Positions 1 through 64,000 of a stretch of DNA of 64,000 nt are shown here, one piece after another (position 1 is the stretch's first letter; each line of letters starts with the position of its first letter). A program made the translations under genes and the position numbers. Under the pieces are notes generated by a model, which saw nothing but the letters and a program-made list of their open reading frames with translations, did no database searches and was not told the DNA's origin. The stretch is from NCBI RefSeq assembly GCF_024752355.1, contig NZ_JANTHZ010000006.1, forward strand, positions 62,001-126,000, written 5' to 3'. Source of the stretch: Ancylobacter mangrovi (GTDB lineage Bacteria > Pseudomonadota > Alphaproteobacteria > Rhizobiales > Xanthobacteraceae).

Positions 1-591
1 GGCATGTTTACCCGCTCGCGCCCCGACAAGGAGCGCGCCGACCTCGAATTCCACGTCCAGCCGCTCTCGCTCGGCAAGTTCGGCGAGCCGCTGCACCGCT
101 TCCCCGCCTTCACCATGAGCGTGTGCAATTTGCGCCCGACCAGCCGCGGCCGGCTGACGCTCGCGGACGGGGTGGGCGCGCGCGCCCCGCTGATCCAGCC
201 GAACTACCTCTCCACCGAGGAGGACCGGCGCGTCGCCGCCGACAGCATCCGCGTCGCCCGGCGCGTCGTCGCCCAGCCGGCGCTGGCGCCCTACGCGCCG
301 GACGAGATGCTTCCCGGCCCCGATATCGACGACAGCGAGGAGGCGCTGGCGCGCGCCGCCGGCGACATCGGCACGACGATCTTCCATCCCGTGGGCACGG
401 CGAAGATGGGCCTCGCTTCGGACCCGATGGCGGTGGTCGACGAGCGGCTGCGGGTGTTCGGCATCGAGGGCCTGCGCGTCGCCGACGCCTCGATCATGCC
501 AACCATCACCTCGGGCAACACCAACTCGCCGACCATCATGATCGCCGAGAAGGCCGCCGCCATGATCCTCGCCGACGCGCGCGGGCGTTAG
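1..591 (+). CDS. GMC-family oxidoreductase, C-terminal part (truncated by window start)
   Basis: This is the C-terminal part of a choline-dehydrogenase-like FAD enzyme that oxidises an alcohol. The visible part carries FHPVGTAKMG, which includes the catalytic histidine, and GNTNSPTIMIAEKAA, which includes the second active-site residue; both belong to the GMC C-terminal domain. The reading frame enters from upstream, so the N-terminal FAD-binding domain lies outside the window and the substrate cannot be inferred. The stop is TAG at 589-591. A convergent murein endopeptidase gene follows after 26 bp. The family is certain from these motifs; the substrate is unknown. Confidence 0.9.
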   Translation, partial: GMFTRSRPDKERADLEFHVQPLSLGKFGEPLHRFPAFTMSVCNLRPTSRGRLTLADGVGARAPLIQPNYLSTEEDRRVAADSIRVARRVVAQPALAPYAPDEMLPGPDIDDSEEALARAAGDIGTTIFHPVGTAKMGLASDPMAVVDERLRVFGIEGLRVADASIMPTITSGNTNSPTIMIAEKAAAMILADARGR

Positions 592-617
592 GCGACGCAG
601 GCGCCCCCGGGTCGCCC

Positions 618-1541
618 TCACTTCGCCAGCAGCACCTGGCGGCAGACGGATGGAAGGTCCTTCAGCATCAAGGGCGGCTTGGGCTTCGGCGGCACCTTGG
701 GCGGCTTCGGGTGGAGGTTCTCGTCAGAGAACCACCAGTCGAGCGCCTCGCCGCAGCCCTCGCCCGGCGTCACTGCCGCCTGCGGCCGGCAGTCCGCGCT
801 GCCGGCAGGGCACGCGAGGCGCACATGCATGTGGTAGTCGTGGCCCCAATAGGGGCGCACCTTCTGCAGCCAGCCGCGCTCGCCGGTGGCGTCGCGGCAC
901 AGCGCCTTCTTGATCGCCGCATTGACCAGCACGCGCTCGACCTCGGGGTCCTGCGCCGCCGCCCGGATCACGGCGAGCAGCGAGGGCGTCCACACCTTGG
1001 CATCGACGTCGAGCCGGTCCGGCCGCACGATCATCGTCGCCGAGACCTTCTCGCGCTCCTCGCGGGTGAAGGGGCGCCCGGGCATCGGCCTCAGCCAGAT
1101 GTCGGCGTCGAGGCCCACCTGGTGCGAAGCGTGGCCGCTCGACATCGGCCCGCCGCGCGGCTGCGACATGTCGCCGACCAGTATGCCCGGCCAGTCGGAA
1201 ACCTGCGGCACCTTCGCGGAAAAACGCTCGAGAAAGGCGATGAGCGCGGGATGGCCCCAGTTGCGGTTGCGCGAGAGCCGCATCACCTGCCAGCTCGCGC
1301 CGGTGATCGGCAGCGCCTCGGCGCCGGCGAGGCAGCCCTTCGAATAGAAGCCGATCGACTGCTCGGGCATCGGCGCCGGTCCCTTCTCCGCGCCGAAGAG
1401 CTGGCGGGCCGGCACCGTGTCGAGTTTCGCGGACGCCGCCTGCTGCGCCATGGCCGGCGCCGACAGCCCGCCGATCAGGATCGCCGTGCAGACGGCCGCC
1501 CGGCGCCAGCTCCCACCCCGTCCCGGCCGGCACGCGTCCAT
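618..1541 (-). CDS. mepA: Penicillin-insensitive murein endopeptidase MepA
   Basis: Periplasmic zinc endopeptidase (peptidase family M74) that cleaves D-Ala-mDAP cross-links in peptidoglycan. The 307-aa product begins with a short basic stretch and a hydrophobic signal peptide ending near AMAQQA. It contains SSGHASHQVGLDADIW, the metal-binding block typical of MepA, and a late HDYHMHVRL block that supplies further zinc ligands. The length is near the family norm. It starts 7 bp after the L,D-transpeptidase gene and probably shares its transcript, which makes a small cell-wall remodelling operon. Confidence 0.93.
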   Translation of the reverse strand: MDACRPGRGGSWRRAAVCTAILIGGLSAPAMAQQAASAKLDTVPARQLFGAEKGPAPMPEQSIGFYSKGCLAGAEALPITGASWQVMRLSRNRNWGHPALIAFLERFSAKVPQVSDWPGILVGDMSQPRGGPMSSGHASHQVGLDADIWLRPMPGRPFTREEREKVSATMIVRPDRLDVDAKVWTPSLLAVIRAAAQDPEVERVLVNAAIKKALCRDATGERGWLQKVRPYWGHDYHMHVRLACPAGSADCRPQAAVTPGEGCGEALDWWFSDENLHPKPPKVPPKPKPPLMLKDLPSVCRQVLLAK

Positions 1542-1548
1542 AATGGCC

Positions 1549-2580
1549 TCAGCTCATCGCCTGCGTCATGACGACGAAATCCTTGGGCGAGCGCGTGTCG
1601 GTCGTCGCCGGCAGATCGGTGATGAACATGGTCGAGCCGGGCACGAGCAGGCCGGCGAGCTTCTGGTTGGCTTCCGGCGCCACGGTGATGCGGTCGATCG
1701 CCTCCGCCGGCTTGCCGCCCACCACGCCGTTGCCCTCGAACGCCACCGCGGTCCAGGAGACCTCGCCGCCGACCTTCTTCAGCACGTAGACCACGTTGCC
1801 GAGCGGCGTCTGCGGATCGGCGATGGTGACCGGCGCGGTCAGCACCTCTTCGCCGTCCTTCAGCACCACGAGCTGCCGGTCGGCGCCGCTGATGACCATC
1901 GAGACGGCGTCTTCCGCGTTCACCGGCCCGGCGGCCGGATCGGTCTCGGCCTTGGCCTCGGGGCTCTTGGGCGCATCGTCCATGATCGCCGTGGTCGCGT
2001 CCGCCGGCAGGACGAGGCCGGGATGCAGCACGTCGATCGGCTCGGAATGGGCGTCGGCGATGATCACCGGCGTGCCGTAATGGGTGACCGAGAACACCAG
2101 CTTGGCGAAGGCGAGCGGCAGGTGCACGCAGCCATGCGAGGACGGATAGCCCGGCAGCCCGCCGGCATGCAGCGCCACGCCCGACCAGGTGAGCCGCTCC
2201 GTATAGGGCATGGACGCGTCGTCATAGATCGAGGAATGGTGGTCGACGTCCTTCTGCAGGATCGTGAACACCCCGACCGGCGTCGCGTGGCCGGCCCGCC
2301 CGGTGGAGCAGGTCGACACGCCGATCCGCACCCCGTTTCGGTAGACGTAGCAGCGCTGGTCCGGCAGCGAGACGATGATGGCGACGAAGCCCTCCGGCGC
2401 GCGGTCCGGGTACCACTCGAACGCGCCCGGCTTGAGCGCGTCGACGTCGACCTCCCCGTCCTTCGCCGGCCCGCCCTGCTGCGCCAGCGCCGCCCCGCCG
2501 GCGACGAATGCCCCCGCGCCGCCGAACAGACGAAGGACCTGGCGCCGGCTCGCGCCCGCCAGGTTTCGCTCCGATGCCAT
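1549..2580 (-). CDS. L,D-transpeptidase (YkuD domain) with degenerate second copy
   Basis: Cell-wall L,D-transpeptidase of 343 aa. The N-terminus has a twin-arginine-like signal (SRRQVLRLF, residues 11-19) followed by a hydrophobic stretch, which suggests Tat export. The catalytic YkuD block spans about residues 65-175, with His139 and the S-H-G-C motif at 148-151; Cys151 is the expected nucleophile. Residues about 227-285 resemble the start of the same domain again (SGADRQLVVLKDGEEV against SLPDQRCYVYRNGVRI) but lack the His and Cys, so this looks like a degenerate internal duplication. mepA lies directly downstream. Confidence 0.92.
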   Translation of the reverse strand: MASERNLAGASRRQVLRLFGGAGAFVAGGAALAQQGGPAKDGEVDVDALKPGAFEWYPDRAPEGFVAIIVSLPDQRCYVYRNGVRIGVSTCSTGRAGHATPVGVFTILQKDVDHHSSIYDDASMPYTERLTWSGVALHAGGLPGYPSSHGCVHLPLAFAKLVFSVTHYGTPVIIADAHSEPIDVLHPGLVLPADATTAIMDDAPKSPEAKAETDPAAGPVNAEDAVSMVISGADRQLVVLKDGEEVLTAPVTIADPQTPLGNVVYVLKKVGGEVSWTAVAFEGNGVVGGKPAEAIDRITVAPEANQKLAGLLVPGSTMFITDLPATTDTRSPKDFVVMTQAMS

Positions 2581-2593
2581 TGCCGTGATTCTC

Positions 2594-2742
2594 CACTTCA
2601 GCCGAAGTGAAGATATCCTCCCGCCGCCAGCCGCGCCACTATACCTGTCTTACAGTTCCCCGTTACAGGTACTACGTCAGCACCTTATGTATCCGGAGTT
2701 GTTTGTGGTGCTCGGCTAATATTTCGTACGCGCATCTACGAA
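2594..2742. promoter_or_regulatory. Divergent intergenic region with inverted repeats
   Basis: Region between the L,D-transpeptidase gene (leftward) and the PRC-barrel gene (rightward). Three inverted repeats are visible: CACTTC/GAAGTG at 2594-2609 (4-nt spacer, just upstream of the leftward start), TACCTGT/ACAGGTA at 2642-2671 (16-nt spacer) and TTCGTA/TACGAA at 2723-2742 (8-nt spacer). They are candidate operators; no factor can be named. Confidence 0.35.
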
Positions 2743-2747
2743 CTTCC

Positions 2748-2772
2748 GGAACCCGCCGCGCAAAAAGACGTT
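2748..2772 (+). promoter_or_regulatory. EcfG-type general stress promoter (GGAAC-N16-CGTT)
   Basis: GGAAC at 2748-2752 and CGTT at 2769-2772 are separated by exactly 16 nt. This matches the consensus recognised by the alphaproteobacterial general stress sigma factor EcfG. The element lies 41 bp before the ATG of a PRC-barrel protein, a class often found in the general stress regulon. It leaves room for a leader of about 35 nt containing a GAGGGAGG ribosome-binding site. Confidence 0.7.
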
Positions 2773-2813
2773 CTGCCCTCATTGCAGTGCTTCATCCACG
2801 AGGGAGGCAGAGA

Positions 2814-3197
2814 ATGCACAGCACACAGCAGAACCTCGAAGCGCGCGAGACCATGACGCTGATCGGGAGCGACAAGGTGGAGGGCACGGCCGTCTACCGT
2901 CCGAACGGCGATCGCATCGGTTCCATCGCCCGTGTCATGATCGACAAGCTGAGCGGCCAGACCGCCTATGCGGTGATGAGTTTCGGCGGCTTCCTCGGCT
3001 TCGGCGAGGACTACTATCCCCTGCCCTGGTCCCTGCTGAAGTACGACGAGGGCCTCGATGGCTACCTCGTCGACATCACCGAGGAGCAGCTTCGCGGCGC
3101 GCCCCGCCATTCCAGCGCGGATGAAGGCGCCTGGGAGGATCGCGACTGGGACCGCAAGGTCAACGACTACTACCACGTGCCGCCCTACGTCATCTGA
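2814..3197 (+). CDS. PRC-barrel domain protein, stress-type
   Basis: Soluble 127-aa protein consisting mostly of one PRC-barrel domain (about residues 13-90; VEGTAVYRPNGDRIGS, followed by AYAVMSFGGFLGFGEDYYPLPW) and an acidic, Tyr-rich tail ending DYYHVPPYVI. Proteins of this shape are common in rhizobia and methylotrophs, usually stress-induced and of unknown biochemical role. The ATG at 2814 was chosen because GAGGGAGG sits just upstream and a GGAAC-N16-CGTT promoter precedes it; upstream in-frame codons lack both. A strong intrinsic terminator follows 23 bp after the stop, so the gene is probably monocistronic. Confidence 0.88.
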   Translation: MHSTQQNLEARETMTLIGSDKVEGTAVYRPNGDRIGSIARVMIDKLSGQTAYAVMSFGGFLGFGEDYYPLPWSLLKYDEGLDGYLVDITEEQLRGAPRHSSADEGAWEDRDWDRKVNDYYHVPPYVI

Positions 3198-3220
3198 CGC
3201 GGCACGCACCTGTCGGTAAG

Positions 3221-3248
3221 AAGGCCGGGCGCGAGCCCGGCCTTTTTT
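3221..3248 (+). terminator. Intrinsic terminator after PRC-barrel gene
   Basis: A perfect 10-bp stem AAGGCCGGGC/GCCCGGCCTT with a GCGA tetraloop is followed by a run of T residues (3243-3248). It lies 23 bp after the stop codon and between two convergent genes. Confidence 0.9.
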
Positions 3249-3268
3249 CGCGCGTCTGGGGGAAGCCG

Positions 3269-3454
3269 CTATTCCTTTGTCGTGTCGACGAGATCGGCGC
3301 CGGGCGCGTTCTTCTTGATCGACTCGATGGCGCCCATGGCCGAGGCCTTGGCCTTGTAGCCCTCCGAGGAGAACATGCTCTCGCCGTTGGACGCCTTGAA
3401 GCGGAAGCGGAACTCGCCTGCCTTGTCCTTGTAGACTTCGAATTTGTAAGCCAT
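3269..3454 (-). CDS. YegP/DUF1508-family small protein
   Basis: A 61-aa protein beginning MAYKFEVYKDKAGEFRFRF with GESMFSSEGY, the single DUF1508 (YegP-like) repeat. The family forms small beta-sheet domains, often in tandem; here there is one. The function is unknown. Its promoter must lie in the short gap to lepA. It faces the PRC-barrel gene, and the terminator between them probably insulates both. Confidence 0.85.
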   Translation of the reverse strand: MAYKFEVYKDKAGEFRFRFKASNGESMFSSEGYKAKASAMGAIESIKKNAPGADLVDTTKE

Positions 3455-3524
3455 GCCCCCTGTCTCCCTTCTCGATCAGGTAGGCAGATGTGAGCACGAA
3501 ATCCGGTGTTTGGGTAGCGTGGCG

Positions 3525-5330
<1,806 letters not shown>

Positions 5331-5432
5331 GGCGCGGCGAGATAGCATTGGCGCCGAGGCGCCACAAGGCGGCTGCCTTGCGCAGTGGCATGTGATCGAC
5401 CACATTCCCACCGCCTGCCTCAAGGAGTTCCC

Positions 5433-6068
5433 ATGCCCGAGCTGAAGATCGCCGTCGTGCCCGTCACCCCGTTCCAGCAGAACTGCTCGATCGTCTGGGA
5501 CGAGAAGACCAAGCGCGGCGCGGTGATCGACCCGGGCGGAGATCTGCCGCGCATCCTCGCAGCGCTGGAGGAACTGGAGGTCACGCCGGAGAAGATCGTC
5601 CTCACCCACGGGCATATCGACCACGCCGCGGGCGCCGCCGAGCTTGCCGAGACGCTGAAGGTGCCGGTGGAAGGGCCGCATGAGGGCGACAAGTTCCTGC
5701 TCGACAACCTGCCGGCCGACGGCGAGCGCACCGGCATTCCCGGCCGCGCGGTCACGCCGGACCGCTGGCTCGCCGAGGGCGACGTGCTCGACATCGGCGG
5801 CGTGCCGTTCGAGGTGCTGCACGTGCCGGGCCACACGCCGGGCCATATCGTGCTGGTGAACCGCGCCAACAACATCGCCATCGTCGGCGACACGCTGTTC
5901 CAGCGCTCGGTCGGCCGCACCGACTTCCCCTATGGCGACCACGACCTGCTGATCGCCGGCATCAAGTCCAAGCTGCTGCCGCTGGGCGACGCCTTCACCA
6001 TCCTGCCCGGGCACGGCGCGGCCTCGAACATCGCGCTGGAGAAGCGCACCAACCCGTTCCTGCGCTGA
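5433..6068 (+). CDS. MBL-fold metallohydrolase, glyoxalase II-like
   Basis: A 211-aa metallo-beta-lactamase-fold hydrolase close to the short glyoxalase II (YcbL/GloC) group. Visible metal ligands are the [11 protein letters not shown] motif, the central HVPGHTPGH, the GDTLF aspartate and the terminal LPGHG. It has no signal peptide and is therefore cytoplasmic. The ATG at 5433 follows AAGGAG (5422-5427) at good spacing. It probably acts on a thioester such as S-lactoylglutathione, but substrate specificity within this group is broad. Confidence 0.9.
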
Positions 6069-6176
6069 CGGCACGAAAGCGCGGCAGATTGCCTAAGGGA
6101 AGCGCCACGAAATAGTTACTCGCCCACCGGCGCGCCTGACCGGATGATGAGGCCACACCAGCCCCGGAGTCCCGTC

Positions 6177-6998
6177 ATGACGCGCTTCGTAACCGCGTGC
6201 CTGCTCGCCCTTGCCGGCCTCCTGGCTCCCTTCGCGACCGCGCCCGCCTCGGCGCAGGCGGAGCGCTGCCCCAAGCTGGTGGCGGGCAGCCCCTTCCTCG
6301 CCCCGCCGGAGCCCCGCGCCCTCCCCGCCGCCTATCTCCAGCCGCGCGAGGTGAGCCTCTCCTATATCGGCCACTCCACCTTCCTGATCGAGACTGTCGG
6401 CGGCGTCACGGTGGCGACCGACTACAACGACTATGCCCGCCCCGACGTGGTGCCGCGCGTCGCCACGATGAACCGGGCCCACCTCACCCACTACTCGCTG
6501 AACCCGGACCCCGGCATCGAATATGTGCTGAAGGGCTGGCGCGAGGATCGCGACCCCGTCCATTACGACATGGAGGTGGGGGACCTTTGGATCGGCAACC
6601 TGCAGACCAACATCCGCGACTGGGAAGGCGGCACGATCCGCAACGGCAACTCGATCTTCGTGTTCCGCGCGGCGGATCTGTGCATCGCCCATCTCGGGCA
6701 CCTGCATCACCTGCTTACCGAACAGGACCTCGGCGCGCTGGGGCGCATCGACGTGGTGCTGGCCCCGGTCGACGGTAGCTACACGCTCGACGTCGACGGC
6801 ATGGTCGAGGTGCTCAAGAAGCTGGAATCGCCGGTGGTGATCCCGATGCACTATTTCAATCAGGCCACGCTGGAGCGTTTCCTCGAGCATTTCGCCAGCA
6901 GCAAATACGCGATCCGGCGCGAGAACTCGCCCACCCTCGTCCTGTCGCGGGCGAGCCTGCCGACCCAGCCGACCGTCATCGTGCTGCCGGGCCATTGA
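6177..6998 (+). CDS. Exported MBL-fold (UlaG-like) protein with atypical metal motif
   Basis: A 273-aa protein with a clear Sec signal peptide (hydrophobic core to about residue 24, ASAQA cleavage region) and then the UlaG-like start LSYIGHSTFLIET. In place of a normal HxHxDH motif it has HLTHYSLNPD, while HLGHLHH and a late MHYF histidine remain. The metal site is therefore altered and the activity cannot be assumed. The ATG at 6177 follows CCGGAG. It is convergent with the CoxS-CoxG gene across the 34-bp repeat array. Confidence 0.82.
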   Translation: MTRFVTACLLALAGLLAPFATAPASAQAERCPKLVAGSPFLAPPEPRALPAAYLQPREVSLSYIGHSTFLIETVGGVTVATDYNDYARPDVVPRVATMNRAHLTHYSLNPDPGIEYVLKGWREDRDPVHYDMEVGDLWIGNLQTNIRDWEGGTIRNGNSIFVFRAADLCIAHLGHLHHLLTEQDLGALGRIDVVLAPVDGSYTLDVDGMVEVLKKLESPVVIPMHYFNQATLERFLEHFASSKYAIRRENSPTLVLSRASLPTQPTVIVLPGH

Positions 6999-7055
6999 CG
7001 GCATTTTAAGGGGCACGGGCGCATAAGGGAGGCGAACGCCGCCTGCGGCCTCCGG

Positions 7056-7315
7056 GCCGCGATGAATCGCCGTGCGAGGAACCGCCGGCAAGTCGCTGAA
7101 TCGATCTGGCAGCAATGCCGGCCAAGTCGCGGATTCATTTTCTCCGCCGAACGGCGCAAGTCGATGAATCGATCTGTGCGGAACTCGCTCCAAGAGTCTG
7201 ATCGGACTCGACGATTTACGCGCGGTTAAAGCAATGGCACAGCGGATATCCGCCCCCGCCCCGCGCTCATGAATCGGCGTCGGAGCCCGGAAGACGCCGA
7301 AGCTGAATCGCCGTC

Positions 7316-7330
<15 letters not shown>
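7056..7330. repeat. Degenerate 34-bp tandem repeat array with GANTC cores
   Basis: GAATC-type cores recur at 7064, 7098, 7132 (GATTC) and 7166, exactly 34 bp apart. A one-base-deleted copy (GATCG) sits at 7200, and two more cores are at 7271 and 7305, again 34 bp apart. Units 2-4 start with AAGTCG at 7090, 7124 and 7158. The common core is TGAATCG. The array fills the convergent gap between the UlaG-like gene and the CoxS-CoxG gene and runs into the end of the latter. It contains eight GANTC sites, the CcrM methylation target. The function is unknown. Confidence 0.75.
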
Positions 7331-8493
<1,163 letters not shown>

Positions 8494-8497
<4 letters not shown>

Positions 8498-9309
8498 GCG
8501 GAAAGGCTCTCATCTTCCAGCGCCGCGACCGCCTGGCGGATCACGGCCTGGCGCAGGCGCAGGCTGGCAGGGTCGGCGGCGAGCCCGGCCGCGCGCAAGG
8601 CGTCGTCCAGCGTCGCCGGGTCGCTTGTCGCCGCCGCGGCGTCGGCGATGACGATCTGGCGGGCCTCGGTCGCGCCGATGACGAGGCGGTGCACGCCGCG
8701 CGCCGGGTCGGCGAGCACCGCGCACATCGCCTCGGCGAACTCGCCCACCTTGCGGCAGGACTTGCGGTAGCCGAAGCGCGCCCCGGCCGAGCAGCGCGGC
8801 ACGAAGATGCCGGTGACGATCTCGCCGTCCTGAAGCGCGGTCTCGAAGGCGCCGAGGATGAAGTCCTCCACCGGCAGCTCGCGCGTGCCCGACGGCCCGG
8901 CGAGGTGGACGCGCGCGCCGAGCGCGGCGAGCGTGGTCGGCCAGTCCGCCGCCGGGTCGGCATGGGCGAGGCTGCCGCCCATGGTGCCGCGGTTGCGCAC
9001 GGCACGATAGGCGATGCCCCGCGCGATGCGGGCGAGGAAGCCCGGCGTCGGGTCGGGCACGGCCCCGTCCTCGAACTCGGCATGGGTGATGCCGGCGCCG
9101 AACAACGTGCCCTCGGCCCCCTCCTCGACCTGCCGGAGCGGCGCCAGCCGGCCGACATCGACCAGCAGCGGCGGCCGGGCGAGGCGAAGGTTCAGCATCG
9201 GGCCGAGGCTCTGGCCGCCGGAGAGCGGCTTGGCGCCGCCCTGCCCCAGCGCGGCGAGCGCTCCCGCCAGGTCGGCGGGGCGCTCATAGTCGAACCGCGC
9301 GGCCTTCAC
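8494..9309 (-). CDS. Molybdenum hydroxylase FAD-binding subunit (CoxM type)
   Basis: A 271-aa medium subunit of a CoxSML-type hydroxylase that passes electrons from the iron-sulfur subunit to the acceptor. Both FAD-binding blocks are visible: KPLSGGQSLGPMLNLR near residue 35 and TMGGSLAHADPAADWP near residue 110. The length is standard. It overlaps the large-subunit gene upstream and the CoxS-CoxG gene downstream by 4 bp each, so the three are translationally coupled. Confidence 0.93.
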
Positions 9310-11702
9310 GACACTGCCTCCGCGCCCACGGCTTCGCGTGCGGCGCGTGCCGCCTCCACCGCCTCGCGCACCCGGCGCGGCGTCATCGGCGACATGGTGA
9401 GCTCGACGCCGAGATCGGCCAGCGCGTCGTTGATCGCGTTGCCGATCGCCGCCGGCGGCGCGATCGCCCCACCCTCGCCTATGCCCTTCTGGCCGAAGCG
9501 GGTGTTGGGGGAAGGCGTCTCCATATGGGCGATGCGCACTTCCGGCATCTCGCCCGCGCCGGGCAGCAGGTAGTCGGCGAAGGTCGAGGCGAGCGGCTGG
9601 CCGTGCTCGTCATAGACCATCTCCTCATAGAGCGCGGTGCCGATGCCCTGCGCGGTGCCGCCATAGATCTGGCCATCGACCACCATCGGGTTGAGCAGCA
9701 CGCCGCCATCCTCGACGATGACGTAGTCGAGGATCTCGACTTCGCCGGTCTCCGGCTCCACCGCGACCACGCAGGCATGGCTGGCATAAGAGAAGGTGCC
9801 GGTGTCCACGGTCGGCCGATAGCCCGCCACGAGGTCGAGCCCATCCGGATTGGCGTCCGCCGGCAGGTTCTGCGGCGCGCGGTAGAAGGTGAAGGCCACC
9901 TCCTTGAAGGTGACGGAGCCGGACGGGCCGACCACCGCCGCGTCCTCGATCCGCACCGCGTCGACCGGCGCCTGCAGCAGATGCGCGCCGATGCCCTTGA
10001 TGCGCTCCGCCAGCTTCTCGCAGGCGCTCGCCACCGCGCCGCCCGCCATCACCGCCGAGCGCGAGCCCCAGGTGCCGGTGGAATAGGGCGTCACCGCCGT
10101 GTCGCCATGCACCACGTTGACGAGGTCCGGGTCGATGCCCAGCACCTCGCAGGCGATCTGCGCCAGCGTGGTCTCCATCGACTGGCCGTGGCTCTGGTTG
10201 CCGACCCGCACCTCCAGCGTGCCGTCCGGCGTCAGCCGGGCGCCGCACTGCTCGAAGCCGGGCACCATGGGGATGCCCCAGCCGTGATAGACCGAGGTGC
10301 CATGCGCGCCCTGCTCGCAATAGGTGGCGTAGCCGATGCCGATGCGCCGCCCGTCCGCCTCGCCGCGCTTCTGGCGCTCGCGCACCGCCGCATGGCCGAT
10401 CATCTCGTGCGCCCGGCGCAGGCTCTCGGGATAGTCGCCCATGTCGAAGTCCTTCCCGGTGATGGACTTGAAGGGCATCTGGTCCGGCCGCACGAGGTTG
10501 CGCATGCGCACCTCATAGGGCTCGATCCCGGCCGCGCGGGCCACCGCGTCGATCATCAGCTCCATCGCCGTGCACACGCCGGTGCGGGCGACGCCGCGAT
10601 AGGGCACGATGGGCGGCTTGTTCGAGCACACCGAATAGGCGCGGCATTTGTAGGACGGCAGGTCGTAGGGCCCGGGCAGGTTCGAGACCACCTGCGCCCC
10701 TTCGAGGCAGGCCGAGAACGGGTAGACCGAATAGGCGCCGGCATCGACATGCGACACCGCCTCGAAACCGAGCAGCCTGCCGTCGGTGTCGGCATAGGCG
10801 GTCATGACATAGTGGTGCTCGCGGCAGTTCGCGGCGGCGATCAGGTGCTCGCGCCGGTCCTCCAGCCACTTGATCGGCCGGTCGAGCATGAGCGAGGCCC
10901 AGGAGCAGCACACTTCCTCGGGCTGGAGCAGCCCCTTCCAGCCGAAGCCGCCGCCGACATCGGGCGCCACCACGCGGATGCGGCGCTCGTCGAGCCCGAG
11001 GCATTCGGCGAGCCCCGAGCGCACGATGTGCGGCATCTGGGTCGAGGTCCACAGGCTGAGCTGCTCGATATGCCGCTCATAGACGGCGATGCAGCCCTTG
11101 CCCTCCATCGGCGCCATGCACTGCCGGCTGGTGCGCACCTCGCGCGTGACCTTGATCGGCGCCTGCGCCAGCGCCTCGTCGAAATTACGCTCGGCCTGCG
11201 AGGTCAGGAACACATTGTCCGGCCAGTCGTCATGGATGCGCGCCGCCTCGGGCCCGACCGCCCGCAGCATGTCGAAATTGGCGCCGAGCTCCTCGTAGTC
11301 GATGCTCACGAGCTCGGCGAGATCCTCCGCCTCGGCGCGGCTTTCGGCCAGCACCATCACCACCGGCTCGCCGACGAAGCGCACCTTGTCGCTCGCGAGC
11401 GAGGGCTGGGCGGAGACGCGGAAGCCCGGCAGACCGGTCTTGGCGAGGATGTCCTTCACCCCCATCATGTCGGCATGGGTGAAGGCGCGCCCCTTCAGCT
11501 CGGGCGGGATGTGGATGGTGCGGATGCGCGCATGGGCCAGGGTGGAACGCACGAAGGCGGCCTCGAGCTGGCCCGGAAATCGCATGTCGCCGATGAACCG
11601 CCCACGCCCTTGGAGAAGACGGGCATCCTCCTTGCGGGGTACCGACGCACCAACCCCCCGACGCCCTTCCCGCCGTTCGCTGATCCCCTGCTGGCCGGCC
11701 AT
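9306..11702 (-). CDS. Molybdenum hydroxylase large (molybdopterin) subunit, CoxL/XDH type
   Basis: Catalytic Mo-MCD subunit of 798 aa. QSHGQ (cofactor-binding), VPYRGVARTG and the catalytic-glutamate block FGQKGIGEGGAI are visible. The AYxCSFR loop of true form I CO dehydrogenase is absent, so CO is not a likely substrate; an aldehyde or N-heterocycle is more likely. The ATG at 11702 is preceded by GGGGGAG at very short spacing. A GTG at 11735 would add 11 residues and cannot be excluded. It is the first gene of a three-gene operon that is divergent from a second large-subunit gene. Confidence 0.92.
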   Translation of the reverse strand: MAGQQGISERREGRRGVGASVPRKEDARLLQGRGRFIGDMRFPGQLEAAFVRSTLAHARIRTIHIPPELKGRAFTHADMMGVKDILAKTGLPGFRVSAQPSLASDKVRFVGEPVVMVLAESRAEAEDLAELVSIDYEELGANFDMLRAVGPEAARIHDDWPDNVFLTSQAERNFDEALAQAPIKVTREVRTSRQCMAPMEGKGCIAVYERHIEQLSLWTSTQMPHIVRSGLAECLGLDERRIRVVAPDVGGGFGWKGLLQPEEVCCSWASLMLDRPIKWLEDRREHLIAAANCREHHYVMTAYADTDGRLLGFEAVSHVDAGAYSVYPFSACLEGAQVVSNLPGPYDLPSYKCRAYSVCSNKPPIVPYRGVARTGVCTAMELMIDAVARAAGIEPYEVRMRNLVRPDQMPFKSITGKDFDMGDYPESLRRAHEMIGHAAVRERQKRGEADGRRIGIGYATYCEQGAHGTSVYHGWGIPMVPGFEQCGARLTPDGTLEVRVGNQSHGQSMETTLAQIACEVLGIDPDLVNVVHGDTAVTPYSTGTWGSRSAVMAGGAVASACEKLAERIKGIGAHLLQAPVDAVRIEDAAVVGPSGSVTFKEVAFTFYRAPQNLPADANPDGLDLVAGYRPTVDTGTFSYASHACVVAVEPETGEVEILDYVIVEDGGVLLNPMVVDGQIYGGTAQGIGTALYEEMVYDEHGQPLASTFADYLLPGAGEMPEVRIAHMETPSPNTRFGQKGIGEGGAIAPPAAIGNAINDALADLGVELTMSPMTPRRVREAVEAARAAREAVGAEAVS

Positions 11703-11737
11703 GACTCCCCCGACTGAACCTCTTGTGTCAGACACTA

Positions 11738-11771
11738 TCTTATTCGATTATCGAGCTTATCACAGGATAAG
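11738..11771. promoter_or_regulatory. Divergent promoter region with CTTATC/GATAAG dyad
   Basis: The AT-rich gap between the two divergent large-subunit genes carries a perfect inverted repeat CTTATC-ACAG-GATAAG at 11756-11771 and a TCTTATT heptamer at 11738-11744. It is a candidate operator serving both transcription units; the regulator is unknown. Confidence 0.45.
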
Positions 11772-11858
11772 TGCTGATCTTTGCACAAATAGAAACATTC
11801 GCAAGGGCACGGACCGCCGCGCGGGTTGCGGATCGGCTTCGGGCGAGGAGTGGAAGCG

Positions 11859-14150
11859 ATGAAGTTCGGTCTCGGCCAGCCGTTCCGCCGCGTGGAGGAT
11901 CTGAGATTCATCACCGGCACCGGGCACTACACCGACGATCACCGCTATGAGGGCGAGCTCCATGCCGCCGTGGTGCGCGCGCCCGTCGCCCACGGCGTCC
12001 TGAACGGCATCGACGCCGAGGCGGCCCGCGCCATGGAGGACGTGCTCGCGGTCTACACCACCGACGATCTCGAGGCCGACGGCATCGGCTCGCTGCCGGT
12101 CGTCATCGTGCTCGACCATGCCGAGGGCGGGCGCATGCCCCTGCCCGCCCACACGCTGCTCGCCCGGGGCAAGGTGCGCTATCTCGGCGAGCCGGTCGCC
12201 TTCGTGGTCGCGACCTCGGCCATGGCCGCGCTCGAGGCGGCCGAGGCGGTGGCGCTCGACATCGACGAACTGCCGGCGGTGGTCGAGCCCGCCGCCGCAT
12301 TCGCGGACGACGCGCCGCAGCTCTTCGACGAGGCGCACGGCAATCTCGCGCTGCACTGGACCCTCGGCGACCTCGGCGAGACCGACGCGGCGCTGGCCGC
12401 CTCCGACCGGGTGGTCGAGCTCGAGCTCGTCAACAACCGCATCGTCGTTTCCTCCATGGAGCCGCGCAACGCGATCGGCCTGTTCGACGGCGAGAGCGGC
12501 CAGTTCACGCTGATCTCCGGCACCCAGGGCAGCCACATGATCCGCGCCTGGCTGTTCGAGGCGGTGTTCGGCCTGCCGGGCGAGAAGCTGCGCGTCATCA
12601 CGCCGGATGTCGGCGGCGGCTTCGGCATGAAGGCGATCCCCTATCCCGAGCAGGCGCTGGTGCTCTACGCCGCCCGCAAGCTCGGGCGCCCGGTGCGCTG
12701 GCAGTCGAGCCGGGCGGAGGCGTTCCTCTCCGACACGCAGGGCCGCGACAACTACTCGACCGCGAAGCTCGGCATCGATACCGAAGGGCGCTTCACCGCG
12801 CTGAAGGTGGAGACGCTGGCGAGCTCGGGCGGCGCGCTCTCGGCCTTCGGCGTCTATTGCCCGACGCTGTCCGGCCCGCCCATGGCGCCCGGCGTCTACC
12901 GCATCCCCTCGGTCGCCACCGACGTGCGCATCGCCTACACCAATAACGCGCCGATGGACGCCTATCGCGGCGCCGGCCGGCCGGAAGCCGCCTACCTGAT
13001 CGAGCGCCTCGTCGACAAGGCGGCGCGCGAGCTCGGCCTGAGCCCGGCGCGGCTGCGCGAGATCAACATGATCGCGCCCGAGGAGATGCCCCACAAGACG
13101 GCGACCGGCGTCAGCTACGATTCCGGCGACTTCGCCAACGTCATGCACGCCGGCATGAAGGCCGCCGACTGGGACGGCTTCGAGGCCCGCCGCGGCAAGG
13201 ACGACGGCCGGCTGCGCGGCATCGGCCTCGCCTACTACATCGAGCGCACGGGCGTGCCGGGCAAGGAGGGCGCGGCGGTGGAGATCAGCGCCGCGGGGGA
13301 TGTGACGGTGCATGTCGGCACCCAGTCCACCGGCCAGGGCCACGAGACCACCTATGTGCAGATGACCGCCGAGACGCTCGGCATCGATCCCGCGCGCATC
13401 ACGGTGAAGACCGGCGACACCGACCAGCCGATCCCCTCGGCCGGCGGCACGGTGGCCTCGCGCTCCATGGTGCATGGCGGCGGCGCGATCCGCCTCGCTA
13501 CCGGCGCCGTCCTCGCCAAGGCCAGCGAGGAGGCCGCGCGTATGCTCGAGGTCGACACGCGCGAGCTCGAATTCGACGACGGCGCCTTCCGCGTGCCGGG
13601 CACCAACCGCCATGTCGGCATCCTCGACGTGGCGGCGAAGGCGGGTGGCATCGAGGGGGTCGGCGATTTCGAGCAGCTTGCCGGCACCTTCCCGAACGGC
13701 GCGCATGTGTGCGAGGTCGCCGTCGACCCCGAAACCGGCGTCATCACGGTCGAGCGTTACACCGTGGTCGATGATTTCGGCCGCACGCTCAACCCGCTGG
13801 TGCTGAGCGGCCAGATCCATGGCGGCATCGCCCAGGGCATCGGCCAGGCGATGATGGAGCGCACCGTCTATGATCCCGAGACCGGGCAGATGCTGTCCGG
13901 CTCGTTCATGGATTACGGCCTGCCGCGCGCCGAGGACCTGCCCTTCTTCGACGTGTCGACCCGGAACACGCCCTGCACCACCAATCCGCTCGGCATCAAG
14001 GGTGCGGGCGAGGCCGGCGCCATCGGCGCGCCGCCGGCCTTTGTCAACGCGGTGATCGACGCCCTCGCCCCGCTCGGCATCGAGCATCTCGACATGCCGC
14101 TCACCCCCTCCCGGGTGTGGGAGGCGATCGAGACGGCGAAGGCGGGCTGA
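11859..14150 (+). CDS. Orphan molybdenum hydroxylase large subunit, CoxL/XDH type
   Basis: A 763-aa molybdopterin-binding subunit, distinct from its divergent neighbour. It has the canonical DAYRGAGRPEA active-site loop, QSTGQGHETT cofactor block and GIKGAGEAGAIGAPP with the catalytic glutamate, all typical of aldehyde-oxidase/xanthine-dehydrogenase enzymes. No iron-sulfur or FAD subunit gene lies beside it on this strand, so it may borrow the CoxS-CoxG and CoxM proteins encoded on the other side of the promoter. The ATG at 11859 follows GAGGAG. Confidence 0.9.
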   Translation: MKFGLGQPFRRVEDLRFITGTGHYTDDHRYEGELHAAVVRAPVAHGVLNGIDAEAARAMEDVLAVYTTDDLEADGIGSLPVVIVLDHAEGGRMPLPAHTLLARGKVRYLGEPVAFVVATSAMAALEAAEAVALDIDELPAVVEPAAAFADDAPQLFDEAHGNLALHWTLGDLGETDAALAASDRVVELELVNNRIVVSSMEPRNAIGLFDGESGQFTLISGTQGSHMIRAWLFEAVFGLPGEKLRVITPDVGGGFGMKAIPYPEQALVLYAARKLGRPVRWQSSRAEAFLSDTQGRDNYSTAKLGIDTEGRFTALKVETLASSGGALSAFGVYCPTLSGPPMAPGVYRIPSVATDVRIAYTNNAPMDAYRGAGRPEAAYLIERLVDKAARELGLSPARLREINMIAPEEMPHKTATGVSYDSGDFANVMHAGMKAADWDGFEARRGKDDGRLRGIGLAYYIERTGVPGKEGAAVEISAAGDVTVHVGTQSTGQGHETTYVQMTAETLGIDPARITVKTGDTDQPIPSAGGTVASRSMVHGGGAIRLATGAVLAKASEEAARMLEVDTRELEFDDGAFRVPGTNRHVGILDVAAKAGGIEGVGDFEQLAGTFPNGAHVCEVAVDPETGVITVERYTVVDDFGRTLNPLVLSGQIHGGIAQGIGQAMMERTVYDPETGQMLSGSFMDYGLPRAEDLPFFDVSTRNTPCTTNPLGIKGAGEAGAIGAPPAFVNAVIDALAPLGIEHLDMPLTPSRVWEAIETAKAG

Positions 14151-14161
14151 GGGAAAGACGG

Positions 14162-14881
14162 CTAGGGCACGTCCGGCAGGGTGGCTGCGTCCGGCCACCA
14201 GCCGTCGGCGACGAGGTCGAAGCGCGGGCAGCCATAGGCGGCGCGCACCCGCTCCGGCGCCAGCACGCCCGCCATGGCGGCGACCCAGCGATTGGTCTGC
14301 TTCATCGCCACCACCAGCCCCGCCACCTCGGCGCCGGCCCGCGCCACCAGCCGGCAGGCGGCGAGCGCGGTCGCGCCGGTGGAGATGGCATCGTCCACCA
14401 GCACCACGCGGCGCCCCTTCACCAGCGCAAGCAGGTTCGGGTCGAGCCGCAGCCGCTTTCCCGCCTCGGGCGAGGTGATGGAGGATACCGGCTCGGAGAG
14501 CTCGTCCGCGTACCAGAACTTCTTCGAATAGCCGAGCGGCACATAGCGGGGCTGGCCCAGCCGCTCCGCCACCAGCGCGGCGAAGGAGAGGCCGAGCGTC
14601 GGCAGGCCGATCACCACCTCCCCGCCGAGCCCCCTCGCCTCATCGGCCATGGCGTCCGCCAGCGCGGCGACGACGGCGTGCGAGGCCTGGTTGGCGATCA
14701 GCGAGGCGACGGCGTGCGCGCCGTCCGGCAGCCGCCGCAGCGGCAGCACCAGCACGCGTCCGTCCGGCAGCGTGACCGGATAGCCGAAGCGAAAAGGCGG
14801 GCCGGCCGAGAAGCGCGCGGGCACGCGGTCCGTCAGCTCCTGCCAGTAGTCCAGCGTCGGTTCCGTGAAGTGGTCGTCCAC
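14162..14881 (-). CDS. Phosphoribosyltransferase-family protein
   Basis: A 239-aa type I phosphoribosyltransferase. The PRPP loop is VVLVDDAISTGATAL (about residues 158-172), and GGEVVIGLPTLGLSFAALVAERLG resembles the upstream flexible-loop region of adenine-type PRTases. The substrate is not identifiable; purine salvage or a PyrR/ComF-like role is possible. It is convergent with the orphan hydroxylase subunit (11-bp gap) and downstream of the GMC oxidoreductase terminator. Confidence 0.8.
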   Translation of the reverse strand: MDDHFTEPTLDYWQELTDRVPARFSAGPPFRFGYPVTLPDGRVLVLPLRRLPDGAHAVASLIANQASHAVVAALADAMADEARGLGGEVVIGLPTLGLSFAALVAERLGQPRYVPLGYSKKFWYADELSEPVSSITSPEAGKRLRLDPNLLALVKGRRVVLVDDAISTGATALAACRLVARAGAEVAGLVVAMKQTNRWVAAMAGVLAPERVRAAYGCPRFDLVADGWWPDAATLPDVP

Positions 14882-14894
14882 CTCGGCGCCTCAT

Positions 14895-14922
14895 GGAAAC
14901 GGCCCCGGCGAGTGCCGGAGCC
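14895..14922 (-). terminator. Probable terminator of the GMC/LLM/ABC operon
   Basis: On the minus strand a 9-bp stem GGCTCCGGC/GCCGGGGCC (one U-G pair) with a 4-nt loop is followed by GTTTCC. It lies 29 bp after the GMC stop codon. The U-tract is short, so termination may be partial. Confidence 0.55.
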
Positions 14923-14950
14923 GGCCGCGTTCAATCGGACAGGCGGGCGC

Positions 14951-16513
14951 TCAGAGCTCGCCCGCCGCCATCTGCTTCGCCATGAAGTCCGCCTGCCGGA
15001 TCGCCAGCGCGACGATGGTCAGCGTCGGGTTGCAGGCGCCGCCGGTGGCGAAGTTCGAGCCGTCGGTGATGAACAGGTTCGGCACCTCCCAGGCGCGGCA
15101 ATTGCCGTCGAGCACGCCGTCCTCGGGCTTCGCCGCCATGCGGTTGGAGCCGAGATTGTGGCTCGCCGGATAGGCCGGCGCCTCGATCGAGCGCTTCGCC
15201 CCCGCCGCCTTGTGGATGGCGGTGAGCTGCTTGTAGCCGTGCACGCGCATCTTCAGGTCGTTCGGGTGGTCGTCATAATGGATGTTGGCGACCGGCACGC
15301 CATAGGCGTCGACCTCGTCGGTCAGCGTCACCCGGTTGTCGGCCTGCGGCATGTCCTCGCCGGACATGAAGATGCCGGCCATGTTGGCGTATTGCTCGAT
15401 CACCGAGACGAAGTCGCGGCCCCACCAGCCCGGATCCATGAAGGCGGCGGTGGTGGGCAGGCCCATCGAGTTCATCTCGATATAGTAGCCGCCGGCGAAG
15501 CCGCGGCCGGGGTCGTGGCGCACGAAGTCGTCGATCATGCCGCCCATGATCTCGCCGCGATGCATGTAGACCGGCTTGTCGAACACCGACCACACGGTCT
15601 GGATCAGGTGGCGCAGATAGTGGCGCCCGACATGGCCGTAGCCGTTGGCGAGGCCGTCCGGGAACCGCGCGCTCTTCGAATGCAGCAGCAGGCGCGAGGA
15701 TTCCACGCAATTGCCCGCCATCACCACGGCGCGCGCCTTCTGGCGATGGGTGACGCCGGCGGCATCGACATAGACCACGGCCGAGGCCTTGCCCGCCTCG
15801 TCATGCTCGATCTGGACCGCGCGCGATTGCGGGCGCAGTTCCAGCTTGCCGGTGGCGAGGCCGCGCGGGATCTCGACATTCAGCGTCGACCAGCGCGAGC
15901 CGACCTTGTCGCCGGTGATGGTGAAGCCGTCCTGCGTCGTCGCCGGGCGGCCGTCATAGGGAACCGAGTTGATGGCGTGGCGGCCGGTCGAGACGTTGAG
16001 GCCCAGCGCCGACGCGCCGGCATACATGACCTTGAAATTGTTGTTCGCCGGCAGGCCGGGCAGCCCGTTGGTGCGGGTCACGCCCATCTTCGCCTCGGCG
16101 AGGTCGTAATAGGGCTCGATCTCCTCCAGCGTGATGGGCCAGTCGATCAGCGTGGTGCCGGGGATGTCGCCATAGACCGTCTTCGCCCGCATCTCGTCGG
16201 CGATCAGGCGGTAGCAGCAGGCGGACCAGTGGGTGGTCGTGCCGCCCACCACCTGGCAGCTCCAGCTCGGCGCCGTGGGATGGTCCTTGGCGACGCGCCA
16301 GTTGCCCGAGGAGGTGCGCTTGTCGAGCCAGGACAGCATCTCGTAGCCGCCCCACTCGTCGTTGACGAAGTCGTCCGGGGTCAGGTGCTTGCCCGCTTCC
16401 AGCAGCACCACGTCGATACCGCGCTGCGCCAGCTCGTTGGCGAGCGTGCCGCCGCCCGCTCCGGAACCGATGATGACGACGACGCCATCGTCGTCGAGTT
16501 CGTAGGCCGTCAT
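14951..16513 (-). CDS. GMC-family oxidoreductase (large subunit)
   Basis: A 520-aa FAD-dependent alcohol or polyol dehydrogenase. The FAD-binding glycine motif VVVIIGSGAGGGTLANEL is at about residues 11-28; SHNLGSNRM carries the catalytic histidine and GGACNPTLT the second active-site residue near the C-terminus. It is of the type that pairs with a gluconate 2-dehydrogenase subunit 3-like partner, encoded immediately upstream. No signal peptide is visible. It is the last gene of the long minus-strand catabolic block. Confidence 0.93.
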   Translation of the reverse strand: MTAYELDDDGVVVIIGSGAGGGTLANELAQRGIDVVLLEAGKHLTPDDFVNDEWGGYEMLSWLDKRTSSGNWRVAKDHPTAPSWSCQVVGGTTTHWSACCYRLIADEMRAKTVYGDIPGTTLIDWPITLEEIEPYYDLAEAKMGVTRTNGLPGLPANNNFKVMYAGASALGLNVSTGRHAINSVPYDGRPATTQDGFTITGDKVGSRWSTLNVEIPRGLATGKLELRPQSRAVQIEHDEAGKASAVVYVDAAGVTHRQKARAVVMAGNCVESSRLLLHSKSARFPDGLANGYGHVGRHYLRHLIQTVWSVFDKPVYMHRGEIMGGMIDDFVRHDPGRGFAGGYYIEMNSMGLPTTAAFMDPGWWGRDFVSVIEQYANMAGIFMSGEDMPQADNRVTLTDEVDAYGVPVANIHYDDHPNDLKMRVHGYKQLTAIHKAAGAKRSIEAPAYPASHNLGSNRMAAKPEDGVLDGNCRAWEVPNLFITDGSNFATGGACNPTLTIVALAIRQADFMAKQMAAGEL

Positions 16514-16553
16514 GAGAGTCTCGCTCCGAAATCGCTAGGTCAGGCTCGCGTGA

Positions 16554-17051
16554 TCAGACGCCGGGCGGCGGATCGGGGAGCCAGTCGAGGTCGTTGAAGC
16601 CGCGCTTGACGTAGCCGCCGAGATGGACCGAGGCGCCCTCGTAGCCGAAGGCCTGCCACACTTCGAGGTCGTCATAGAGGAAGCGCACCGTCGAGCGCTG
16701 CACGAGTTGGAACGCCGTGGTGGCCTCGATCCCCTTCAGCACCTGCAGGCGGTAGCTCTCGGTCAGCTCCAGGAACGCCATGGGCAGCGCGCCGTCGACG
16801 AGGTCGACGAACTCGGCGAAGGTCTGGGCCGCGCCGGGCGCCTTGGCCGCCATGGCGTCGAAATGGAACACCGTGCGGCGATAGACCCGCTCGGGCAGCC
16901 CCTCATGCGGATAGAGCGTGCGCGCCACCGCCACCAGCGTCTCCGCCACATGCGGGTCGAACAGCGCGAGCGCCTTCACCCAGTCCGCTCCCTCCGGCAA
17001 GTCGACGGGAGGAGGAAGCTTGGGATCCTTGTGGGCGGTGATGGCGGACAT
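16554..17051 (-). CDS. Gluconate 2-dehydrogenase subunit 3-like protein
   Basis: A 165-aa small subunit (gluconate_2-dh3 family) that accompanies GMC large subunits. Family-like features include LPEGADWVKALALFDP, ARTLYPHEGLP and the Tyr/Phe-rich C-terminal part. Most family members carry a Tat signal that exports both subunits together; this one starts MSAITAHKDPKLPPP with no RR motif or hydrophobic stretch, so the pair looks cytoplasmic. It sits 40 bp before the GMC gene and 14 bp after the LLM gene. Confidence 0.82.
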   Translation of the reverse strand: MSAITAHKDPKLPPPVDLPEGADWVKALALFDPHVAETLVAVARTLYPHEGLPERVYRRTVFHFDAMAAKAPGAAQTFAEFVDLVDGALPMAFLELTESYRLQVLKGIEATTAFQLVQRSTVRFLYDDLEVWQAFGYEGASVHLGGYVKRGFNDLDWLPDPPPGV

Positions 17052-17065
17052 CGGTCGCTCCAGTC

Positions 17066-18235
17066 TCAGTTCTGCGTGGGAAGCTGCTGCTCGGGCGGCA
17101 GCCAGGCATTGATCGCCACGGTATGCTTGGCGAGGTCGGCGGAATGACGCTCGCGCGCGTGCTTCTCGGCGGCGAGCAGGCGCGCCCGGGTCGGCTGGAA
17201 ATGCGGGACTACGTGGCGGGCGAACAGCTCGTAGTGGCGGAGCGTCGCCTCCCGGTTCGCCCAGTCATGGGCCAGCATCAAGAAGCAGCCGAAATCCCCC
17301 GCCCGGTCGGCGAGACGCTGGAGGAACGCGACCGCGTCGTCCGGCGTGCCGATGACGCCGATGCCGGTCTCGTTCATCCAGGCGATGCGCTCCTCGAACG
17401 TGTCGCCCACCGCGGTGATGGAGGGCATGGCGATGGTCTTCTGGGTGTATTCGCAGAAGGCGTCGAAGCCGTGGCGCATGTCCTCGACCGCCTGCTCGCG
17501 GGTCTCGGCGACATGGACATTGACGACGAGGCGCCAGCGGCTCGGGTCCGGCGTGTGGCCGGCCTTGATCGCCTCCTCGGCATAGACGTCCCAGTGCAGC
17601 GGCGGCGCCGGCTCGCCGAGCTTGGGCGAAATCACGCCGGTCGACAGCAGGCCGAGCCCGTGCTTGCCGGCGATGCGCGGGCCCGCCTCCGAGCGCGTGG
17701 CGGCGACGCAGACGTCGAACATCGGGTCGGTATAGGGCGCCACCTGGCAGAAGGCGTTGACCAGTTCGTAGCGGTCGGTCTTCACGCTCACCGGCTCGGC
17801 GGTGGTGAGCAGCTTCATCAGCACGCCGAGATCTTGGTCGAGCGCGGGGCGAAGCGTCGAGGGCTCCAGCCCGAACATCGCCGCGTCGCTCGGCAGGCCG
17901 CCGGGGCCGAAGCCGGCCATGAAGCGCCCGCGCATCAGGTGATCCAGCAGGATCATCCGGTCGGCGACATGGTAGGGGTTGTGATAGGGCAGCGGCACGA
18001 TGCCGGTGCCGAGCTTGATGCTGCGCGTCTGCGCTGCGGCATAGGCGAGGAACACCATCGGGTCGGCGATGATCTCGCTGCCGGCCGAATGGTGCTCGCC
18101 CACCCAGGCCTCGTCATAGCCCAGCTCGTCGATCCACTTGATCGTCTCCAGATTGCGCTGGAGCGAGGTGGTGATGTTCTGCGTCGGCGGGGAATTCCAC
18201 GGCGGCATGAAGACGCCGAAGCGGGTCCTGGTCAT
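17066..18235 (-). CDS. LLM-class flavin-dependent oxidoreductase, LimB-like
   Basis: A 389-aa luciferase-like TIM-barrel enzyme. The start MTRTRFGVFMPP, GYDEAWVGEHHSAG near residue 40, GRFMAGFGPGGLPSD near residue 105 and a long C-terminal tail match the limonene monooxygenase (LimB) branch, which normally uses FMNH2 from a separate reductase. No flavin reductase gene is seen in the operon, while F420 genes lie upstream on the same strand, so the true reductant is open. The acetamidase gene ends 10 bp upstream. Confidence 0.9.
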   Translation of the reverse strand: MTRTRFGVFMPPWNSPPTQNITTSLQRNLETIKWIDELGYDEAWVGEHHSAGSEIIADPMVFLAYAAAQTRSIKLGTGIVPLPYHNPYHVADRMILLDHLMRGRFMAGFGPGGLPSDAAMFGLEPSTLRPALDQDLGVLMKLLTTAEPVSVKTDRYELVNAFCQVAPYTDPMFDVCVAATRSEAGPRIAGKHGLGLLSTGVISPKLGEPAPPLHWDVYAEEAIKAGHTPDPSRWRLVVNVHVAETREQAVEDMRHGFDAFCEYTQKTIAMPSITAVGDTFEERIAWMNETGIGVIGTPDDAVAFLQRLADRAGDFGCFLMLAHDWANREATLRHYELFARHVVPHFQPTRARLLAAEKHARERHSADLAKHTVAINAWLPPEQQLPTQN

Positions 18236-18245
18236 CAGATCTCCT

Positions 18246-19193
18246 TCAGCGCGCCGCGAGGAACCGCTTGGGCAGCACGCAGTGAATGCCCTTGTTGCCG
18301 TCGACCGTCTGGGTGACGCGCAGGTCCGCGCACAGCGAACACAGCGTGTAGGCGTCCTGCGCCGACAGATCGGTCATCTCGCGGATCAGCGCGATCATGT
18401 CGCGCAGCGCGATCTTGGCCGCGTCGTCGAGATCGGGATCGAAGGCCATGGTGATCCACGTATCGGCCTTCTCGGCGCGCGGCGTGGTGAGCGTCATGTC
18501 CTTGCGCACATGGAATTCGAAGGTACCCGTCAGCGCGGTCTCGATGGCGGTGAGGCACACCTCGCCGTCACCCTGCCGGCCGTGCCCGTCGCCGGCCGAG
18601 AACAGCGCGCCCGGCGTGAAGACCGGGAAGTAGATGGTGGAACCGACGCCGAGTTCCTTGTTGTCCATGTTGCCGCCGAAGACGCGCGGCTCGGTGGAGG
18701 AGAGCCGGCCCCATTCCGGCGCCGGCGCGACGCCGAAATTGCCGAAGAACGGCTCCAGCGGCAGCTCCTGGCCCCAGGGCATGGTGGCGACGCCACGCTC
18801 GCCGTCGACGCCGAAATGGATGCGCCGGAGCGTGGGGAAGTCCTCGGGCAGCGTGCCGAGGAACGGCATCTGGATGTTCCAGCCCCAATCGGCGCGGAAG
18901 CTGATCGCCTTGAGCCGCACCTCCAGCACGTCGCCCGGCTCGGCCCCCTCCACGAACACCGGGCCGGTGAGCAGGTGCGGGCCTGGACCGCGGAACGTGT
19001 TCTCGAACACCTCGCGCTGGCCCGGCACGGGGGTGAAGCCGAGCGTCGGGTCGGGCATGTCCTCCGGCTCGCCGGAGAGCGTGTCCATCACCACCGTGTC
19101 GCCTGACTTGATGGCGAGGGCCGGCTTCAGGCTGGCGTCCCACTGGCCCCAGTTCACCGTGCCCGGACGGGCGGGAAGATAATGTTCGGCCAT
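18246..19193 (-). CDS. Acetamidase/formamidase family protein
   Basis: A 315-aa FmdA/AmdA-family amidohydrolase that hydrolyses short amides to acid and ammonia. Typical blocks are KSGDTVVMDTLSGEP, the metal-binding SAGDGHGRQGDGEVC and a DTWITMAFD segment. The length is standard. It has no signal peptide and is cytoplasmic. It sits between the ABC permease genes and the LLM gene with gaps of about 10 bp, so its substrate is probably the imported compound or an amide made from it. Confidence 0.92.
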   Translation of the reverse strand: MAEHYLPARPGTVNWGQWDASLKPALAIKSGDTVVMDTLSGEPEDMPDPTLGFTPVPGQREVFENTFRGPGPHLLTGPVFVEGAEPGDVLEVRLKAISFRADWGWNIQMPFLGTLPEDFPTLRRIHFGVDGERGVATMPWGQELPLEPFFGNFGVAPAPEWGRLSSTEPRVFGGNMDNKELGVGSTIYFPVFTPGALFSAGDGHGRQGDGEVCLTAIETALTGTFEFHVRKDMTLTTPRAEKADTWITMAFDPDLDDAAKIALRDMIALIREMTDLSAQDAYTLCSLCADLRVTQTVDGNKGIHCVLPKRFLAAR

Positions 19194-19203
19194 CTCGTCC
19201 TCC

Positions 19204-20040
19204 TCAGCCCTTGACCGCGCCGAGCGTCAGCCCGCGCACGATGTGGCGCTGCAGGATGAAGACGACGATGAGCACGGGAACCAGCGCCGTCATGCCGACC
19301 ACAGCCATCTCGCCCCAGCGCACGCCCTGCGAGGTGATGAGCTTGGGGATCGAGACCGGCAGCGTATGAACATTGTCGCCGCCCAGCATGAAGGCGAACA
19401 GGAACTCGTTCCACGCGAAGATGAAGCACAGCACGCTGGTCGCCACGATGCCATTGCGCAGCAGCGGGAACACCACGCGGCGGAAGATCTGCACCTTCGA
19501 CCAGCCCTCCAGCGCCGCCGCCTCCTCCAGCTCCACCGGCAGGTCGCGGCAGAAGGAGCGCAGCACCCAGACATAGAAGGACAGGTTGAAGGTCATGTAG
19601 GCGAGCGTCAGGCCGAGGAAGGTGTCGAGCAGGCCGACCTTCGCATAGATCAGGTAGAACGGGATCACGAGGCACACGGGCGGGGCCATGCGCGAGCCGA
19701 GGATGAACAGGAACAGGTCGTCCTTGGCCTTCATCTCGAAGCGCGCGAAGGCATAGGCGGCCGGCGTGCCGATGACGACGACGAGCGCCGTCGACACCGT
19801 GCACAGCACGAAGGAGGTCAGCAGGCTCCAGTGGAAGCCCTGCTCGAACACATAGGTGAAGTGGTCGAGCGTGGGCACGAACAGCCACTGCGTCGGGCGC
19901 GCGAACATGGCGTCGTTGGGCTTCACCATCATGGTCGCCATCCAGAAGATGGGGAACAGCATGATGGCCGCGTAGACGATGACGATGGTGGTCCAGAACA
20001 GACCGCGCGAGCCCTCGGGGCGATTGACAGCTTCAGCCAT
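19204..20040 (-). CDS. ABC transporter permease, MalG-type (CUT1 family)
   Basis: A 278-aa inner-membrane permease with six predicted helices. The cytoplasmic EAA loop is ELEEAAALEGWSKVQIFRR. The start MAEAVNRPEGSRG at 20040 lies 8 bp after the MalF-type permease stop. The second transmembrane subunit of a carbohydrate or polyol-type importer. Confidence 0.92.
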   Translation of the reverse strand: MAEAVNRPEGSRGLFWTTIVIVYAAIMLFPIFWMATMMVKPNDAMFARPTQWLFVPTLDHFTYVFEQGFHWSLLTSFVLCTVSTALVVVIGTPAAYAFARFEMKAKDDLFLFILGSRMAPPVCLVIPFYLIYAKVGLLDTFLGLTLAYMTFNLSFYVWVLRSFCRDLPVELEEAAALEGWSKVQIFRRVVFPLLRNGIVATSVLCFIFAWNEFLFAFMLGGDNVHTLPVSIPKLITSQGVRWGEMAVVGMTALVPVLIVVFILQRHIVRGLTLGAVKG

Positions 20041-20048
20041 GTTGGACC

Positions 20049-20972
20049 TCAGAAGGCGTTCAGGCGCTTCTTCGCGACCTGGTAGAAGATTGTGCAGAAA
20101 GCGAAAAAGGCGATCCACACCAGCACCGCCAGCGCCGAGGCCTCGCCGATGTTCCAGAACTCGAAGGTCATCTTGTTGGCGAGGATCGAGGGCGTTTCGG
20201 TCGAGGTGCCGGGACCGCCATTGGTGAGGATGTAGATGGTGTCGAACACCTTGAAGGCGTCGATGAAGCGCAGCAGCCCGATCACCGCGAGCAGCGGCGT
20301 CATCATCGGCAGGGTGATGTGGAAGAAGATCTGCACCGGGTTGGCCCCGTCCACCGCGGCGGCGCGGTAGGGACCCAGCGGCAGCGCCTGCAGGCCGGCG
20401 AAGAAGGCCAGCATCATGAACGGCGTCCACTGCCAGATGTCGACGAAGATCAGCGCGTAGAGCGCCAGATCGGGCGAGGCGAAGACCGAGGTGTCGGTCA
20501 GGATGTTGAAGCGCTCCAGCACGTTGTAGGAGAAGAACCCCCACGAACCGGCGAGCATGATCTTCCACAGCAGGCCGACGACGATCGGCGCCATCATGGT
20601 GGGCATGAACAGCAGCGGCACCAGCACCGAGCGCCCGCGCACGTTCTGGTTCAGCACCAGCGCGCCGATCAGGCCGAGCATGAATTCGATCGGCACTGCG
20701 ATGAACACGAAGGTCGCGGCGACGCCGATCGAGTTCCAGAACCGCTCGTCGGACAGCAGCGTGGCGTAGTTGTCGAACCAGATGAAGTCACGCACCCGGC
20801 CGAACTTCGCCTGATGGAAGCTCAGATAGATGGCGTAGATGAACGGCACCAGCGAGACGACCACCAGCATGATCATCGACGGGGCGATCAGAATATAGGG
20901 GTACCAGACGCGCTCGCGCAGCCCTTGCGGAGTGGACACATGGGCGGGGGCGGCCTCCGTCGTCGCCGACAT
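20049..20972 (-). CDS. ABC transporter permease, MalF-type (CUT1 family)
   Basis: A 307-aa inner-membrane permease with six predicted helices; VWYPYILIAPSMIML is the first. The EAA loop is YRAAAVDGANPVQIFFH. It forms the transmembrane core with the next gene. It is separated from the upstream binding-protein gene by a 118-bp gap that contains a long RNA hairpin. Confidence 0.92.
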   Translation of the reverse strand: MSATTEAAPAHVSTPQGLRERVWYPYILIAPSMIMLVVVSLVPFIYAIYLSFHQAKFGRVRDFIWFDNYATLLSDERFWNSIGVAATFVFIAVPIEFMLGLIGALVLNQNVRGRSVLVPLLFMPTMMAPIVVGLLWKIMLAGSWGFFSYNVLERFNILTDTSVFASPDLALYALIFVDIWQWTPFMMLAFFAGLQALPLGPYRAAAVDGANPVQIFFHITLPMMTPLLAVIGLLRFIDAFKVFDTIYILTNGGPGTSTETPSILANKMTFEFWNIGEASALAVLVWIAFFAFCTIFYQVAKKRLNAF

Positions 20973-21002
20973 GAACGTCTCTCCGTGACGGTTCGAGAGG
21001 AT

Positions 21003-21041
21003 CGCCGACCGGCACGGTCACAGGTGACCGGCCGGTCGGCG
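21003..21041 (-). promoter_or_regulatory. Intercistronic 17-bp hairpin between binding protein and permease genes
   Basis: CGCCGACCGGC (21003-21013) pairs perfectly with 21031-21041, and CGGTCA (21015-21020) pairs with TGACCG (21025-21030), leaving a bulged A and a CAGG loop. No U-run follows on the minus strand. It therefore looks like a transcript-stabilising or partially attenuating hairpin that keeps the binding-protein mRNA in excess, as in other binding-protein-dependent operons, rather than a full terminator. Confidence 0.65.
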
Positions 21042-21090
21042 GAAACGGTGGAGGAACGGGGGCGCGGGCGCCCCCATCCCGGGTCGGGGA

Positions 21091-22506
21091 TCACTCGGGG
21101 AGCGTGCAGGACTTTCCGCCGCAGAGCTTCACCAGGATGGCCTGGCCTTCCTTGGCGCCCTGCTCGGGCGTCATCTGACCGAGGCCGACCTCCTGGGCGA
21201 TGCCGCTCATGGCGTCGATGATCTCCGGGTACTTCTCCATCTTCGGGCGCGCCTTGGCGACGTCGAGCGAAGACTTCATCGCGGCGAACAGCGTCGGGTT
21301 GTCGCTATCCTTGATCGCGGGAAGCGCCCAGGAGCTCTCGCGGATCGGCACGCCGCCCTCGCCCATCTCGATCAGCTTGTCCTGCTGCTTCTTCGAGGCG
21401 AGCCATTCCAGGAACAGGAAGGTCGCTTCGGGATGCTCGCTGGCCGCGTTGATGACGGTCACCGACGGCTCGGCGTCGGCGTGGCGATGGGCCTCGTTGC
21501 CCGCCTTGGCGGGGATCGGGCCGTAGATGAACTTGCCCGCGTAGGGCGACACGCCGGGCTTGTCGATGCCGAGCACGAAGTCCGACCAGGCCAGCGACTG
21601 GGCGGCGATGCCGTTGCCCATGACGGTGGGCACGTCGACGAGCGAGTATTCGGCGATGCCGGGCGGGGCGAAGGTCCACAGCTCGCGCCACATCTTCAGC
21701 GCGGCCACGACCTGGGGGGTGTCGAAGTTCGGCATGCCCTTGTCGTCGAGCAGGTCGCCGCCATAGTTCTCGATGAAGTTCACCCACAGGTTCGAGAAGG
21801 TCGAACCGCCCTTGATGCCCTCGAGCACGATTCCATAGAAATCGCTCTCGAGCGGCTTGCCGGCGAGCTTCTCGCCCTTCTTGCGGGTGAAGAACTCGGC
21901 GATGTCGCGCATCTGCTCGATGGTCTTCGCCGGGCCGAGGTCATAGCCGTACTTGGCCTTGAACGCCGCCATCTCCTCGGGATTGCTGAGAAGGTCCTCG
22001 CGCGCCCAATAGACGTGGTTGTAGTTCCAGTTGATGAAGCCGTACTGCTTGCCCTCGAAGAAGGCCGTGGTCTTGTAGGGCGTGGCGATGAAGTCGGCCA
22101 CGTTCATGCCCGGATCCGACAGCTTGGAGTCGGCGACGAATTTGTCGAGCGGCATGATGACGCCGGCCGAAAGCATGGGGCCGAGCTGGGCGCCGTGCAG
22201 CATGATCGCGTCATAGTGGCCGCGGCCGGACAGCATGTCCGCCTGGCCCTTGTTGATCACCTCGAAGTGGTTCAGCAGCTCCCACTCGACCTTGATGCCG
22301 GTTTCCTTCTCGAAATCCGGCACGATCTTGGACAGCGTCTCCTGCAGCGGCGTGATCTCGTCCAGCACGCGGATGGTCGTGCCCGCATAGGGCTTGCCCG
22401 CTTCCGCATAGAAGCTGTCATCCGCCCGGGCGGCGCTCGTCAACGGCGCGACCAGCGCCGTCGTTGCCGCCAAGGCGGCGGCGAAACACCAGGTCTTACG
22501 CATCAT
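21091..22506 (-). CDS. ABC transporter substrate-binding protein (CUT1 family)
   Basis: A 471-aa periplasmic solute-binding protein (SBP family 1). The signal peptide runs from MMRKTWCFAAALAATTALVA to about AARADD. The early TTIRVLDE and KIVPDFEKETGIKVEWELL segments are typical of sugar or polyol binding proteins. ATG 22506 follows GGGGAAGAG; a further in-frame ATG is the next codon. The ligand cannot be read from sequence; the operon context suggests something other than a plain sugar. Confidence 0.92.
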   Translation of the reverse strand: MMRKTWCFAAALAATTALVAPLTSAARADDSFYAEAGKPYAGTTIRVLDEITPLQETLSKIVPDFEKETGIKVEWELLNHFEVINKGQADMLSGRGHYDAIMLHGAQLGPMLSAGVIMPLDKFVADSKLSDPGMNVADFIATPYKTTAFFEGKQYGFINWNYNHVYWAREDLLSNPEEMAAFKAKYGYDLGPAKTIEQMRDIAEFFTRKKGEKLAGKPLESDFYGIVLEGIKGGSTFSNLWVNFIENYGGDLLDDKGMPNFDTPQVVAALKMWRELWTFAPPGIAEYSLVDVPTVMGNGIAAQSLAWSDFVLGIDKPGVSPYAGKFIYGPIPAKAGNEAHRHADAEPSVTVINAASEHPEATFLFLEWLASKKQQDKLIEMGEGGVPIRESSWALPAIKDSDNPTLFAAMKSSLDVAKARPKMEKYPEIIDAMSGIAQEVGLGQMTPEQGAKEGQAILVKLCGGKSCTLPE

Positions 22507-22547
22507 TCGCTCTTCCCCTCTTGTTGCTCGTTGGCGGCATGCGCCCG

Positions 22548-23684
22548 TCAATTGCCGGACAGCGCCCGACCCGTCGATCCGTCGAACAGGACAAGTCCCT
22601 CGTCCGGAATGGTGAGGCCGATCTCTCGGCCGATGCCTTCGCCCTCCCCCTCGCCCAGCGCGGCGGCCGTCGCCATGGACGTCTTCGCCTTGGCCAGCAG
22701 CGTGCCGAGGTCGAGCGTGACGATGGCGTGCTTGCCGAAGGGCTCGTTGGAGTAGATTTCCGCGCTCAGCGTGCCCGGCGCGCCGGGCTCGGCGAAGCCG
22801 ATGCCGTCCGGGCGCACGCCGAGGGTCACCTCCTCGCCGGCCGCCTTGGCGGCCGCGGCGGCCAGCGCCGGCGGCAGGGCGATGCGCATGCCCCGGCGGG
22901 TGAAGAACAGCACGTCGCCCTCGCGCTGGAGCGCGCCGTCGACGAGGTTCATCGGCGGATCGCCGAGCAGCCGGGCGACGCGGGTGCTGGCGGGCTTCAG
23001 CCAGATCTCTTCCGGCGTGCCGACCTGCTCAACCCGGCCCTGGTCGAGCACCACCACCCGGTCGCCGACCGACAGCGCCTCCATGCCGTCCGGCGTCAGC
23101 CAGATGCTCGGCGCGCTCTGGGCCGAGAGGCGGCGCCGGATCTCGCCGCGCAGCTTGTGCCGCAGCTTGGCGTCGAGATGGGAGATGGGCTCGTCCAGCA
23201 TGTAGAGGTCGGGCGCCTGCACCAGCAGCCGCGCCAGCGCGACGCGCTGCTTCTGCCCGCCCGACAGCGCGCCGGGCAGCCGCTCGCCGAGGTGGCGGAT
23301 CTCCAGCAGCTCCAGCACCTCGTCGACGCGCCGGTTCGCCGAGGCGGCATCGAGCCGCCCGCCCGGCGCCTGCAGCGGCGAGAGCGCGTTGCCGCGCACG
23401 GTGAGGTGCGGATAGAGCGCGTAGGATTCGAACATCAGCGCGACGCGCCGCTGCCCGGCCGGAATGGCGGCGAGATCGCGCCCGCCGAGCGAGACGCTGC
23501 CGGTCTCCGGCCGCTCGAGGCCGGCGAGGATGCGCGCGAGCGTCGTCTTGCCGGCGCCCGAGGGGCCGGTGACGGCGAGGAGCTCGCCGGGCGCGACCTC
23601 GATGCCGACATCGTGCAGCACCTTGTGGGTGAAGCTCTTGCTGAGGCCTCGCGCGATGAGGCCGGTGCGGACGGCGACGTTCAT
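22548..23684 (-). CDS. ABC transporter ATP-binding protein (MalK/UgpC type), second copy
   Basis: A 378-aa nucleotide-binding subunit with Walker [10 protein letters not shown], signature [15 protein letters not shown], Walker [13 protein letters not shown], and the C-terminal OB-fold (TOBE) domain of MalK-type proteins. It overlaps the preceding ATPase gene by 4 bp. Two different ATPases in one CUT1 operon, as in rhizobial GlpST, suggest a heterodimeric motor. Confidence 0.93.
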
Positions 23685-24787
23685 TGCAGCGCCTCCCGGT
23701 TGCGCCCGCTTGTGGCGTCGAAGACGAGCAGCTTGCCGACGTCGATGCCGAGCGCGACCCGGTCGCCGGCGCGCCAGGGCGAGGGCCCGACGATCTCGGC
23801 GACCAGCGTGTCGGCGCCGCCGCTCTGGCTTTCCAGCACCACGGTGAGCACGTCGGCGTCGCCGCGCGGCTCGCGATAGGCGATGGTGCCGCGCGCCTGC
23901 CCGTCCATGTCGGGCGCGCGCACCGCGATGTTCTCCGGCCGGATGCCGGCCACGATCGCCCCACCCTCGCCCTTGGCGGCGACCGCCGGCAGGCGGGCCG
24001 CGTCGAGCTTCGCCGCCCAGCCGGCGCCGACGATCGCGCCATCGGCCCCGAACTCAGCGGCCATCAGGTTCATCGGCGGCTCGCCGATGAAGTTGGCCAC
24101 GAACAGGTTGGCCGGACGCTCATAGAGCTCCTGCGGCGCGCCCACCTGCTGGAGCACGCCGTGATTCATCACCGCGACCCGGTCGGCCATGGCGATGGCC
24201 TCGGTCTGGTCGTGGGTGACGAGGATGGAGGTCACCTGCCGCAGCTTCTGCAGCCGCTTGATCTCGGCGCGAAGCTGCACCTTCTGGTCGGCATCGAGAT
24301 GCGAGAGCGGCTCGTCGAACAGGATAACTTCAGGGTCGCGGACCAGCGCGCGGCCGATGGAGACGCGCTGCATCGCGCCGCCGGAAAGGCCGCGCACCGG
24401 CTGGTCCGCCATCTGCCGCAGGCCGAGAAGCTGGAGCACCTCGCCGATGCGCTCGGAAGCGGGCTGCCCGCCGATGCCCCGTATCTTGAGCGGAAAGGCG
24501 ACGTTCTCCCACACCGTCATGTTCGGGTAGAGCGCGTAGTCCTCGAACACCATGGCGATATTGCGCTCGCCCGGGGCGAGGCGCGAGACCGGCCGCTCGC
24601 CGAAATAGATCTCGCCTTCGGAGACGCTCTCGATGCCCGCGGCCATCTTCAGCGTGGTGCTCTTGCCGCAGCCCGACGGGCCCAGCAGCGCCAGCATCTC
24701 GCCGGCGGCACATGCAAGGTCGAGTTGCTTGACCGCCTCGACCTCCCCGTAGCGCTTGAAGACGGATGTGAACGCGATTGACGACAT
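23681..24787 (-). CDS. ABC transporter ATP-binding protein (MalK/UgpC type), first copy
   Basis: A 368-aa nucleotide-binding subunit with Walker [10 protein letters not shown], signature [15 protein letters not shown], Walker [13 protein letters not shown] and a TOBE-type C-terminus. It is the first gene of the importer operon (two ATPases, binding protein, two permeases). The upstream 173-bp gap separates it from the alpha/beta hydrolase gene and contains two inverted repeats. Confidence 0.93.
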
Positions 24788-24872
24788 TGGGCACTCCAGA
24801 GGCTATGCCAATGATCAATCCAAGTTCTGTGCCAGAATGTGCTGGTGTATAGAAACTCAGGATAACCGGGTT

Positions 24873-24915
24873 CCCTTAAGGGCACCGGCCCGGCGATCTG
24901 CCCAATAATCGGGCA
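24873..24915 (-). promoter_or_regulatory. Candidate operators upstream of the ABC importer operon
   Basis: The 173-bp gap upstream of the first ATPase gene holds a perfect palindrome CCCTTAAGGG (24873-24882) and an inverted repeat TGCCC-N7-GGGCA (24899-24915). No terminator-type U-run is seen, so read-through from the F420 genes remains possible. Confidence 0.4.
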
Positions 24916-24960
24916 AATTCGACCTGTTTGCTCCCTTTGCGATCACGCTCGATAACGCCT

Positions 24961-25701
24961 TCAAAGCGAGCGCCGCGCGACGTCCTCGAGCATACCCGCA
25001 AGGGCGTTCGGCGCCGAGAGGAAGGGCGAATGATCGCCGTCCAGCGAGAACACTTCCTCGCAGGCTGTATAGTCAACCATAGATCGCTGGTAGGCAAGGG
25101 AGACGGCGTTGTCCCGCCGGCCCTCGACATAGAAGCGGCGCACCGAGCCGAAGCGCTCGGGCGTGAGCGCGAGCGGATCGGAATAGACCTTCAGCCGCTG
25201 CGGGCGGAGCTGGCCCGTCGCCCACGCGGCGTCCTCGTCGGTGCAGCTGTTGTAGAACACCTCCGGCGCGGCCGAGGCGGGGAAGCTGGCGGTCTCCCCG
25301 TCCGGCGCCACCTGCATGTTCTTCAGCACCAGGTCCTCGACGCCGAGATGCGCATGCGCCTCGAGGAAGCTGACGAGGCTCTCGCCCGGGCGCAGCATCA
25401 GCCCGTTGATGTAGACCGTCGCCGCGATGCGGTGCGGGCGCCACTCCGCCACCTGCGAGGAGACGATGCCGCCCATGCTGTGGCCGACCAGGATCAGCGG
25501 CCCGCGCAGCGTGTCGATCATGCTGGCGATGCGGGTCGCGTAGCTGGCGAGATCGGCATTCTCCAGGGGCGCCGTATCGCCGCCGCTACCGGGAAGGTTG
25601 GGCGCGATCACCTCATGGCCCTGCTCCTCCAGCAGCGGCACGAGGCGGTGCCAGCACCAGGCGCCGTGGAACGATCCGTGGACCAGAACGAAACGCGCCA
25701 T
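24961..25701 (-). CDS. Alpha/beta hydrolase (esterase/hydroxynitrile-lyase-like)
   Basis: A 246-aa cytoplasmic alpha/beta-fold hydrolase. The N-terminal FVLVHGSFHGAWCWHRL oxyanion region, the nucleophile elbow GHSMGG with Ser75, and a late GDHSPF histidine define the catalytic machinery. It resembles the plant-type salicylate esterase/hydroxynitrile lyase branch, so a small ester is a reasonable substrate. It lies 12 bp after cofC and looks like the last gene of the F420 operon. Confidence 0.9.
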   Translation of the reverse strand: MARFVLVHGSFHGAWCWHRLVPLLEEQGHEVIAPNLPGSGGDTAPLENADLASYATRIASMIDTLRGPLILVGHSMGGIVSSQVAEWRPHRIAATVYINGLMLRPGESLVSFLEAHAHLGVEDLVLKNMQVAPDGETASFPASAAPEVFYNSCTDEDAAWATGQLRPQRLKVYSDPLALTPERFGSVRRFYVEGRRDNAVSLAYQRSMVDYTACEEVFSLDGDHSPFLSAPNALAGMLEDVARRSL

Positions 25702-25713
25702 GTCACTTATCCC

Positions 25714-26415
25714 TCATTGGTGGCGGATGGCCGGGTCGCGGGCTCGCGCGCCCAGCAGCCCTTCCGCCTCCAGCAGGCGGCGGGTGCGGGTGGTCGATGC
25801 GAGGCGCTCGAGGCGCTCGATGTCCCGTGGCAGGTCGACGTCAAGGGCGAGGCCGGGAAAGCGGGCGGGATCGTGAACCACGGGCGCGATCCCAAGCGCC
25901 TGCGCCGACCCCGCGTGCAGCGAGCAGCTCATCGGGCCGTAGGAGAAGGTCATCAGGTCCGGCGGCGAAACGAGGAGCGCATTCGTCCCCTGCCCGTCAT
26001 GGGCCGGCACGAGGCTCACCCCCGGCGTGCGCGTGTGGCGCGCCACGAGGTCGGAGATCTCGAGCGGCGTCACCGAGGGAATGTCGGCGGGAAGCACCAG
26101 CATCCCCGCCGCACCGTCGACCCGCAGGCGCGTCGCGGCCTCGGCGACCGCGAGGTTGAGCCCGCGCACCGACCGCTCGAAGATCAGCCGCGCCCCGTGC
26201 TCGCGTGCCAGCAGGCCGGCTTCCGCGTCGGCCGTGACAACCACCGTCCCGGCGAGCCCGCGCGCCGCCTGCAGCGCCGCCAGCACGTCGCGCATCATCG
26301 CCCGCACCAGCGCCTGCCGCAGGGAAGGCGGCAGGCTGCTCGCTAGGCGCTGCTTGGCGAGGGCGACCTCCTTCACCGGCACCACCGCCCAGATGCCCGC
26401 CGCGCCGGTATTCAT
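25714..26415 (-). CDS. cofC: CofC: phospholactate/PEP guanylyltransferase (F420 biosynthesis)
   Basis: A 233-aa nucleotidyltransferase that activates a three-carbon phospho-acid with GTP for F420 side-chain assembly. Typical blocks are IWAVVPVKEVALAKQRLA at the N-terminus, LPADIPSVTP, and DGQGTNALLVSPPDLMTFSYG. It could use 2-phospholactate, phosphoenolpyruvate or 3-phosphoglycerate; published family members differ and I cannot assign it from sequence. The start at 26415 overlaps the cofD stop by 4 bp. Confidence 0.93.
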   Translation of the reverse strand: MNTGAAGIWAVVPVKEVALAKQRLASSLPPSLRQALVRAMMRDVLAALQAARGLAGTVVVTADAEAGLLAREHGARLIFERSVRGLNLAVAEAATRLRVDGAAGMLVLPADIPSVTPLEISDLVARHTRTPGVSLVPAHDGQGTNALLVSPPDLMTFSYGPMSCSLHAGSAQALGIAPVVHDPARFPGLALDVDLPRDIERLERLASTTRTRRLLEAEGLLGARARDPAIRHQ

Positions 26416-27344
26416 GGGGTTTTGCCCGCCCGTTCCAGCACGAAGCGCGCGAGCCGCGTCTTGTCCTCGAGCGTGCGCATCAGTGTGGGCGCGACGGCCC
26501 GCTCCAGGCCGGCGCCGATGTCGAGACCGGCATCGGTCTCGTCGAGCACGAAGATGTCGGCCAGCCCGCGATAATGCGCGGCCACCGTCGCCGCGGAGGG
26601 GTCGAGGCCCAGCTCGCCCATCATCTTGACCGTCGGCCCCTTCACCGCCTGCCCGCCGATGACGGGCGACACCGCGATGACCGGCGCCCGGCTGGCCTCG
26701 ATCGCTGTTCGCAGGCCCGGCACGGCGAGGATCGGGTCGACGCTGAGATAGGGGTTGGACGGGCAGATCACGACCGCCGCCAGCGCCGGATCGGCCAGCG
26801 CCTCCAGCGCCGCCTCCGCCGGACGCGCGGCGGCAGCCCCCTCGAAGGCGAGGCCGAGCACGCGCGGCTGGCACTGCCGGCGCACGAAATAGTGCTGGAA
26901 GTCGAGCCAGCCCTCGTCCGTCTCCACCCTCGTGCGCACCGGCTGGTCGCTCATCGGCACGATCGCCGAGGCGAGGCCGAGCCGCCGCGCGAGCTCCGCC
27001 GTGACCGCACTGAGGCTCGCCCCCGCCCCGAGAAGGCGCGTGCGTTCGACATGGGTGGCGAGGTCGCCGTCGCCGAGCCGGAACCAGGTCTCGCCGCCGA
27101 GCTGCTCCAGCGCCTGCATGAAGGTCCAGGTCTCGTCCTTCCGGCCCCAGCCGCGCACCGGGTCGTCGAGGCCGGCGAGCGTGTAGAGCAGCGTGTCGAT
27201 GTCCGGCGAGACGTGCAGGTCGAGATGGTGGAAGTCGTCGCCCGTATTGGCGATCACCGTCAGCGCGCCGGGCGGCAGCACGCGGTCGAGCCCCAGCGCC
27301 AGCTTGGCCCCGCCGATGCCGCCCGAAATCGCCACCACCTTCAT
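26412..27344 (-). CDS. cofD: CofD/FbiA: 2-phospho-L-lactate transferase (F420 biosynthesis)
   Basis: A 310-aa transferase that joins the activated phospho-acid to F0 to give (dehydro-)F420-0. The N-terminus VVAISGGIGGAKLALGL, NTGDDFHHLDLHVSPDIDT and VGGQAVKGPTVKMM-like (IGGQAVKGPTVKMMGELG) segments are diagnostic. The length is standard. The start at 27344 overlaps cofE by 4 bp; upstream in-frame codons lie inside cofE. Confidence 0.95.
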   Translation of the reverse strand: MKVVAISGGIGGAKLALGLDRVLPPGALTVIANTGDDFHHLDLHVSPDIDTLLYTLAGLDDPVRGWGRKDETWTFMQALEQLGGETWFRLGDGDLATHVERTRLLGAGASLSAVTAELARRLGLASAIVPMSDQPVRTRVETDEGWLDFQHYFVRRQCQPRVLGLAFEGAAAARPAEAALEALADPALAAVVICPSNPYLSVDPILAVPGLRTAIEASRAPVIAVSPVIGGQAVKGPTVKMMGELGLDPSAATVAAHYRGLADIFVLDETDAGLDIGAGLERAVAPTLMRTLEDKTRLARFVLERAGKTP

Positions 27345-28096
27345 CGGAACAGGTCCTCTTCCTCGGGCCGGATCAGTGTCGCCGCCGGGCTCGCCGGCGC
27401 GGACCAGGAAAGGCCACGCACCAGCACCGCCGGCCGGCCTTCCGCCGCCGGCCCCATCAGCAGCGAGGCGGTGGCGGCGATCTCGTCGGCGAGCGCGATC
27501 ATCGTCACCTGCAACGGCCGACCGAACAGGTCGGCCTCGCCGCGCCGGTCGACCAGCGCCGGCAGGCCCGCTGCGCCGATGGCGACGCCCGCCGTGCCGC
27601 GCCGCCACGGCCGACCGAAGCTGTCGTTTATCACCACGCCGACGCCCGTCGGGGCGCCGAGCGCCGCGCGAAGCCGTTCGGCGCTGGTGTCGGGATCGGC
27701 CGGCAGCAGCAGTGCCATCCCCTCCCCGACATTCGACTGGTCGATGCCCGCATTGGCCATGATGAAGCCCAGCCGGTGCTCGACGATCAGCACGCCCGGC
27801 CGCCGTCGCACCACGCGCCGGCTTTCGGAGAGGATCAGCTCCACCAGCGCCGGGTCCTTGCCAGTCTCCTCCGCGAGCGCCATCGCGTCGGCCGAGGGCG
27901 TCACCTCGGCGAGGCGAACCAGCCGCCCCTCGGCCTTGGAGACGATCTTCTGCGCCAGCACCAGCACGTCGCCCGCACGCAGCTCCAGCCCCGCACCGGC
28001 GAGCGCCTGCGCCAGCAGCGCCGCGAGATCGTCGCCCGGCCGCACCATGGGCAGGCCTGGCAAGGCGATCAGTTCGAGCCGCGCGGGTGCCTGCAT
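27341..28096 (-). CDS. cofE: CofE: F420-0 gamma-glutamyl ligase
   Basis: A 251-aa GTP-dependent ligase that adds glutamates to F420-0. Recognisable segments are LPMVRPGDDL, GDVLVLAQKIVSKAEGR, GIDQSNVGEG and INDSFGRPWRRGTAGVAIG. Unlike mycobacterial FbiB it has no C-terminal FMN reductase domain, so a dehydro-F420-0 reductase, if needed, must be a separate protein. It starts 3 bp after fgd and overlaps cofD. Confidence 0.95.
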   Translation of the reverse strand: MQAPARLELIALPGLPMVRPGDDLAALLAQALAGAGLELRAGDVLVLAQKIVSKAEGRLVRLAEVTPSADAMALAEETGKDPALVELILSESRRVVRRRPGVLIVEHRLGFIMANAGIDQSNVGEGMALLLPADPDTSAERLRAALGAPTGVGVVINDSFGRPWRRGTAGVAIGAAGLPALVDRRGEADLFGRPLQVTMIALADEIAATASLLMGPAAEGRPAVLVRGLSWSAPASPAATLIRPEEEDLFR

Positions 28097-28099
28097 CGC

Positions 28100-29104
28100 T
28101 CAGCCGAAGGCGGCGCGCAGCCGCGGCATCACCTGCTCCGAATAGAGCTTGAGGAAGCGCTCCTGGTCCTCGCCCGGGGCGTGGAAGACCAGATGGTTGA
28201 AGCCGAGCTCGACATAGGGCCGGATCCTCTCGACATGCTCCTCCGGGTCGTCGGAGACGATCCAGCGCCGCGCCGCCCGCTCCACCGGCAGCGCGTCGGC
28301 GAGCTTCTCCATCTCCAGCGGGTCCTCGACCGACATCTTCTCCTCCGGCGAGAGCGCGAGCGCCGCCCACAGGCGCGTATCGGCGAGAGCGCGCGCCTTG
28401 TCGGTATCGAACGAGACCTTCATCTCGATCATGCGGTCGTAAGTGTCGGACGGCCGCCCCGAGGCTTCAAGCCCGGCGGCGACATTCGGCAGCAGCGTGT
28501 CGGTGTAGAGCTCCATCGGCTTGCCGCTGGTGCAGATGAAGCCGTCGCCGACCCGGCCGGCGAACTTCGCCACCATCGGCCCGGCGCCGGCGACATAGAT
28601 CGGCACCGGCCGCTCGGGACGGTCATAGATGGTGGCGCGCTCGGTGCGGTAATACTCGCCCTCGAAGCTCACCCGCTCCTCGCTCCAGAGCTGCTTGATC
28701 AGGCGCACGGCCTCGCGCAGGCGGGCGAAGCGCTCCTTCATCTCCGGCCAGGGCGCGCCGGTCGCGGGCACCTCGTTCAGCGACTCGCCCGAGCCAACGC
28801 CGAGCACGACGCGTCCGGGAAAGAGCTGGCCCAGCGTGCCGAAGGCCTGCGCGACCATGGAGGGGTGGTGGCGAAAGGTCGGGGTGAGCACGCTGGTGCC
28901 GAGCACGATGCGCGAGGTCGCGCTGCCGGCCGCGCCGAGCCAGGCGATCGCCGCCGGCGCGTGGCCGCCCGTGTGCCGCCAGGGCTGGAAATGGTCGCTG
29001 ATGAACGCCGAGTCGAAGCCGGAGCGCTCCGCCGCGACCGTGAAGTCGATCAGTTGGCGGGCGTCGAACTGCTCCGCCGATGCCTTGTAGCCGAGTTTCA
29101 GCAC
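28100..29104 (-). CDS. fgd: F420-dependent glucose-6-phosphate dehydrogenase-like LLM enzyme
   Basis: A 334-aa luciferase-like enzyme very close to actinobacterial Fgd1: start [28 protein letters not shown] with Asp37, His38 and Trp42 at the catalytic positions, [10 protein letters not shown] with Glu107, and the C-terminal [12 protein letters not shown]. In Fgd1 these residues bind F420 and transfer hydride from C1 of the sugar phosphate. Its position at the head of cofE-cofD-cofC supports F420 use. Whether the substrate is glucose-6-phosphate or another hydroxy compound is not certain. Confidence 0.92.
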
Positions 29105-29147
29105 GTCATTCCTCCACCGCTGCGCAGGAATGATAGAGTGATATATA

Positions 29148-29158
29148 TGTGCAGCACA
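29148..29158 (-). promoter_or_regulatory. Candidate operator TGTGC-A-GCACA upstream of the F420 operon
   Basis: A perfect 11-bp dyad in an AT-rich island (ATATATATG on one side, CAATAT on the other) 44 bp before the fgd start. Its position fits a repressor or activator site over the fgd-cofEDC promoter; the factor is unknown. The rest of the 257-bp gap up to 29361 shows no gene. Confidence 0.5.
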
Positions 29159-29361
29159 ATATGCCGATTTATGTTTTTAGCCCAACGCGATAATTCGTTA
29201 AACGGAAACGGCCAGCCCGCTCCGTCCGTCCAGGGCGCGCCGGCATGGATGCGCCCTCCGCCCGGAACGGCGCCGGGCGGAGGGCCTGTCGTCGGCGATT
29301 TCGGCAGCGATCGGCGCAGGGCAAGGCGGGCGGTTCACGACCGCCCGCGCCGCGCCCGCGA

Positions 29362-29676
29362 TCAGATGCGCACCCAGCGGCCGGGCACGTAGACCCAGCC
29401 CCGCCCGCGCCGCGCCCAGCTCGGGCCGACATAGCGGAATCCCGGACGGGCGCGGATCCACTGGCCGGAGACCCAGACCCAGCGGCCGCCGCGCCAGTTC
29501 CAGTAGCCCGGTACCCACACCCAGCCGCGCCGCGGCGCCGGGCGCACCTCGCGCCGGGGACGCGGCGGCGCGACGACGACGACCTGCGCCTCGGCATCGT
29601 CCGTGCCGGCGAGGCCGAGGGGAACCGCCGCCGCGGCGGCGGCAAGCAGGGAGAGCAGCGAACGGCGAGTCAGCAT
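29362..29676 (-). CDS. YXWGXW-repeat-like exported small protein
   Basis: A 104-aa protein with a Tat/Sec-type signal (MLTRRSLLSLLAAAAAAVPL, ending near DAEAQ) and a Trp/Arg-rich mature part (GWVWVPGYWNWRGGRWVWVSG) made of YxWxxGxW-type repeats. Such proteins are common envelope proteins of unknown function. It follows gltS by 38 bp on the same strand. Confidence 0.8.
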   Translation of the reverse strand: MLTRRSLLSLLAAAAAAVPLGLAGTDDAEAQVVVVAPPRPRREVRPAPRRGWVWVPGYWNWRGGRWVWVSGQWIRARPGFRYVGPSWARRGRGWVYVPGRWVRI

Positions 29677-29714
29677 GGTCAGGTCCCTTGATCGAATCGA
29701 AGCCGAAACCGGGG

Positions 29715-30920
29715 TCAGCGGGCGAGATAGCCGATGACCGCGGCATTGGCGATGTCGATGAAGAACGCCGAAACCAGCGGCAAAATGATGAAGGCGCGGG
29801 GTGCGGCGCCATGCGTTTTCGTCACGGCCGTCATGTTGGCGATCGCGGTGGGCGTCGCCCCCAGGCTGATGCCGGTGAAGCCGGCCGAGATGACGGCGGC
29901 CTCGTAGTTCTTCCCCATGGCCGGGAAGACGATGAAGATGATGTAGGCCACCGCCGCCAGCGTCTGCAACGCCAGCACAAGCACCAGCGCCGGGCCGAGC
30001 CCGCCCAGCGTCCAGAGCTGCATGCTCATCAGCGACATGGCCAGGAACACGTTCAGCGACAGGTCGGAGACCAGCGCCAGCGCGCGGGTACGCGTCGGCC
30101 AGATCATGCGTGGAAACAGCCGCGGCACCACGTTGGTCATCACGATCGCGACCAGCAGGCAGACCACGAACAGCGGCAGCTTAAGCGCCACCTCCGCCAT
30201 CGCCTCGTCGACGGCGTAGCCGATCAGGATCGCGACGTTCAGCACCAGCACGGTGCGCAGCAGGCTCACATGGCTCACATCGTTGCGCGCCGTCCGATCG
30301 TCCTTCTCCGGCAGGCCGATCACGTCCACCTCGGCCTGCGGCCCCTTCAGCGCGAAGCGCGTGATGAGGTAGCGGGCGATGGGCCCGCCGACGAGGCTCG
30401 CCATGACGAGGCCGAGCGTCGCCGTGGCGATGCCGACCTCCAGCGCGTTCGACAGGTTGAAGCGCTCCGAGATCAGCGGCGCCCAGGCGATGGTGGTGCC
30501 GTGCCCGCCGATGAGCGAGGCCGAGCCGAGGAACACGGCGAGCCCCTCGGGCAGTTCCAGCACCGAAACGCTGGCGGCGGCGATCAGGTTCTGGATCACG
30601 AGGTAGACCAGCGTCAGCCCCAGCAGCACGATCAGCGGCCGCCCGCCCGAGATCAGGTCGTCGAGCTTCGCGTTGAGGCCGATGCCGGTGAAGAAGTACA
30701 GCAGCAGCATGTCGCGCGCCTCGAGCGCGAAGGCGATCTCGGTGTCGAAGAAACGGTAGGCCGCGAGCGTCCCCAGCGCCGCCAGCAGGCCGCCGGTCAC
30801 GGCCTCGGGAATGTTGAAGGCGCGCAGCACCGGCACCACGCGATTGATGCTCGCTCCGGCGAAGAACACGAGGATCGCGATGGTGAAGCTGAGCAGGGCC
30901 GGCGTCTGGATGGTGGTCAT
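29715..30920 (-). CDS. gltS: Sodium/glutamate symporter GltS
   Basis: A 401-aa inner-membrane ESS-family symporter with about 10-12 hydrophobic helices. The two inverted family halves are visible, for example SASLIGGHGTTIAWAP in the first and AGFTGISLGATPTAIANM in the second. It imports glutamate with sodium. It could supply glutamate, which is also the CofE co-substrate, but that link is speculative. It is divergent from the SoxYZ-like carrier gene. Confidence 0.93.
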   Translation of the reverse strand: MTTIQTPALLSFTIAILVFFAGASINRVVPVLRAFNIPEAVTGGLLAALGTLAAYRFFDTEIAFALEARDMLLLYFFTGIGLNAKLDDLISGGRPLIVLLGLTLVYLVIQNLIAAASVSVLELPEGLAVFLGSASLIGGHGTTIAWAPLISERFNLSNALEVGIATATLGLVMASLVGGPIARYLITRFALKGPQAEVDVIGLPEKDDRTARNDVSHVSLLRTVLVLNVAILIGYAVDEAMAEVALKLPLFVVCLLVAIVMTNVVPRLFPRMIWPTRTRALALVSDLSLNVFLAMSLMSMQLWTLGGLGPALVLVLALQTLAAVAYIIFIVFPAMGKNYEAAVISAGFTGISLGATPTAIANMTAVTKTHGAAPRAFIILPLVSAFFIDIANAAVIGYLAR

Positions 30921-31149
30921 CTTGCCTCGCTCGCCATGGCTCTCGCACGCGCACGTCGCACCGTCGCCCGATGGACGATGCGTGATCGCGATATCTCGGG
31001 AAAGCGGTTGTGCCGCAGAGCGGCCGTAAAGTCATCCGGTACCGGCACGTCGATGCCCATTCGCCGCCCCTTCGCGGCTCCCTGCGTCAGAGCGTCCCGT
31101 CCGACGCTCGCATCATTGTGCCTGCATTTCACGCCCGTTCGGCGTATGA

Positions 31150-31159
31150 TTTACGTAAA
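31150..31159 (+). promoter_or_regulatory. Palindrome TTTACGTAAA upstream of the SoxYZ-like gene
   Basis: A perfect 10-bp palindrome 43 bp before the ATG of the SoxYZ-like carrier, in the 282-bp gap divergent from gltS. A candidate transcription-factor site; I see no gene in the rest of the gap. Confidence 0.35.
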
Positions 31160-31202
31160 GGCCGGGCAGGAAACGACCCGGCGATACTCCGGGAGCCAAG
31201 CC

Positions 31203-32066
31203 ATGTCTCGCACAACTGCGCATACTGGCAGCACACGTCACACGATGCGCCACCGGCTGCGCCTCGTTCTCGCCGTCCTCTTCTTCTCCGCGCTCACCTT
31301 CTCCGCCGCCGGGGCGCAGGAGGCGGGAAGCGAGGAGACCTGGAACGCCCTCAAGCCGGACGTGTTCGGCGAACGGCCGATCGAGGCCGCGAGCCCGCTG
31401 GTCCGGCTCGATGCCCCGACCCGCGCCGAGGACGCGGCCATGGTGCCGATCTCGATCGAGGTGGCGCTGCCCGAAGGCGACAGCCGGACGGTGAAGAAGC
31501 TCACCCTGATCGTCGACGAGAACCCCGCCCCCGTCGCCGCCACCTTCACCTTCGGCGGCGCGCGCCACGACGTGACGCTCGGCACGCGGCTGCGGGTGAA
31601 TTCCTATTCCTACGTGCGCGCCATCGCCGAGCTCAGCGACGGCGGGCTCTACATGACCGAGCGCTTCGTGAAGGCCTCGGGCGGCTGCTCCGCTCCAGCG
31701 ATGAAGGACGAGGAGAACGCGCTGAAGAATATCGGCCAGATGAAGCTGCGCGTCGTCGGCCCGGGCAAGGAGGGCGACGCCACCAAGGCGAACCGCTTCT
31801 CCCAGCTCCAGCTCATGATCCGCCATCCCAACTATTCCGGGCTGCAGATGGATCAGGTCACGCGGCTCTACATCCCCGCGAAGTTCGTCGACAGCATCGA
31901 GGTGAAGCAGGGCGACGAGTTGGTCTTCTCCATGGTCGGCGGCATCTCGCTGAGCGAAGACCCGGCGATCCGCTTCTCCTACGAGCCCTCCGGCAAGGAG
32001 ATCCATGTCGACGCGGGCGACACCGACGGGCGCACGTTCAAGGGCGACCTGAAGCCGGCCGGCTGA
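31203..32066 (+). CDS. Quinoprotein dehydrogenase-associated SoxYZ-like carrier protein
   Basis: A 287-aa periplasmic protein. After a signal peptide (core near residues 20-36, AGAQEA cleavage region) comes a SoxY-like domain whose carrier cysteine is Cys162 in ASGGCSAP. A SoxZ-like domain follows (about 175-287, KLRVVGPG to the C-terminus). In sulfur oxidisers SoxY and SoxZ are separate and the cysteine is C-terminal (GGCGG); fused versions are associated with PQQ dehydrogenase gene clusters, where the role is unknown. ATG 31203 follows GGGAG at good spacing. Confidence 0.88.
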   Translation: MSRTTAHTGSTRHTMRHRLRLVLAVLFFSALTFSAAGAQEAGSEETWNALKPDVFGERPIEAASPLVRLDAPTRAEDAAMVPISIEVALPEGDSRTVKKLTLIVDENPAPVAATFTFGGARHDVTLGTRLRVNSYSYVRAIAELSDGGLYMTERFVKASGGCSAPAMKDEENALKNIGQMKLRVVGPGKEGDATKANRFSQLQLMIRHPNYSGLQMDQVTRLYIPAKFVDSIEVKQGDELVFSMVGGISLSEDPAIRFSYEPSGKEIHVDAGDTDGRTFKGDLKPAG

Positions 32067-32086
32067 CGGCCACGCGCCTCTGCTGC

Positions 32087-32131
32087 AAAAGAACATCCCG
32101 CGCGATCCGGCAGGACCGCGCGGGATGTCTT
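32087..32131 (-). terminator. Convergent intrinsic terminator
   Basis: A perfect 12-bp stem (32093-32104 pairs with 32117-32128) with a 12-nt loop. On the minus strand it is followed by TCTTTT and so ends the pqq operon and its two companions. On the plus strand the tail is weaker (CTTGATGTT) but may help end the SoxYZ-like transcript. Confidence 0.8.
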
Positions 32132-32162
32132 GATGTTCAGCCGGGCCGGAAAGGCGTCCGGC

Positions 32163-32639
32163 TCAGTAGAAGCAGGTGATCTCGGCTTCCGCCTGCGCCC
32201 GGCGCAGATCGGCGACGATGTCGCGGAACATCGCGGTCGAGCGGAACAGTTCCGCCTGCTGGCCCGACACCTGCCCGACGCTGAGGATGGTCTCGGCCTC
32301 CTCATACTTCTTGTAGGGCAGGATGGTCGCGATGGTGTCGATCGAGCAGGAGCACTTCTCCAGCGCCGTCCGGGTCTGCCCGTTCGCCGCCATGCAGCCG
32401 AACACGTAGTCGGCGCGCGCGATGGTGGGATAGTCGTTGACGAGCCCGGCATTCGGCGCCTGCGGGGCGGGCTTGCTCGGCCCGGCCGGCATCGGCGACA
32501 GCGTCGCGCCCGACATCGCGTCCTGCGCGAAGGCCGGCGCCGCCGACAGCGACATGGCGAGCACCGCGCCGGCGATCGAACGCGCGGCTCGGCCGAGAGT
32601 GATGCGGCTGCCGGACTGGCGGCGTGTGGCGTGGCTCAT
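32163..32639 (-). CDS. Small periplasmic cysteine-containing protein in the pqq operon
   Basis: A 158-aa exported protein. The signal peptide ends near APAFAQDA and a Pro-rich linker follows. The mature part has cysteines in VFGCMAANGQ and EKCSCSID plus a C-terminal EITCFY, so disulfides or metal binding are possible. I do not recognise a named family. It overlaps the preceding gene by 4 bp and is the last gene of the pqqABCDE transcript, which suggests a role in periplasmic quinoprotein maturation (inference). Confidence 0.75.
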   Translation of the reverse strand: MSHATRRQSGSRITLGRAARSIAGAVLAMSLSAAPAFAQDAMSGATLSPMPAGPSKPAPQAPNAGLVNDYPTIARADYVFGCMAANGQTRTALEKCSCSIDTIATILPYKKYEEAETILSVGQVSGQQAELFRSTAMFRDIVADLRRAQAEAEITCFY

Positions 32640-33340
32640 GGGGTCCCTCCTCCCGCCTCCTTCGCCGCCGGCGCACGCGCCCCGGTCAGGGTGAGGCTTG
32701 TCTCGATGATGTTGGACGAGCCGTCCGCCTTGGGCGTGACGACGTCGATGGAATAGAGCCCGCCCGGCACGGCGTCGGAGAACAGGAACTCGTAGCGCCG
32801 GCCCACCAGCTCGGCGAGCTTGTCCCTGTTCGGGTCCTCGGCGAACGGCACCATGGTCATCCGCCACCCCTCGACCTTCCTGCCGTCGAATTCGAAGCTC
32901 GCCGGCTCGACCGCGGCACTGGCGAGATGCTCGCGCAGCCGGTTGCGCAGGTAGAACGGGCTGCCCTTGGTGAGCTGCGCCATCTCGCGCACCTCGCGCT
33001 CCAGCAGCACCAGCGCGATCGGGTTGCCCTTCATGCTCGGGAACGGCCCGGCCTCGCTCTCGCGCGTGCCGCGCGTGATCTCGACGTCGGCAACCCGGCC
33101 GGAGGCGTCCTGCGGGTCCGCCGTCACGTCCATCGCCATGGTCTCGTCGAAGCTCTCGCCGAGGCGCTCCTCGGTGGATTTGTGCCTGTAGCGGTAGTCG
33201 AGCGTCGTGCCCGGCGCGACCTGCATCAGATAGGGCGTGTCGAAGAACAGCTCGGTCGCGGACGGCGCGGCGAACGAGGGCAGCGCGGTGAGGGAGAGAG
33301 CGAGGAGACCGGCCCCGAGGCCGGCGGCGACATGCTTCAT
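32636..33340 (-). CDS. Periplasmic protein of unknown function downstream of pqqE
   Basis: A 234-aa protein with a clear signal peptide (KHVAAGLGAGLLALSLTALPSFA). The mature part is beta-rich, with LFFDTPYLMQVAPGTTLDYRYRH at its start, and has no cysteines in the mature region. I do not recognise a domain. The start at 33340 lies 50 bp after the pqqE stop, and the gene is coupled to the next by a 4-bp overlap. Its placement with pqq and xox genes suggests a periplasmic quinoprotein accessory. Confidence 0.75.
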   Translation of the reverse strand: MKHVAAGLGAGLLALSLTALPSFAAPSATELFFDTPYLMQVAPGTTLDYRYRHKSTEERLGESFDETMAMDVTADPQDASGRVADVEITRGTRESEAGPFPSMKGNPIALVLLEREVREMAQLTKGSPFYLRNRLREHLASAAVEPASFEFDGRKVEGWRMTMVPFAEDPNRDKLAELVGRRYEFLFSDAVPGGLYSIDVVTPKADGSSNIIETSLTLTGARAPAAKEAGGGTP

Positions 33341-33390
33341 GAAACACCCGATGTTCTTGTGCCCGCCGGTCGCGCCGCGCCGCGCGCCGG

Positions 33391-34530
33391 TCATTGGTCG
33401 CGCTCCGTGAGATAGCGCCGGTAGTCGTAGCCGTTCACGCGCGAGTGGGAGTCCTCCTCGGCGAGGGCGAGCAGATGCGCGTGCAGCGGGGATTTGTGGC
33501 AGGCGGGATCGGTCTCGGCGGCATCGCCCGCGATCGCCATCGCCTGGCAGCGGCAGCCGCCCCAGTCGATCTCCTTGCGCTCGCACGAGCGGCACAGCTC
33601 GGGCATCCAGTCGGTGCCGCGAAAGGCGTTGAAGGCCGGCGACTCGACCCAGATCTCCTGCAGCGAATGCTCGCGCACGTTCCAGAATTCGAGGCTGGGA
33701 ATGGTCTCGGCCGCGTGGCAGGGCAGCACCTTGCCCGAGGGCGTGACGTTGAGCGACTGCCGGCCCCAGCCGTTCATGCAGGGCTTGGGGTAGCGCGCGT
33801 AATAGTCCGGCACCACGGCGTCGATGGTGAGCCGGCCCTTGAGCCGGACCCGCGCCTCCTCGACCACGTCCAGCGCGCGGAACACCTGCTCGCGCGTCGG
33901 CATCAGCGCCTGCCGGTTGCGCAGCGCCCAGCCGTAATACTGCGCGTGGGCGATCTCGATGCGCTTGGCGCCGAGCTCCAGCGCCAGCTCGATGAAGGCC
34001 GGGATCTGCTCGATGTTCGCCCGGTGCACCACCGAGTTGACGGTGAGCGGCAGGCCGAGCCGGCGCACCTCGCGCGCGACGGCGAGCTTGCGCTCATGCG
34101 CGCCCTTGAAGTTCGACACATGGTCGGTCATCGCCGCATCCGCGCCCTGGAAGGAGAGCTGGACATGGTCGATGCCCGCTTCCGAGATGGCGGCGAGGCG
34201 CTCGGGGGTGAGCCCGACGCCGGCGGTGATGAGGTTGGTGTAGAGGCCGACCTCGACGCAATGGCGGATCATGGCCTCGAGATCGCGCCGCGCCGTCGGC
34301 TCGCCGCCGGACAGGTGCACCTGCAGCACGCCGAGCCGGGCCGCCTCGCTGAACACCCGCAGCCAGGTCTCGGTGTCGAGCTCCACATTGCGCCGGTCGA
34401 GCTCGACCGGGTTCGAGCAATAGGGGCACTGCAGCGGGCAGCGATGGGTCAGCTCCGCCAGCATCCCGTAGGGCGCGGGCGGCGCGGGGCGGGTGGAGAC
34501 GGCAGGGCGCGGTTCGGCGATCACGTTCAT
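33391..34530 (-). CDS. pqqE: PqqE: radical SAM enzyme of PQQ biosynthesis
   Basis: A 379-aa radical SAM protein that cross-links the Glu and Tyr of PqqA. The SAM cluster motif is C31-x3-C35-x2-C38 (RCPLQCPYC), followed by [15 protein letters not shown]-type C-terminal region contains [16 protein letters not shown] and the terminal DPACHKSP cysteine. The start at 34530 overlaps pqqD by 4 bp. Confidence 0.97.
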
Positions 34531-34835
34531 GATGCGGCATCCCCGATCGGCGAGGGCATGGTCTCGATCAGCCCCTTCTCCTTCAGCCCGGCGAGGAAGG
34601 CGTCGACATCGCTCGCCACCCGCTCGCGGTCCACGGTGAAGGCGCTCACCAGCTCGTCGATGATGACCTCGACCGAGCGCGTGCCATCGACCTTCTTCAG
34701 GATTTCGACCGCCACCGGATCCGGGTTCAGCACGCGCTCGGGCGCCAGCAGCACCCATTGCCCGCGTGCCTCGTCGTGACGCAGGCGCACGCCGCGCACG
34801 AGACGGGGAACGGCAGTGGCGGGAATGACGGTCAT
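34527..34835 (-). CDS. pqqD: PqqD: PqqA-binding chaperone
   Basis: A 102-aa RiPP recognition element that presents PqqA to PqqE. The family pattern is clear: [27 protein letters not shown], then [18 protein letters not shown]. The start at 34835 overlaps pqqC by 4 bp, and the stop overlaps pqqE by 4 bp. Confidence 0.95.
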
Positions 34836-35569
34836 CGCTTTTCCTTCGGCTCGAAGGCGCCCGGATAGGCCATCTTCGGATCGACATAGGCGAAGTAGAG
34901 CGCGTCGAGCTGCACCCACAGCACGTCGCATTTGAACTCCAGCGCGCGGATCGCGGCCTCCTGCTGCTCGGGCGTGCGCGCGTGCTGCTTCACGTAGTCG
35001 AGTGCGAAATCCGCATCGCGCGGGGCCTGCGTCAGGCGCTTCTCGAAATAGGCCAGCGTCTCGCTGGAGACGAAATCATAGTTCTTCAGCATGCCGGCGA
35101 CACGCTCGCCGATGATGCCGGGCGAGAACATTTCGGTGAGCGAGGAAGCGATCGCCTCCAGAAGGCTCTTCTCGCGCACGAAGTGGACATAGGCCTCCAC
35201 CGCGAAACGGGTGGCCGGCAGCAGGCCGCGCAGCGAGGTGACATAGTCCCGGTCGAGGCCGAGCCCGTCGGTCAGCTTGATCCAGCGGGCGATGCCGCCC
35301 TCGCCTTCGTGATCGCCGTCATGGTCGATGATCCGCTGGCGCCAGACGCGGCGCAGCTCGGGCTCCTCCATGCGGGCGAGGACGGAGGAATCCTTCACCG
35401 GGATCATCGCCTGGTAGAAAAAACGGTTCAGCGCCCAGGCCTGGACCTGCCCGAGATCCAGCTTGCCGTCATGCAGCAGGCGGTGAAACGGGTGCAGGTT
35501 GTGGTAGCGCCGCCGGCCGACATCGCGCAGGCGTGCCTCCAGCTCGTCGGGCGTCATCAGCGCGGTCAT
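34832..35569 (-). CDS. pqqC: PqqC: pyrroloquinoline-quinone synthase
   Basis: A 245-aa cofactor-less oxidase that performs the final ring closure and eight-electron oxidation. Diagnostic segments are [47 protein letters not shown] and [20 protein letters not shown]. The start [10 protein letters not shown] at 35569 overlaps the pqqB stop by 4 bp. Confidence 0.97.
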
Positions 35570-36498
35570 AGGGCGATCTCCATCCCGTCCTCGGCTATTT
35601 CCCAGCCGGCCCGGTTGGCTTCGACGCGCTCGGGCGAGCCGTCGATCAGCACCGGATTCGTGTTGTTGATGTGCAGGTAGACGCGCCGGCCGATGCCGAT
35701 ATCCGCCAGCGCCGCCATCGACCCGTCCGGGCCGGACATGCTCATATGGCCCATGCGATGCCCGGTCTTGGCGCTGAGCCCGGCGCGGATCATCTCGTCG
35801 TCGCGCCACAGCGTGCCGTCGAACAGCACGGCGTCGGCGCCCGCCATGCGCTCGGCGAGGGCGGGCGTGACCATGGCGCAGCCGGGAATGTAGAGGACGC
35901 GCCGGTCGCCGGCCTTCAGCTCGACGCCGATGGTCTGCTCGCCCTCGATATCGGTGGCGAGGCGGCCCTTCTCGGCCTCCTCGCGCGCCTCGAGATAGAG
36001 CGCGATCTTGCCGGGCACCGGAAAGATCGTCGCGGTGACACCGGCCACCAGTTCGAACGAGGTTCCGAGCTCCACGGCGCGGCGCTCCACAATTCCCTCG
36101 GCCAGCACGTCAAACGCGCTGTTGGCGCCGAGCACGCCATGCACGGACGGCGTCGCCATCAGCGCAAAGGGCTGCCCCTCACGCAGGCTGAGCAGCCCGG
36201 CGACATGGTCGATATCGGCGTTGGTGAGCAGCACGGAGGCCACCGGCGTATGCCGGCGGCCTCCTCGCGGATGCAATGCCGGCACAGCTTGAATTTGCGC
36301 AAGGATCTCCGGTGCGCAATTCACCAATGCCCACCTCTCGCCATCCGCGGTGACCGCTATGGACGACTGGGTCCGGCGGCGGACACGGGGATCACCATCC
36401 CAGGCGAGGGTGCAAACAGGGCATCGGCAGTTCCATTGGGGGAATCCCCCGCCGGCTGCCGAGCCGAGCACGATGAGGCGCAGGCGGGACGCGGTCAT
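35566..36498 (-). CDS. pqqB: PqqB: MBL-fold protein of PQQ biosynthesis
   Basis: A 310-aa protein of the PqqB family. The N-terminus LIVLGSAAGGGFPQWNCRCPVC is diagnostic, and LLTNADIDHVAGLLSLREG is the modified metal-binding block. It hydroxylates the tyrosine-derived ring during PQQ assembly. It lies 43 bp after the pqqA stop, leaving room for the usual control of PqqA excess over the enzymes. Confidence 0.96.
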   Translation of the reverse strand: MTASRLRLIVLGSAAGGGFPQWNCRCPVCTLAWDGDPRVRRRTQSSIAVTADGERWALVNCAPEILAQIQAVPALHPRGGRRHTPVASVLLTNADIDHVAGLLSLREGQPFALMATPSVHGVLGANSAFDVLAEGIVERRAVELGTSFELVAGVTATIFPVPGKIALYLEAREEAEKGRLATDIEGEQTIGVELKAGDRRVLYIPGCAMVTPALAERMAGADAVLFDGTLWRDDEMIRAGLSAKTGHRMGHMSMSGPDGSMAALADIGIGRRVYLHINNTNPVLIDGSPERVEANRAGWEIAEDGMEIAL

Positions 36499-36541
36499 GA
36501 GCTTCAGCAGGTCAGAACCGCGCCGGCCGGCCCCTCAAGGC

Positions 36542-36619
36542 TCAGAAGTCCGCCGGCATATAGGCGTTGACTTCCATGCCGACGCAGACTTCGACGATAC
36601 GCGGAGTGTTCCAGGCCAT
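36542..36619 (-). CDS. pqqA: PqqA: PQQ precursor peptide
   Basis: A 25-residue peptide reading MAWNTPRIVEVC, then VGMEVNAYMPADF. The conserved Glu16-x3-Tyr20 pair provides the atoms of PQQ and is cross-linked by PqqE with PqqD. A strong AGGAGG lies just upstream of the ATG at 36619. It is the first gene of pqqABCDE, immediately downstream of a sensor kinase/regulator pair. Confidence 0.97.
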   Translation of the reverse strand: MAWNTPRIVEVCVGMEVNAYMPADF

Positions 36620-36651
36620 TTCATCCTCCTCAGTCTGTTGCTTTCCACGTT

Positions 36652-36778
36652 GCTTCTAAGAAAATCATAAGAAGCTCTATGGACTTGCGGTTGTTTTACC
36701 GCATGAATGAGTGTGGTGATTATTCCCGAAGACGTCAAGTATTGCTTCGGGAATTGACCTGGAACGTCATTCCAGGTC
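36652..36778 (-). promoter_or_regulatory. pqqA upstream region with three inverted repeats
   Basis: The 215-bp gap between the response-regulator stop and pqqA holds a 9-bp dyad GACCTGGAA/TTCCAGGTC (36756-36778, 5-nt loop) and a perfect 10-bp dyad ATTCCCGAAG/CTTCGGGAAT (36722-36754, 13-nt spacer). A GCTTCT/AGAAGC repeat (36652-36675) contains ATAAGA and TTCTAAGAA. A minus-strand TTGACG lies within the 10-bp dyad. No U-run follows, so these look like operators or leader structures rather than terminators. Confidence 0.55.
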
Positions 36779-36834
36779 TACATTATGCCACACCAGATCC
36801 TTCATCGTGCGCGCCCGGTCCGCGCGAATCCGCC

Positions 36835-37524
36835 TCAGACCGGCTCCGGCTCGAACATGAAGCCGCGACCGCGCACGGTGACGATCATGTGCACCCCTTC
36901 CGGCAGTGCTTCCGCCAGCTTGTGGCGGAGATAGCCGACATAGACGTCGACCACGTTGAGCGAGGCGCCGCCATGGCCGGCCCACAGGGCCGTGAAGATG
37001 TCGGCGCGCGCCAGCGGTTCCCCGGCATGACGCATCAGCAGCGCCAATAGTTCCACTTCACGTTCGGTCAGACGAACACGCGTCGCGCCGATCTGCGCCT
37101 GCCGGGTCTCGAGGTCGAGCGTCAGCGATCCGGCGGTCAGGACCCGCGGCTCCGCGTCGTCATTGGTCCGGCGCAGCGCCTGCACCCGCACCCGCGCCAG
37201 CAGCTCCTCGAAGGCGAAGGGCTTGACGATATAGTCGTCCGCGCCGGCCAGCAGGCCCTCGGTGCGCTCGTTCACGCTGGAGCGGGCGGACAGCATGATG
37301 ATGGGCGCGGTCTGGCCGCCGGCGCGCAGGGCGCGGCAGACCTCGATGCCGGAGCGCCCCGGCAGCATCACGTCGAGGATGATCGCCTCCAGCGGCTTGC
37401 CGTTGGCGGCCTTCAGCGCCTCCTCGCCGTCGCCGACGAGCTCGACCTGATAGCTCTCCGAGGCGAAGCCCCGGCGCAGCAACGACCCGATATCGGGATC
37501 GTCCTCGACGATGAGAATGGTCAT
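36835..37524 (-). CDS. OmpR-type response regulator
   Basis: A 229-aa regulator with a receiver domain (phospho-acceptor Asp51 in LDVMLPG, IVKPF lysine) and a winged-helix DNA-binding domain (residues about 130-225, VRLTEREVELLALLMRHAG). It overlaps the sensor kinase gene by 4 bp and lies directly upstream of pqqA, so control of PQQ or methanol-oxidation genes is plausible but not shown by the sequence. Confidence 0.93.
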   Translation of the reverse strand: MTILIVEDDPDIGSLLRRGFASESYQVELVGDGEEALKAANGKPLEAIILDVMLPGRSGIEVCRALRAGGQTAPIIMLSARSSVNERTEGLLAGADDYIVKPFAFEELLARVRVQALRRTNDDAEPRVLTAGSLTLDLETRQAQIGATRVRLTEREVELLALLMRHAGEPLARADIFTALWAGHGGASLNVVDVYVGYLRHKLAEALPEGVHMIVTVRGRGFMFEPEPV

Positions 37525-39143
37525 TGGGCGGCCTCCAGGCGGATGTCGGTCTCAGGCGAGGGAAGGCGGATCGTCACGCAGGTGCCGCTTCGCGCCCCCT
37601 CCTCCCGGCCGGTCTTGCTTTCTATGTCGATCCGACCGCCGTGGCGGTCGATGATCCATTTGGCGAGGGCGAGCCCGATGCCGAAGCCGGTGCCCTCGTG
37701 CTGTCCCGCCGCGCCGCGCCAGAAGCGCTCGAACACGTGCGGCAGCTCGGCCTCGGGGATGCCCGAGCCCTCGTCGCGCACCGTCAGCACGACCATTCCG
37801 GCCTCGCGGCCGGCCTCGATGCCGATGCTCCCGCCGAAAGACGAATGGCGTATCGCGTTCGCCACCAGCCCGTCCAGCGTCTGGCGCAGCCAGTCGCGGT
37901 CGGCGCTGAGCAGCAGCCCCTCCTCCGCCTCGGCGAGTTCGAGGGTGAGCCCCGCCGCCCGCGCCAGCGGGCCCATGCTCTCGCGCACGTCCTCCATAAG
38001 GTCGCGCACCGGAAAGAGCGAGCGATCGAGCTCGATCTGCCCGCTTTCCGAGCGGGCGATGCGCAGCAGGTCCTCCACCCGCCGGTGCAGCTTGCGGGCC
38101 CGGGTCTGGATGGTGACCAGCGCCGAGCGCAGCTCCGCCTCGGGCGGATGGGCGGCGCGCAGCGTGATCTCCGCCTCGCCGAGAATCACGGTCAGCGGCG
38201 TGCGCAGCTCATGGCTGACATCGGTGAAGAAGCGCCGGCGGGCGAGGTCGACGCTCTCCAGCCGGGCATTGGCGGCCCGCAGCTCCGCGGTGCGCGAATC
38301 CACGGTCTCCTGCAGCATCTTGCGCGCCGCCACCAGCCGGCCCTCGCGGCGGGCGAGATGCGCCGCCATGCGGTTGAACCGCGCCATGGCGAGGCTGAGC
38401 TCGTCATGGCCGGTGACGGTGAGGCGGGTATCGGAGCGTCCCTTGGCCAGCGCCGAGGCGGCGGTGGCGACGTCGGCGACGCGATGCACCAGCGAGCGGC
38501 CGAGCCGGTGATAGATGAACACGGCGATCAGGAACGCCAGCAGCACGCCGCTGAGCCCCCAGCGCAGGCTGCGCGCGCGAAGCTGCGCCACCGCCGCCTG
38601 GGCGTCGTGCGCGGTCGCGCGCTCGTCCTCCATCGCCTGGCCGAGCGGGGCCCCGAAGCCGGCGGCGAACACGTCGAGCGCGACCCGCACCCCGTCGGCG
38701 GGGTCGGGCCGCAGGAACGCGGTCTCGATCTGGCGGTCGAGGATCTGGAACTGGGCGCCCAGCCGGGCGACGGTGCGGCTGCGCGCCGCCATCAGCGTGC
38801 GCTGCTCCTCGTCGCCGAGGCGGCCGACATCGGCCTCCAACGCGGCCTCGAAGCGCTCGAACGAAGCCAGCACCGCCTGGCGCGCCACGGTCATGGCGCC
38901 CTGCGCGCGCAGGCTCGGGTCCTGCGCCGAGCGCAGCGCCACCAGCGCGTAGTCGCCGATGCGGGCGGAAATGCCGGAAAGCAGCTCGAGCCGGCTCTGC
39001 GCGGTGACCAGCCGCTCGACCTGCCGGTTGGCCGCGCCGAGCGTCGTCACCAGCATGAGCGCCGACGCCGCCGTCACCAGTACCGCAACGGCGAGCAGCA
39101 GCGCCATACGCGCTCTGAGTGACGAAAAAGACAGGCGCCTCAT
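37521..39143 (-). CDS. Membrane sensor histidine kinase
   Basis: A 540-aa kinase with an N-terminal transmembrane helix, a helical periplasmic sensor of about 160 residues, a second helix (WGLSGVLLAFLIAVFIYH), HAMP, HisKA with phospho-accepting His311 (FFTDVSHELRTPL) and an HATPase domain (NAIRHSSFGG, GSGIPEAELPHVFERFWRG, GTGFGIGLALAKWI). The ligand is unknown. It is translated together with the downstream OmpR-type regulator. Confidence 0.93.
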   Translation of the reverse strand: MRRLSFSSLRARMALLLAVAVLVTAASALMLVTTLGAANRQVERLVTAQSRLELLSGISARIGDYALVALRSAQDPSLRAQGAMTVARQAVLASFERFEAALEADVGRLGDEEQRTLMAARSRTVARLGAQFQILDRQIETAFLRPDPADGVRVALDVFAAGFGAPLGQAMEDERATAHDAQAAVAQLRARSLRWGLSGVLLAFLIAVFIYHRLGRSLVHRVADVATAASALAKGRSDTRLTVTGHDELSLAMARFNRMAAHLARREGRLVAARKMLQETVDSRTAELRAANARLESVDLARRRFFTDVSHELRTPLTVILGEAEITLRAAHPPEAELRSALVTIQTRARKLHRRVEDLLRIARSESGQIELDRSLFPVRDLMEDVRESMGPLARAAGLTLELAEAEEGLLLSADRDWLRQTLDGLVANAIRHSSFGGSIGIEAGREAGMVVLTVRDEGSGIPEAELPHVFERFWRGAAGQHEGTGFGIGLALAKWIIDRHGGRIDIESKTGREEGARSGTCVTIRLPSPETDIRLEAAQ

Positions 39144-39300
39144 GCCGCAGTCCCGTTACACCACCTGCGTGAGGTGACGTCAGGATAATTTCACGGACAA
39201 GACGCCCGCGCACGCTGCGGCGCAGCACAAATCCGCGCCCGCGGCAATGCGCCCGGCGGAAGGCGGGACTCGGGCAATGAAGCGCGGATACCGACCTCGG

Positions 39301-39510
39301 TCAGATATCCTGCCCGCCGGCGCCCGGCCGACCGCAACGCCACCTCAATACCTTCCACTTCGGATGCGTCTGGCTCCATTCGGCGATCGCCGGCATGGCG
39401 GACATGACGCACTGGGTCGGCAGCGGCGCCTGCTCCAGCGCGACGGACAGAGCCTCCTCACGGCAGACGCCAGGGCTGGCAACGAGGCAGATAGACAAGA
39501 TCAGTTCCAT
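39301..39510 (-). CDS. Small secreted-like hypothetical protein
   Basis: A 69-aa protein starting MELILSICLVASPGVCREEAL with a short hydrophobic N-terminus, then a conserved-looking PAIAEWSQTHPKWKVLRWRC stretch and a Gly-rich end. Small proteins with this ending are familiar in rhizobial genomes, with no known function. ATG 39510 follows AAGGA at good spacing; a longer frame to 39582 lacks a ribosome-binding site. Confidence 0.65.
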   Translation of the reverse strand: MELILSICLVASPGVCREEALSVALEQAPLPTQCVMSAMPAIAEWSQTHPKWKVLRWRCGRPGAGGQDI

Positions 39511-40017
39511 AAACCGGTTCCTTTGGCGTGAGCCAGAACCCTCTGCGTTCCCCTTTCCTCCGAAGTGGGCGCCTCGCGGCACCTTCCGGCTTCTTCGGTT
39601 CCTTCGGGACGTGCCCCAGGCAACCTCTACGCCCCCACATCAGCAAGAATGAGACCAATGCAGTCGGTCGACATGTATACGACAACTGTGGCGTGACCGG
39701 ATCACTTGATCGCCCTCTGATTGAGCGCCGCCGTGCGATGCTGAATATTCTTTGGTCATGCCGGTAATTTTCGCAGCGGCAGGCTGCGACGAAGGGCCTG
39801 TGGCCGGAGCCCCCGGAAACCACCCGCAAGGCGCTGAACGGCCGAAGAATCCCTTGCAGTTAAAGGCGAAGCGAGCCTAGTCTCTCGCCCGTCACGTGTC
39901 GGTCGCGCTATCGGGCCAACCGGTTTGGTGTTCCAAACGCTGCAACAAAGATAGCCGGGACATTTGAGAGGGGCATCCCCGCCCCTTGATCATGCAACCC
40001 CGTCTGGGAGGATTTAG
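39511..40017 (+). promoter_or_regulatory. fae upstream region, no gene seen
   Basis: A 507-bp non-coding stretch. Just before fae it has an inverted repeat GTTTGG-TGTT-CCAAAC (39923-39938) and a small leader hairpin AGGGGC/GCCCCT (39969-39986) ahead of the GGGAGGA ribosome-binding site (40005-40011). Both are candidate control elements for fae. I see no credible gene or terminator in the rest. Confidence 0.45.
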
Positions 40018-40524
40018 ATGGCCAAGATCAACAAGGTACTCATCGGTGAGTCGCTGGTCGGCGACGGCAACGAAGTCGCGCATATCGACCTCATCATTGG
40101 CCCGCGCGGTTCCGCTGCGGAGAGTGCGTTCCTCAACGCGCTCACCAACAACAAGGACGGCTTCACCTCGCTGCTCGCAGTGGTGACCCCGAACCTGCTC
40201 GCCAAGCCGAACACCATCCTGTTCAACAAGGTGACCATCAAGGACGCCCGCCAGGCGGTGCAGATGTTCGGGCCGGCCCAGTACGCCGTCGCCAAGGCCG
40301 TCGTCGACAGCGTCGCCGAAGGCGTGATCCCGGAAGACGAGGCCGACGACCTGTTCATCTCGGTCGGCGTGTTCATTCACTGGGAAGCGGCGGACGACGC
40401 CAAGATCCAGCAGTTCAACTACGAAGCCACCAAGCAGGCGATCAAGCGCGCCGTCGACGGCGAGCCGAAGATCAAGGACGTGCTCGCGCAGGCCGGCTCG
40501 GCCAAGCACCCCTTCGCCGCTTAG
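40018..40524 (+). CDS. fae: Formaldehyde-activating enzyme Fae
   Basis: A 168-aa cytoplasmic enzyme that condenses formaldehyde with tetrahydromethanopterin, the entry step of the H4MPT oxidation pathway. [24 protein letters not shown] with conserved His22, [15 protein letters not shown] and [16 protein letters not shown] are typical of true Fae. It stands alone among methanol-oxidation genes with a strong ribosome-binding site and its own terminator, consistent with high expression. The other H4MPT genes are outside the window. Confidence 0.97.
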
Positions 40525-40694
40525 ATCGGAAGCAACCCTGGGCAGACAACAGCACCGCCCGCGGCGCCTCAGCATCCGAAGGGCCTGCTCCAGCGGTTGG
40601 CGGCGATCTTTCTCGACAAGTGACGGCGGCTCCCGCCCTCGCTTTCGCGATGGAGAAGGCGGACCCCGCCCTCTCCGATCCGCCGGCCCCTTCA

Positions 40695-40724
40695 AGCCCG
40701 GAGCGTCGCCGCTCCGGGCTTTTT
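40695..40724 (+). terminator. Intrinsic terminator downstream of fae
   Basis: An 11-bp perfect stem AGCCCGGAGCG/CGCTCCGGGCT with a TCGC loop (40695-40720) runs into five T residues (40720-40724). The convergent ABC ATPase gene ends at 40724, so its stop codon directly abuts the hairpin. Confidence 0.9.
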
Positions 40725-41467
40725 CATGCCGTCCCGGTCCGCTCCCGGCCGGCGAGCGCCAGCCCGGCCGTGTGGCGGAACGCCTCGACCTTGGCAGGGC
40801 TCGCGCGCTCCAGCAGTCCGAGCCTCACCTCGACGTCGCGCGCCACCTGCGCCGGCGTGCCCTCGAGCACGACGATGCGACTGGCGAGCGCGACCGCCTC
40901 GTTGCCGTCATGGGTCACGAACAGCACGGTCGCCGCGCGCCGGTGCAGCAGCGCCCGTAACAGTTCGCGCAGCCGCGTCGCGTTGGCCTCGTCGAGCGAG
41001 ACGAACGGCTCGTCCATCAGCAGCACGTCCGGCTCGATGACGAAGGCCCGCGCCAGCGCCACCCGCCGCTGCTGGCCGAGCGACAGCCGCTCGGGATAGG
41101 CGTCCGCGAGATCGGCAAGGCCCACTTCCTCCAGCATGGCGCGCCCCGCCTCCTGGCTCGCCGGGCCCGACGGCAGCGGCAGCACCACGTTCTCCAGCAC
41201 GGTGCGCCAGGGCAGCAGGCGCGGGCTCTGGAAGGCGTAGCCGATGCGCGGCGCCGGCATGCCGAAGCGCACCGAACCGCGGAACCGTGTGTCGAGGCCG
41301 GCCACGATGTTGAGCAGCGTCGTCTTGCCGAGCCCCGACGCGCCGAGCAGCACCAGGAACTCATGCGCGGCGACCTCGAGCCGGAAGTCTCGGAAGATCT
41401 CCCGCGCCGGCGCGGCGCCGACCGCCGGAAAGCGCTTCTCGGCGATGTCTATGGTGATCGAGGTCAT
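40724..41467 (-). CDS. ABC transporter ATP-binding protein (NitT/TauT type)
   Basis: A 247-aa ATPase with Walker A GASGLGKTT, signature LSLGQQRRVALARAF, Walker B LLMDEPFVSLD and the H-loop VTHDGNEAV. It belongs to the nitrate/sulfonate/taurine importer group. The start at 41467 overlaps the permease stop by 4 bp. It is the last gene of the operon that begins with the DUF3280-like gene. Confidence 0.92.
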   Translation of the reverse strand: MTSITIDIAEKRFPAVGAAPAREIFRDFRLEVAAHEFLVLLGASGLGKTTLLNIVAGLDTRFRGSVRFGMPAPRIGYAFQSPRLLPWRTVLENVVLPLPSGPASQEAGRAMLEEVGLADLADAYPERLSLGQQRRVALARAFVIEPDVLLMDEPFVSLDEANATRLRELLRALLHRRAATVLFVTHDGNEAVALASRIVVLEGTPAQVARDVEVRLGLLERASPAKVEAFRHTAGLALAGRERTGTA

Positions 41468-42213
41468 CGCCGCCACCGGTTCGCCCACCGCTCCCAGGGC
41501 TGGAGCAGCGCGATCTCGATAAGCTGCACGACGACGGTGAACGCCAGCGCATAGGCGAGCACGGTGGCGACGTCGAACAGCTGGAACGCCGTCTGCAGGG
41601 CGAAGCCGACCCCGTTGGAGCGCCCGAGCAGTTCCACTACCAGCACGATCTTCCAGGTCAGCGCGAGCCCCGAACGCGCGCTCGCCGTGAAGAAGGGCAC
41701 GAGCTGAGGCAGCGTCACCTCGCGCAGCGTCTTCAGCGCCGGCAGGCGGTAGACCCGCGCCATCTCGTCGAGGTCGCGCGACAGCGCCGCCGCGCCCTCG
41801 CGCATGGTCACCGCGACATTGGGGATCTTGTTGATCGCCACCGCCGTGATCGCAGCGACCTCGGTGAGGCCGAACCACACGTAGCACAGGATGATGATCA
41901 CCAGCGCCGGCATGTTCAGCAGCACGATCAGCCATGGCCCGAACATCTCGTTGAGCTGGCGCGACTGACCGAGCACGATGCCGACCGCCGAGCCGACCAC
42001 CATGGCGATGATGAAGCTCGCCGCCACCCGCGCCAGGGTGATGGCGATGTTGTCCTGAAGCGCGCCGCTCGCCGCCTCTCGCTCCATCGCCGCGAGCACC
42101 GCGCCGGGGCCCGGCAGCAGGGGCGAGGCGATCCACCAGGCGCCCGCCTGCCAGACCAGGGCCAGCGCCAGCAGCGAGGCCGCCGTCAGCAGGAGGCGAA
42201 ACGCCGTCGACAC
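41464..42213 (-). CDS. ABC transporter permease (NitT/TauT type)
   Basis: A 249-aa permease with six predicted helices and the cytoplasmic loop MARVYRLPALKTLREVTLPQ. GTG 42213 is the best start because it lies 7 bp after the binding-protein stop and immediately before the first helix; longer in-frame starts lie inside that gene. Confidence 0.88.
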   Translation of the reverse strand: MSTAFRLLLTAASLLALALVWQAGAWWIASPLLPGPGAVLAAMEREAASGALQDNIAITLARVAASFIIAMVVGSAVGIVLGQSRQLNEMFGPWLIVLLNMPALVIIILCYVWFGLTEVAAITAVAINKIPNVAVTMREGAAALSRDLDEMARVYRLPALKTLREVTLPQLVPFFTASARSGLALTWKIVLVVELLGRSNGVGFALQTAFQLFDVATVLAYALAFTVVVQLIEIALLQPWERWANRWRR

Positions 42214-42220
42214 GCCCCGC

Positions 42221-43237
42221 TCACTCCCCAGACGGTGCGAACAGGCCGCGGTCGAAGCCCGGATTCGGCCCGACCAGATCCGGCCCGCCGATCGATGCCA
42301 GCACGTCGTAGAGCTTGGCGCAGGACGCGCGCTCGGCCTCGCCGAAGCTGTCGGGAATGCCGGCGCGGTAATAGTCCCGCAGCTTGGCGAACTCGGCATC
42401 GTCCGCCGCCTGCATCAGGGGGCGGATGCGCGCCCAGGCCGCATCGGAGGTGGCGAGCACCCGGTTCGCGGCGGCGGCGGCCCGCAGGAAGGCGGCGATC
42501 GCCGCGCCCTTCTGCGCCAGGATCGCCTCGCGCCAGACATAGCCGACCAGCGGCGGCGCCGGGTCGATCCCGAGCCCCGCCATGATGTCCTTCACGTCGA
42601 ACAGGCGCTTGTAGCCCTTGGCGTCGAGCCGCGCCGCATAGGGCCAGAAGGTCAGCACGGCGTCGATGCGGCCGAGCTCGAGCTGCTTGTTGACCAGCGG
42701 CGGCGCGCCGTAGACCGGCTCGGCGACCTCGGCGAGATCGGCGTCGATCTGCGTGCGGCCATAGGCGCGCAGCAGCAGCCAGCTCTTGTCGAGCGCGCCG
42801 CCTGCCACGCCCAGCTTGCGCCCGCGCAGGTCCGCCAGCGTCTTCACCGGCCCATCCGGCGCGACCATGAGCGCGCCGAGGGCGTTCGAGAACGGGGCGA
42901 AGCGCAGCCGGTCGCCATCGGTGCGCCGGCGCATCGCCCAGAGCCAGTCGGAGACGATGAGGTCGATATCGCCCGCCTGCAGCCCGACCGTCGTCGCTTG
43001 CCCGCTGGCGAAATCGACATTGTCGATGACGAGCCCCTCCTTCTCGCCCAGCTTCTCGGCCTCGATGGTGGCGATCAGCCAGTTCAGCGTGCCGAATTTC
43101 AGCGCCCCGATGCGCAGCGTCCCGACGGGATTGGCGGGTTGCGCGCGGGCGCTGGGTGGCGCGAGCGCGAGCGCGCCGGTGAGCGCGCCGGCGGAGGCGA
43201 GAAGGGTTCGGCGGGACAGCATGGAGTTCGCCCTCAT
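42221..43237 (-). CDS. ABC transporter substrate-binding protein (NMT1/SsuA-like)
   Basis: A 338-aa periplasmic binding protein with a twin-arginine-type signal (MLSRRTLLASAGALTGALAL), then TLRIGALKFGTLNWLIATIEAE and a two-lobed NMT1-type fold. The ligand is unknown. It overlaps the DUF3280-like gene by 4 bp. Its place inside the methanol/lanthanide region suggests a ligand linked to quinoprotein function or C1 growth rather than a classic sulfonate. Confidence 0.88.
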   Translation of the reverse strand: MRANSMLSRRTLLASAGALTGALALAPPSARAQPANPVGTLRIGALKFGTLNWLIATIEAEKLGEKEGLVIDNVDFASGQATTVGLQAGDIDLIVSDWLWAMRRRTDGDRLRFAPFSNALGALMVAPDGPVKTLADLRGRKLGVAGGALDKSWLLLRAYGRTQIDADLAEVAEPVYGAPPLVNKQLELGRIDAVLTFWPYAARLDAKGYKRLFDVKDIMAGLGIDPAPPLVGYVWREAILAQKGAAIAAFLRAAAAANRVLATSDAAWARIRPLMQAADDAEFAKLRDYYRAGIPDSFGEAERASCAKLYDVLASIGGPDLVGPNPGFDRGLFAPSGE

Positions 43238-43785
43238 GGCGCGGCCTTGCCGGTCAGCGGCGGATCGAAGAGCCGGTTGCGGGCGAGATAGGACACGCCG
43301 CGCATCCAGGATTCGTCGGTGTTGTTGCGGATGTCGACGCTGCCCGCGCGCAGCACCTTGCCCGTCGCCACGTCGCGGAGCTGGAAATTGATGTTGAGGA
43401 TGAGGTTCGACACCTTCTGGACCAGCCCGATCACCTCGATGTCGGCACCGAGCCGGCGCGCGATCGGCAGTTCGCAGCTGTTGCAGTTGCGGAATGGTGC
43501 GGCGTCGGCGATCTTCGCCTCCTCGGGCGAAAGATCGACCACCTGATAGCCGGCGGCGGAAATCCGGCGGCGCAGTTCGTCGGTGATGAGCGCGAGGCGG
43601 TGCGCCTCCTCCGGCTTCGGACCGCTCAGGCTCGCCTCGCCGCTGGTGTCGAACAGCTCGAACGGGAAGACGGCGACGCGGGTCGCCGCCTGCGCGGACC
43701 CGGCGACGCCCATGGCCGCCAGCCACAGCCCGAGCGCGAGCCCCCCGAACGCGAACCCTCCGGCCGCGCGTGCACCTCTCCTCAT
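43234..43785 (-). CDS. DUF3280-like exported protein
   Basis: A 183-aa protein with a signal peptide (GLWLAAMGVAGSAQA), VAVFPFELFDTSGEAS and NCNSCELPIARRLGADIEVIG, which match the DUF3280 (DUF2380-like) pattern often seen beside methanol-oxidation genes. A CNSC pair could form a disulfide. The function is unknown. It is the first gene of the NitT/TauT-type ABC operon and divergent from the lut/ped-type operon. Confidence 0.82.
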   Translation of the reverse strand: MRRGARAAGGFAFGGLALGLWLAAMGVAGSAQAATRVAVFPFELFDTSGEASLSGPKPEEAHRLALITDELRRRISAAGYQVVDLSPEEAKIADAAPFRNCNSCELPIARRLGADIEVIGLVQKVSNLILNINFQLRDVATGKVLRAGSVDIRNNTDESWMRGVSYLARNRLFDPPLTGKAAP

Positions 43786-43920
43786 CCCGGACGTCTCCCT
43801 TCCCGTTTTCTATCGGTTGCCTGAAATCATACCGTCCGGGACCGGGCCCGCAACTGATCGCGATCAACTTCGCGTCACGATCTCAGGAATATTTATAATA
43901 TAAACAGAGATATCGACCAG

Positions 43921-43938
43921 TCTTATTAAATTCTTATT
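43921..43938. promoter_or_regulatory. Direct repeat TCTTATT x2, 11 bp apart, in divergent promoter region
   Basis: TCTTATT occurs at 43921-43927 and 43932-43938, one helical turn apart, in an AT-rich 262-bp gap between the DUF3280-like gene and the lut/ped-type binding-protein gene. The same heptamer occurs upstream of xoxF, and ATAAGA lies upstream of pqqA, so it may be a shared operator. Confidence 0.5.
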
Positions 43939-44047
43939 TTCTCTATTGTGTTGAATACTAGGATGCCTTTGATAGAATTTCTCCCGCGGTGACGAAACGT
44001 CAATCACACCGTCATGTAATTAAGAACACACAAGGGACGAAACGCCG

Positions 44048-45379
44048 ATGAACTGGATGGCCGGCGCCGCGACCGCGGCACGCCTCTTGAGCTCGCGCTT
44101 TCCGGGCTCGCGGCACGGGACCCCCGCTCTTCCGCCCTCCCGCCTTCTGGCCTCGGGCATGCTGGCCGCCGGCCTCTCGGTGTCCTGCCTCCTTGGCCTG
44201 TTCGCCGCGCCGCCCGCCTTGGCCCAGCAGCCCGCGAGCCCGCCGCTGGCGGCCAAGCCGGCCGCGACGATCCCGCCCGAGCAGACCTTCAACATCGGCG
44301 TGGTGCGCCAGATTCCCGAGCTGCCGCCCTGGGTGGCGCCACTGCAGATGCCGCCGGACGATCTCGGCATCGCCGGCGCCGAGCTCGGCATTCGCGACAA
44401 CCTCACCAGCGGGCGCTTCCTCAAGCTCGATTACAAGCTCACCACCGAGACCGTGCCGACCGACGGCGACCCGCTGCCGGTGGCGCAGAAGCTCTACGAC
44501 GCCGGCAACCGCTTCATCCTGCTCGACGTCCCGGCCGACCAGCTTCTGCGCATCTCCGACGCGATGAAGGACAGCGACGTCATCCTCCTCAATGTCGGCG
44601 CCCCCGACGACCGGCTGCGCCAGGAGGACTGCCGCGCCAACGTGTTCCACATCGTCCCCAGCCGGTCGATGCTGACCGACGCGCTGGCGCAGTTCCTCAT
44701 CACCAAGCGCTGGAACAACTGGTTCCTGATGGTCGGGCGCACCGACGCCGACAAGCTCTATGCCGATGCGGTGCGGCACTCGGCGAAGAAGTTCGGCGGC
44801 AAGATCGTCGCCGAGAAGGTCTGGGACTACGGCCCGGACGCGCGCGCCACCGCCCAGTCGGAAGTGCCGCGCGGCACCCAGGTCGGCGAGTACGACATGC
44901 TGATCGTGGCCGACGAGCTCGGCGAGTTCGGCGACATCCTGCCCTACAATACCTGGCTCTCGCGCCCGGTCGCCGGCACGCAGGGCCTGATGCCGCTGTC
45001 CTGGCACGAGACCATGGAGAACTGGGCCGCCTCCCAGCTCCAGAGCCGCTTCTTCAAGACCACCAAGCGCCTCATGCGCCCGCTCGACTACCAGTTCTGG
45101 GAGGGCGTGGTCGCCATCGGCTCGGCCGGCATCAAGACCCGCAACAGCGACGTGAAGACCGTGCGCGACTTCATGCTCGGCCCCGGCTACGACCTGCCCG
45201 TGTTCAAGGGCGTGGCGGCGACGTTCCGCGGCTGGGACCACCAGCTGCGCCAGCCGATCGTGCTGGCCCAGCCGACCAACATGGTCTCGCTCTCGCCGCA
45301 GGAGGGCTTCCTCCACCAGGTCACGCCGCTCGACACGCTCGGCTTCGACAAGCCCGAGACGAAATGCAAATTCAACTAA
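44048..45379 (+). CDS. PQQ-dehydrogenase-associated ABC binding protein (LutA/PedA-like)
   Basis: A 443-aa exported protein of the branched-chain-type periplasmic binding fold found only beside PQQ alcohol dehydrogenase genes. A long, basic signal region ends near APPALAQQP; FNIGVVRQIPELPPW starts the mature domain. The operon order (binding protein, beta-propeller, ATPase, permease, exported protein) matches the lut lanthanide-utilisation cluster of Methylorubrum as I recall it. The ligand is unknown; a lanthanide complex or quinoprotein-related ligand is possible. Confidence 0.88.
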   Translation: MNWMAGAATAARLLSSRFPGSRHGTPALPPSRLLASGMLAAGLSVSCLLGLFAAPPALAQQPASPPLAAKPAATIPPEQTFNIGVVRQIPELPPWVAPLQMPPDDLGIAGAELGIRDNLTSGRFLKLDYKLTTETVPTDGDPLPVAQKLYDAGNRFILLDVPADQLLRISDAMKDSDVILLNVGAPDDRLRQEDCRANVFHIVPSRSMLTDALAQFLITKRWNNWFLMVGRTDADKLYADAVRHSAKKFGGKIVAEKVWDYGPDARATAQSEVPRGTQVGEYDMLIVADELGEFGDILPYNTWLSRPVAGTQGLMPLSWHETMENWAASQLQSRFFKTTKRLMRPLDYQFWEGVVAIGSAGIKTRNSDVKTVRDFMLGPGYDLPVFKGVAATFRGWDHQLRQPIVLAQPTNMVSLSPQEGFLHQVTPLDTLGFDKPETKCKFN

Positions 45380-45406
45380 AAATCATGTAGTTGCCAGGAG
45401 GAACCG

Positions 45407-46393
45407 ATGAAACGCCCGGTCACGCTCGCCGCCGGCCTCGCCGCGCTGGCGGGGCTCTTGATGATCGATGCCCTGCCCGCCCAGGCCGGCCCCCGCGCCT
45501 TTATCTCCAACGAGCGCGACCACACCATGAGCGTGCTCGACATGGACAGCCTCAAGGTCATCAAGACCATCAAGACCGGCCGCCGGCCGCGCGGCATCAC
45601 GGCGAGCCCGGACGGCAAGCTGATCTATCTGTGCGCCTCAGACGACAGCCGGATCGAGGTCTATGATTCCCAGACCATGGAGCTGGTGAAGACGCTGCGC
45701 TCCGGTCCCGACCCGGAGCTGTTCGTGCTGCACCCCTCGGGCAACCCGCTCTACATCGCCAACGAAGACGACAACATGGTCACGGTGGTGAATGTGAACA
45801 ATAACGAGCTGGTGGCCGAGATCCCGGTGGGCGTGGAGCCGGAGGGCATGGGCGTGAGCCCGGACGGGAAATATCTCGTCAACACCTCCGAGACCACCAA
45901 CATGGCCCACGTGATCGACACCAGCAACAACGAGATCATCGAGAACATCCTCGTCGATTCGCGCCCGCGCTTCGCCCAGTTCAGCCATGACGGCAAGCAG
46001 CTCTGGGTATCCTCGGAGGTCGGTGGCACGGTCGCGGTGGTCGACCCGGCGACGTGGAAGATCGTGAAGAAGATCTCCTTCAAGATCCCCGGCGTCGCGG
46101 ACGAGGCCATCCAGCCGGTCGGCATCCGCCTGACCAAGGACGGCAGCAAGGCGTTTGTCGCCCTCGGCCCGGCCAACCGCGTCGCGGTGATCGACCCGAA
46201 GACGCTCGAGGTGGAGAAATATCTGCTCGTCGGCCAGCGCGTCTGGCAGCTCGGCTTCACGCCGGACGAGAAGGTCCTCGTGTCGACCAACGGCAATTCG
46301 AACGACGTCTCGATCATCGACGTGGCGAGCGAGAAGGTCACCAAGTCGATCACCGTCGGCCGCGCGCCGTGGGGCGTGGTGATCGTGCCCTAA
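45407..46393 (+). CDS. PQQ-associated YVTN beta-propeller protein
   Basis: A 328-aa periplasmic protein with a signal peptide (TLAAGLAALAGLLMIDALPAQA) and about seven YVTN-type blades, for example RAFISNERDHTMSVLDMDSL and ITASPDGKLIYLCASDDS. Family members are found with PQQ dehydrogenase ABC systems; the function is unknown, with a scaffold or binding role likely. CCAGGAGG lies 5 nt before the ATG. Confidence 0.9.
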   Translation: MKRPVTLAAGLAALAGLLMIDALPAQAGPRAFISNERDHTMSVLDMDSLKVIKTIKTGRRPRGITASPDGKLIYLCASDDSRIEVYDSQTMELVKTLRSGPDPELFVLHPSGNPLYIANEDDNMVTVVNVNNNELVAEIPVGVEPEGMGVSPDGKYLVNTSETTNMAHVIDTSNNEIIENILVDSRPRFAQFSHDGKQLWVSSEVGGTVAVVDPATWKIVKKISFKIPGVADEAIQPVGIRLTKDGSKAFVALGPANRVAVIDPKTLEVEKYLLVGQRVWQLGFTPDEKVLVSTNGNSNDVSIIDVASEKVTKSITVGRAPWGVVIVP

Positions 46394-46425
46394 CCGGGCG
46401 CCAAACGAGAAAGAGAGGAGCCGGC

Positions 46426-46472
46426 ATGAAAAGAAGGTTCACATGACGACGTTCGCGCGTTCATTCTCCTGA
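46426..46472 (+). other. Two overlapping micro-ORFs with strong ribosome-binding site
   Basis: After GAGAGGAG, an ATG at 46426 reads MKRRFT and stops at 46446. Its stop overlaps by ATGA a second ATG at 46443 that reads MTTFARSFS and stops at 46472. They sit between the beta-propeller gene and a GC-rich hairpin. They could be leader peptides of an attenuator, or a residue of the two small genes that occupy this slot in the lut cluster of Methylorubrum. No family is recognisable. Confidence 0.4.
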
Positions 46473-46482
46473 AGATCCGACT

Positions 46483-46510
46483 GGCCCCGGCCGCGCGCCG
46501 GGGCCTTCCT
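46483..46510 (+). terminator. Attenuator-like hairpin before the ABC ATPase gene
   Basis: A 9-bp stem GGCCCCGGC/GCCGGGGCC with a CGCGC loop (46483-46505) is followed by TTCCTT, a poor U-tract. It lies inside the operon, between micro-ORFs and the ATPase gene, so partial termination is likely. Confidence 0.55.
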
Positions 46511-46526
46511 TCCGACCGGACTGCCG

Positions 46527-47312
46527 ATGACGGAATCGCCGACCGCTCCCCTCCCCGACGCCAGGCTCCCCGCCCGCGAGCCGGCGCTCGCCGTGACCGA
46601 CGTCACCCATAGCTTTGGCAGCCGCAAGGCGCTCGACCGGGTGAGCCTCACCGTTCCGGCGGCGAGCTTCACCGCGCTGCTCGGCCCCAATGGCGCGGGC
46701 AAGACCACGCTGTTCTCGCTCGTCACGCGGCTCTACGACAACCGCAGCGGCACGATCCGGGTGCTGGGCTACGACGTGCGGCGCCAGGCCGCCGCCGCGC
46801 TGAGCCGGCTCGGCGTGGTGTTCCAGGCCCGCACGCTCGACCTCGAGCTCACCGTGCAGCAGAACCTGCTCTACCACGCCACCCTGCACGGCATGGGCTT
46901 CGCCGCCGGGCGCCGCCGCGCGGGCGAGGTGCTGGAGCAGGCGGGCCTCGCCGAGCGCGCCCGCGACAAGGTGCGCACCCTCTCCGGCGGCCAGATGCGC
47001 CGCGTCGAGATCGCCCGCGCGCTGATCCATCGCCCTCGCCTGCTGCTGCTCGACGAGCCGACCGTCGGGCTCGACATCGCCTCGCGCGCCGCGCTGCTGG
47101 CGCAGGTCCGCGCCCTCGTCGCCGAGGAAGGCATCGGTGTCCTGTGGGCGACCCACATCATCGAGGAGATCTTGCCGGACGACCGGGTCGTGGTGCTCCA
47201 TCGCGGCCGCGTGCGCGCCGAGGGACGGGCCGGCGAGATTTCCGCCGGCGCCGGCACGCTGGCGGCCGCCTTCCTCGCGCTGGTCGGTGAGGACGCGGAG
47301 GTGCCGGCATGA
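46527..47312 (+). CDS. PQQ-associated ABC transporter ATP-binding protein (LutE-like)
   Basis: A 261-aa ATPase with Walker A GPNGAGKTT, signature LSGGQMRRVEIARAL and Walker B LLLLDEPTVGLD, of the ABC-2 type that pairs with PQQ-alcohol-dehydrogenase-associated permeases. It overlaps the permease gene by 4 bp. The 5' end is poorly defined: ATG 46527 has only a weak CCGGA upstream. Confidence 0.9.
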   Translation: MTESPTAPLPDARLPAREPALAVTDVTHSFGSRKALDRVSLTVPAASFTALLGPNGAGKTTLFSLVTRLYDNRSGTIRVLGYDVRRQAAAALSRLGVVFQARTLDLELTVQQNLLYHATLHGMGFAAGRRRAGEVLEQAGLAERARDKVRTLSGGQMRRVEIARALIHRPRLLLLDEPTVGLDIASRAALLAQVRALVAEEGIGVLWATHIIEEILPDDRVVVLHRGRVRAEGRAGEISAGAGTLAAAFLALVGEDAEVPA

Positions 47313-48250
47313 ACGCGCCCCGCACCGGCACGCGCGACATCGAGGCGGGCGTTGCGCCCCTGCCCGAACGCGCGCCCGCTCCCACTCCGCCCTCGTCCGA
47401 CCCGCGCCACGCGATGCCCGCCGGGCGCTTCCGCCTGCCGCTTTCCGGCTATGCCATCTGCCTCGCCGGCATCTGCTGGCGCGAGGGGCTGCGCTTCCTC
47501 AACCAGCGCGGCCGGTTCCTGTCGGCACTGGTGCGTCCGCTGGTGTGGCTGTTCATCTTCGCCGCCGGCTTCCGCTCGGTGCTGGGCGTGTCGATCATCC
47601 CGCCCTACGAGACCTATGTGTTGTACGAGGTCTACGTCACGCCCGGGCTGGTGGCGATGATCCAGCTCTTCAACGGCCTGCAGTCCTCGCTCTCCATGGT
47701 CTATGACCGCGAGGTCGGGGCGATGCGGATCCTGCTGGTCAGCCCCTATCCGCGCTGGTTCCTGCTGGTCTCCAAGCTCGTCGCCGGCATCTGCGTCTCG
47801 CTGCTGCAGGTCTACGCATTCCTGCTGGTCGCGTGGTTCTGGGACGTCGAGCTGCCGCCGATCGGCTACCTCACCGTGCTGCCCGCGCTCATGCTCTCCG
47901 GGCTGATGCTGGGGGCGATGGGCCTGCTCCTGTCCTCGGTGTTCCGGCAGATGGAGAACTTCGCCAGCGTGATGAACTTCGTCATCTTCCCGATGTTCTT
48001 CGCCTCCTCCGCGCTCTACCCGCTGTGGCGGGTGCAGGAGAGCAGCCTGGTGCTGTGGTGGATCTGCACGCTGAACCCGTTCTCCTACGCGGTGGAGCTG
48101 ATCCGCTTCGCGCTTTATGGCCAGTTCAACCCGCTCGCCACCGCCGTGGTGGCCGGCTGCGCGCTGGTCTTTCTCGGCGCCGCCATTTTCGCCTACGATC
48201 CTTCCGCCGGCGTGATGGCCCGCCGCGGCGGGCCCGACAACGCCAGATGA
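47309..48250 (+). CDS. PQQ-associated ABC-2 type permease (LutF-like)
   Basis: A 313-aa permease with a Pro-rich cytoplasmic N-terminus (about residues 1-45) and six predicted helices in the ABC2 pattern, for example FLSALVRPLVWLFIFAAGF; the QSSLSMVYDREVGAMRILL loop is typical. ABC-2 systems usually export, yet this one is paired with a periplasmic binding protein, so the transport direction is uncertain. Confidence 0.9.
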   Translation: MNAPRTGTRDIEAGVAPLPERAPAPTPPSSDPRHAMPAGRFRLPLSGYAICLAGICWREGLRFLNQRGRFLSALVRPLVWLFIFAAGFRSVLGVSIIPPYETYVLYEVYVTPGLVAMIQLFNGLQSSLSMVYDREVGAMRILLVSPYPRWFLLVSKLVAGICVSLLQVYAFLLVAWFWDVELPPIGYLTVLPALMLSGLMLGAMGLLLSSVFRQMENFASVMNFVIFPMFFASSALYPLWRVQESSLVLWWICTLNPFSYAVELIRFALYGQFNPLATAVVAGCALVFLGAAIFAYDPSAGVMARRGGPDNAR

Positions 48251-48327
48251 GGCCGGCCTACCCGTTCGATCCGCCGGCCGTGAACGACCATAAAAACCAG
48301 AACAGAAACGCTTTCGAGGACGCCCCG

Positions 48328-49140
48328 ATGCCCGCACGCCGCTTCCGCCTTCGCCCCGACGCCCCTCTCCGACGTACGGCGCTCTCCGCCGCGCTTTGCG
48401 CCGCCGGCGCACTGGGCCTCGCCCTCGCAGCCGCGCCCGCGCATGCCGCCGGTGGCGCCGACCCGCTGTGGCCCTGCATCCAGCCCAAGGTGCCGACCCT
48501 CGCCGCCGGGCAGATGTGGGCCGGCCCCACGATCGAGGGGATCAACTGGCACGACGACCCGAAGGTCGCGGAGCTGGTGCCGATTCTCGCCGCGCGCCGC
48601 ACACCGATGGACGAGGCCGACAGCCTCATCAACGCCTTCGCCGCCGATGCCGGCAGCGGCGCCGACAAGAACAAGCGGCTGACCATGCTGTTCGCCGGCG
48701 TGTTCGACGAGATCAACACCCAGCGCAGCCGCATCCTCGCCGGCATCGAGCGCTACTCGAAGCATCAGGTCGACCTGTCCAAGCGCATCAAGGAGGAGAG
48801 CCTGGAGCTCTCCAGGGCCAAGAAGGCCGAGAAGAAGGCGGCGGCCGGAAAGACCGATGCCAGCGCCCCGGACGCCAAGGCCGCCACCGCGCCGAACAGC
48901 GCGACGCCGAGCGGCGCGGCAGCGGGAGGCACCGGCCAGAGCGGTACCAATCAGAACACCGCCGGCCAGGGCGGCAATGGTCAGGCAGGCTCGACCGCCG
49001 AGCTGGAAAAGGAAGTGCTCTGGGACACCCGCATCTACGACGCCCGCCACCAGGCAGTCTCGGCGGTCTGCGAAAGCCCGGTGATCCTCGAGCAGCGCGT
49101 CTTCGCCCTCGCCCGCGCGATCCAGAACGTGATGGACTGA
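48328..49140 (+). CDS. Exported Ala/Lys-rich protein, last gene of lut/ped-type operon
   Basis: A 270-aa exported protein. The signal peptide (SAALCAAGALGLALAAAPAHA) is followed by DPLWPCIQPKVPTLAAGQMWAG, a helical region with a likely coiled coil (about 125-160, DLSKRIKEESLELSRAKKAEKK) and a low-complexity Ala/Gly/Gln linker before a conserved C-terminus (WDTRIYDARHQAVSAVCES). ATG 48328 gives a clean signal peptide. An upstream ATG at 48247 overlaps the permease stop and is a coupled alternative. It matches the exported protein at the end of lut-type operons; function unknown. Confidence 0.8.
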   Translation: MPARRFRLRPDAPLRRTALSAALCAAGALGLALAAAPAHAAGGADPLWPCIQPKVPTLAAGQMWAGPTIEGINWHDDPKVAELVPILAARRTPMDEADSLINAFAADAGSGADKNKRLTMLFAGVFDEINTQRSRILAGIERYSKHQVDLSKRIKEESLELSRAKKAEKKAAAGKTDASAPDAKAATAPNSATPSGAAAGGTGQSGTNQNTAGQGGNGQAGSTAELEKEVLWDTRIYDARHQAVSAVCESPVILEQRVFALARAIQNVMD

Positions 49141-49159
49141 GGCCCGCGCGCCGCGACGC

Positions 49160-49723
49160 TCAGGCGGGGAGCCGCCTGAGCCGGAACTGCACCTGCGCGA
49201 TGATGGCGAGGTGCAGCACGAGCGCGCCGGCAAGGCTGCACAGATGGGCGGGAAGCGAGGCGGCGCCGGTCGCGATGACGGCGAACAGCGTCGCCAGACT
49301 CAGCGGCAGGAACAGCACCAGCGAGGTCGCGAGGCCGGGATTGTAGCGGCGCAGGCGCACACCCACCGCGACATGGGTCAGCGCGTTCACCAGCATCGCA
49401 TAGGGCGCCACCAGTCCGTAGCCTAGCCCATAGGCAAGCGCCGCATAGAAGGCGGCGAGGTTCAGGCCCCAGACGACAGGAAGGTTGACCACCAGCACCG
49501 CCGTGCGCGTGAGCCCCTCGCGCCCGTCGAACACCACCGTGTTAGCGAAGCGGCGGAAACGGTCGCCGGCATGCTCCTCGACCTGATGGATCATATAACC
49601 CGGGCTGTGCAGGAAGATCAGCAGCACCACCGGGGGAAGCGTCAGCGCCGGCACGACCGCCAGAAGCGCCGCTGCCATGAAGCCGGCGCCGGCGACCCAG
49701 TGACCCACCAGCCAGTCGCGCAT
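49160..49723 (-). CDS. HXXEE-domain membrane protein
   Basis: A 187-aa integral membrane protein with about five hydrophobic helices. The motif HQVEEH (in MIHQVEEHAGDRF) is the signature of the HXXEE family, whose function is unknown. The start at 49723 lies 65 bp after the CXXCW protein stop, at the end of the xox gene line. It is convergent with the lut/ped operon (19-bp gap). Confidence 0.82.
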   Translation of the reverse strand: MRDWLVGHWVAGAGFMAAALLAVVPALTLPPVVLLIFLHSPGYMIHQVEEHAGDRFRRFANTVVFDGREGLTRTAVLVVNLPVVWGLNLAAFYAALAYGLGYGLVAPYAMLVNALTHVAVGVRLRRYNPGLATSLVLFLPLSLATLFAVIATGAASLPAHLCSLAGALVLHLAIIAQVQFRLRRLPA

Positions 49724-49788
49724 GCGCACCCTGCCCCCGCCTCTCGCGACGGGCTCCGGGCGGGCGCCTGTCGCCTTATTCCTGCGGC

Positions 49789-50397
49789 TTATTCCCGCGG
49801 CTTGGCCTGCTCCACCGGCAGGCCGGCCTGCGCCCAGCCGTCGCTGCCGCCAGGATACCAGACGATGTTGGTATAGCCATACGTCATGGCGCGCTTGGCC
49901 GCGTTCCAGCTCATCCAGCAATCGGTCTTGCAGTAGAAGACCAACGGCGCGTCCTGCCGGCCGTCGGCAAGCGCGTCGAGGCCGTGGCGGAAATAGTCGT
50001 CCATTTCCGCGTTGAGCACGCCGTAGCCGACATTGGGCAGCCACACGCTGCCCGGCACGTTGTCGTGCTTCTTGTCGCGCCAGATGGTGCCGGGCGGAAG
50101 GTTCGCCGGCTTCACGTCGCGCGGCAGCACGTCGACGAAGATCGCGGCCTTGTCGCGCCAGAGCCGCTCGGCCTCGGCGGTGTCGATCACGCGCGCGCCC
50201 TTCAGCGTCGCCGGGGTCGGCGCGCGATAGGCGTCCATGCGGTAGCCGTCCGGCTCCGGGACGGGCGCCCCCGCTACAGCGGGCGTGTTCGCCGGGGTCT
50301 GCCCCGACACCGGCGAGAGGGCGAACAGGACCAGGGCCAGACCGACGATGCCGATCCAGGCGAGGCGGGTCAGTGGCGGTTCGTGGTGCGGGCTCAT
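49789..50397 (-). CDS. PQQ-associated rhodanese-like CXXCW-motif protein
   Basis: A 202-aa exported protein (signal peptide IGIVGLALVLFALSPVSG) with a rhodanese-like fold. FYCKTDCWMSWNAAKRA carries the Cys-x3-Cys-Trp form of the motif named for this PQQ-associated family. The role is unknown; a thiol-redox or sulfur-carrier function fits the SoxYZ-like protein elsewhere in the region. The start at 50397 lies 28 bp after xoxJ. Confidence 0.87.
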   Translation of the reverse strand: MSPHHEPPLTRLAWIGIVGLALVLFALSPVSGQTPANTPAVAGAPVPEPDGYRMDAYRAPTPATLKGARVIDTAEAERLWRDKAAIFVDVLPRDVKPANLPPGTIWRDKKHDNVPGSVWLPNVGYGVLNAEMDDYFRHGLDALADGRQDAPLVFYCKTDCWMSWNAAKRAMTYGYTNIVWYPGGSDGWAQAGLPVEQAKPRE

Positions 50398-50425
50398 GAT
50401 GCCTCCCAGTAGCCGCCACCCGGTC

Positions 50426-51283
50426 TCAGGGCGCCGGCTCGATCGGCCGGTTCTGCGCGTCGAGCAGCGGCACGCCGTACTCCGCGAGAATGCGGTTGAT
50501 CGCACCCTGCTCCTCGGCGATGAAGCCGTTGAGCTGATGCTTCCAGTTGAGCTCGCCCGGGCGGATGCCGAAGGTGATGCGGTAGACGAGCGAGGGATCG
50601 CCCTTCTCCTTCACCAGCGGTGTCACCGTGAGCGGCTCGGACGAGGCCTTGGCGAAATAGCCGCCGATCGGCCCCCACAGGATGCCGGCATCGATGGTGC
50701 CGTCGTCGATGTCGGCGATCATCGTCTCGGCCGGGCTGTCGAAGCGCCGGTCGACCATCAGCGAATAGGGCCGCGCCATCCCCATCAGCCCGTTGCGGGC
50801 CAGCAGGTCGGCCGGGGGCGTGCCGGCCACCACGCCGATGTGCCGTCCCTTGAGGCGCGGATCCTCCAGCGTGTCGACGCCGGCGAGATCGCCGTCCTTC
50901 CGGGTGATCAGCACCCAGGCGGACTGGTAGTAGGGATTGGTGTTGAGCACCGGATCCGCGCCGACCACATAGCCCATGACCACGTCGCAAACCCGCGAGC
51001 CGAGCGTCTTGCGGTAGAATCCGGTGGCCTGCGGGAACCAGGTGTAGTCGAGCTCGAGGTCGAGCTTCTTGGCGAGAAGCTCGGCGATCTTGTTCTCGAA
51101 CCCCTCCCCCTCCTCGTTGGTGAAGGGCATGTTGGCGGGATCGGCGCACACGCGCAGGGTCGAGCGGTCGACGAGATCGGAGACCTGGGCCGAAGCCGGG
51201 GTCACGCCGCCGAGCGCGACGACCAGCAGCCCGGCCGCCGCCGCGGGCAGGCAGCGCGACGCGGCGCGCGCGAGCGCACCCAT
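50426..51283 (-). CDS. xoxJ: XoxJ: periplasmic protein of the XoxF system
   Basis: A 285-aa binding-protein-like product (signal peptide AAAAGLLVVALGGVTPASA, then STLRVCADPANMPFTNEEGEGFENKIAE) of the MxaJ/XoxJ family. XoxJ is thought to activate or mature the XoxF dehydrogenase rather than import a solute. The start at 51283 lies 4 bp after the xoxG stop. Confidence 0.93.
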   Translation of the reverse strand: MGALARAASRCLPAAAAGLLVVALGGVTPASAQVSDLVDRSTLRVCADPANMPFTNEEGEGFENKIAELLAKKLDLELDYTWFPQATGFYRKTLGSRVCDVVMGYVVGADPVLNTNPYYQSAWVLITRKDGDLAGVDTLEDPRLKGRHIGVVAGTPPADLLARNGLMGMARPYSLMVDRRFDSPAETMIADIDDGTIDAGILWGPIGGYFAKASSEPLTVTPLVKEKGDPSLVYRITFGIRPGELNWKHQLNGFIAEEQGAINRILAEYGVPLLDAQNRPIEPAP

Positions 51284-51287
51284 CGCC

Positions 51288-51878
51288 TCAGCCCGCCCGG
51301 CCGAAGCACTGATCCTCGTTTTCCTTGTACGCATTGCTCTTGTCCTCGCGCTTGCTCGGCCGGACACGGCCGAGCGCGCCGTCGGCGCGGGCCTTCAGAT
51401 AGATATAGATATCGTCGAGATAGCACATGACGTTCTTGTTCTCGCCGAAGGACGGCATGACCTGGTCAGCCGTGCCCACGCCGATGTTCTTCTTGCCGTT
51501 GACGACCGTCTCCATGAACTGCTCGTAGGTCATCGTCTTCAGCGAGTCGGCGAGCGCGGGGGCGTAGGTCGAGCCCATGCCGTCGGGGCCGTGGCAGACA
51601 TGGCATTCGGCGTGATAGCGCCGGTATCCGCTGTAGGTGTACCAGTCGACCGTGCCGTCCTTGCCGATGTTGTAGGTCGGCGTCCCGTCCGGAAGCGTGT
51701 ACTCGCCCAGATCGTCCTTTTCCTTGGCCACCGGCTCGCCGGCCGGCGCCGGGGTCGCGGCTTCCTGGGCATGGGAGGGGATCGGCATCAGGAGAGTGGT
51801 CGCGAGGACCAGGGCCGATACGCCGGCGGATGCCGGCAGGATGCCGGAAACAAGCCATCCGCGAACAGGATTCTTCAT
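51288..51878 (-). CDS. xoxG: XoxG: cytochrome c electron acceptor of XoxF
   Basis: A 196-aa periplasmic monoheme cytochrome. Signal peptide to about SHAQEA; heme motif C92-H-V-C95-H96 (AECHVCHGPDGMGS); likely axial Met in QVMPSFGENKN; and the late VMCYLDDIYIYLKARADGALGRVRP typical of cL/XoxG proteins. It accepts electrons from XoxF. A 233-bp gap with a GTTCT-A-AGAAC dyad separates it from xoxF, so it may have its own promoter. Confidence 0.94.
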   Translation of the reverse strand: MKNPVRGWLVSGILPASAGVSALVLATTLLMPIPSHAQEAATPAPAGEPVAKEKDDLGEYTLPDGTPTYNIGKDGTVDWYTYSGYRRYHAECHVCHGPDGMGSTYAPALADSLKTMTYEQFMETVVNGKKNIGVGTADQVMPSFGENKNVMCYLDDIYIYLKARADGALGRVRPSKREDKSNAYKENEDQCFGRAG

Positions 51879-51986
51879 CGATCAGTCTCCTCAGGGCGCC
51901 GCTAGGGTCAGGAGGCCGGAGCGCCGGGATCGGCGAGGCCGGCGCGGGCCGGTCACAGGGTGCAGCGTGTGCCTAGATTCGGAATT

Positions 51987-51997
51987 GTTCTAAGAAC
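51987..51997 (-). promoter_or_regulatory. Dyad GTTCT-A-AGAAC upstream of xoxG
   Basis: A perfect 11-bp dyad 109 bp before xoxG within the xoxF-xoxG gap. The core TTCTAAGAA also occurs upstream of pqqA (36654-36662). The same gap has an imperfect GC-rich inverted repeat around 52070-52100, just after the xoxF stop, that could act as a partial terminator or mRNA-end structure. Confidence 0.45.
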
Positions 51998-52111
51998 TTC
52001 ATAAACTTGGGTGGCCTGAGACGGCGGGGCCCGGCACACCGGACAAGCCGGCGGCCAGGCCCCCTTCGTTCAGGAGGGCGCCCCGCGTACGGAGCGCCTC
52101 CAAGCACGTCC

Positions 52112-53917
52112 TCAGTTCGGCAGCGCGAACACCGTGAGCTGACCACCGAGGTTGGTGTAGTTCGACAGAGCCGCATAGCCGCCCACCGCGCCGAGGCCGG
52201 CATTGGGATCGGTCAGGCCGGCCGCGAGGCCGATGCCCGCCCATCCGCCGACGCCCGACAGGATGGCGATGTACTGCTTGCCCTTGTGCTCGTAGGTGGT
52301 GACGTTGCCGATGATGCCGGACGGGGTCTTGAACTTGTAGAGTTCCTTGCCCGTCTTGGCGTCGACCGCCTTCAGGTAGCCTTCCAGCGTGCCGTAGAAC
52401 ACCACGTCACCCGCGGTGGCGAGGGCGCCCGACCACACCGAGAACGGCTCGGGCAGCGACCAGACGATCTTGCCCTTGGTGTTGTCCCAGGCGATGAAGT
52501 TGCCCATGCCGCCATGGCTGTTCGGCGCGGGGAACATCGACAGGGTGGCGCCGACATAGGGCTGGCCCGCCGTGTAGCTGACGCGGAAGGGCTCGTAGTC
52601 CATGCAGACGTGGTTGGTGGGCACGTAGAACAGGTGGGTCTTGGGCGAGTAGGACGCCGGCTGCTGGTCCTTGGTGCCGAGCGCCGCCGGGCAGATGCCC
52701 TTGGTGTTCACGTCTTCGCCCTGCTCCTGGGTCGAATACTTGGCGACGACCAGCGGACGACCATAGGTCGGGCTGTTCTTGTCCATGTCGACCTTGGAGG
52801 CCCAGTTGACCGCCGGATCATACTTCTCGGCGACCAGCAGCTCGCCGGTCACGCGGTCCAGCGTGTAGCCGAAGCCGTTACGGTCGAAGTGGGTGAGCAG
52901 CTTGCGCGGCTGGCCGTTGAACTGCTGATCGGTGAGGATCATCTCGTTCACGCCGTCGAAGTCCCACTCGTCGTGCGGGGTCATCTGGTAGACCCACTTG
53001 GCCATGCCGGTGTCGGCATCGCGGGCCCAGATGGTCATCGACCACTTGTTGTCGCCGGGGCGCTGGGACGGGTTCCAGGTGGAGGGGTTGCCCGAACCGT
53101 AATAGACGAGATTGGTCTCGGGGTCGTAGGAGTACCAGCCCCAAGTACAACCGCCGCCGATCTTCCACTGATCGCCTTCCCAGGTCTTCAGCGACGAATC
53201 CTTGCCGATCGGCTTGCCGAGCGCGGTCGTCTTCTCGGGGTCGACGAGGAGCTCGCTGTCCGGGCCCATCGAGTAGCCGCGCCAGACCTGCTTGCCGGTC
53301 TTGGCGTCATAGGCGGTCACGTGGCAGCGCACGCCGAACTCACCACCCGAGATGCCGACGATCACCTTGTCCTTGACCGGCAGTACGGTCGCGGTGTTGG
53401 TCTCGCCCTTCTTCGGATCGCCATTGACGACCGACCACTTCTTCTCGCCGGTCTTGGCGTCGAGCGCCACCAGCGTCGTGTCGGCCTGGTGCAGGAAGAT
53501 CATGCCGTCGGAATAGGCGAGACCGCGGTTGACGGTGTCGCAGCACATCACCGGAATGACGTTCGGATCCTGCTTCGGCTCGTATTTCCACACGATGCGA
53601 CCATCGTTGTTGAGGTCGAGCGCGTAGACGATGTTGGGGAAGGGCGTGTGCACGTACATCATGTCGCCGATGATGAGCGGGCCGCCTTCATGGCCGCGCA
53701 ACACACCGGTCGAGAACGTCCAGGCCACCTGAAGCTTGCCGACATTGCCGGCATTGATCTGGTCGAGCTTGGAATAACGGGTGTTGGCGTAGTCGCCGGT
53801 CTGAATACCCCACTGCTTGGGGTCTTTCATGATAGTCATCAGCCCGTCATTGGCCATAGCCGGCCAAGCATAGGCTGCCGCAGCACTGATGAATGCTGCT
53901 GCCAAAACCTTGCGCAT
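52112..53917 (-). CDS. xoxF: XoxF: lanthanide-dependent PQQ methanol dehydrogenase
   Basis: A 601-aa periplasmic quinoprotein that oxidises methanol. Signal peptide to about Ala22, then eight W-blade repeats. Vicinal Cys125-Cys126 form the PQQ-stacking disulfide; Glu193, Asn277 and catalytic Asp319 bind the metal; and Asp321 (in WDFDG) is the extra aspartate that marks lanthanide rather than calcium enzymes. The start MRKVLAAAF at 53917 gives a clean signal peptide. xoxG and xoxJ follow. No mxaF is seen in the window. Confidence 0.97.
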
Positions 53918-54334
53918 GCCTAAATCTCCTCCTGAACGATCCTCCGGGACCGACCAACAGGTCGGCCCGTCGCGGCTTGTTGCCGTTCTGAGCTTTCGTC
54001 CTCGGCAGCGTGTCACGACCGGCTGGGGGAGAATCAGCCGGATCTTCACGGGGGCTCCTGCCCCAAGCTGGCCTACGAACCGGATCGAAGGATTGCCCCT
54101 CGAAAGCCGTTGAAGCCGAAGACGTAAGGAAGGCTAATCCGAATTCCTACAACGCGCAATAAGAACTCTTATGAGAAATAGGTCTTATTATGATTTTGCT
54201 GCAGGCGCGAAGAATATACAATATACCAGACAACTATACTTAATTCCCGCCCCGTTGCCTCGTGCGTATGCGCGTCGCTCGCGCGTGAAATAACTACCAT
54301 CCCGTCGGCGCGGTCATGCTGCGCTGCGGCATGC
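53918..54334 (-). promoter_or_regulatory. xoxF upstream region with ATAAGA/TCTTAT sites
   Basis: A 417-bp gap with no gene. It holds a 14-bp dyad ATAAGA-AC-TCTTAT (54159-54172) and a third half-site TCTTATT at 54183-54189; AATAAGA (54158-54164) and TCTTATT also form an outer inverted pair. These lie about 240 bp before the xoxF start, in an AT-rich island (54140-54245), and are candidate sites for the regulator of methanol oxidation genes. Confidence 0.55.
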
Positions 54335-55312
54335 TCATTCCCACTCCAGCTCGTGATAGGCGGCGATGGCGTTGCGGGCGTTGAACTCGTCGAACAGAGA
54401 CCACGCGCCGCGCTCACCCTGGGCGGTCGCGGCCGGCGCATCGCCCATCGGCCGCCCATCGGCGATGAGCCGGCGCACATCGTCGCGCAGCGCCGCCAGA
54501 TAGCGCCGCTCGGCTTCGGAGGCCGCCGGCCATTCGACGCTGGCCGGCCCGTGACCGGGAACGACCCGCGGGGCCGATTCGCCGGCGAGCGTCCCCAGAA
54601 GGTCGAGCCAGCCGAGCAGGCTGCCGTCGAGGGTCGGCACATGGCCGACGAACAGCAGGTCGCCGAGCAGCCAGGTCCCGGTGTTCCGGTCGCGGATGGT
54701 CAGATCGTTGTCGGTGTGGGCGGTCGGCCGCGCCGCCAGGTCGAGCACGCGCCCGCCGAGGTCGAGCGTCAGCGTGTCGTCGACCAGCAGGTCCGGCAGC
54801 ACGATGCGGGTGCCCCTGCCCTGCTCGCCGAGCATCCGGTCCACCTGCGCCAGATAGGTGTCGGCGCGCACGGAGAGCGCGCGCGGCATCTTGTGATGCG
54901 CCACGAAGCGCACCCCTTGCGCCTCGAAAGCCGCGTTTCCCAGCGTGTGGTCGGGGTGCATGTGGGTGTTGACGACGTAGCGCAGCGGCCGGTCCGTCGT
55001 CGCGCGGACCGCCGCCAGCATGCGCTCGCCCGCCAGACGGCTGTTGCCGGTGTCGACCACCGCCGCCGCCTCCGCGCCGACGATCAGCGTCATGTTCGCG
55101 ATCGCGCCGCCATTCGACGGAGCGATGATCTCGTAAGGCGCGCGGAACACGAAGATGCCGTCGGCGACCTTCTCCAGCGGCATGGGCGCGGCGCCACCGG
55201 ACGGCCCCGAAGCGGGCGGGTCCGATGCGGCGCGCGCACGCCCGCCGCCGGCGACGAGCGCGGCAGCGAGCGCGAGGAAGGAACGACGGTCGGGCCTCGG
55301 CACGTCAGGCAT
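54335..55312 (-). CDS. Quinoprotein relay system zinc metallohydrolase
   Basis: A 325-aa MBL-fold protein with a twin-arginine signal (PRPDRRSFLALAAALVAGG) and the zinc motif NTHMHPDHTLGN, a late HTDNDL and VPGHG. It matches the family named for proximity to PQQ dehydrogenases and SoxYZ-like carriers, with an unknown periplasmic substrate. The start at 55312 lies 40 bp after the cytochrome c gene. Confidence 0.87.
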   Translation of the reverse strand: MPDVPRPDRRSFLALAAALVAGGGRARAASDPPASGPSGGAAPMPLEKVADGIFVFRAPYEIIAPSNGGAIANMTLIVGAEAAAVVDTGNSRLAGERMLAAVRATTDRPLRYVVNTHMHPDHTLGNAAFEAQGVRFVAHHKMPRALSVRADTYLAQVDRMLGEQGRGTRIVLPDLLVDDTLTLDLGGRVLDLAARPTAHTDNDLTIRDRNTGTWLLGDLLFVGHVPTLDGSLLGWLDLLGTLAGESAPRVVPGHGPASVEWPAASEAERRYLAALRDDVRRLIADGRPMGDAPAATAQGERGAWSLFDEFNARNAIAAYHELEWE

Positions 55313-55352
55313 GGCAGCCTCCGCGCGATACCCCCGCGGAAACCCGCGGCGG

Positions 55353-55763
55353 CTACTTCTTCGGCGTACCATCCGCGTTGAAGCTGGACAGGTAGGCGAT
55401 GATGTTCACGCGGTCGGACTCCTTGGGCAGCCCGGCGAAGACCATCTTGACCCCCGGCATGAAGCCCTTGGGGTTTTCGAGATAGGAGTTGAGCACCTCG
55501 GCGGTCCACACATCGCCCTTGGCGTTGTGCTCCTTCAGCGTGTCGGAATAGCTGAAGCCCTCGATCGAGCCCATCTTCCGCCCGACGACGCCGTTGAGCT
55601 CGGGGCCGACCTTGTTCTTGGCGTTCTCGCCGATGGCATGGCAGGCCATGCATTTACGGAAGACCTTGGCGCCCTTGTCGGCGTCGCCGGCCTCGGGGCT
55701 CTGGGCAAGAGCGGCGGTCGTGCCCAGCACAAGCAGGGCGGCGGCTGTGATGTAGCGATTCAT
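55353..55763 (-). CDS. Periplasmic class I cytochrome c
   Basis: A 136-aa monoheme cytochrome of the c2/c550 type. Signal peptide to about ALAQS; heme motif C38-M-A-C41-H42; conserved VGPELNGVVGRKMGSIEGFSYS and the axial-Met region FMPGVKMVFAGLPK. It probably receives electrons from XoxG and passes them to the terminal oxidase (inference from location). Confidence 0.92.
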   Translation of the reverse strand: MNRYITAAALLVLGTTAALAQSPEAGDADKGAKVFRKCMACHAIGENAKNKVGPELNGVVGRKMGSIEGFSYSDTLKEHNAKGDVWTAEVLNSYLENPKGFMPGVKMVFAGLPKESDRVNIIAYLSSFNADGTPKK

Positions 55764-56170
55764 GGCGTCCTTCCAGGCAGAGATCGTTCGTGGCGCCCTT
55801 ATGACGGGGCTTGTACGGAACTTGTCAGGCAGCTCGCAGCGCCGCCGAACACTTAGAATGATGCTAGACGAAAAAAGGTCCAGCCCCGACATAGGTCCAT
55901 GTCGCGGCGCATTTCGTCGCGGACGATGAAGCCGCCCGGCGCCCGGAATCCTTCCGCGACCGGACGTCGCCCCGGCCGATGCTTGCCGCCGGCAACATTG
56001 TTTTCGCGCGGCGCTTGCGTCGAAATATCCCACCTCGCCCGACCGTAGGTTCTTCACCCGATCGCCGGGCGCGAACGTTTCCCGTAGCGTCCGCCGGCCG
56101 CCATCGGCCGGAACGGAGCGTACGGACGGCGGCTCGAGGAAAGACCCGGAATGCGGTAAGGAGGCAGGGC
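55764..56170. promoter_or_regulatory. Divergent gap, one inverted repeat, no gene seen
   Basis: A 407-bp stretch between the cytochrome c and the flavoprotein gene. It contains CGACAT-AGGTCC-ATGTCG at 55887-55904. Otherwise I see no convincing gene, terminator or promoter. Confidence 0.35.
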
Positions 56171-57403
56171 ATGGCTGATATCGAGACAGGTTGCGCCATC
56201 GTCGGCGCCGGGCCCGGAGGGCTCATGCTCGGCCTGCTGCTGGCACGCGCCGGGGTCGACGTCACGGTGCTGGAAAAGCACGGCGACTTCCTGCGCGACT
56301 TTCGCGGCGACACCATCCATCCCTCGACGCTGGAGATCATGCGCGAGCTTGGCCTGCTCGAGGGGCTGCTCGCGCTTCCGCACACCGAAGCGCCGCGGCT
56401 GCACGCCGAGATCGGCGGGCGCGACATCACCATCGCCGACTTCTCGCGCCTGCCCACGCAGTGCCGCTTCATCGCCTTCATGCCGCAATGGGAGTTCCTC
56501 GATTATGTCGCCCGCGAGGCCGCGCGGCACCCGAATTTCCGTCTCATCATCCAGGCCGAAGTGACAGACATCATTGACGAATCGGGGAAGGTCGTCGGCC
56601 TCGTCGCCCGCACGCCGGATGGCGATCTGACGGTGCGCGCCGCGCTCGTCGTCGGCGCGGACGGGCGCCACTCCGTGGTGCGGGAAAAGGCGGGGCTGGA
56701 GGTGGAAAGCTTCGGCAGCCCGAGCGACGTGCTGTGGATGAAGCTCTCTCACCAGCCGGACGATCCGCCCTACACGATGGGCCATGGCGGCCCGCGGCAG
56801 GGCTTCGTGATGGTCGATCGCGGCGACTACTGGCAGTGCGGCTACGTGGTGCGCAAGGGCAGCTTCGCCGAGGTCAGGGAAGCCGGTCTCGACGCCCTGC
56901 GGGCGGCGGTCGCGCAGGTCTCGCCCCTGCCCGCCTCGCGCATGGAGGAGATCCGCGACTGGGCCGACGTGCACCTGCTCAGCGTGCGGATCGACCGGCT
57001 GAAGCGCTGGTGGCGGCCGGGCGTGCTGTGCATCGGCGACGCCGCCCACGCCATGTCGCCGATCGGCGGATTCGGCGTGAACCTTGCCATCCAGGACGCG
57101 GTGGCGGCCGCGAACATCCTCGCCCGGCCGCTGCGCGACGGCACGCTGAGCGAGCGCGACCTCGCCGCGGTCGAATCGCGCCGCAGCTTCCCGACCAGGG
57201 CGACGCAGAAGCTCCAGCTCATGATGCGCCGCGACCGGCGCAAGCGCGAAGGAGAGGGCCACGGAAACAGGGTCGAGCCGGCGCCCGCGCGCAGCGGCCC
57301 GCCCGCCTTCATGCGCTGGATCGCCCGCTGGCCGATCCTCGCCCACCTCTCCGGCCGGCTGATCGGCCTCGGCTTCCGGCAGGAGCATGTGAAGGCGCCA
57401 TAG
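56171..57403 (+). CDS. FAD-dependent aromatic hydroxylase-like monooxygenase
   Basis: A 410-aa class A flavoprotein (UbiH/PheA group). The FAD motif [21 protein letters not shown] is at residues 8-28, the DG motif is [14 protein letters not shown], and the GD motif is [21 protein letters not shown] substrate-contacting middle domain is present, but the substrate is unknown. ATG 56171 is preceded by AAGGAGGCAGGGC. It is monocistronic, with a 251-bp gap to poxB. Confidence 0.9.
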
Positions 57404-57654
57404 GCGATTTCCGACGCCCGGGCCTCCTCGCCGCACCGGCGGCGCGTACCCTCGGCCGCCGGCGCGAGGTCGGGAGCGCACGTTCCTGGCGCCCGTCCCG
57501 GCTCGACCTCTCTCCGCTAGACAGGCATTGTCGGGCCCGGAGTCACCGCCGGGGCCGGCCGTTCGGCACCATGCCGGCATCGCGTCGCCCGGCGGACGTG
57601 TCGTCCGGCCGCCCTATAGTGCGCCGGCAAAGCAAAACTGGAAGCGAGAGTGAC

Positions 57655-59394
57655 ATGCCCGCACCGACCTGCGCCGACTTCATCGCCAGCACGCTCGCCG
57701 AGATCGGCGTCGAACGCATCTGGGGCGTGACGGGCGACAGCCTCAACGGCTTCAACGACAGCCTGCGCCGCCTCGGGAGCATCCGCTGGATGCATGTGCG
57801 CCATGAGGAGACGGGCGCCTTCGCGGCCGGGGCCGAGGCGGCCGCGACCGGCAATCTCGCCGTCTGCGCGGGAAGCTGCGGGCCCGGAAACCTCCATCTC
57901 ATCAACGGCTTGTTCGACTGCCACCGCAATCATGTGCCGGTGCTGGCGATCGCCTCCCACATCCCCTCCTCCGAGGTCGGGCTGCATTATTTCCAGGAGA
58001 CCCACCCGCAGGAGCTGTTCCGCGAGTGCAGCCATTATGTGGAGCTGGTCAGCAACCCGGAACAGCTCCCGCGCGTGCTGGAGACCGCGATCCGCACCGC
58101 CATCGGGCGCCGCGGCGTCGCCGTCATCGTGCTGCCCGGCGACGTCTCGCTGAAGCCCGCCCCGGCCGGCGCCACCGAGCGGATCGCGCCCGCCGCGCCG
58201 CCGGTGGTCCTGCCCGCCGACGCGGATCTCGACCGGCTCGCCGGGCTGCTCGATGGCGCACAGGCCGTCACCCTGATGTGCGGCAGCGGCTGCGCGGGCG
58301 CCCATGACGAGGTGGTGGCGCTGGCGGAGACGCTGGGCGCGCCCGTGGTCCATGCGCTGCGCGGCAAGGAGCATGTCGAATGGGACAACCCGTTCGACGT
58401 CGGCATGACCGGGCTGATCGGCTTCTCCTCCGGCTACCACGCGATGGAGAACTGCGACACGCTGCTGCTGCTCGGCACCGATTTCCCCTACCGCAACTTC
58501 TATCCGACGAAGGCGAAGATCGCCCAGATCGACATCCGGCCCGAGGCCATCGGGCGCCGCGCGCCGGTCGCGCTCGGCCTCGTCGGCGACATCGGCGCGA
58601 CGCTGAAGGCGCTGCACCCGCGCCTCAAGCGCAAGGGCGAGCGCGGCTTCCTCGACAATGCCCGCGCCCACTACGCCGACGCCCGCAAGGGCCTCGACGC
58701 GCTGGCCTACCCGAAAGCCGACGACCGCCGCATCCACCCCCAGCATCTGGTGCGGCTGGTGAGCGAGCTGGCGGCGGAGGACGCGATCTTCACCGCCGAT
58801 GTCGGCACCCCGACCGTCTGGGCGGCGCGCTACCTGAAGATGAACGGCAGGCGCCGGCTGATCGGCTCCTTCAACCACGGCTCGATGGCCAATGCGATGC
58901 CGCAGGCGCTCGGCGCGCAGGCCGCCTTCCCCGCGCGGCAGGTGATCTCGCTCTCCGGCGATGGCGGATTCTCCATGCTGATGGGCGACGTGCTGTCGCT
59001 GCGCCAGCTCGACCTGCCGGTGAAGATCGTCGTGCTGAACAACGGCGTGCTCGGCTTCGTCGCCATGGAGATGAAGGCGGCGGGCTATCTCGACAGCAAC
59101 ACCAGCCTAGACAACCCGAACTTCGCCGCGATGGCGGAGGCGATCGGCCTGCGCGGCATCCGCATCGAGCAGCCCGCCGCGCTGGAGGACGGGCTGAAGG
59201 AGGCACTGGCGCATGACGGCCCGGTGCTGGTCGACGTGGTGACCGCCAAGCAGGAGCTCGCCATGCCGCCGAAGATCCAGCTCGAACAGGCCAAGGGCTT
59301 CAGCCTGTTCCTGATGAAGGCGATCATGAACGGGCGCGGCGACGAGGTAATGGAGCTCGCCCGCACCAATCTGCGCGGCAAGAGCCTGTTCTGA
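57655..59394 (+). CDS. poxB: Pyruvate:quinone oxidoreductase (pyruvate oxidase) PoxB
   Basis: A 579-aa TPP/FAD enzyme that decarboxylates pyruvate to acetate and reduces quinone at the membrane. [17 protein letters not shown] in the PYR domain, [18 protein letters not shown] as the TPP motif with LNNGVLGF, and an amphipathic C-terminus ([18 protein letters not shown]) resembling the E. coli PoxB membrane peptide are visible. ATG 57655 gives the family-standard N-terminus. I see no gene in the 251-bp gap upstream. Confidence 0.93.
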
Positions 59395-59430
59395 GCAAGG
59401 CTGGCCTGAAAGGGGGGCGCCGGCCCGTTC

Positions 59431-60051
59431 TCACTGGGGGCGGGCCGCGGCGTCCTCGCCCTGCCCTCCGGTGACGGCGAGCAGCGCCAGCGCCGGCGCG
59501 ACGACGCCCTCCAGCAGCGCCCGCTCGGGCCGCACGCGGGCGAGCACGCGCACGCCCATCAGCACGCCGAGCAGGTGGCGGGCCAGCATCTCCGCCGGCT
59601 GCGCGCGCGTGATCGTGCCGTCGGCCTGTCCGGCCCTCACGCGGTCGAGGAAGAAGTCCTCGATATGGACCAGCATGTCGGCGACCAGCTTGCGGAAGCC
59701 GGGATCGTGCGGCGCCACCTCGAGCGCCGCGTTCACCAGCATGCAGCCCTTGTGCTCGTGGTCGCCGAGCGAGCGGGCCACGATCTCCTCGAAGAAGGCC
59801 GCGATCGCCGCGCGCGGCGCCAGCGTCTCGCAGCGCTCGATGCGGTCGGCGATGCTGCTCTCGATGTAGTGGTCGAGCGCCCTGCGATAGAGCGCACGCT
59901 TGTCGCCGAACGCGTTGTAGAGGCTCGCGGCGGTGATGCCGGTGCTCTCCACCAGGTCCCTGACCGAGGTGGAGTCGTAGCCCCGGTGCCAGAAGCACCG
60001 CACCGCCGCCTCCAGCACCGTCTGCTCGTCGAATTCCCTCGGCCTCGCCAT
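59431..60051 (-). CDS. TetR-family transcriptional regulator
   Basis: A 206-aa repressor-type protein. The N-terminal helix-turn-helix is RDLVESTGITAASLYNAFGDKRALY, followed by a helical ligand domain (HEHKGCMLVNAALEVAP resembles the TetR_C-type of AcrR/YcdC-like regulators). It is divergent from the EamA-GST-SDR operon, which it probably represses; a palindrome in the shared gap is a likely site. Confidence 0.92.
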   Translation of the reverse strand: MARPREFDEQTVLEAAVRCFWHRGYDSTSVRDLVESTGITAASLYNAFGDKRALYRRALDHYIESSIADRIERCETLAPRAAIAAFFEEIVARSLGDHEHKGCMLVNAALEVAPHDPGFRKLVADMLVHIEDFFLDRVRAGQADGTITRAQPAEMLARHLLGVLMGVRVLARVRPERALLEGVVAPALALLAVTGGQGEDAAARPQ

Positions 60052-60107
60052 CCCTTCACCCGCTCGCCTTCGCTCGCGGCATCTTGCCAGCTTCCGCGCG
60101 AGCATGC

Positions 60108-60117
60108 ATTCTAGAAT
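60108..60117. promoter_or_regulatory. Candidate TetR operator ATTCTAGAAT
   Basis: A perfect 10-bp palindrome in the short AT-rich island between tetR (57 bp from its start) and the divergent EamA operon. Placement fits autoregulation and control of both units. Confidence 0.5.
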
Positions 60118-60213
60118 AAACGTACTAAAACTCAAGGTGACGGCCGCGCTGCGCCGCACCAGGGCCGCCCAGGGCGCCTCGAGCCACCGGAGCGGGCCGG
60201 AAGGACGATCACC

Positions 60214-60285
60214 ATGGAACGCAACCGACCGACCGCCGTCTTCGACGCGGAACTCGTCCGCGTGGCCGGCGACGGCGCCCGATGA
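60214..60285 (+). CDS. Short 23-aa ORF coupled to the EamA gene
   Basis: Reads MERNRPTAVFDAEL, then VRVAGDGAR. AAGGA lies about 9 nt upstream, and the TGA overlaps the ATG of the EamA gene (ATGA). It may be a leader peptide that couples translation, or the remnant of a longer gene. No family is recognisable. Confidence 0.4.
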   Translation: MERNRPTAVFDAELVRVAGDGAR

Positions 60286-61244
60286 ACGCGGACGACGCGC
60301 TGCCGCGTGACAGGGAGGCGGGTACGTCCGCCCGGGCGCCGCGCCTGAGCCGGTCGCTGCTCATCGGCTTCGGCTGGGCGGCGCTGACGGTGACCATCTT
60401 CTCCGGCTGGTTCGTAGTCACGCGCTTCAGCGTCACGCGCGAGCTCAGGATCTGGGACATCACCGCCCTGCGCTTCGGCATCGGCGCGGTGCTGCTCGCG
60501 CCCGCCGTGCTGCGCCCCGGCCGCACGCTGCCGCTCGCCGCCTGGGGCGAGGGCCTCGTCTTCATGCTGCTGTGGGGCATGCCCTTCGTGCTGCTGGTGG
60601 CGCTGGGCCTTCGCCTGACCACGGCCGCGCAGGCGGCGTCGATCACCCCCGCCCTGATGCCGGTCTTCGCCGGGGTCTTCGCCTGGGCCTTCCTGCGCGA
60701 ACGGCAGGGGCGCGCCCGCTGGGTGGGCTACGGCGCCATCGTCGCCGGCATGGCGGCCCTCGTCGCCGCCGGCGCGGCGGTCCACGGTGCGCCGAGCCCC
60801 GCCGGCCTCGGCGCACTCGCGCTCGCCGCCGCCATGTGGGCCACCTACACGCTGCTCTATCGCCGCAGCGGGCTGAACCCGATCCAGTCGGCGGCGCTGA
60901 TCTGCGTCTGGTCGGCGGTGCTGTTCGTTCCCGCCTACTGGCTGCTCGGCCTCAGCCGCTTTTCCGATGCCTCGGCGGGCGAGATCGCGCTGCAGGTCGT
61001 CTATCAGGGCGTGCTGATGAGCGGCGTCGCCATCATCACCTTCAACCGCTCGGTTGCCCTGCTCGGCTCCAGCGCCGCCACCGCCATCATCGCCCTGCTG
61101 CCGGCGGTCGCCTCGCTGCTGGCGGTGCCGATTCTCGGCGAGGTGCCGAGCCTTCCCGAAGCCCTCGCCATCGCCGTCATCGTCGCCGGCGTGCTGCTGG
61201 CCGCCCGGCCGACGCCGGACCGGCGCACGTCCCCATCCACCTGA
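60282..61244 (+). CDS. EamA-family (DMT) transporter
   Basis: A 320-aa inner-membrane exporter with ten predicted helices in two EamA repeats (IFSGWFVVTRFSVTRELRIW near the start and TYTLLYRRSGLNPIQSAALI in the second). It likely exports a metabolite or drug-like compound. The gene starts inside the stop codon of a 23-aa ORF and is the first large gene of the TetR-divergent operon. Confidence 0.9.
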   Translation: MNADDALPRDREAGTSARAPRLSRSLLIGFGWAALTVTIFSGWFVVTRFSVTRELRIWDITALRFGIGAVLLAPAVLRPGRTLPLAAWGEGLVFMLLWGMPFVLLVALGLRLTTAAQAASITPALMPVFAGVFAWAFLRERQGRARWVGYGAIVAGMAALVAAGAAVHGAPSPAGLGALALAAAMWATYTLLYRRSGLNPIQSAALICVWSAVLFVPAYWLLGLSRFSDASAGEIALQVVYQGVLMSGVAIITFNRSVALLGSSAATAIIALLPAVASLLAVPILGEVPSLPEALAIAVIVAGVLLAARPTPDRRTSPST

Positions 61245-61259
61245 TCCGAGGAGACGCCC

Positions 61260-61970
61260 ATGATCCGCTTCTATTTCCACCCCACGCCGAACCCCGCCAA
61301 GGTCGCGCTCTTCCTGGAGGAGACGGGCCTGCCCTACGAGGTCGTCCCGGTCGACACGAGCAAGGGCGAGCAGCACGCGCCCGCCTTCCGCGCCATCAAC
61401 CCGAACGGCAAGGTGCCCGCCATCGTCGACACCGAGGGTCCGGGGGGCAAGGAGACGCGCGTGTTCGATTCCACCGCGATCCTCCTCTACCTCGCGGAGA
61501 AGACCGGCAAGCTGCTGGGCGCGCCGGCCGACCGGCCCGAGCTGTTGTCCTGGCTGATGTTCCTCGCTTCCGGGCTCGGCCCGTTCTCCGGCCAGTCGGT
61601 GCACTTCCAGTTCGCGGCGCCGGAAGACGCGGTCTATGCGCGCAACCGCTACCGCCGCGAGGCCGAGCGCCACTACCAGGTGCTGAACGACCATCTGGAA
61701 GGGCGCGACCACATCGTCGGCGACAGCTACACCATCGCCGACATCTCGGCCTGGGGTTGGCTCGACCGGGCCTCGCGCGTGCGCAAGGGCGAGGAGGACC
61801 CGCTCGGCCCCTATCCCAATCTCAAGCGGCTGTTCGAGACGGTGGACGCGCGCCCGGCCGTCGCCCGCGCGCGGCAGGTCGGCGCCGGCCACGACTTCAA
61901 GAAGGTCAATGACGAGGAGACCAAGCGCGCGCTCTTCCCGTCCAACTACCACCCGTCGCCGGTGGCGTGA
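61260..61970 (+). CDS. Glutathione S-transferase (YfcG/YghU-like)
   Basis: A 236-aa GST. The N-terminal thioredoxin-like domain begins MIRFYFHPTPNPAKVALFLEE and contains NPNGKVPAIVD and FDSTAILLYLAEKTG; the C-terminal domain has SGLGPFSGQSVHF and SYTIADISAWGW. The Asn/Thr motif TPNPAK near residue 10 resembles the Nu-class TPNGHK, which binds glutathione disulfide. The start codon lies 15 bp after the EamA stop. Confidence 0.92.
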   Translation: MIRFYFHPTPNPAKVALFLEETGLPYEVVPVDTSKGEQHAPAFRAINPNGKVPAIVDTEGPGGKETRVFDSTAILLYLAEKTGKLLGAPADRPELLSWLMFLASGLGPFSGQSVHFQFAAPEDAVYARNRYRREAERHYQVLNDHLEGRDHIVGDSYTIADISAWGWLDRASRVRKGEEDPLGPYPNLKRLFETVDARPAVARARQVGAGHDFKKVNDEETKRALFPSNYHPSPVA

Positions 61971-61980
61971 GGAGGCCGTC

Positions 61981-62787
61981 ATGCAGCTCAGGGACAAGAA
62001 GGTCCTCGTCACCGGCGGCTCCAGCGGCATCGGCCTCGCCATCGCCCGGGTGCTCCTCGGCAAGGGTGCGAAGGTGGTCGTCACCGGCCGGCGGCCGGAC
62101 ACGCTCGCCGCCGCCGTGGACGAGTTGAGGAAGACCGGCGGCGAGGTCCATGGCGTCGCCGCCGATGTCGGCACCGCCGAGGGACGGGGGGCGACGCTGA
62201 AGCAGGCGCTCGACACGCTGGGCGGGCTCGACATCCTCGTCAACAATGCCGGTGGGGTGCGCGCGGGCCGGCTCGAGAACACCTCGGAGGCCGAGATCGA
62301 GGCGATGGTGACGGTCGACCTGCTGGCACCGATCCTTCTCACCCGCGCCGCCCTTCCCGCGCTGCGGGCCGGCGGCGACGCCATGGTGGTCAACGTCGCC
62401 TCGGGCATCGCGCTGATCGGCGCGCCCTTCTATGCGAGCTATGCCGCGGTGAAGGCCGGCCTCGCCCGCTTCGGCGAGGCGCTGCGGCGCGAGCTGAAGG
62501 GCGAGGGAATCCACGTCATGACCGCCTATCCCGGCGCGACCGAGACGCCGATGATGGCCTCGAACCGCGCCGGACCGGAGCTCGGCTTCTCCCGCGAGCC
62601 GGCCTCGGCGGTCGCCGACGCCATCGTCGAGGGCATGGAGGCGGGCGCCTTCGAGGTGATCCGCGGCGGCGAGGCGCGCGCCAGGATGATCGCCATGAAC
62701 CGCGACGATCCCGCCGCCGTCGACGAGCGCTTCCTCGGCCTGAAGCCGGCGCTCGAGGAGGCGGTACGCGACCATTCCGCGCTCTGA
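61981..62787 (+). CDS. Short-chain dehydrogenase/reductase
   Basis: A 268-aa NAD(P)-dependent SDR. The cofactor motif is VTGGSSGIGLAIA (residues 10-22), NNAGG follows, the catalytic Tyr/Lys pair lies in YASYAAVKAG, and the PGATETPM loop is near residue 181. It matches DltE-like reductases. The start lies 10 bp after the GST stop, so it is part of the same operon. Confidence 0.92.
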   Translation: MQLRDKKVLVTGGSSGIGLAIARVLLGKGAKVVVTGRRPDTLAAAVDELRKTGGEVHGVAADVGTAEGRGATLKQALDTLGGLDILVNNAGGVRAGRLENTSEAEIEAMVTVDLLAPILLTRAALPALRAGGDAMVVNVASGIALIGAPFYASYAAVKAGLARFGEALRRELKGEGIHVMTAYPGATETPMMASNRAGPELGFSREPASAVADAIVEGMEAGAFEVIRGGEARARMIAMNRDDPAAVDERFLGLKPALEEAVRDHSAL

Positions 62788-62830
62788 CGACCCCGCCGCA
62801 AGCGCCCATCACGACAAGCGAGTGAGCGAG

Positions 62831-63535
62831 ATGATCGAACTCTATTACTGGCCGACGCCGAACGGCCACAAGATCACGATGTTCCTGGAGGAAGCGGGGC
62901 TGGACTACACCATCCACCCCGTCAACATCAGCGCCGGCGACCAGTTCAAGCCGGAATTCCTGGCCTTCTCGCCGAACAACCGCATGCCCGCCATCATCGA
63001 CCTGCACCCGGCCGATGGCGGCGAGCCGATCACGGTGTTCGAATCCGGGGCGATCCTGGTCTATCTCGCCGAGAAGACCGGCCGCTTCCTTCCCGCCGAC
63101 ACGCGCGGGCGCAAGACCGTGCTCGAATGGCTGTTCTGGCAGATGGCCGGCCTCGGCCCGATGGCCGGGCAGAACCACCATTTCGGCGTCTACGCGCCCG
63201 AGAAGCTGCCCTACGCCATCAACCGCTACGTGAACGAGACCAACCGGCTCTACGGCGTACTCGACCGCCGGCTGGAGGGGCGCGCCTTCATCGCCGGCGA
63301 CGACTACTCCATCGCCGACATGGCCTGCTATCCGTGGATCGTGCCGTGGAAGCGCCAGCAGCAGAACCTCGACGACTTCACCAATCTGCGCCGCTGGTTC
63401 GACGCCATCCGCGAGCGTCCCGCCACCCAGCGCGCCTATGCGCGGGCGGACGCCTACTCCGCCCAGCCGGCGGTGACGGAGGAAGGCAAGAAGCTGCTGT
63501 TCGGCCAGACCGCCAGCAGCGTGCGCCAGAACTGA
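62831..63535 (+). CDS. yfcG: Disulfide-bond oxidoreductase YfcG-like (Nu-class GST)
   Basis: A 234-aa Nu-class GST very like E. coli YfcG: MIELYYWPTPNGHKITMFLEEAGL, SPNNRMPAIID and FESGAILVYLAEKTG. The class reduces disulfides with two glutathiones. ATG 62831 aligns with YfcG; a GTG at 62822 is a possible alternative. It lies 43 bp after the SDR stop. Confidence 0.92.
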   Translation: MIELYYWPTPNGHKITMFLEEAGLDYTIHPVNISAGDQFKPEFLAFSPNNRMPAIIDLHPADGGEPITVFESGAILVYLAEKTGRFLPADTRGRKTVLEWLFWQMAGLGPMAGQNHHFGVYAPEKLPYAINRYVNETNRLYGVLDRRLEGRAFIAGDDYSIADMACYPWIVPWKRQQQNLDDFTNLRRWFDAIRERPATQRAYARADAYSAQPAVTEEGKKLLFGQTASSVRQN

Positions 63536-63545
63536 CCGGAGGGTC

Positions 63546-63573
63546 GCCCGGCGGCTCTCCGTCGTCGCCGGGC
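63546..63573 (+). terminator. Weak terminator-like hairpin after yfcG
   Basis: An 8-bp stem GCCCGGCG/CGCCGGGC with a 12-nt loop is followed by GGCCTTC. There is no U-run, so it may only slow or reduce read-through into the next GST gene. Confidence 0.35.
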
Positions 63574-63746
63574 GGCCTTCATCCACGCGACATGGCGCGG
63601 GCCGATGCTTCCCCGGCGGCCCTGCGGAACCGCCGGGCCTCGCCCCGAAAGTGCCGCGGGCGGTGCCGGCAGCGCTGGACCGGGCGCGATCCTGCGTTAG
63701 CTAAGGCTATCGGCCGAAACCGATCCTGCGACCGGGAATCCGTGAA

Positions 63747-64000
63747 ATGTCCGACTACGAACTCTATTACTGGTCCGTCCCCTTCCGGGGCCAGTTCGTG
63801 CGTGCCGTGCTCGCCCATGCCGGGAAGAGCTGGACCGAGGGCGGCGATGCCGCGATCGGCGAATTGATGGACAAGCCGGCGCGCGAGATGCCGGTGCCCT
63901 TCATGGGCCCGCCCCTGCTGGTCGACAGGAAGGCCGACCTCGCCATCGCCCAGATGCCCGCCATCGTCCTCTATCTCGGCGAGACGCTGGACCTGATGCC
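63747..64000 (+). CDS. Third glutathione S-transferase-like protein (truncated by window end)
   Basis: The first 84 codons of a GST-family protein: MSDYELYYWSVPFRGQFVRAV, FMGPPLLVDRKADLAIAQMP and AIVLYLGETLDLMP, which is the thioredoxin-like domain of another GST subgroup. The start at 63747 follows GGGAATCC with weak spacing. The frame runs open to the last base of the window. It stands on the same strand as two other GST genes. Confidence 0.85.
   Translation, partial: MSDYELYYWSVPFRGQFVRAVLAHAGKSWTEGGDAAIGELMDKPAREMPVPFMGPPLLVDRKADLAIAQMPAIVLYLGETLDLM

Follow-up and report, generated by a model that had tools for sequence, protein, structure and literature searches.

The locus examined here raises the question of whether an alphaproteobacterium, Ancylobacter mangrovi, encodes a functional route to coenzyme F420, and which F0 source and side-chain chemistry such a route would use. 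It lies within a 64,000-nucleotide stretch of contig NZ_JANTHZ010000006.1 (referred to as the window), for which an earlier note had reported coupled Fgd, CofE, CofD and CofC genes followed by an alpha/beta hydrolase gene. The names, order and coordinates of these genes were verified.

Gene organization and distribution of the locus

The five-gene block fgd-cofE-cofD-cofC-hydrolase occupies positions 24961–29104 of the minus strand, with gaps of no more than 12 bases. NCBIfam equivalog cut-offs, the standard applied for membership of the Fgd, CofE, CofD and CofC families, were exceeded by all four proteins. The fgd gene (28100–29104; GTG start) encodes a protein that matches TIGR03554 with 497.7 bits (cut-off 420) and shares 61% identity with FGD1 of M. 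tuberculosis (3b4y) over 329 aligned residues; its previous description as near-Fgd1 was correct as to type, though too cautious. After a gap of 3 bases it is followed by cofE (27341–28096), predicted to encode an F420-0:gamma-glutamyl ligase (TIGR01916, 289.9 bits; cut-off 180.65). Since the only Pfam domain in this 251-aa protein is F420_ligase (PF01996), it represents a stand-alone CofE without the FbiB reductase domain, as the earlier note had claimed. The cofD gene (26412–27344; TIGR01819, 296.1 bits; cut-off 257.45) encodes a predicted 2-phospho-L-lactate (or enolpyruvyl) transferase to F0, the sole PF01933 match in the genome, and cofC (25714–26415; TIGR03552, 134.6 bits; cut-off 105) a predicted guanylyltransferase. 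Both overlap the preceding gene by 4 bases, the cofD start being placed within the cofE stop (ATGA). The terminal gene (24961–25701; PF12697, 95.6 bits), located 12 bases beyond cofC, codes for an alpha/beta hydrolase, for which no NCBIfam model scored above its cut-off; judged by spacing, it is part of the same operon.

An origin of these gene calls from chance ORFs is excluded by the equivalog scores and the gene linkage. By its predicted products, the stretch is a genuine cluster for making and charging F420. The assignment of the host to the methylotrophs fits the surroundings of the operon, as the window also encodes, each above its cut-off, Fae (254.6 bits; cut-off 118.05), PqqB, PqqE and a PQQ dehydrogenase of the methanol/ethanol type.

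Related loci were analyzed among the best 80 of 578 fgd loci, a sample whose taxon mix is skewed to near kin. They were split by hand into 63 proteobacterial-titled and 17 other loci according to record titles, which may be wrong in the case of metagenome bins. Another F420 biosynthesis gene was found at 59 of the 63 proteobacterial-titled loci (none at the remaining 4) and at 3 of the 17 others, as determined by tblastn with the window's proteins, which may miss distant versions, chiefly outside Proteobacteria. In this same sample, cofE is located at most 600 bases after fgd in 38 of the 63 loci, cofD follows as well in 29, and the full order fgd-cofE-cofD-cofC with gaps of up to 600 bases is present in 21. 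Linkage of fgd to F420 biosynthesis genes is far beyond chance.

The nearest Fgd relatives among these 80 are encoded by six Ancylobacter loci (L056–L061; 84–86% identity), with which the window groups in the Fgd tree (support 100/100), in agreement with its alphaproteobacterial (Xanthobacteraceae) affiliation. A single origin of all proteobacterial Fgd is not shown by this tree. The same ABC transporter ATPase gene follows in all six loci. Three of them (L056–L058) have the gene order of the window, which is also common to many Acetobacteraceae-type loci. L059–L061, unlike the window, contain no cofD at the locus; it was found elsewhere in those genomes, in a search covering 12 of 38 fgd genomes (the window's own and 37 hand-chosen from the 80 loci, the set also used for FbiE, zwf and Fno). 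The hydrolase gene is rare at fgd loci, with tblastn matches in 3 of the best 80, namely L059–L061.

The source of F0 had been left open by the earlier note, which named the lack of any F0 synthase in the genome as evidence against its reading. The genome (22 contigs totalling 4.9 Mb; completeness 99.99%) contains, on contig C12, one ORF with both F0 synthase domains, i.e. a fused CofG-CofH (FbiC), scoring 1138.4 bits with the CofGH model (cut-off 1018), 557 with CofH (374.1) and 492.1 with CofG (213.35). Since FbiC, CofC, CofD and CofE are all encoded, the predicted gene set leading from F0 to glutamylated F420 is present, save for a possible reduction step.

The predicted pathway would proceed as follows: (i) FbiC, encoded elsewhere in the genome, would make F0, (ii) CofC would activate a C3 phospho-acid with GTP, probably phosphoenolpyruvate (PEP) or 2-phospho-L-lactate (2-PL) and not 3-phosphoglycerate (3-PG), (iii) CofD would couple the activated C3 unit to F0, (iv) CofE would add the glutamate tail, and (v) Fgd would reduce the finished F420 with glucose-6-phosphate (G6P), yielding F420H2 and 6-phosphogluconolactone. 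If PEP is used, an unrecognised reductase would finish the cofactor.

The operon very probably represents a functional F420 biosynthesis and reduction unit. The presence, order and family membership of its genes, as well as the conserved pocket residues of Fgd described below, can be read directly from the sequence; that F420 is made in the cells, we infer. A passage of a 2021 review (PMC8498797) mentions only traces of F420 in two Alphaproteobacteria tested, which counts against operon function. The distribution of fgd is also patchy, with 7 of 289 genomes of the class (including that of the window) exceeding the Fgd cut-off, as might be expected if the operon were a decaying or recently acquired remnant from which no cofactor is made. 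However, all of the frames are intact, the pocket residues are retained, the gene order is shared with the aforementioned Ancylobacter and Acetobacteraceae-type loci, and FbiC is intact, so that such a remnant is very improbable.

Predicted electron donor, possible pentose phosphate link and candidate users of F420

The solved structure nearest to Fgd is 5LXE, FGD1 of Rhodococcus jostii. Residues H40, W44, E109 and T195 (FGD1 numbering), which we take to have functional roles in FGD1, are conserved in Fgd, and so are K198, K259 and R283, present as K195, K256 and R280. The latter three constitute, according to a section of PMC5352752, the proposed G6P phosphate pocket of FGD1. The use of G6P as the Fgd substrate is supported by the presence of pgl-type (9 loci) and/or gnd (7 loci) genes near fgd in 11 of the best 80 of 578 loci. 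Pfam confirmed all 9 pgl-type and all 7 gnd genes; the pgl-type assignment rests on the 6-phosphogluconolactonase family PF01182, which yet also takes in glucosamine-6-phosphate isomerases.

Fno gave no match in the window's genome at an E value of 0.001, while 7 of 14 control genomes were matched (3 above cut-off), and Fgd is therefore the only F420-reducing dehydrogenase found there among the families searched. It would be, we infer, the main source of F420H2. None of the 38 fgd genomes exceeded the Fno cut-off of 149.8 bits; since weaker matches (up to 100.9 bits) were obtained in 25 of them, the absence of Fno is claimed for the window's genome alone.

No zwf match was detected in 12 of the 38 genomes, all of them proteobacterial-titled, and one more contained only a fragment. 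These zwf-free genomes comprise 6 of the 7 with pgl or gnd beside fgd and 6 of the 31 others (Fisher p 0.002, uncorrected for kinship). Three belong to named strains (one of Paeniroseomonas aquatica, two of Caldovatus), and the other nine are bins; many of the relatives are metagenome bins, in which absences of zwf and FbiE may be gaps. The seventh pgl/gnd genome (L112) gave three zwf matches. The window's genome contains two zwf genes, and its Fgd therefore adds to Zwf, so that G6P can be oxidized there without it. The fgd-pgl-gnd neighbourhoods of zwf-free relatives are a new observation of this analysis and, judged from genomic context, suggest that central sugar metabolism in Proteobacteria can draw on Fgd. 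At the level of titles and the beginnings of abstracts, in a literature search whose scope lay mostly outside subscription journals, no report of Fgd replacing Zwf was found.

The earlier note had also proposed a genome-wide search for F420-binding LLM and PPOX proteins. A gene adjoining fbiC in convergent orientation, and itself adjacent to two CoA-transferase subunit genes, encodes an LLM protein assigned by NCBIfam to an F420-dependent family (TIGR03619, 200.6 bits; cut-off 166.9). This protein and Fgd are the two of 20 LLM proteins in the genome that exceed an F420-family cut-off; of the others, for most of which the scan covered just the matched stretch, 10 exceed that of the NtaA/DmoA FMN family, 1 that of MsnO8 and 7 none, with three of these seven giving weak TIGR03619 matches (86–90 bits). 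Among 7 PNPOx-type matches, two hit the F420 PPOX model TIGR03618 but stay, with 59.6 and 52.9 bits, under its cut-off of 79.05, and the remaining ones scanned (all except L145) resemble PdxH, an FMN PPOX protein or nothing. A search for the FDOR-A family gave no matches in this genome, the control genomes being equally silent, for which reason the family is not taken to be absent. The recognised putative users of F420H2 are few, with one LLM protein besides Fgd above the F420-family cut-off.

Side-chain chemistry and the search for a dehydro-F420 reductase

Three side-chain precursors, 2-PL, PEP and 3-PG, had been considered for this locus. Serine or threonine at a diagnostic position of CofC is given, in a part of PMC8764529, as the mark of 3-PG use. 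In the MAFFT alignment this position is occupied by glycine in the window, serine in 7P97 (a 3-PG enzyme), glycine in 6BWG (FbiD) and tyrosine in 2I5E, and among 48 related CofC proteins by glycine in 47 and alanine in one. A pairwise HMMER alignment shifts the window CofC by one residue, which places tyrosine at this position; since neither glycine nor tyrosine is serine or threonine, the conclusion is unchanged. Because of this residue, 3PG-F420 is an unlikely product, and the list of options offered earlier is narrowed to the other two. The solved structure nearest to the window CofC is indeed 7P97 (88.3 bits, compared to 46.1 for FbiD), and a 3PG route would require no reductase, but in view of the diagnostic residue of the window and its relatives we regard a cofactor of the Mycetohabitans type as improbable.

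A dehydro-F420 reductase, as would be expected for the PEP route, was sought with TIGR03553, the model of the FbiB C-terminal domain (cut-off 249.55 bits). Two matches were obtained in the window's genome, of 72.6 bits (BluB) and 26 bits (a nitroreductase). The former, at C12:522601–523113, was rejected as FbiE, as it scores 252.8 bits as BluB (cut-off 150) and its gene adjoins cobT and a gene of the cobS type that stays under its own cut-off. Scores of at least 138 bits were recorded in 5 of the 38 fgd genomes: Amycolatopsis, the only one above the cut-off, three Ktedonobacteria and one alphaproteobacterial bin, with its match at the end of a contig. In the remaining 30 of the 31 proteobacterial genomes, scores did not exceed 73.1 bits; 9 of the 31 gave no match at all, and none of the 14 control genomes exceeded the cut-off. 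Three non-proteobacterial fgd genomes likewise lack a strong match. One of these, a Sphaerobacteraceae bin related to the group in which a stand-alone FbiE was found, scored only 57 bits, so a divergent FbiE could escape this model. An enzyme of the FbiB-C/FbiE type was thus not recognised in the window's genome and may still exist.

No nitroreductase was found among the ORFs of the related loci with 11 nitroreductase-family queries, which included those of the Ktedonobacteria (L148–L150) and omitted Amycolatopsis (L146), L147 and L164, and hence any true FbiB-C. A recurring SDR gene was also rejected as the missing reductase: it occurs in 12 of the best 80 of 578 loci at scattered positions, and the one protein scanned, from L084, proved to be an ordinary SDR that reaches no specific cut-off, which gives no support to such a role.

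A reading that could equally well hold or fail is that CofC takes PEP, with dehydro-F420 being reduced outside the recognisable FbiB-C/FbiE family or used unreduced. PEP is the substrate in mycobacteria, as stated in a portion of PMC6450877, the diagnostic glycine is shared with FbiD, and an FbiE-type protein is inconspicuous in the 30 proteobacterial genomes mentioned above. However, the 40 most widespread neighbour clusters, mostly judged by eye, show no conspicuous reductase candidate, and the CofC enzymes of two Alphaproteobacteria, Paracoccus and Oligotropha, prefer 2-PL in vitro, although the authors consider assays of this kind unable to distinguish 2-PL from PEP as the substrate used in vivo (both in sections of PMC8764529). 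This same preference, together with the lack of an FbiB-C/FbiE-type match, favours the use of 2-PL by CofC, as first proposed for archaea, in which case no reductase would be required. We consider this possible rather than probable; against it, no lactate kinase producing 2-PL is known, according to the part of PMC6450877 dealing with this step.

Comparison with known F420 systems

The observation of an F420 operon is confirmed and its original interpretation supported. The cluster itself is not of a new kind, since F420 clusters of such bacteria are covered, as predictions, in the review PMC8498797, from one statement of which the window's genome differs in giving no Fno match. The view of F420 as rare and poorly studied in Alphaproteobacteria is accordingly fair for its physiology, although Fgd and F420 in this class are already in print. 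What the locus adds is that all genes of a predicted F420 set are present in kin of Ancylobacter, a genus with named cultured strains. Because only one dehydrogenase reducing F420, and few users of the cofactor, were recognised, this is a setting in which it could be simple to test what F420 does in organisms other than actinobacteria and archaea.

Among proteobacterial systems, the 3PG-F420 pathway of Mycetohabitans provides the closest solved CofC (7P97), from which the window's CofC differs in having glycine instead of serine at the diagnostic position. The pathway of Thermomicrobium roseum resembles the window in its CofE without a reductase domain; it includes a stand-alone FbiE (mentioned in PMC8498797), whereas none was recognised in the window's genome by comparison through the FbiB-C model (as opposed to the T. 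roseum FbiE sequence), the best match being BluB. Mycobacterial FbiABCD with FGD1 is like the window in the predicted reactions from F0 to F420 and in G6P-driven reduction, but the window's CofE is free of the C-terminal reductase domain of FbiB, which sharpens the question of how FbiB-less bacteria make saturated F420. We tentatively suggest that proteobacterial F420 metabolism may depart from the mycobacterial one in two respects: (i) finishing of the cofactor without FbiB-C/FbiE, either through a reductase yet to be recognised or through genuine use of 2-phospho-lactate, and (ii) replacement of Zwf by Fgd in several lineages, that of the window's genome not included. If so, the oxidative pentose phosphate pathway of those lineages would start with F420 rather than NADP.

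Genes adjoining fgd and the cof genes

In loci L089, L107, L110, L111, L117 and L123 of the Fgd relatives (the best 80 of 578), genes of the 6-phosphogluconolactonase type adjoin fgd, and three of these loci (L089, L110 and L111) also carry an adjoining 6-phosphogluconate dehydrogenase gene. A search of the genomes of all six revealed no match to zwf.

In loci L084, L086 and L095, cofD is followed by an SDR gene; cofC was not found within these loci by tblastn with the window proteins, a search confined to the locus itself. In Martelella (locus L114, positions 15096–17193), cofE is separated from cofD by an LLM gene and by a second gene which, judged by eye, looks like an M24 peptidase.

LLM proteins and other genes of the window's genome

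The fbiC gene of this genome (locus L136) is adjoined by genes encoding an LLM protein of the TIGR03619 family and two CoA-transferase subunits (4120–6921), which possibly act in an F420-dependent catabolic step. The second LLM protein of the window (17066–18235) scored under the cut-off of each NCBIfam model that it matched. The large subunit of a molybdenum hydroxylase of the CO/xanthine dehydrogenase type (9306–11735) fell under all specific cut-offs. The methylotrophy genes of the window encode PqqE and PqqB (33391–36498), Fae (40018–40524) and a PQQ-dependent alcohol dehydrogenase (52112–54049).

Comparison with other Ancylobacter loci

The F420 operon is followed by ABC transporter genes, including two adjacent ATPase genes (20049–24787). 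Six Ancylobacter loci carry the first ATPase, at 81–87% identity, downstream of their own cof genes. In three Ancylobacter loci (L059, L060 and L061) no cofD is present between cofE and cofC, and a single CofD, approximately 62% identical to that of the window, is encoded elsewhere in each genome. The alpha/beta hydrolase is common to these three loci and the window.
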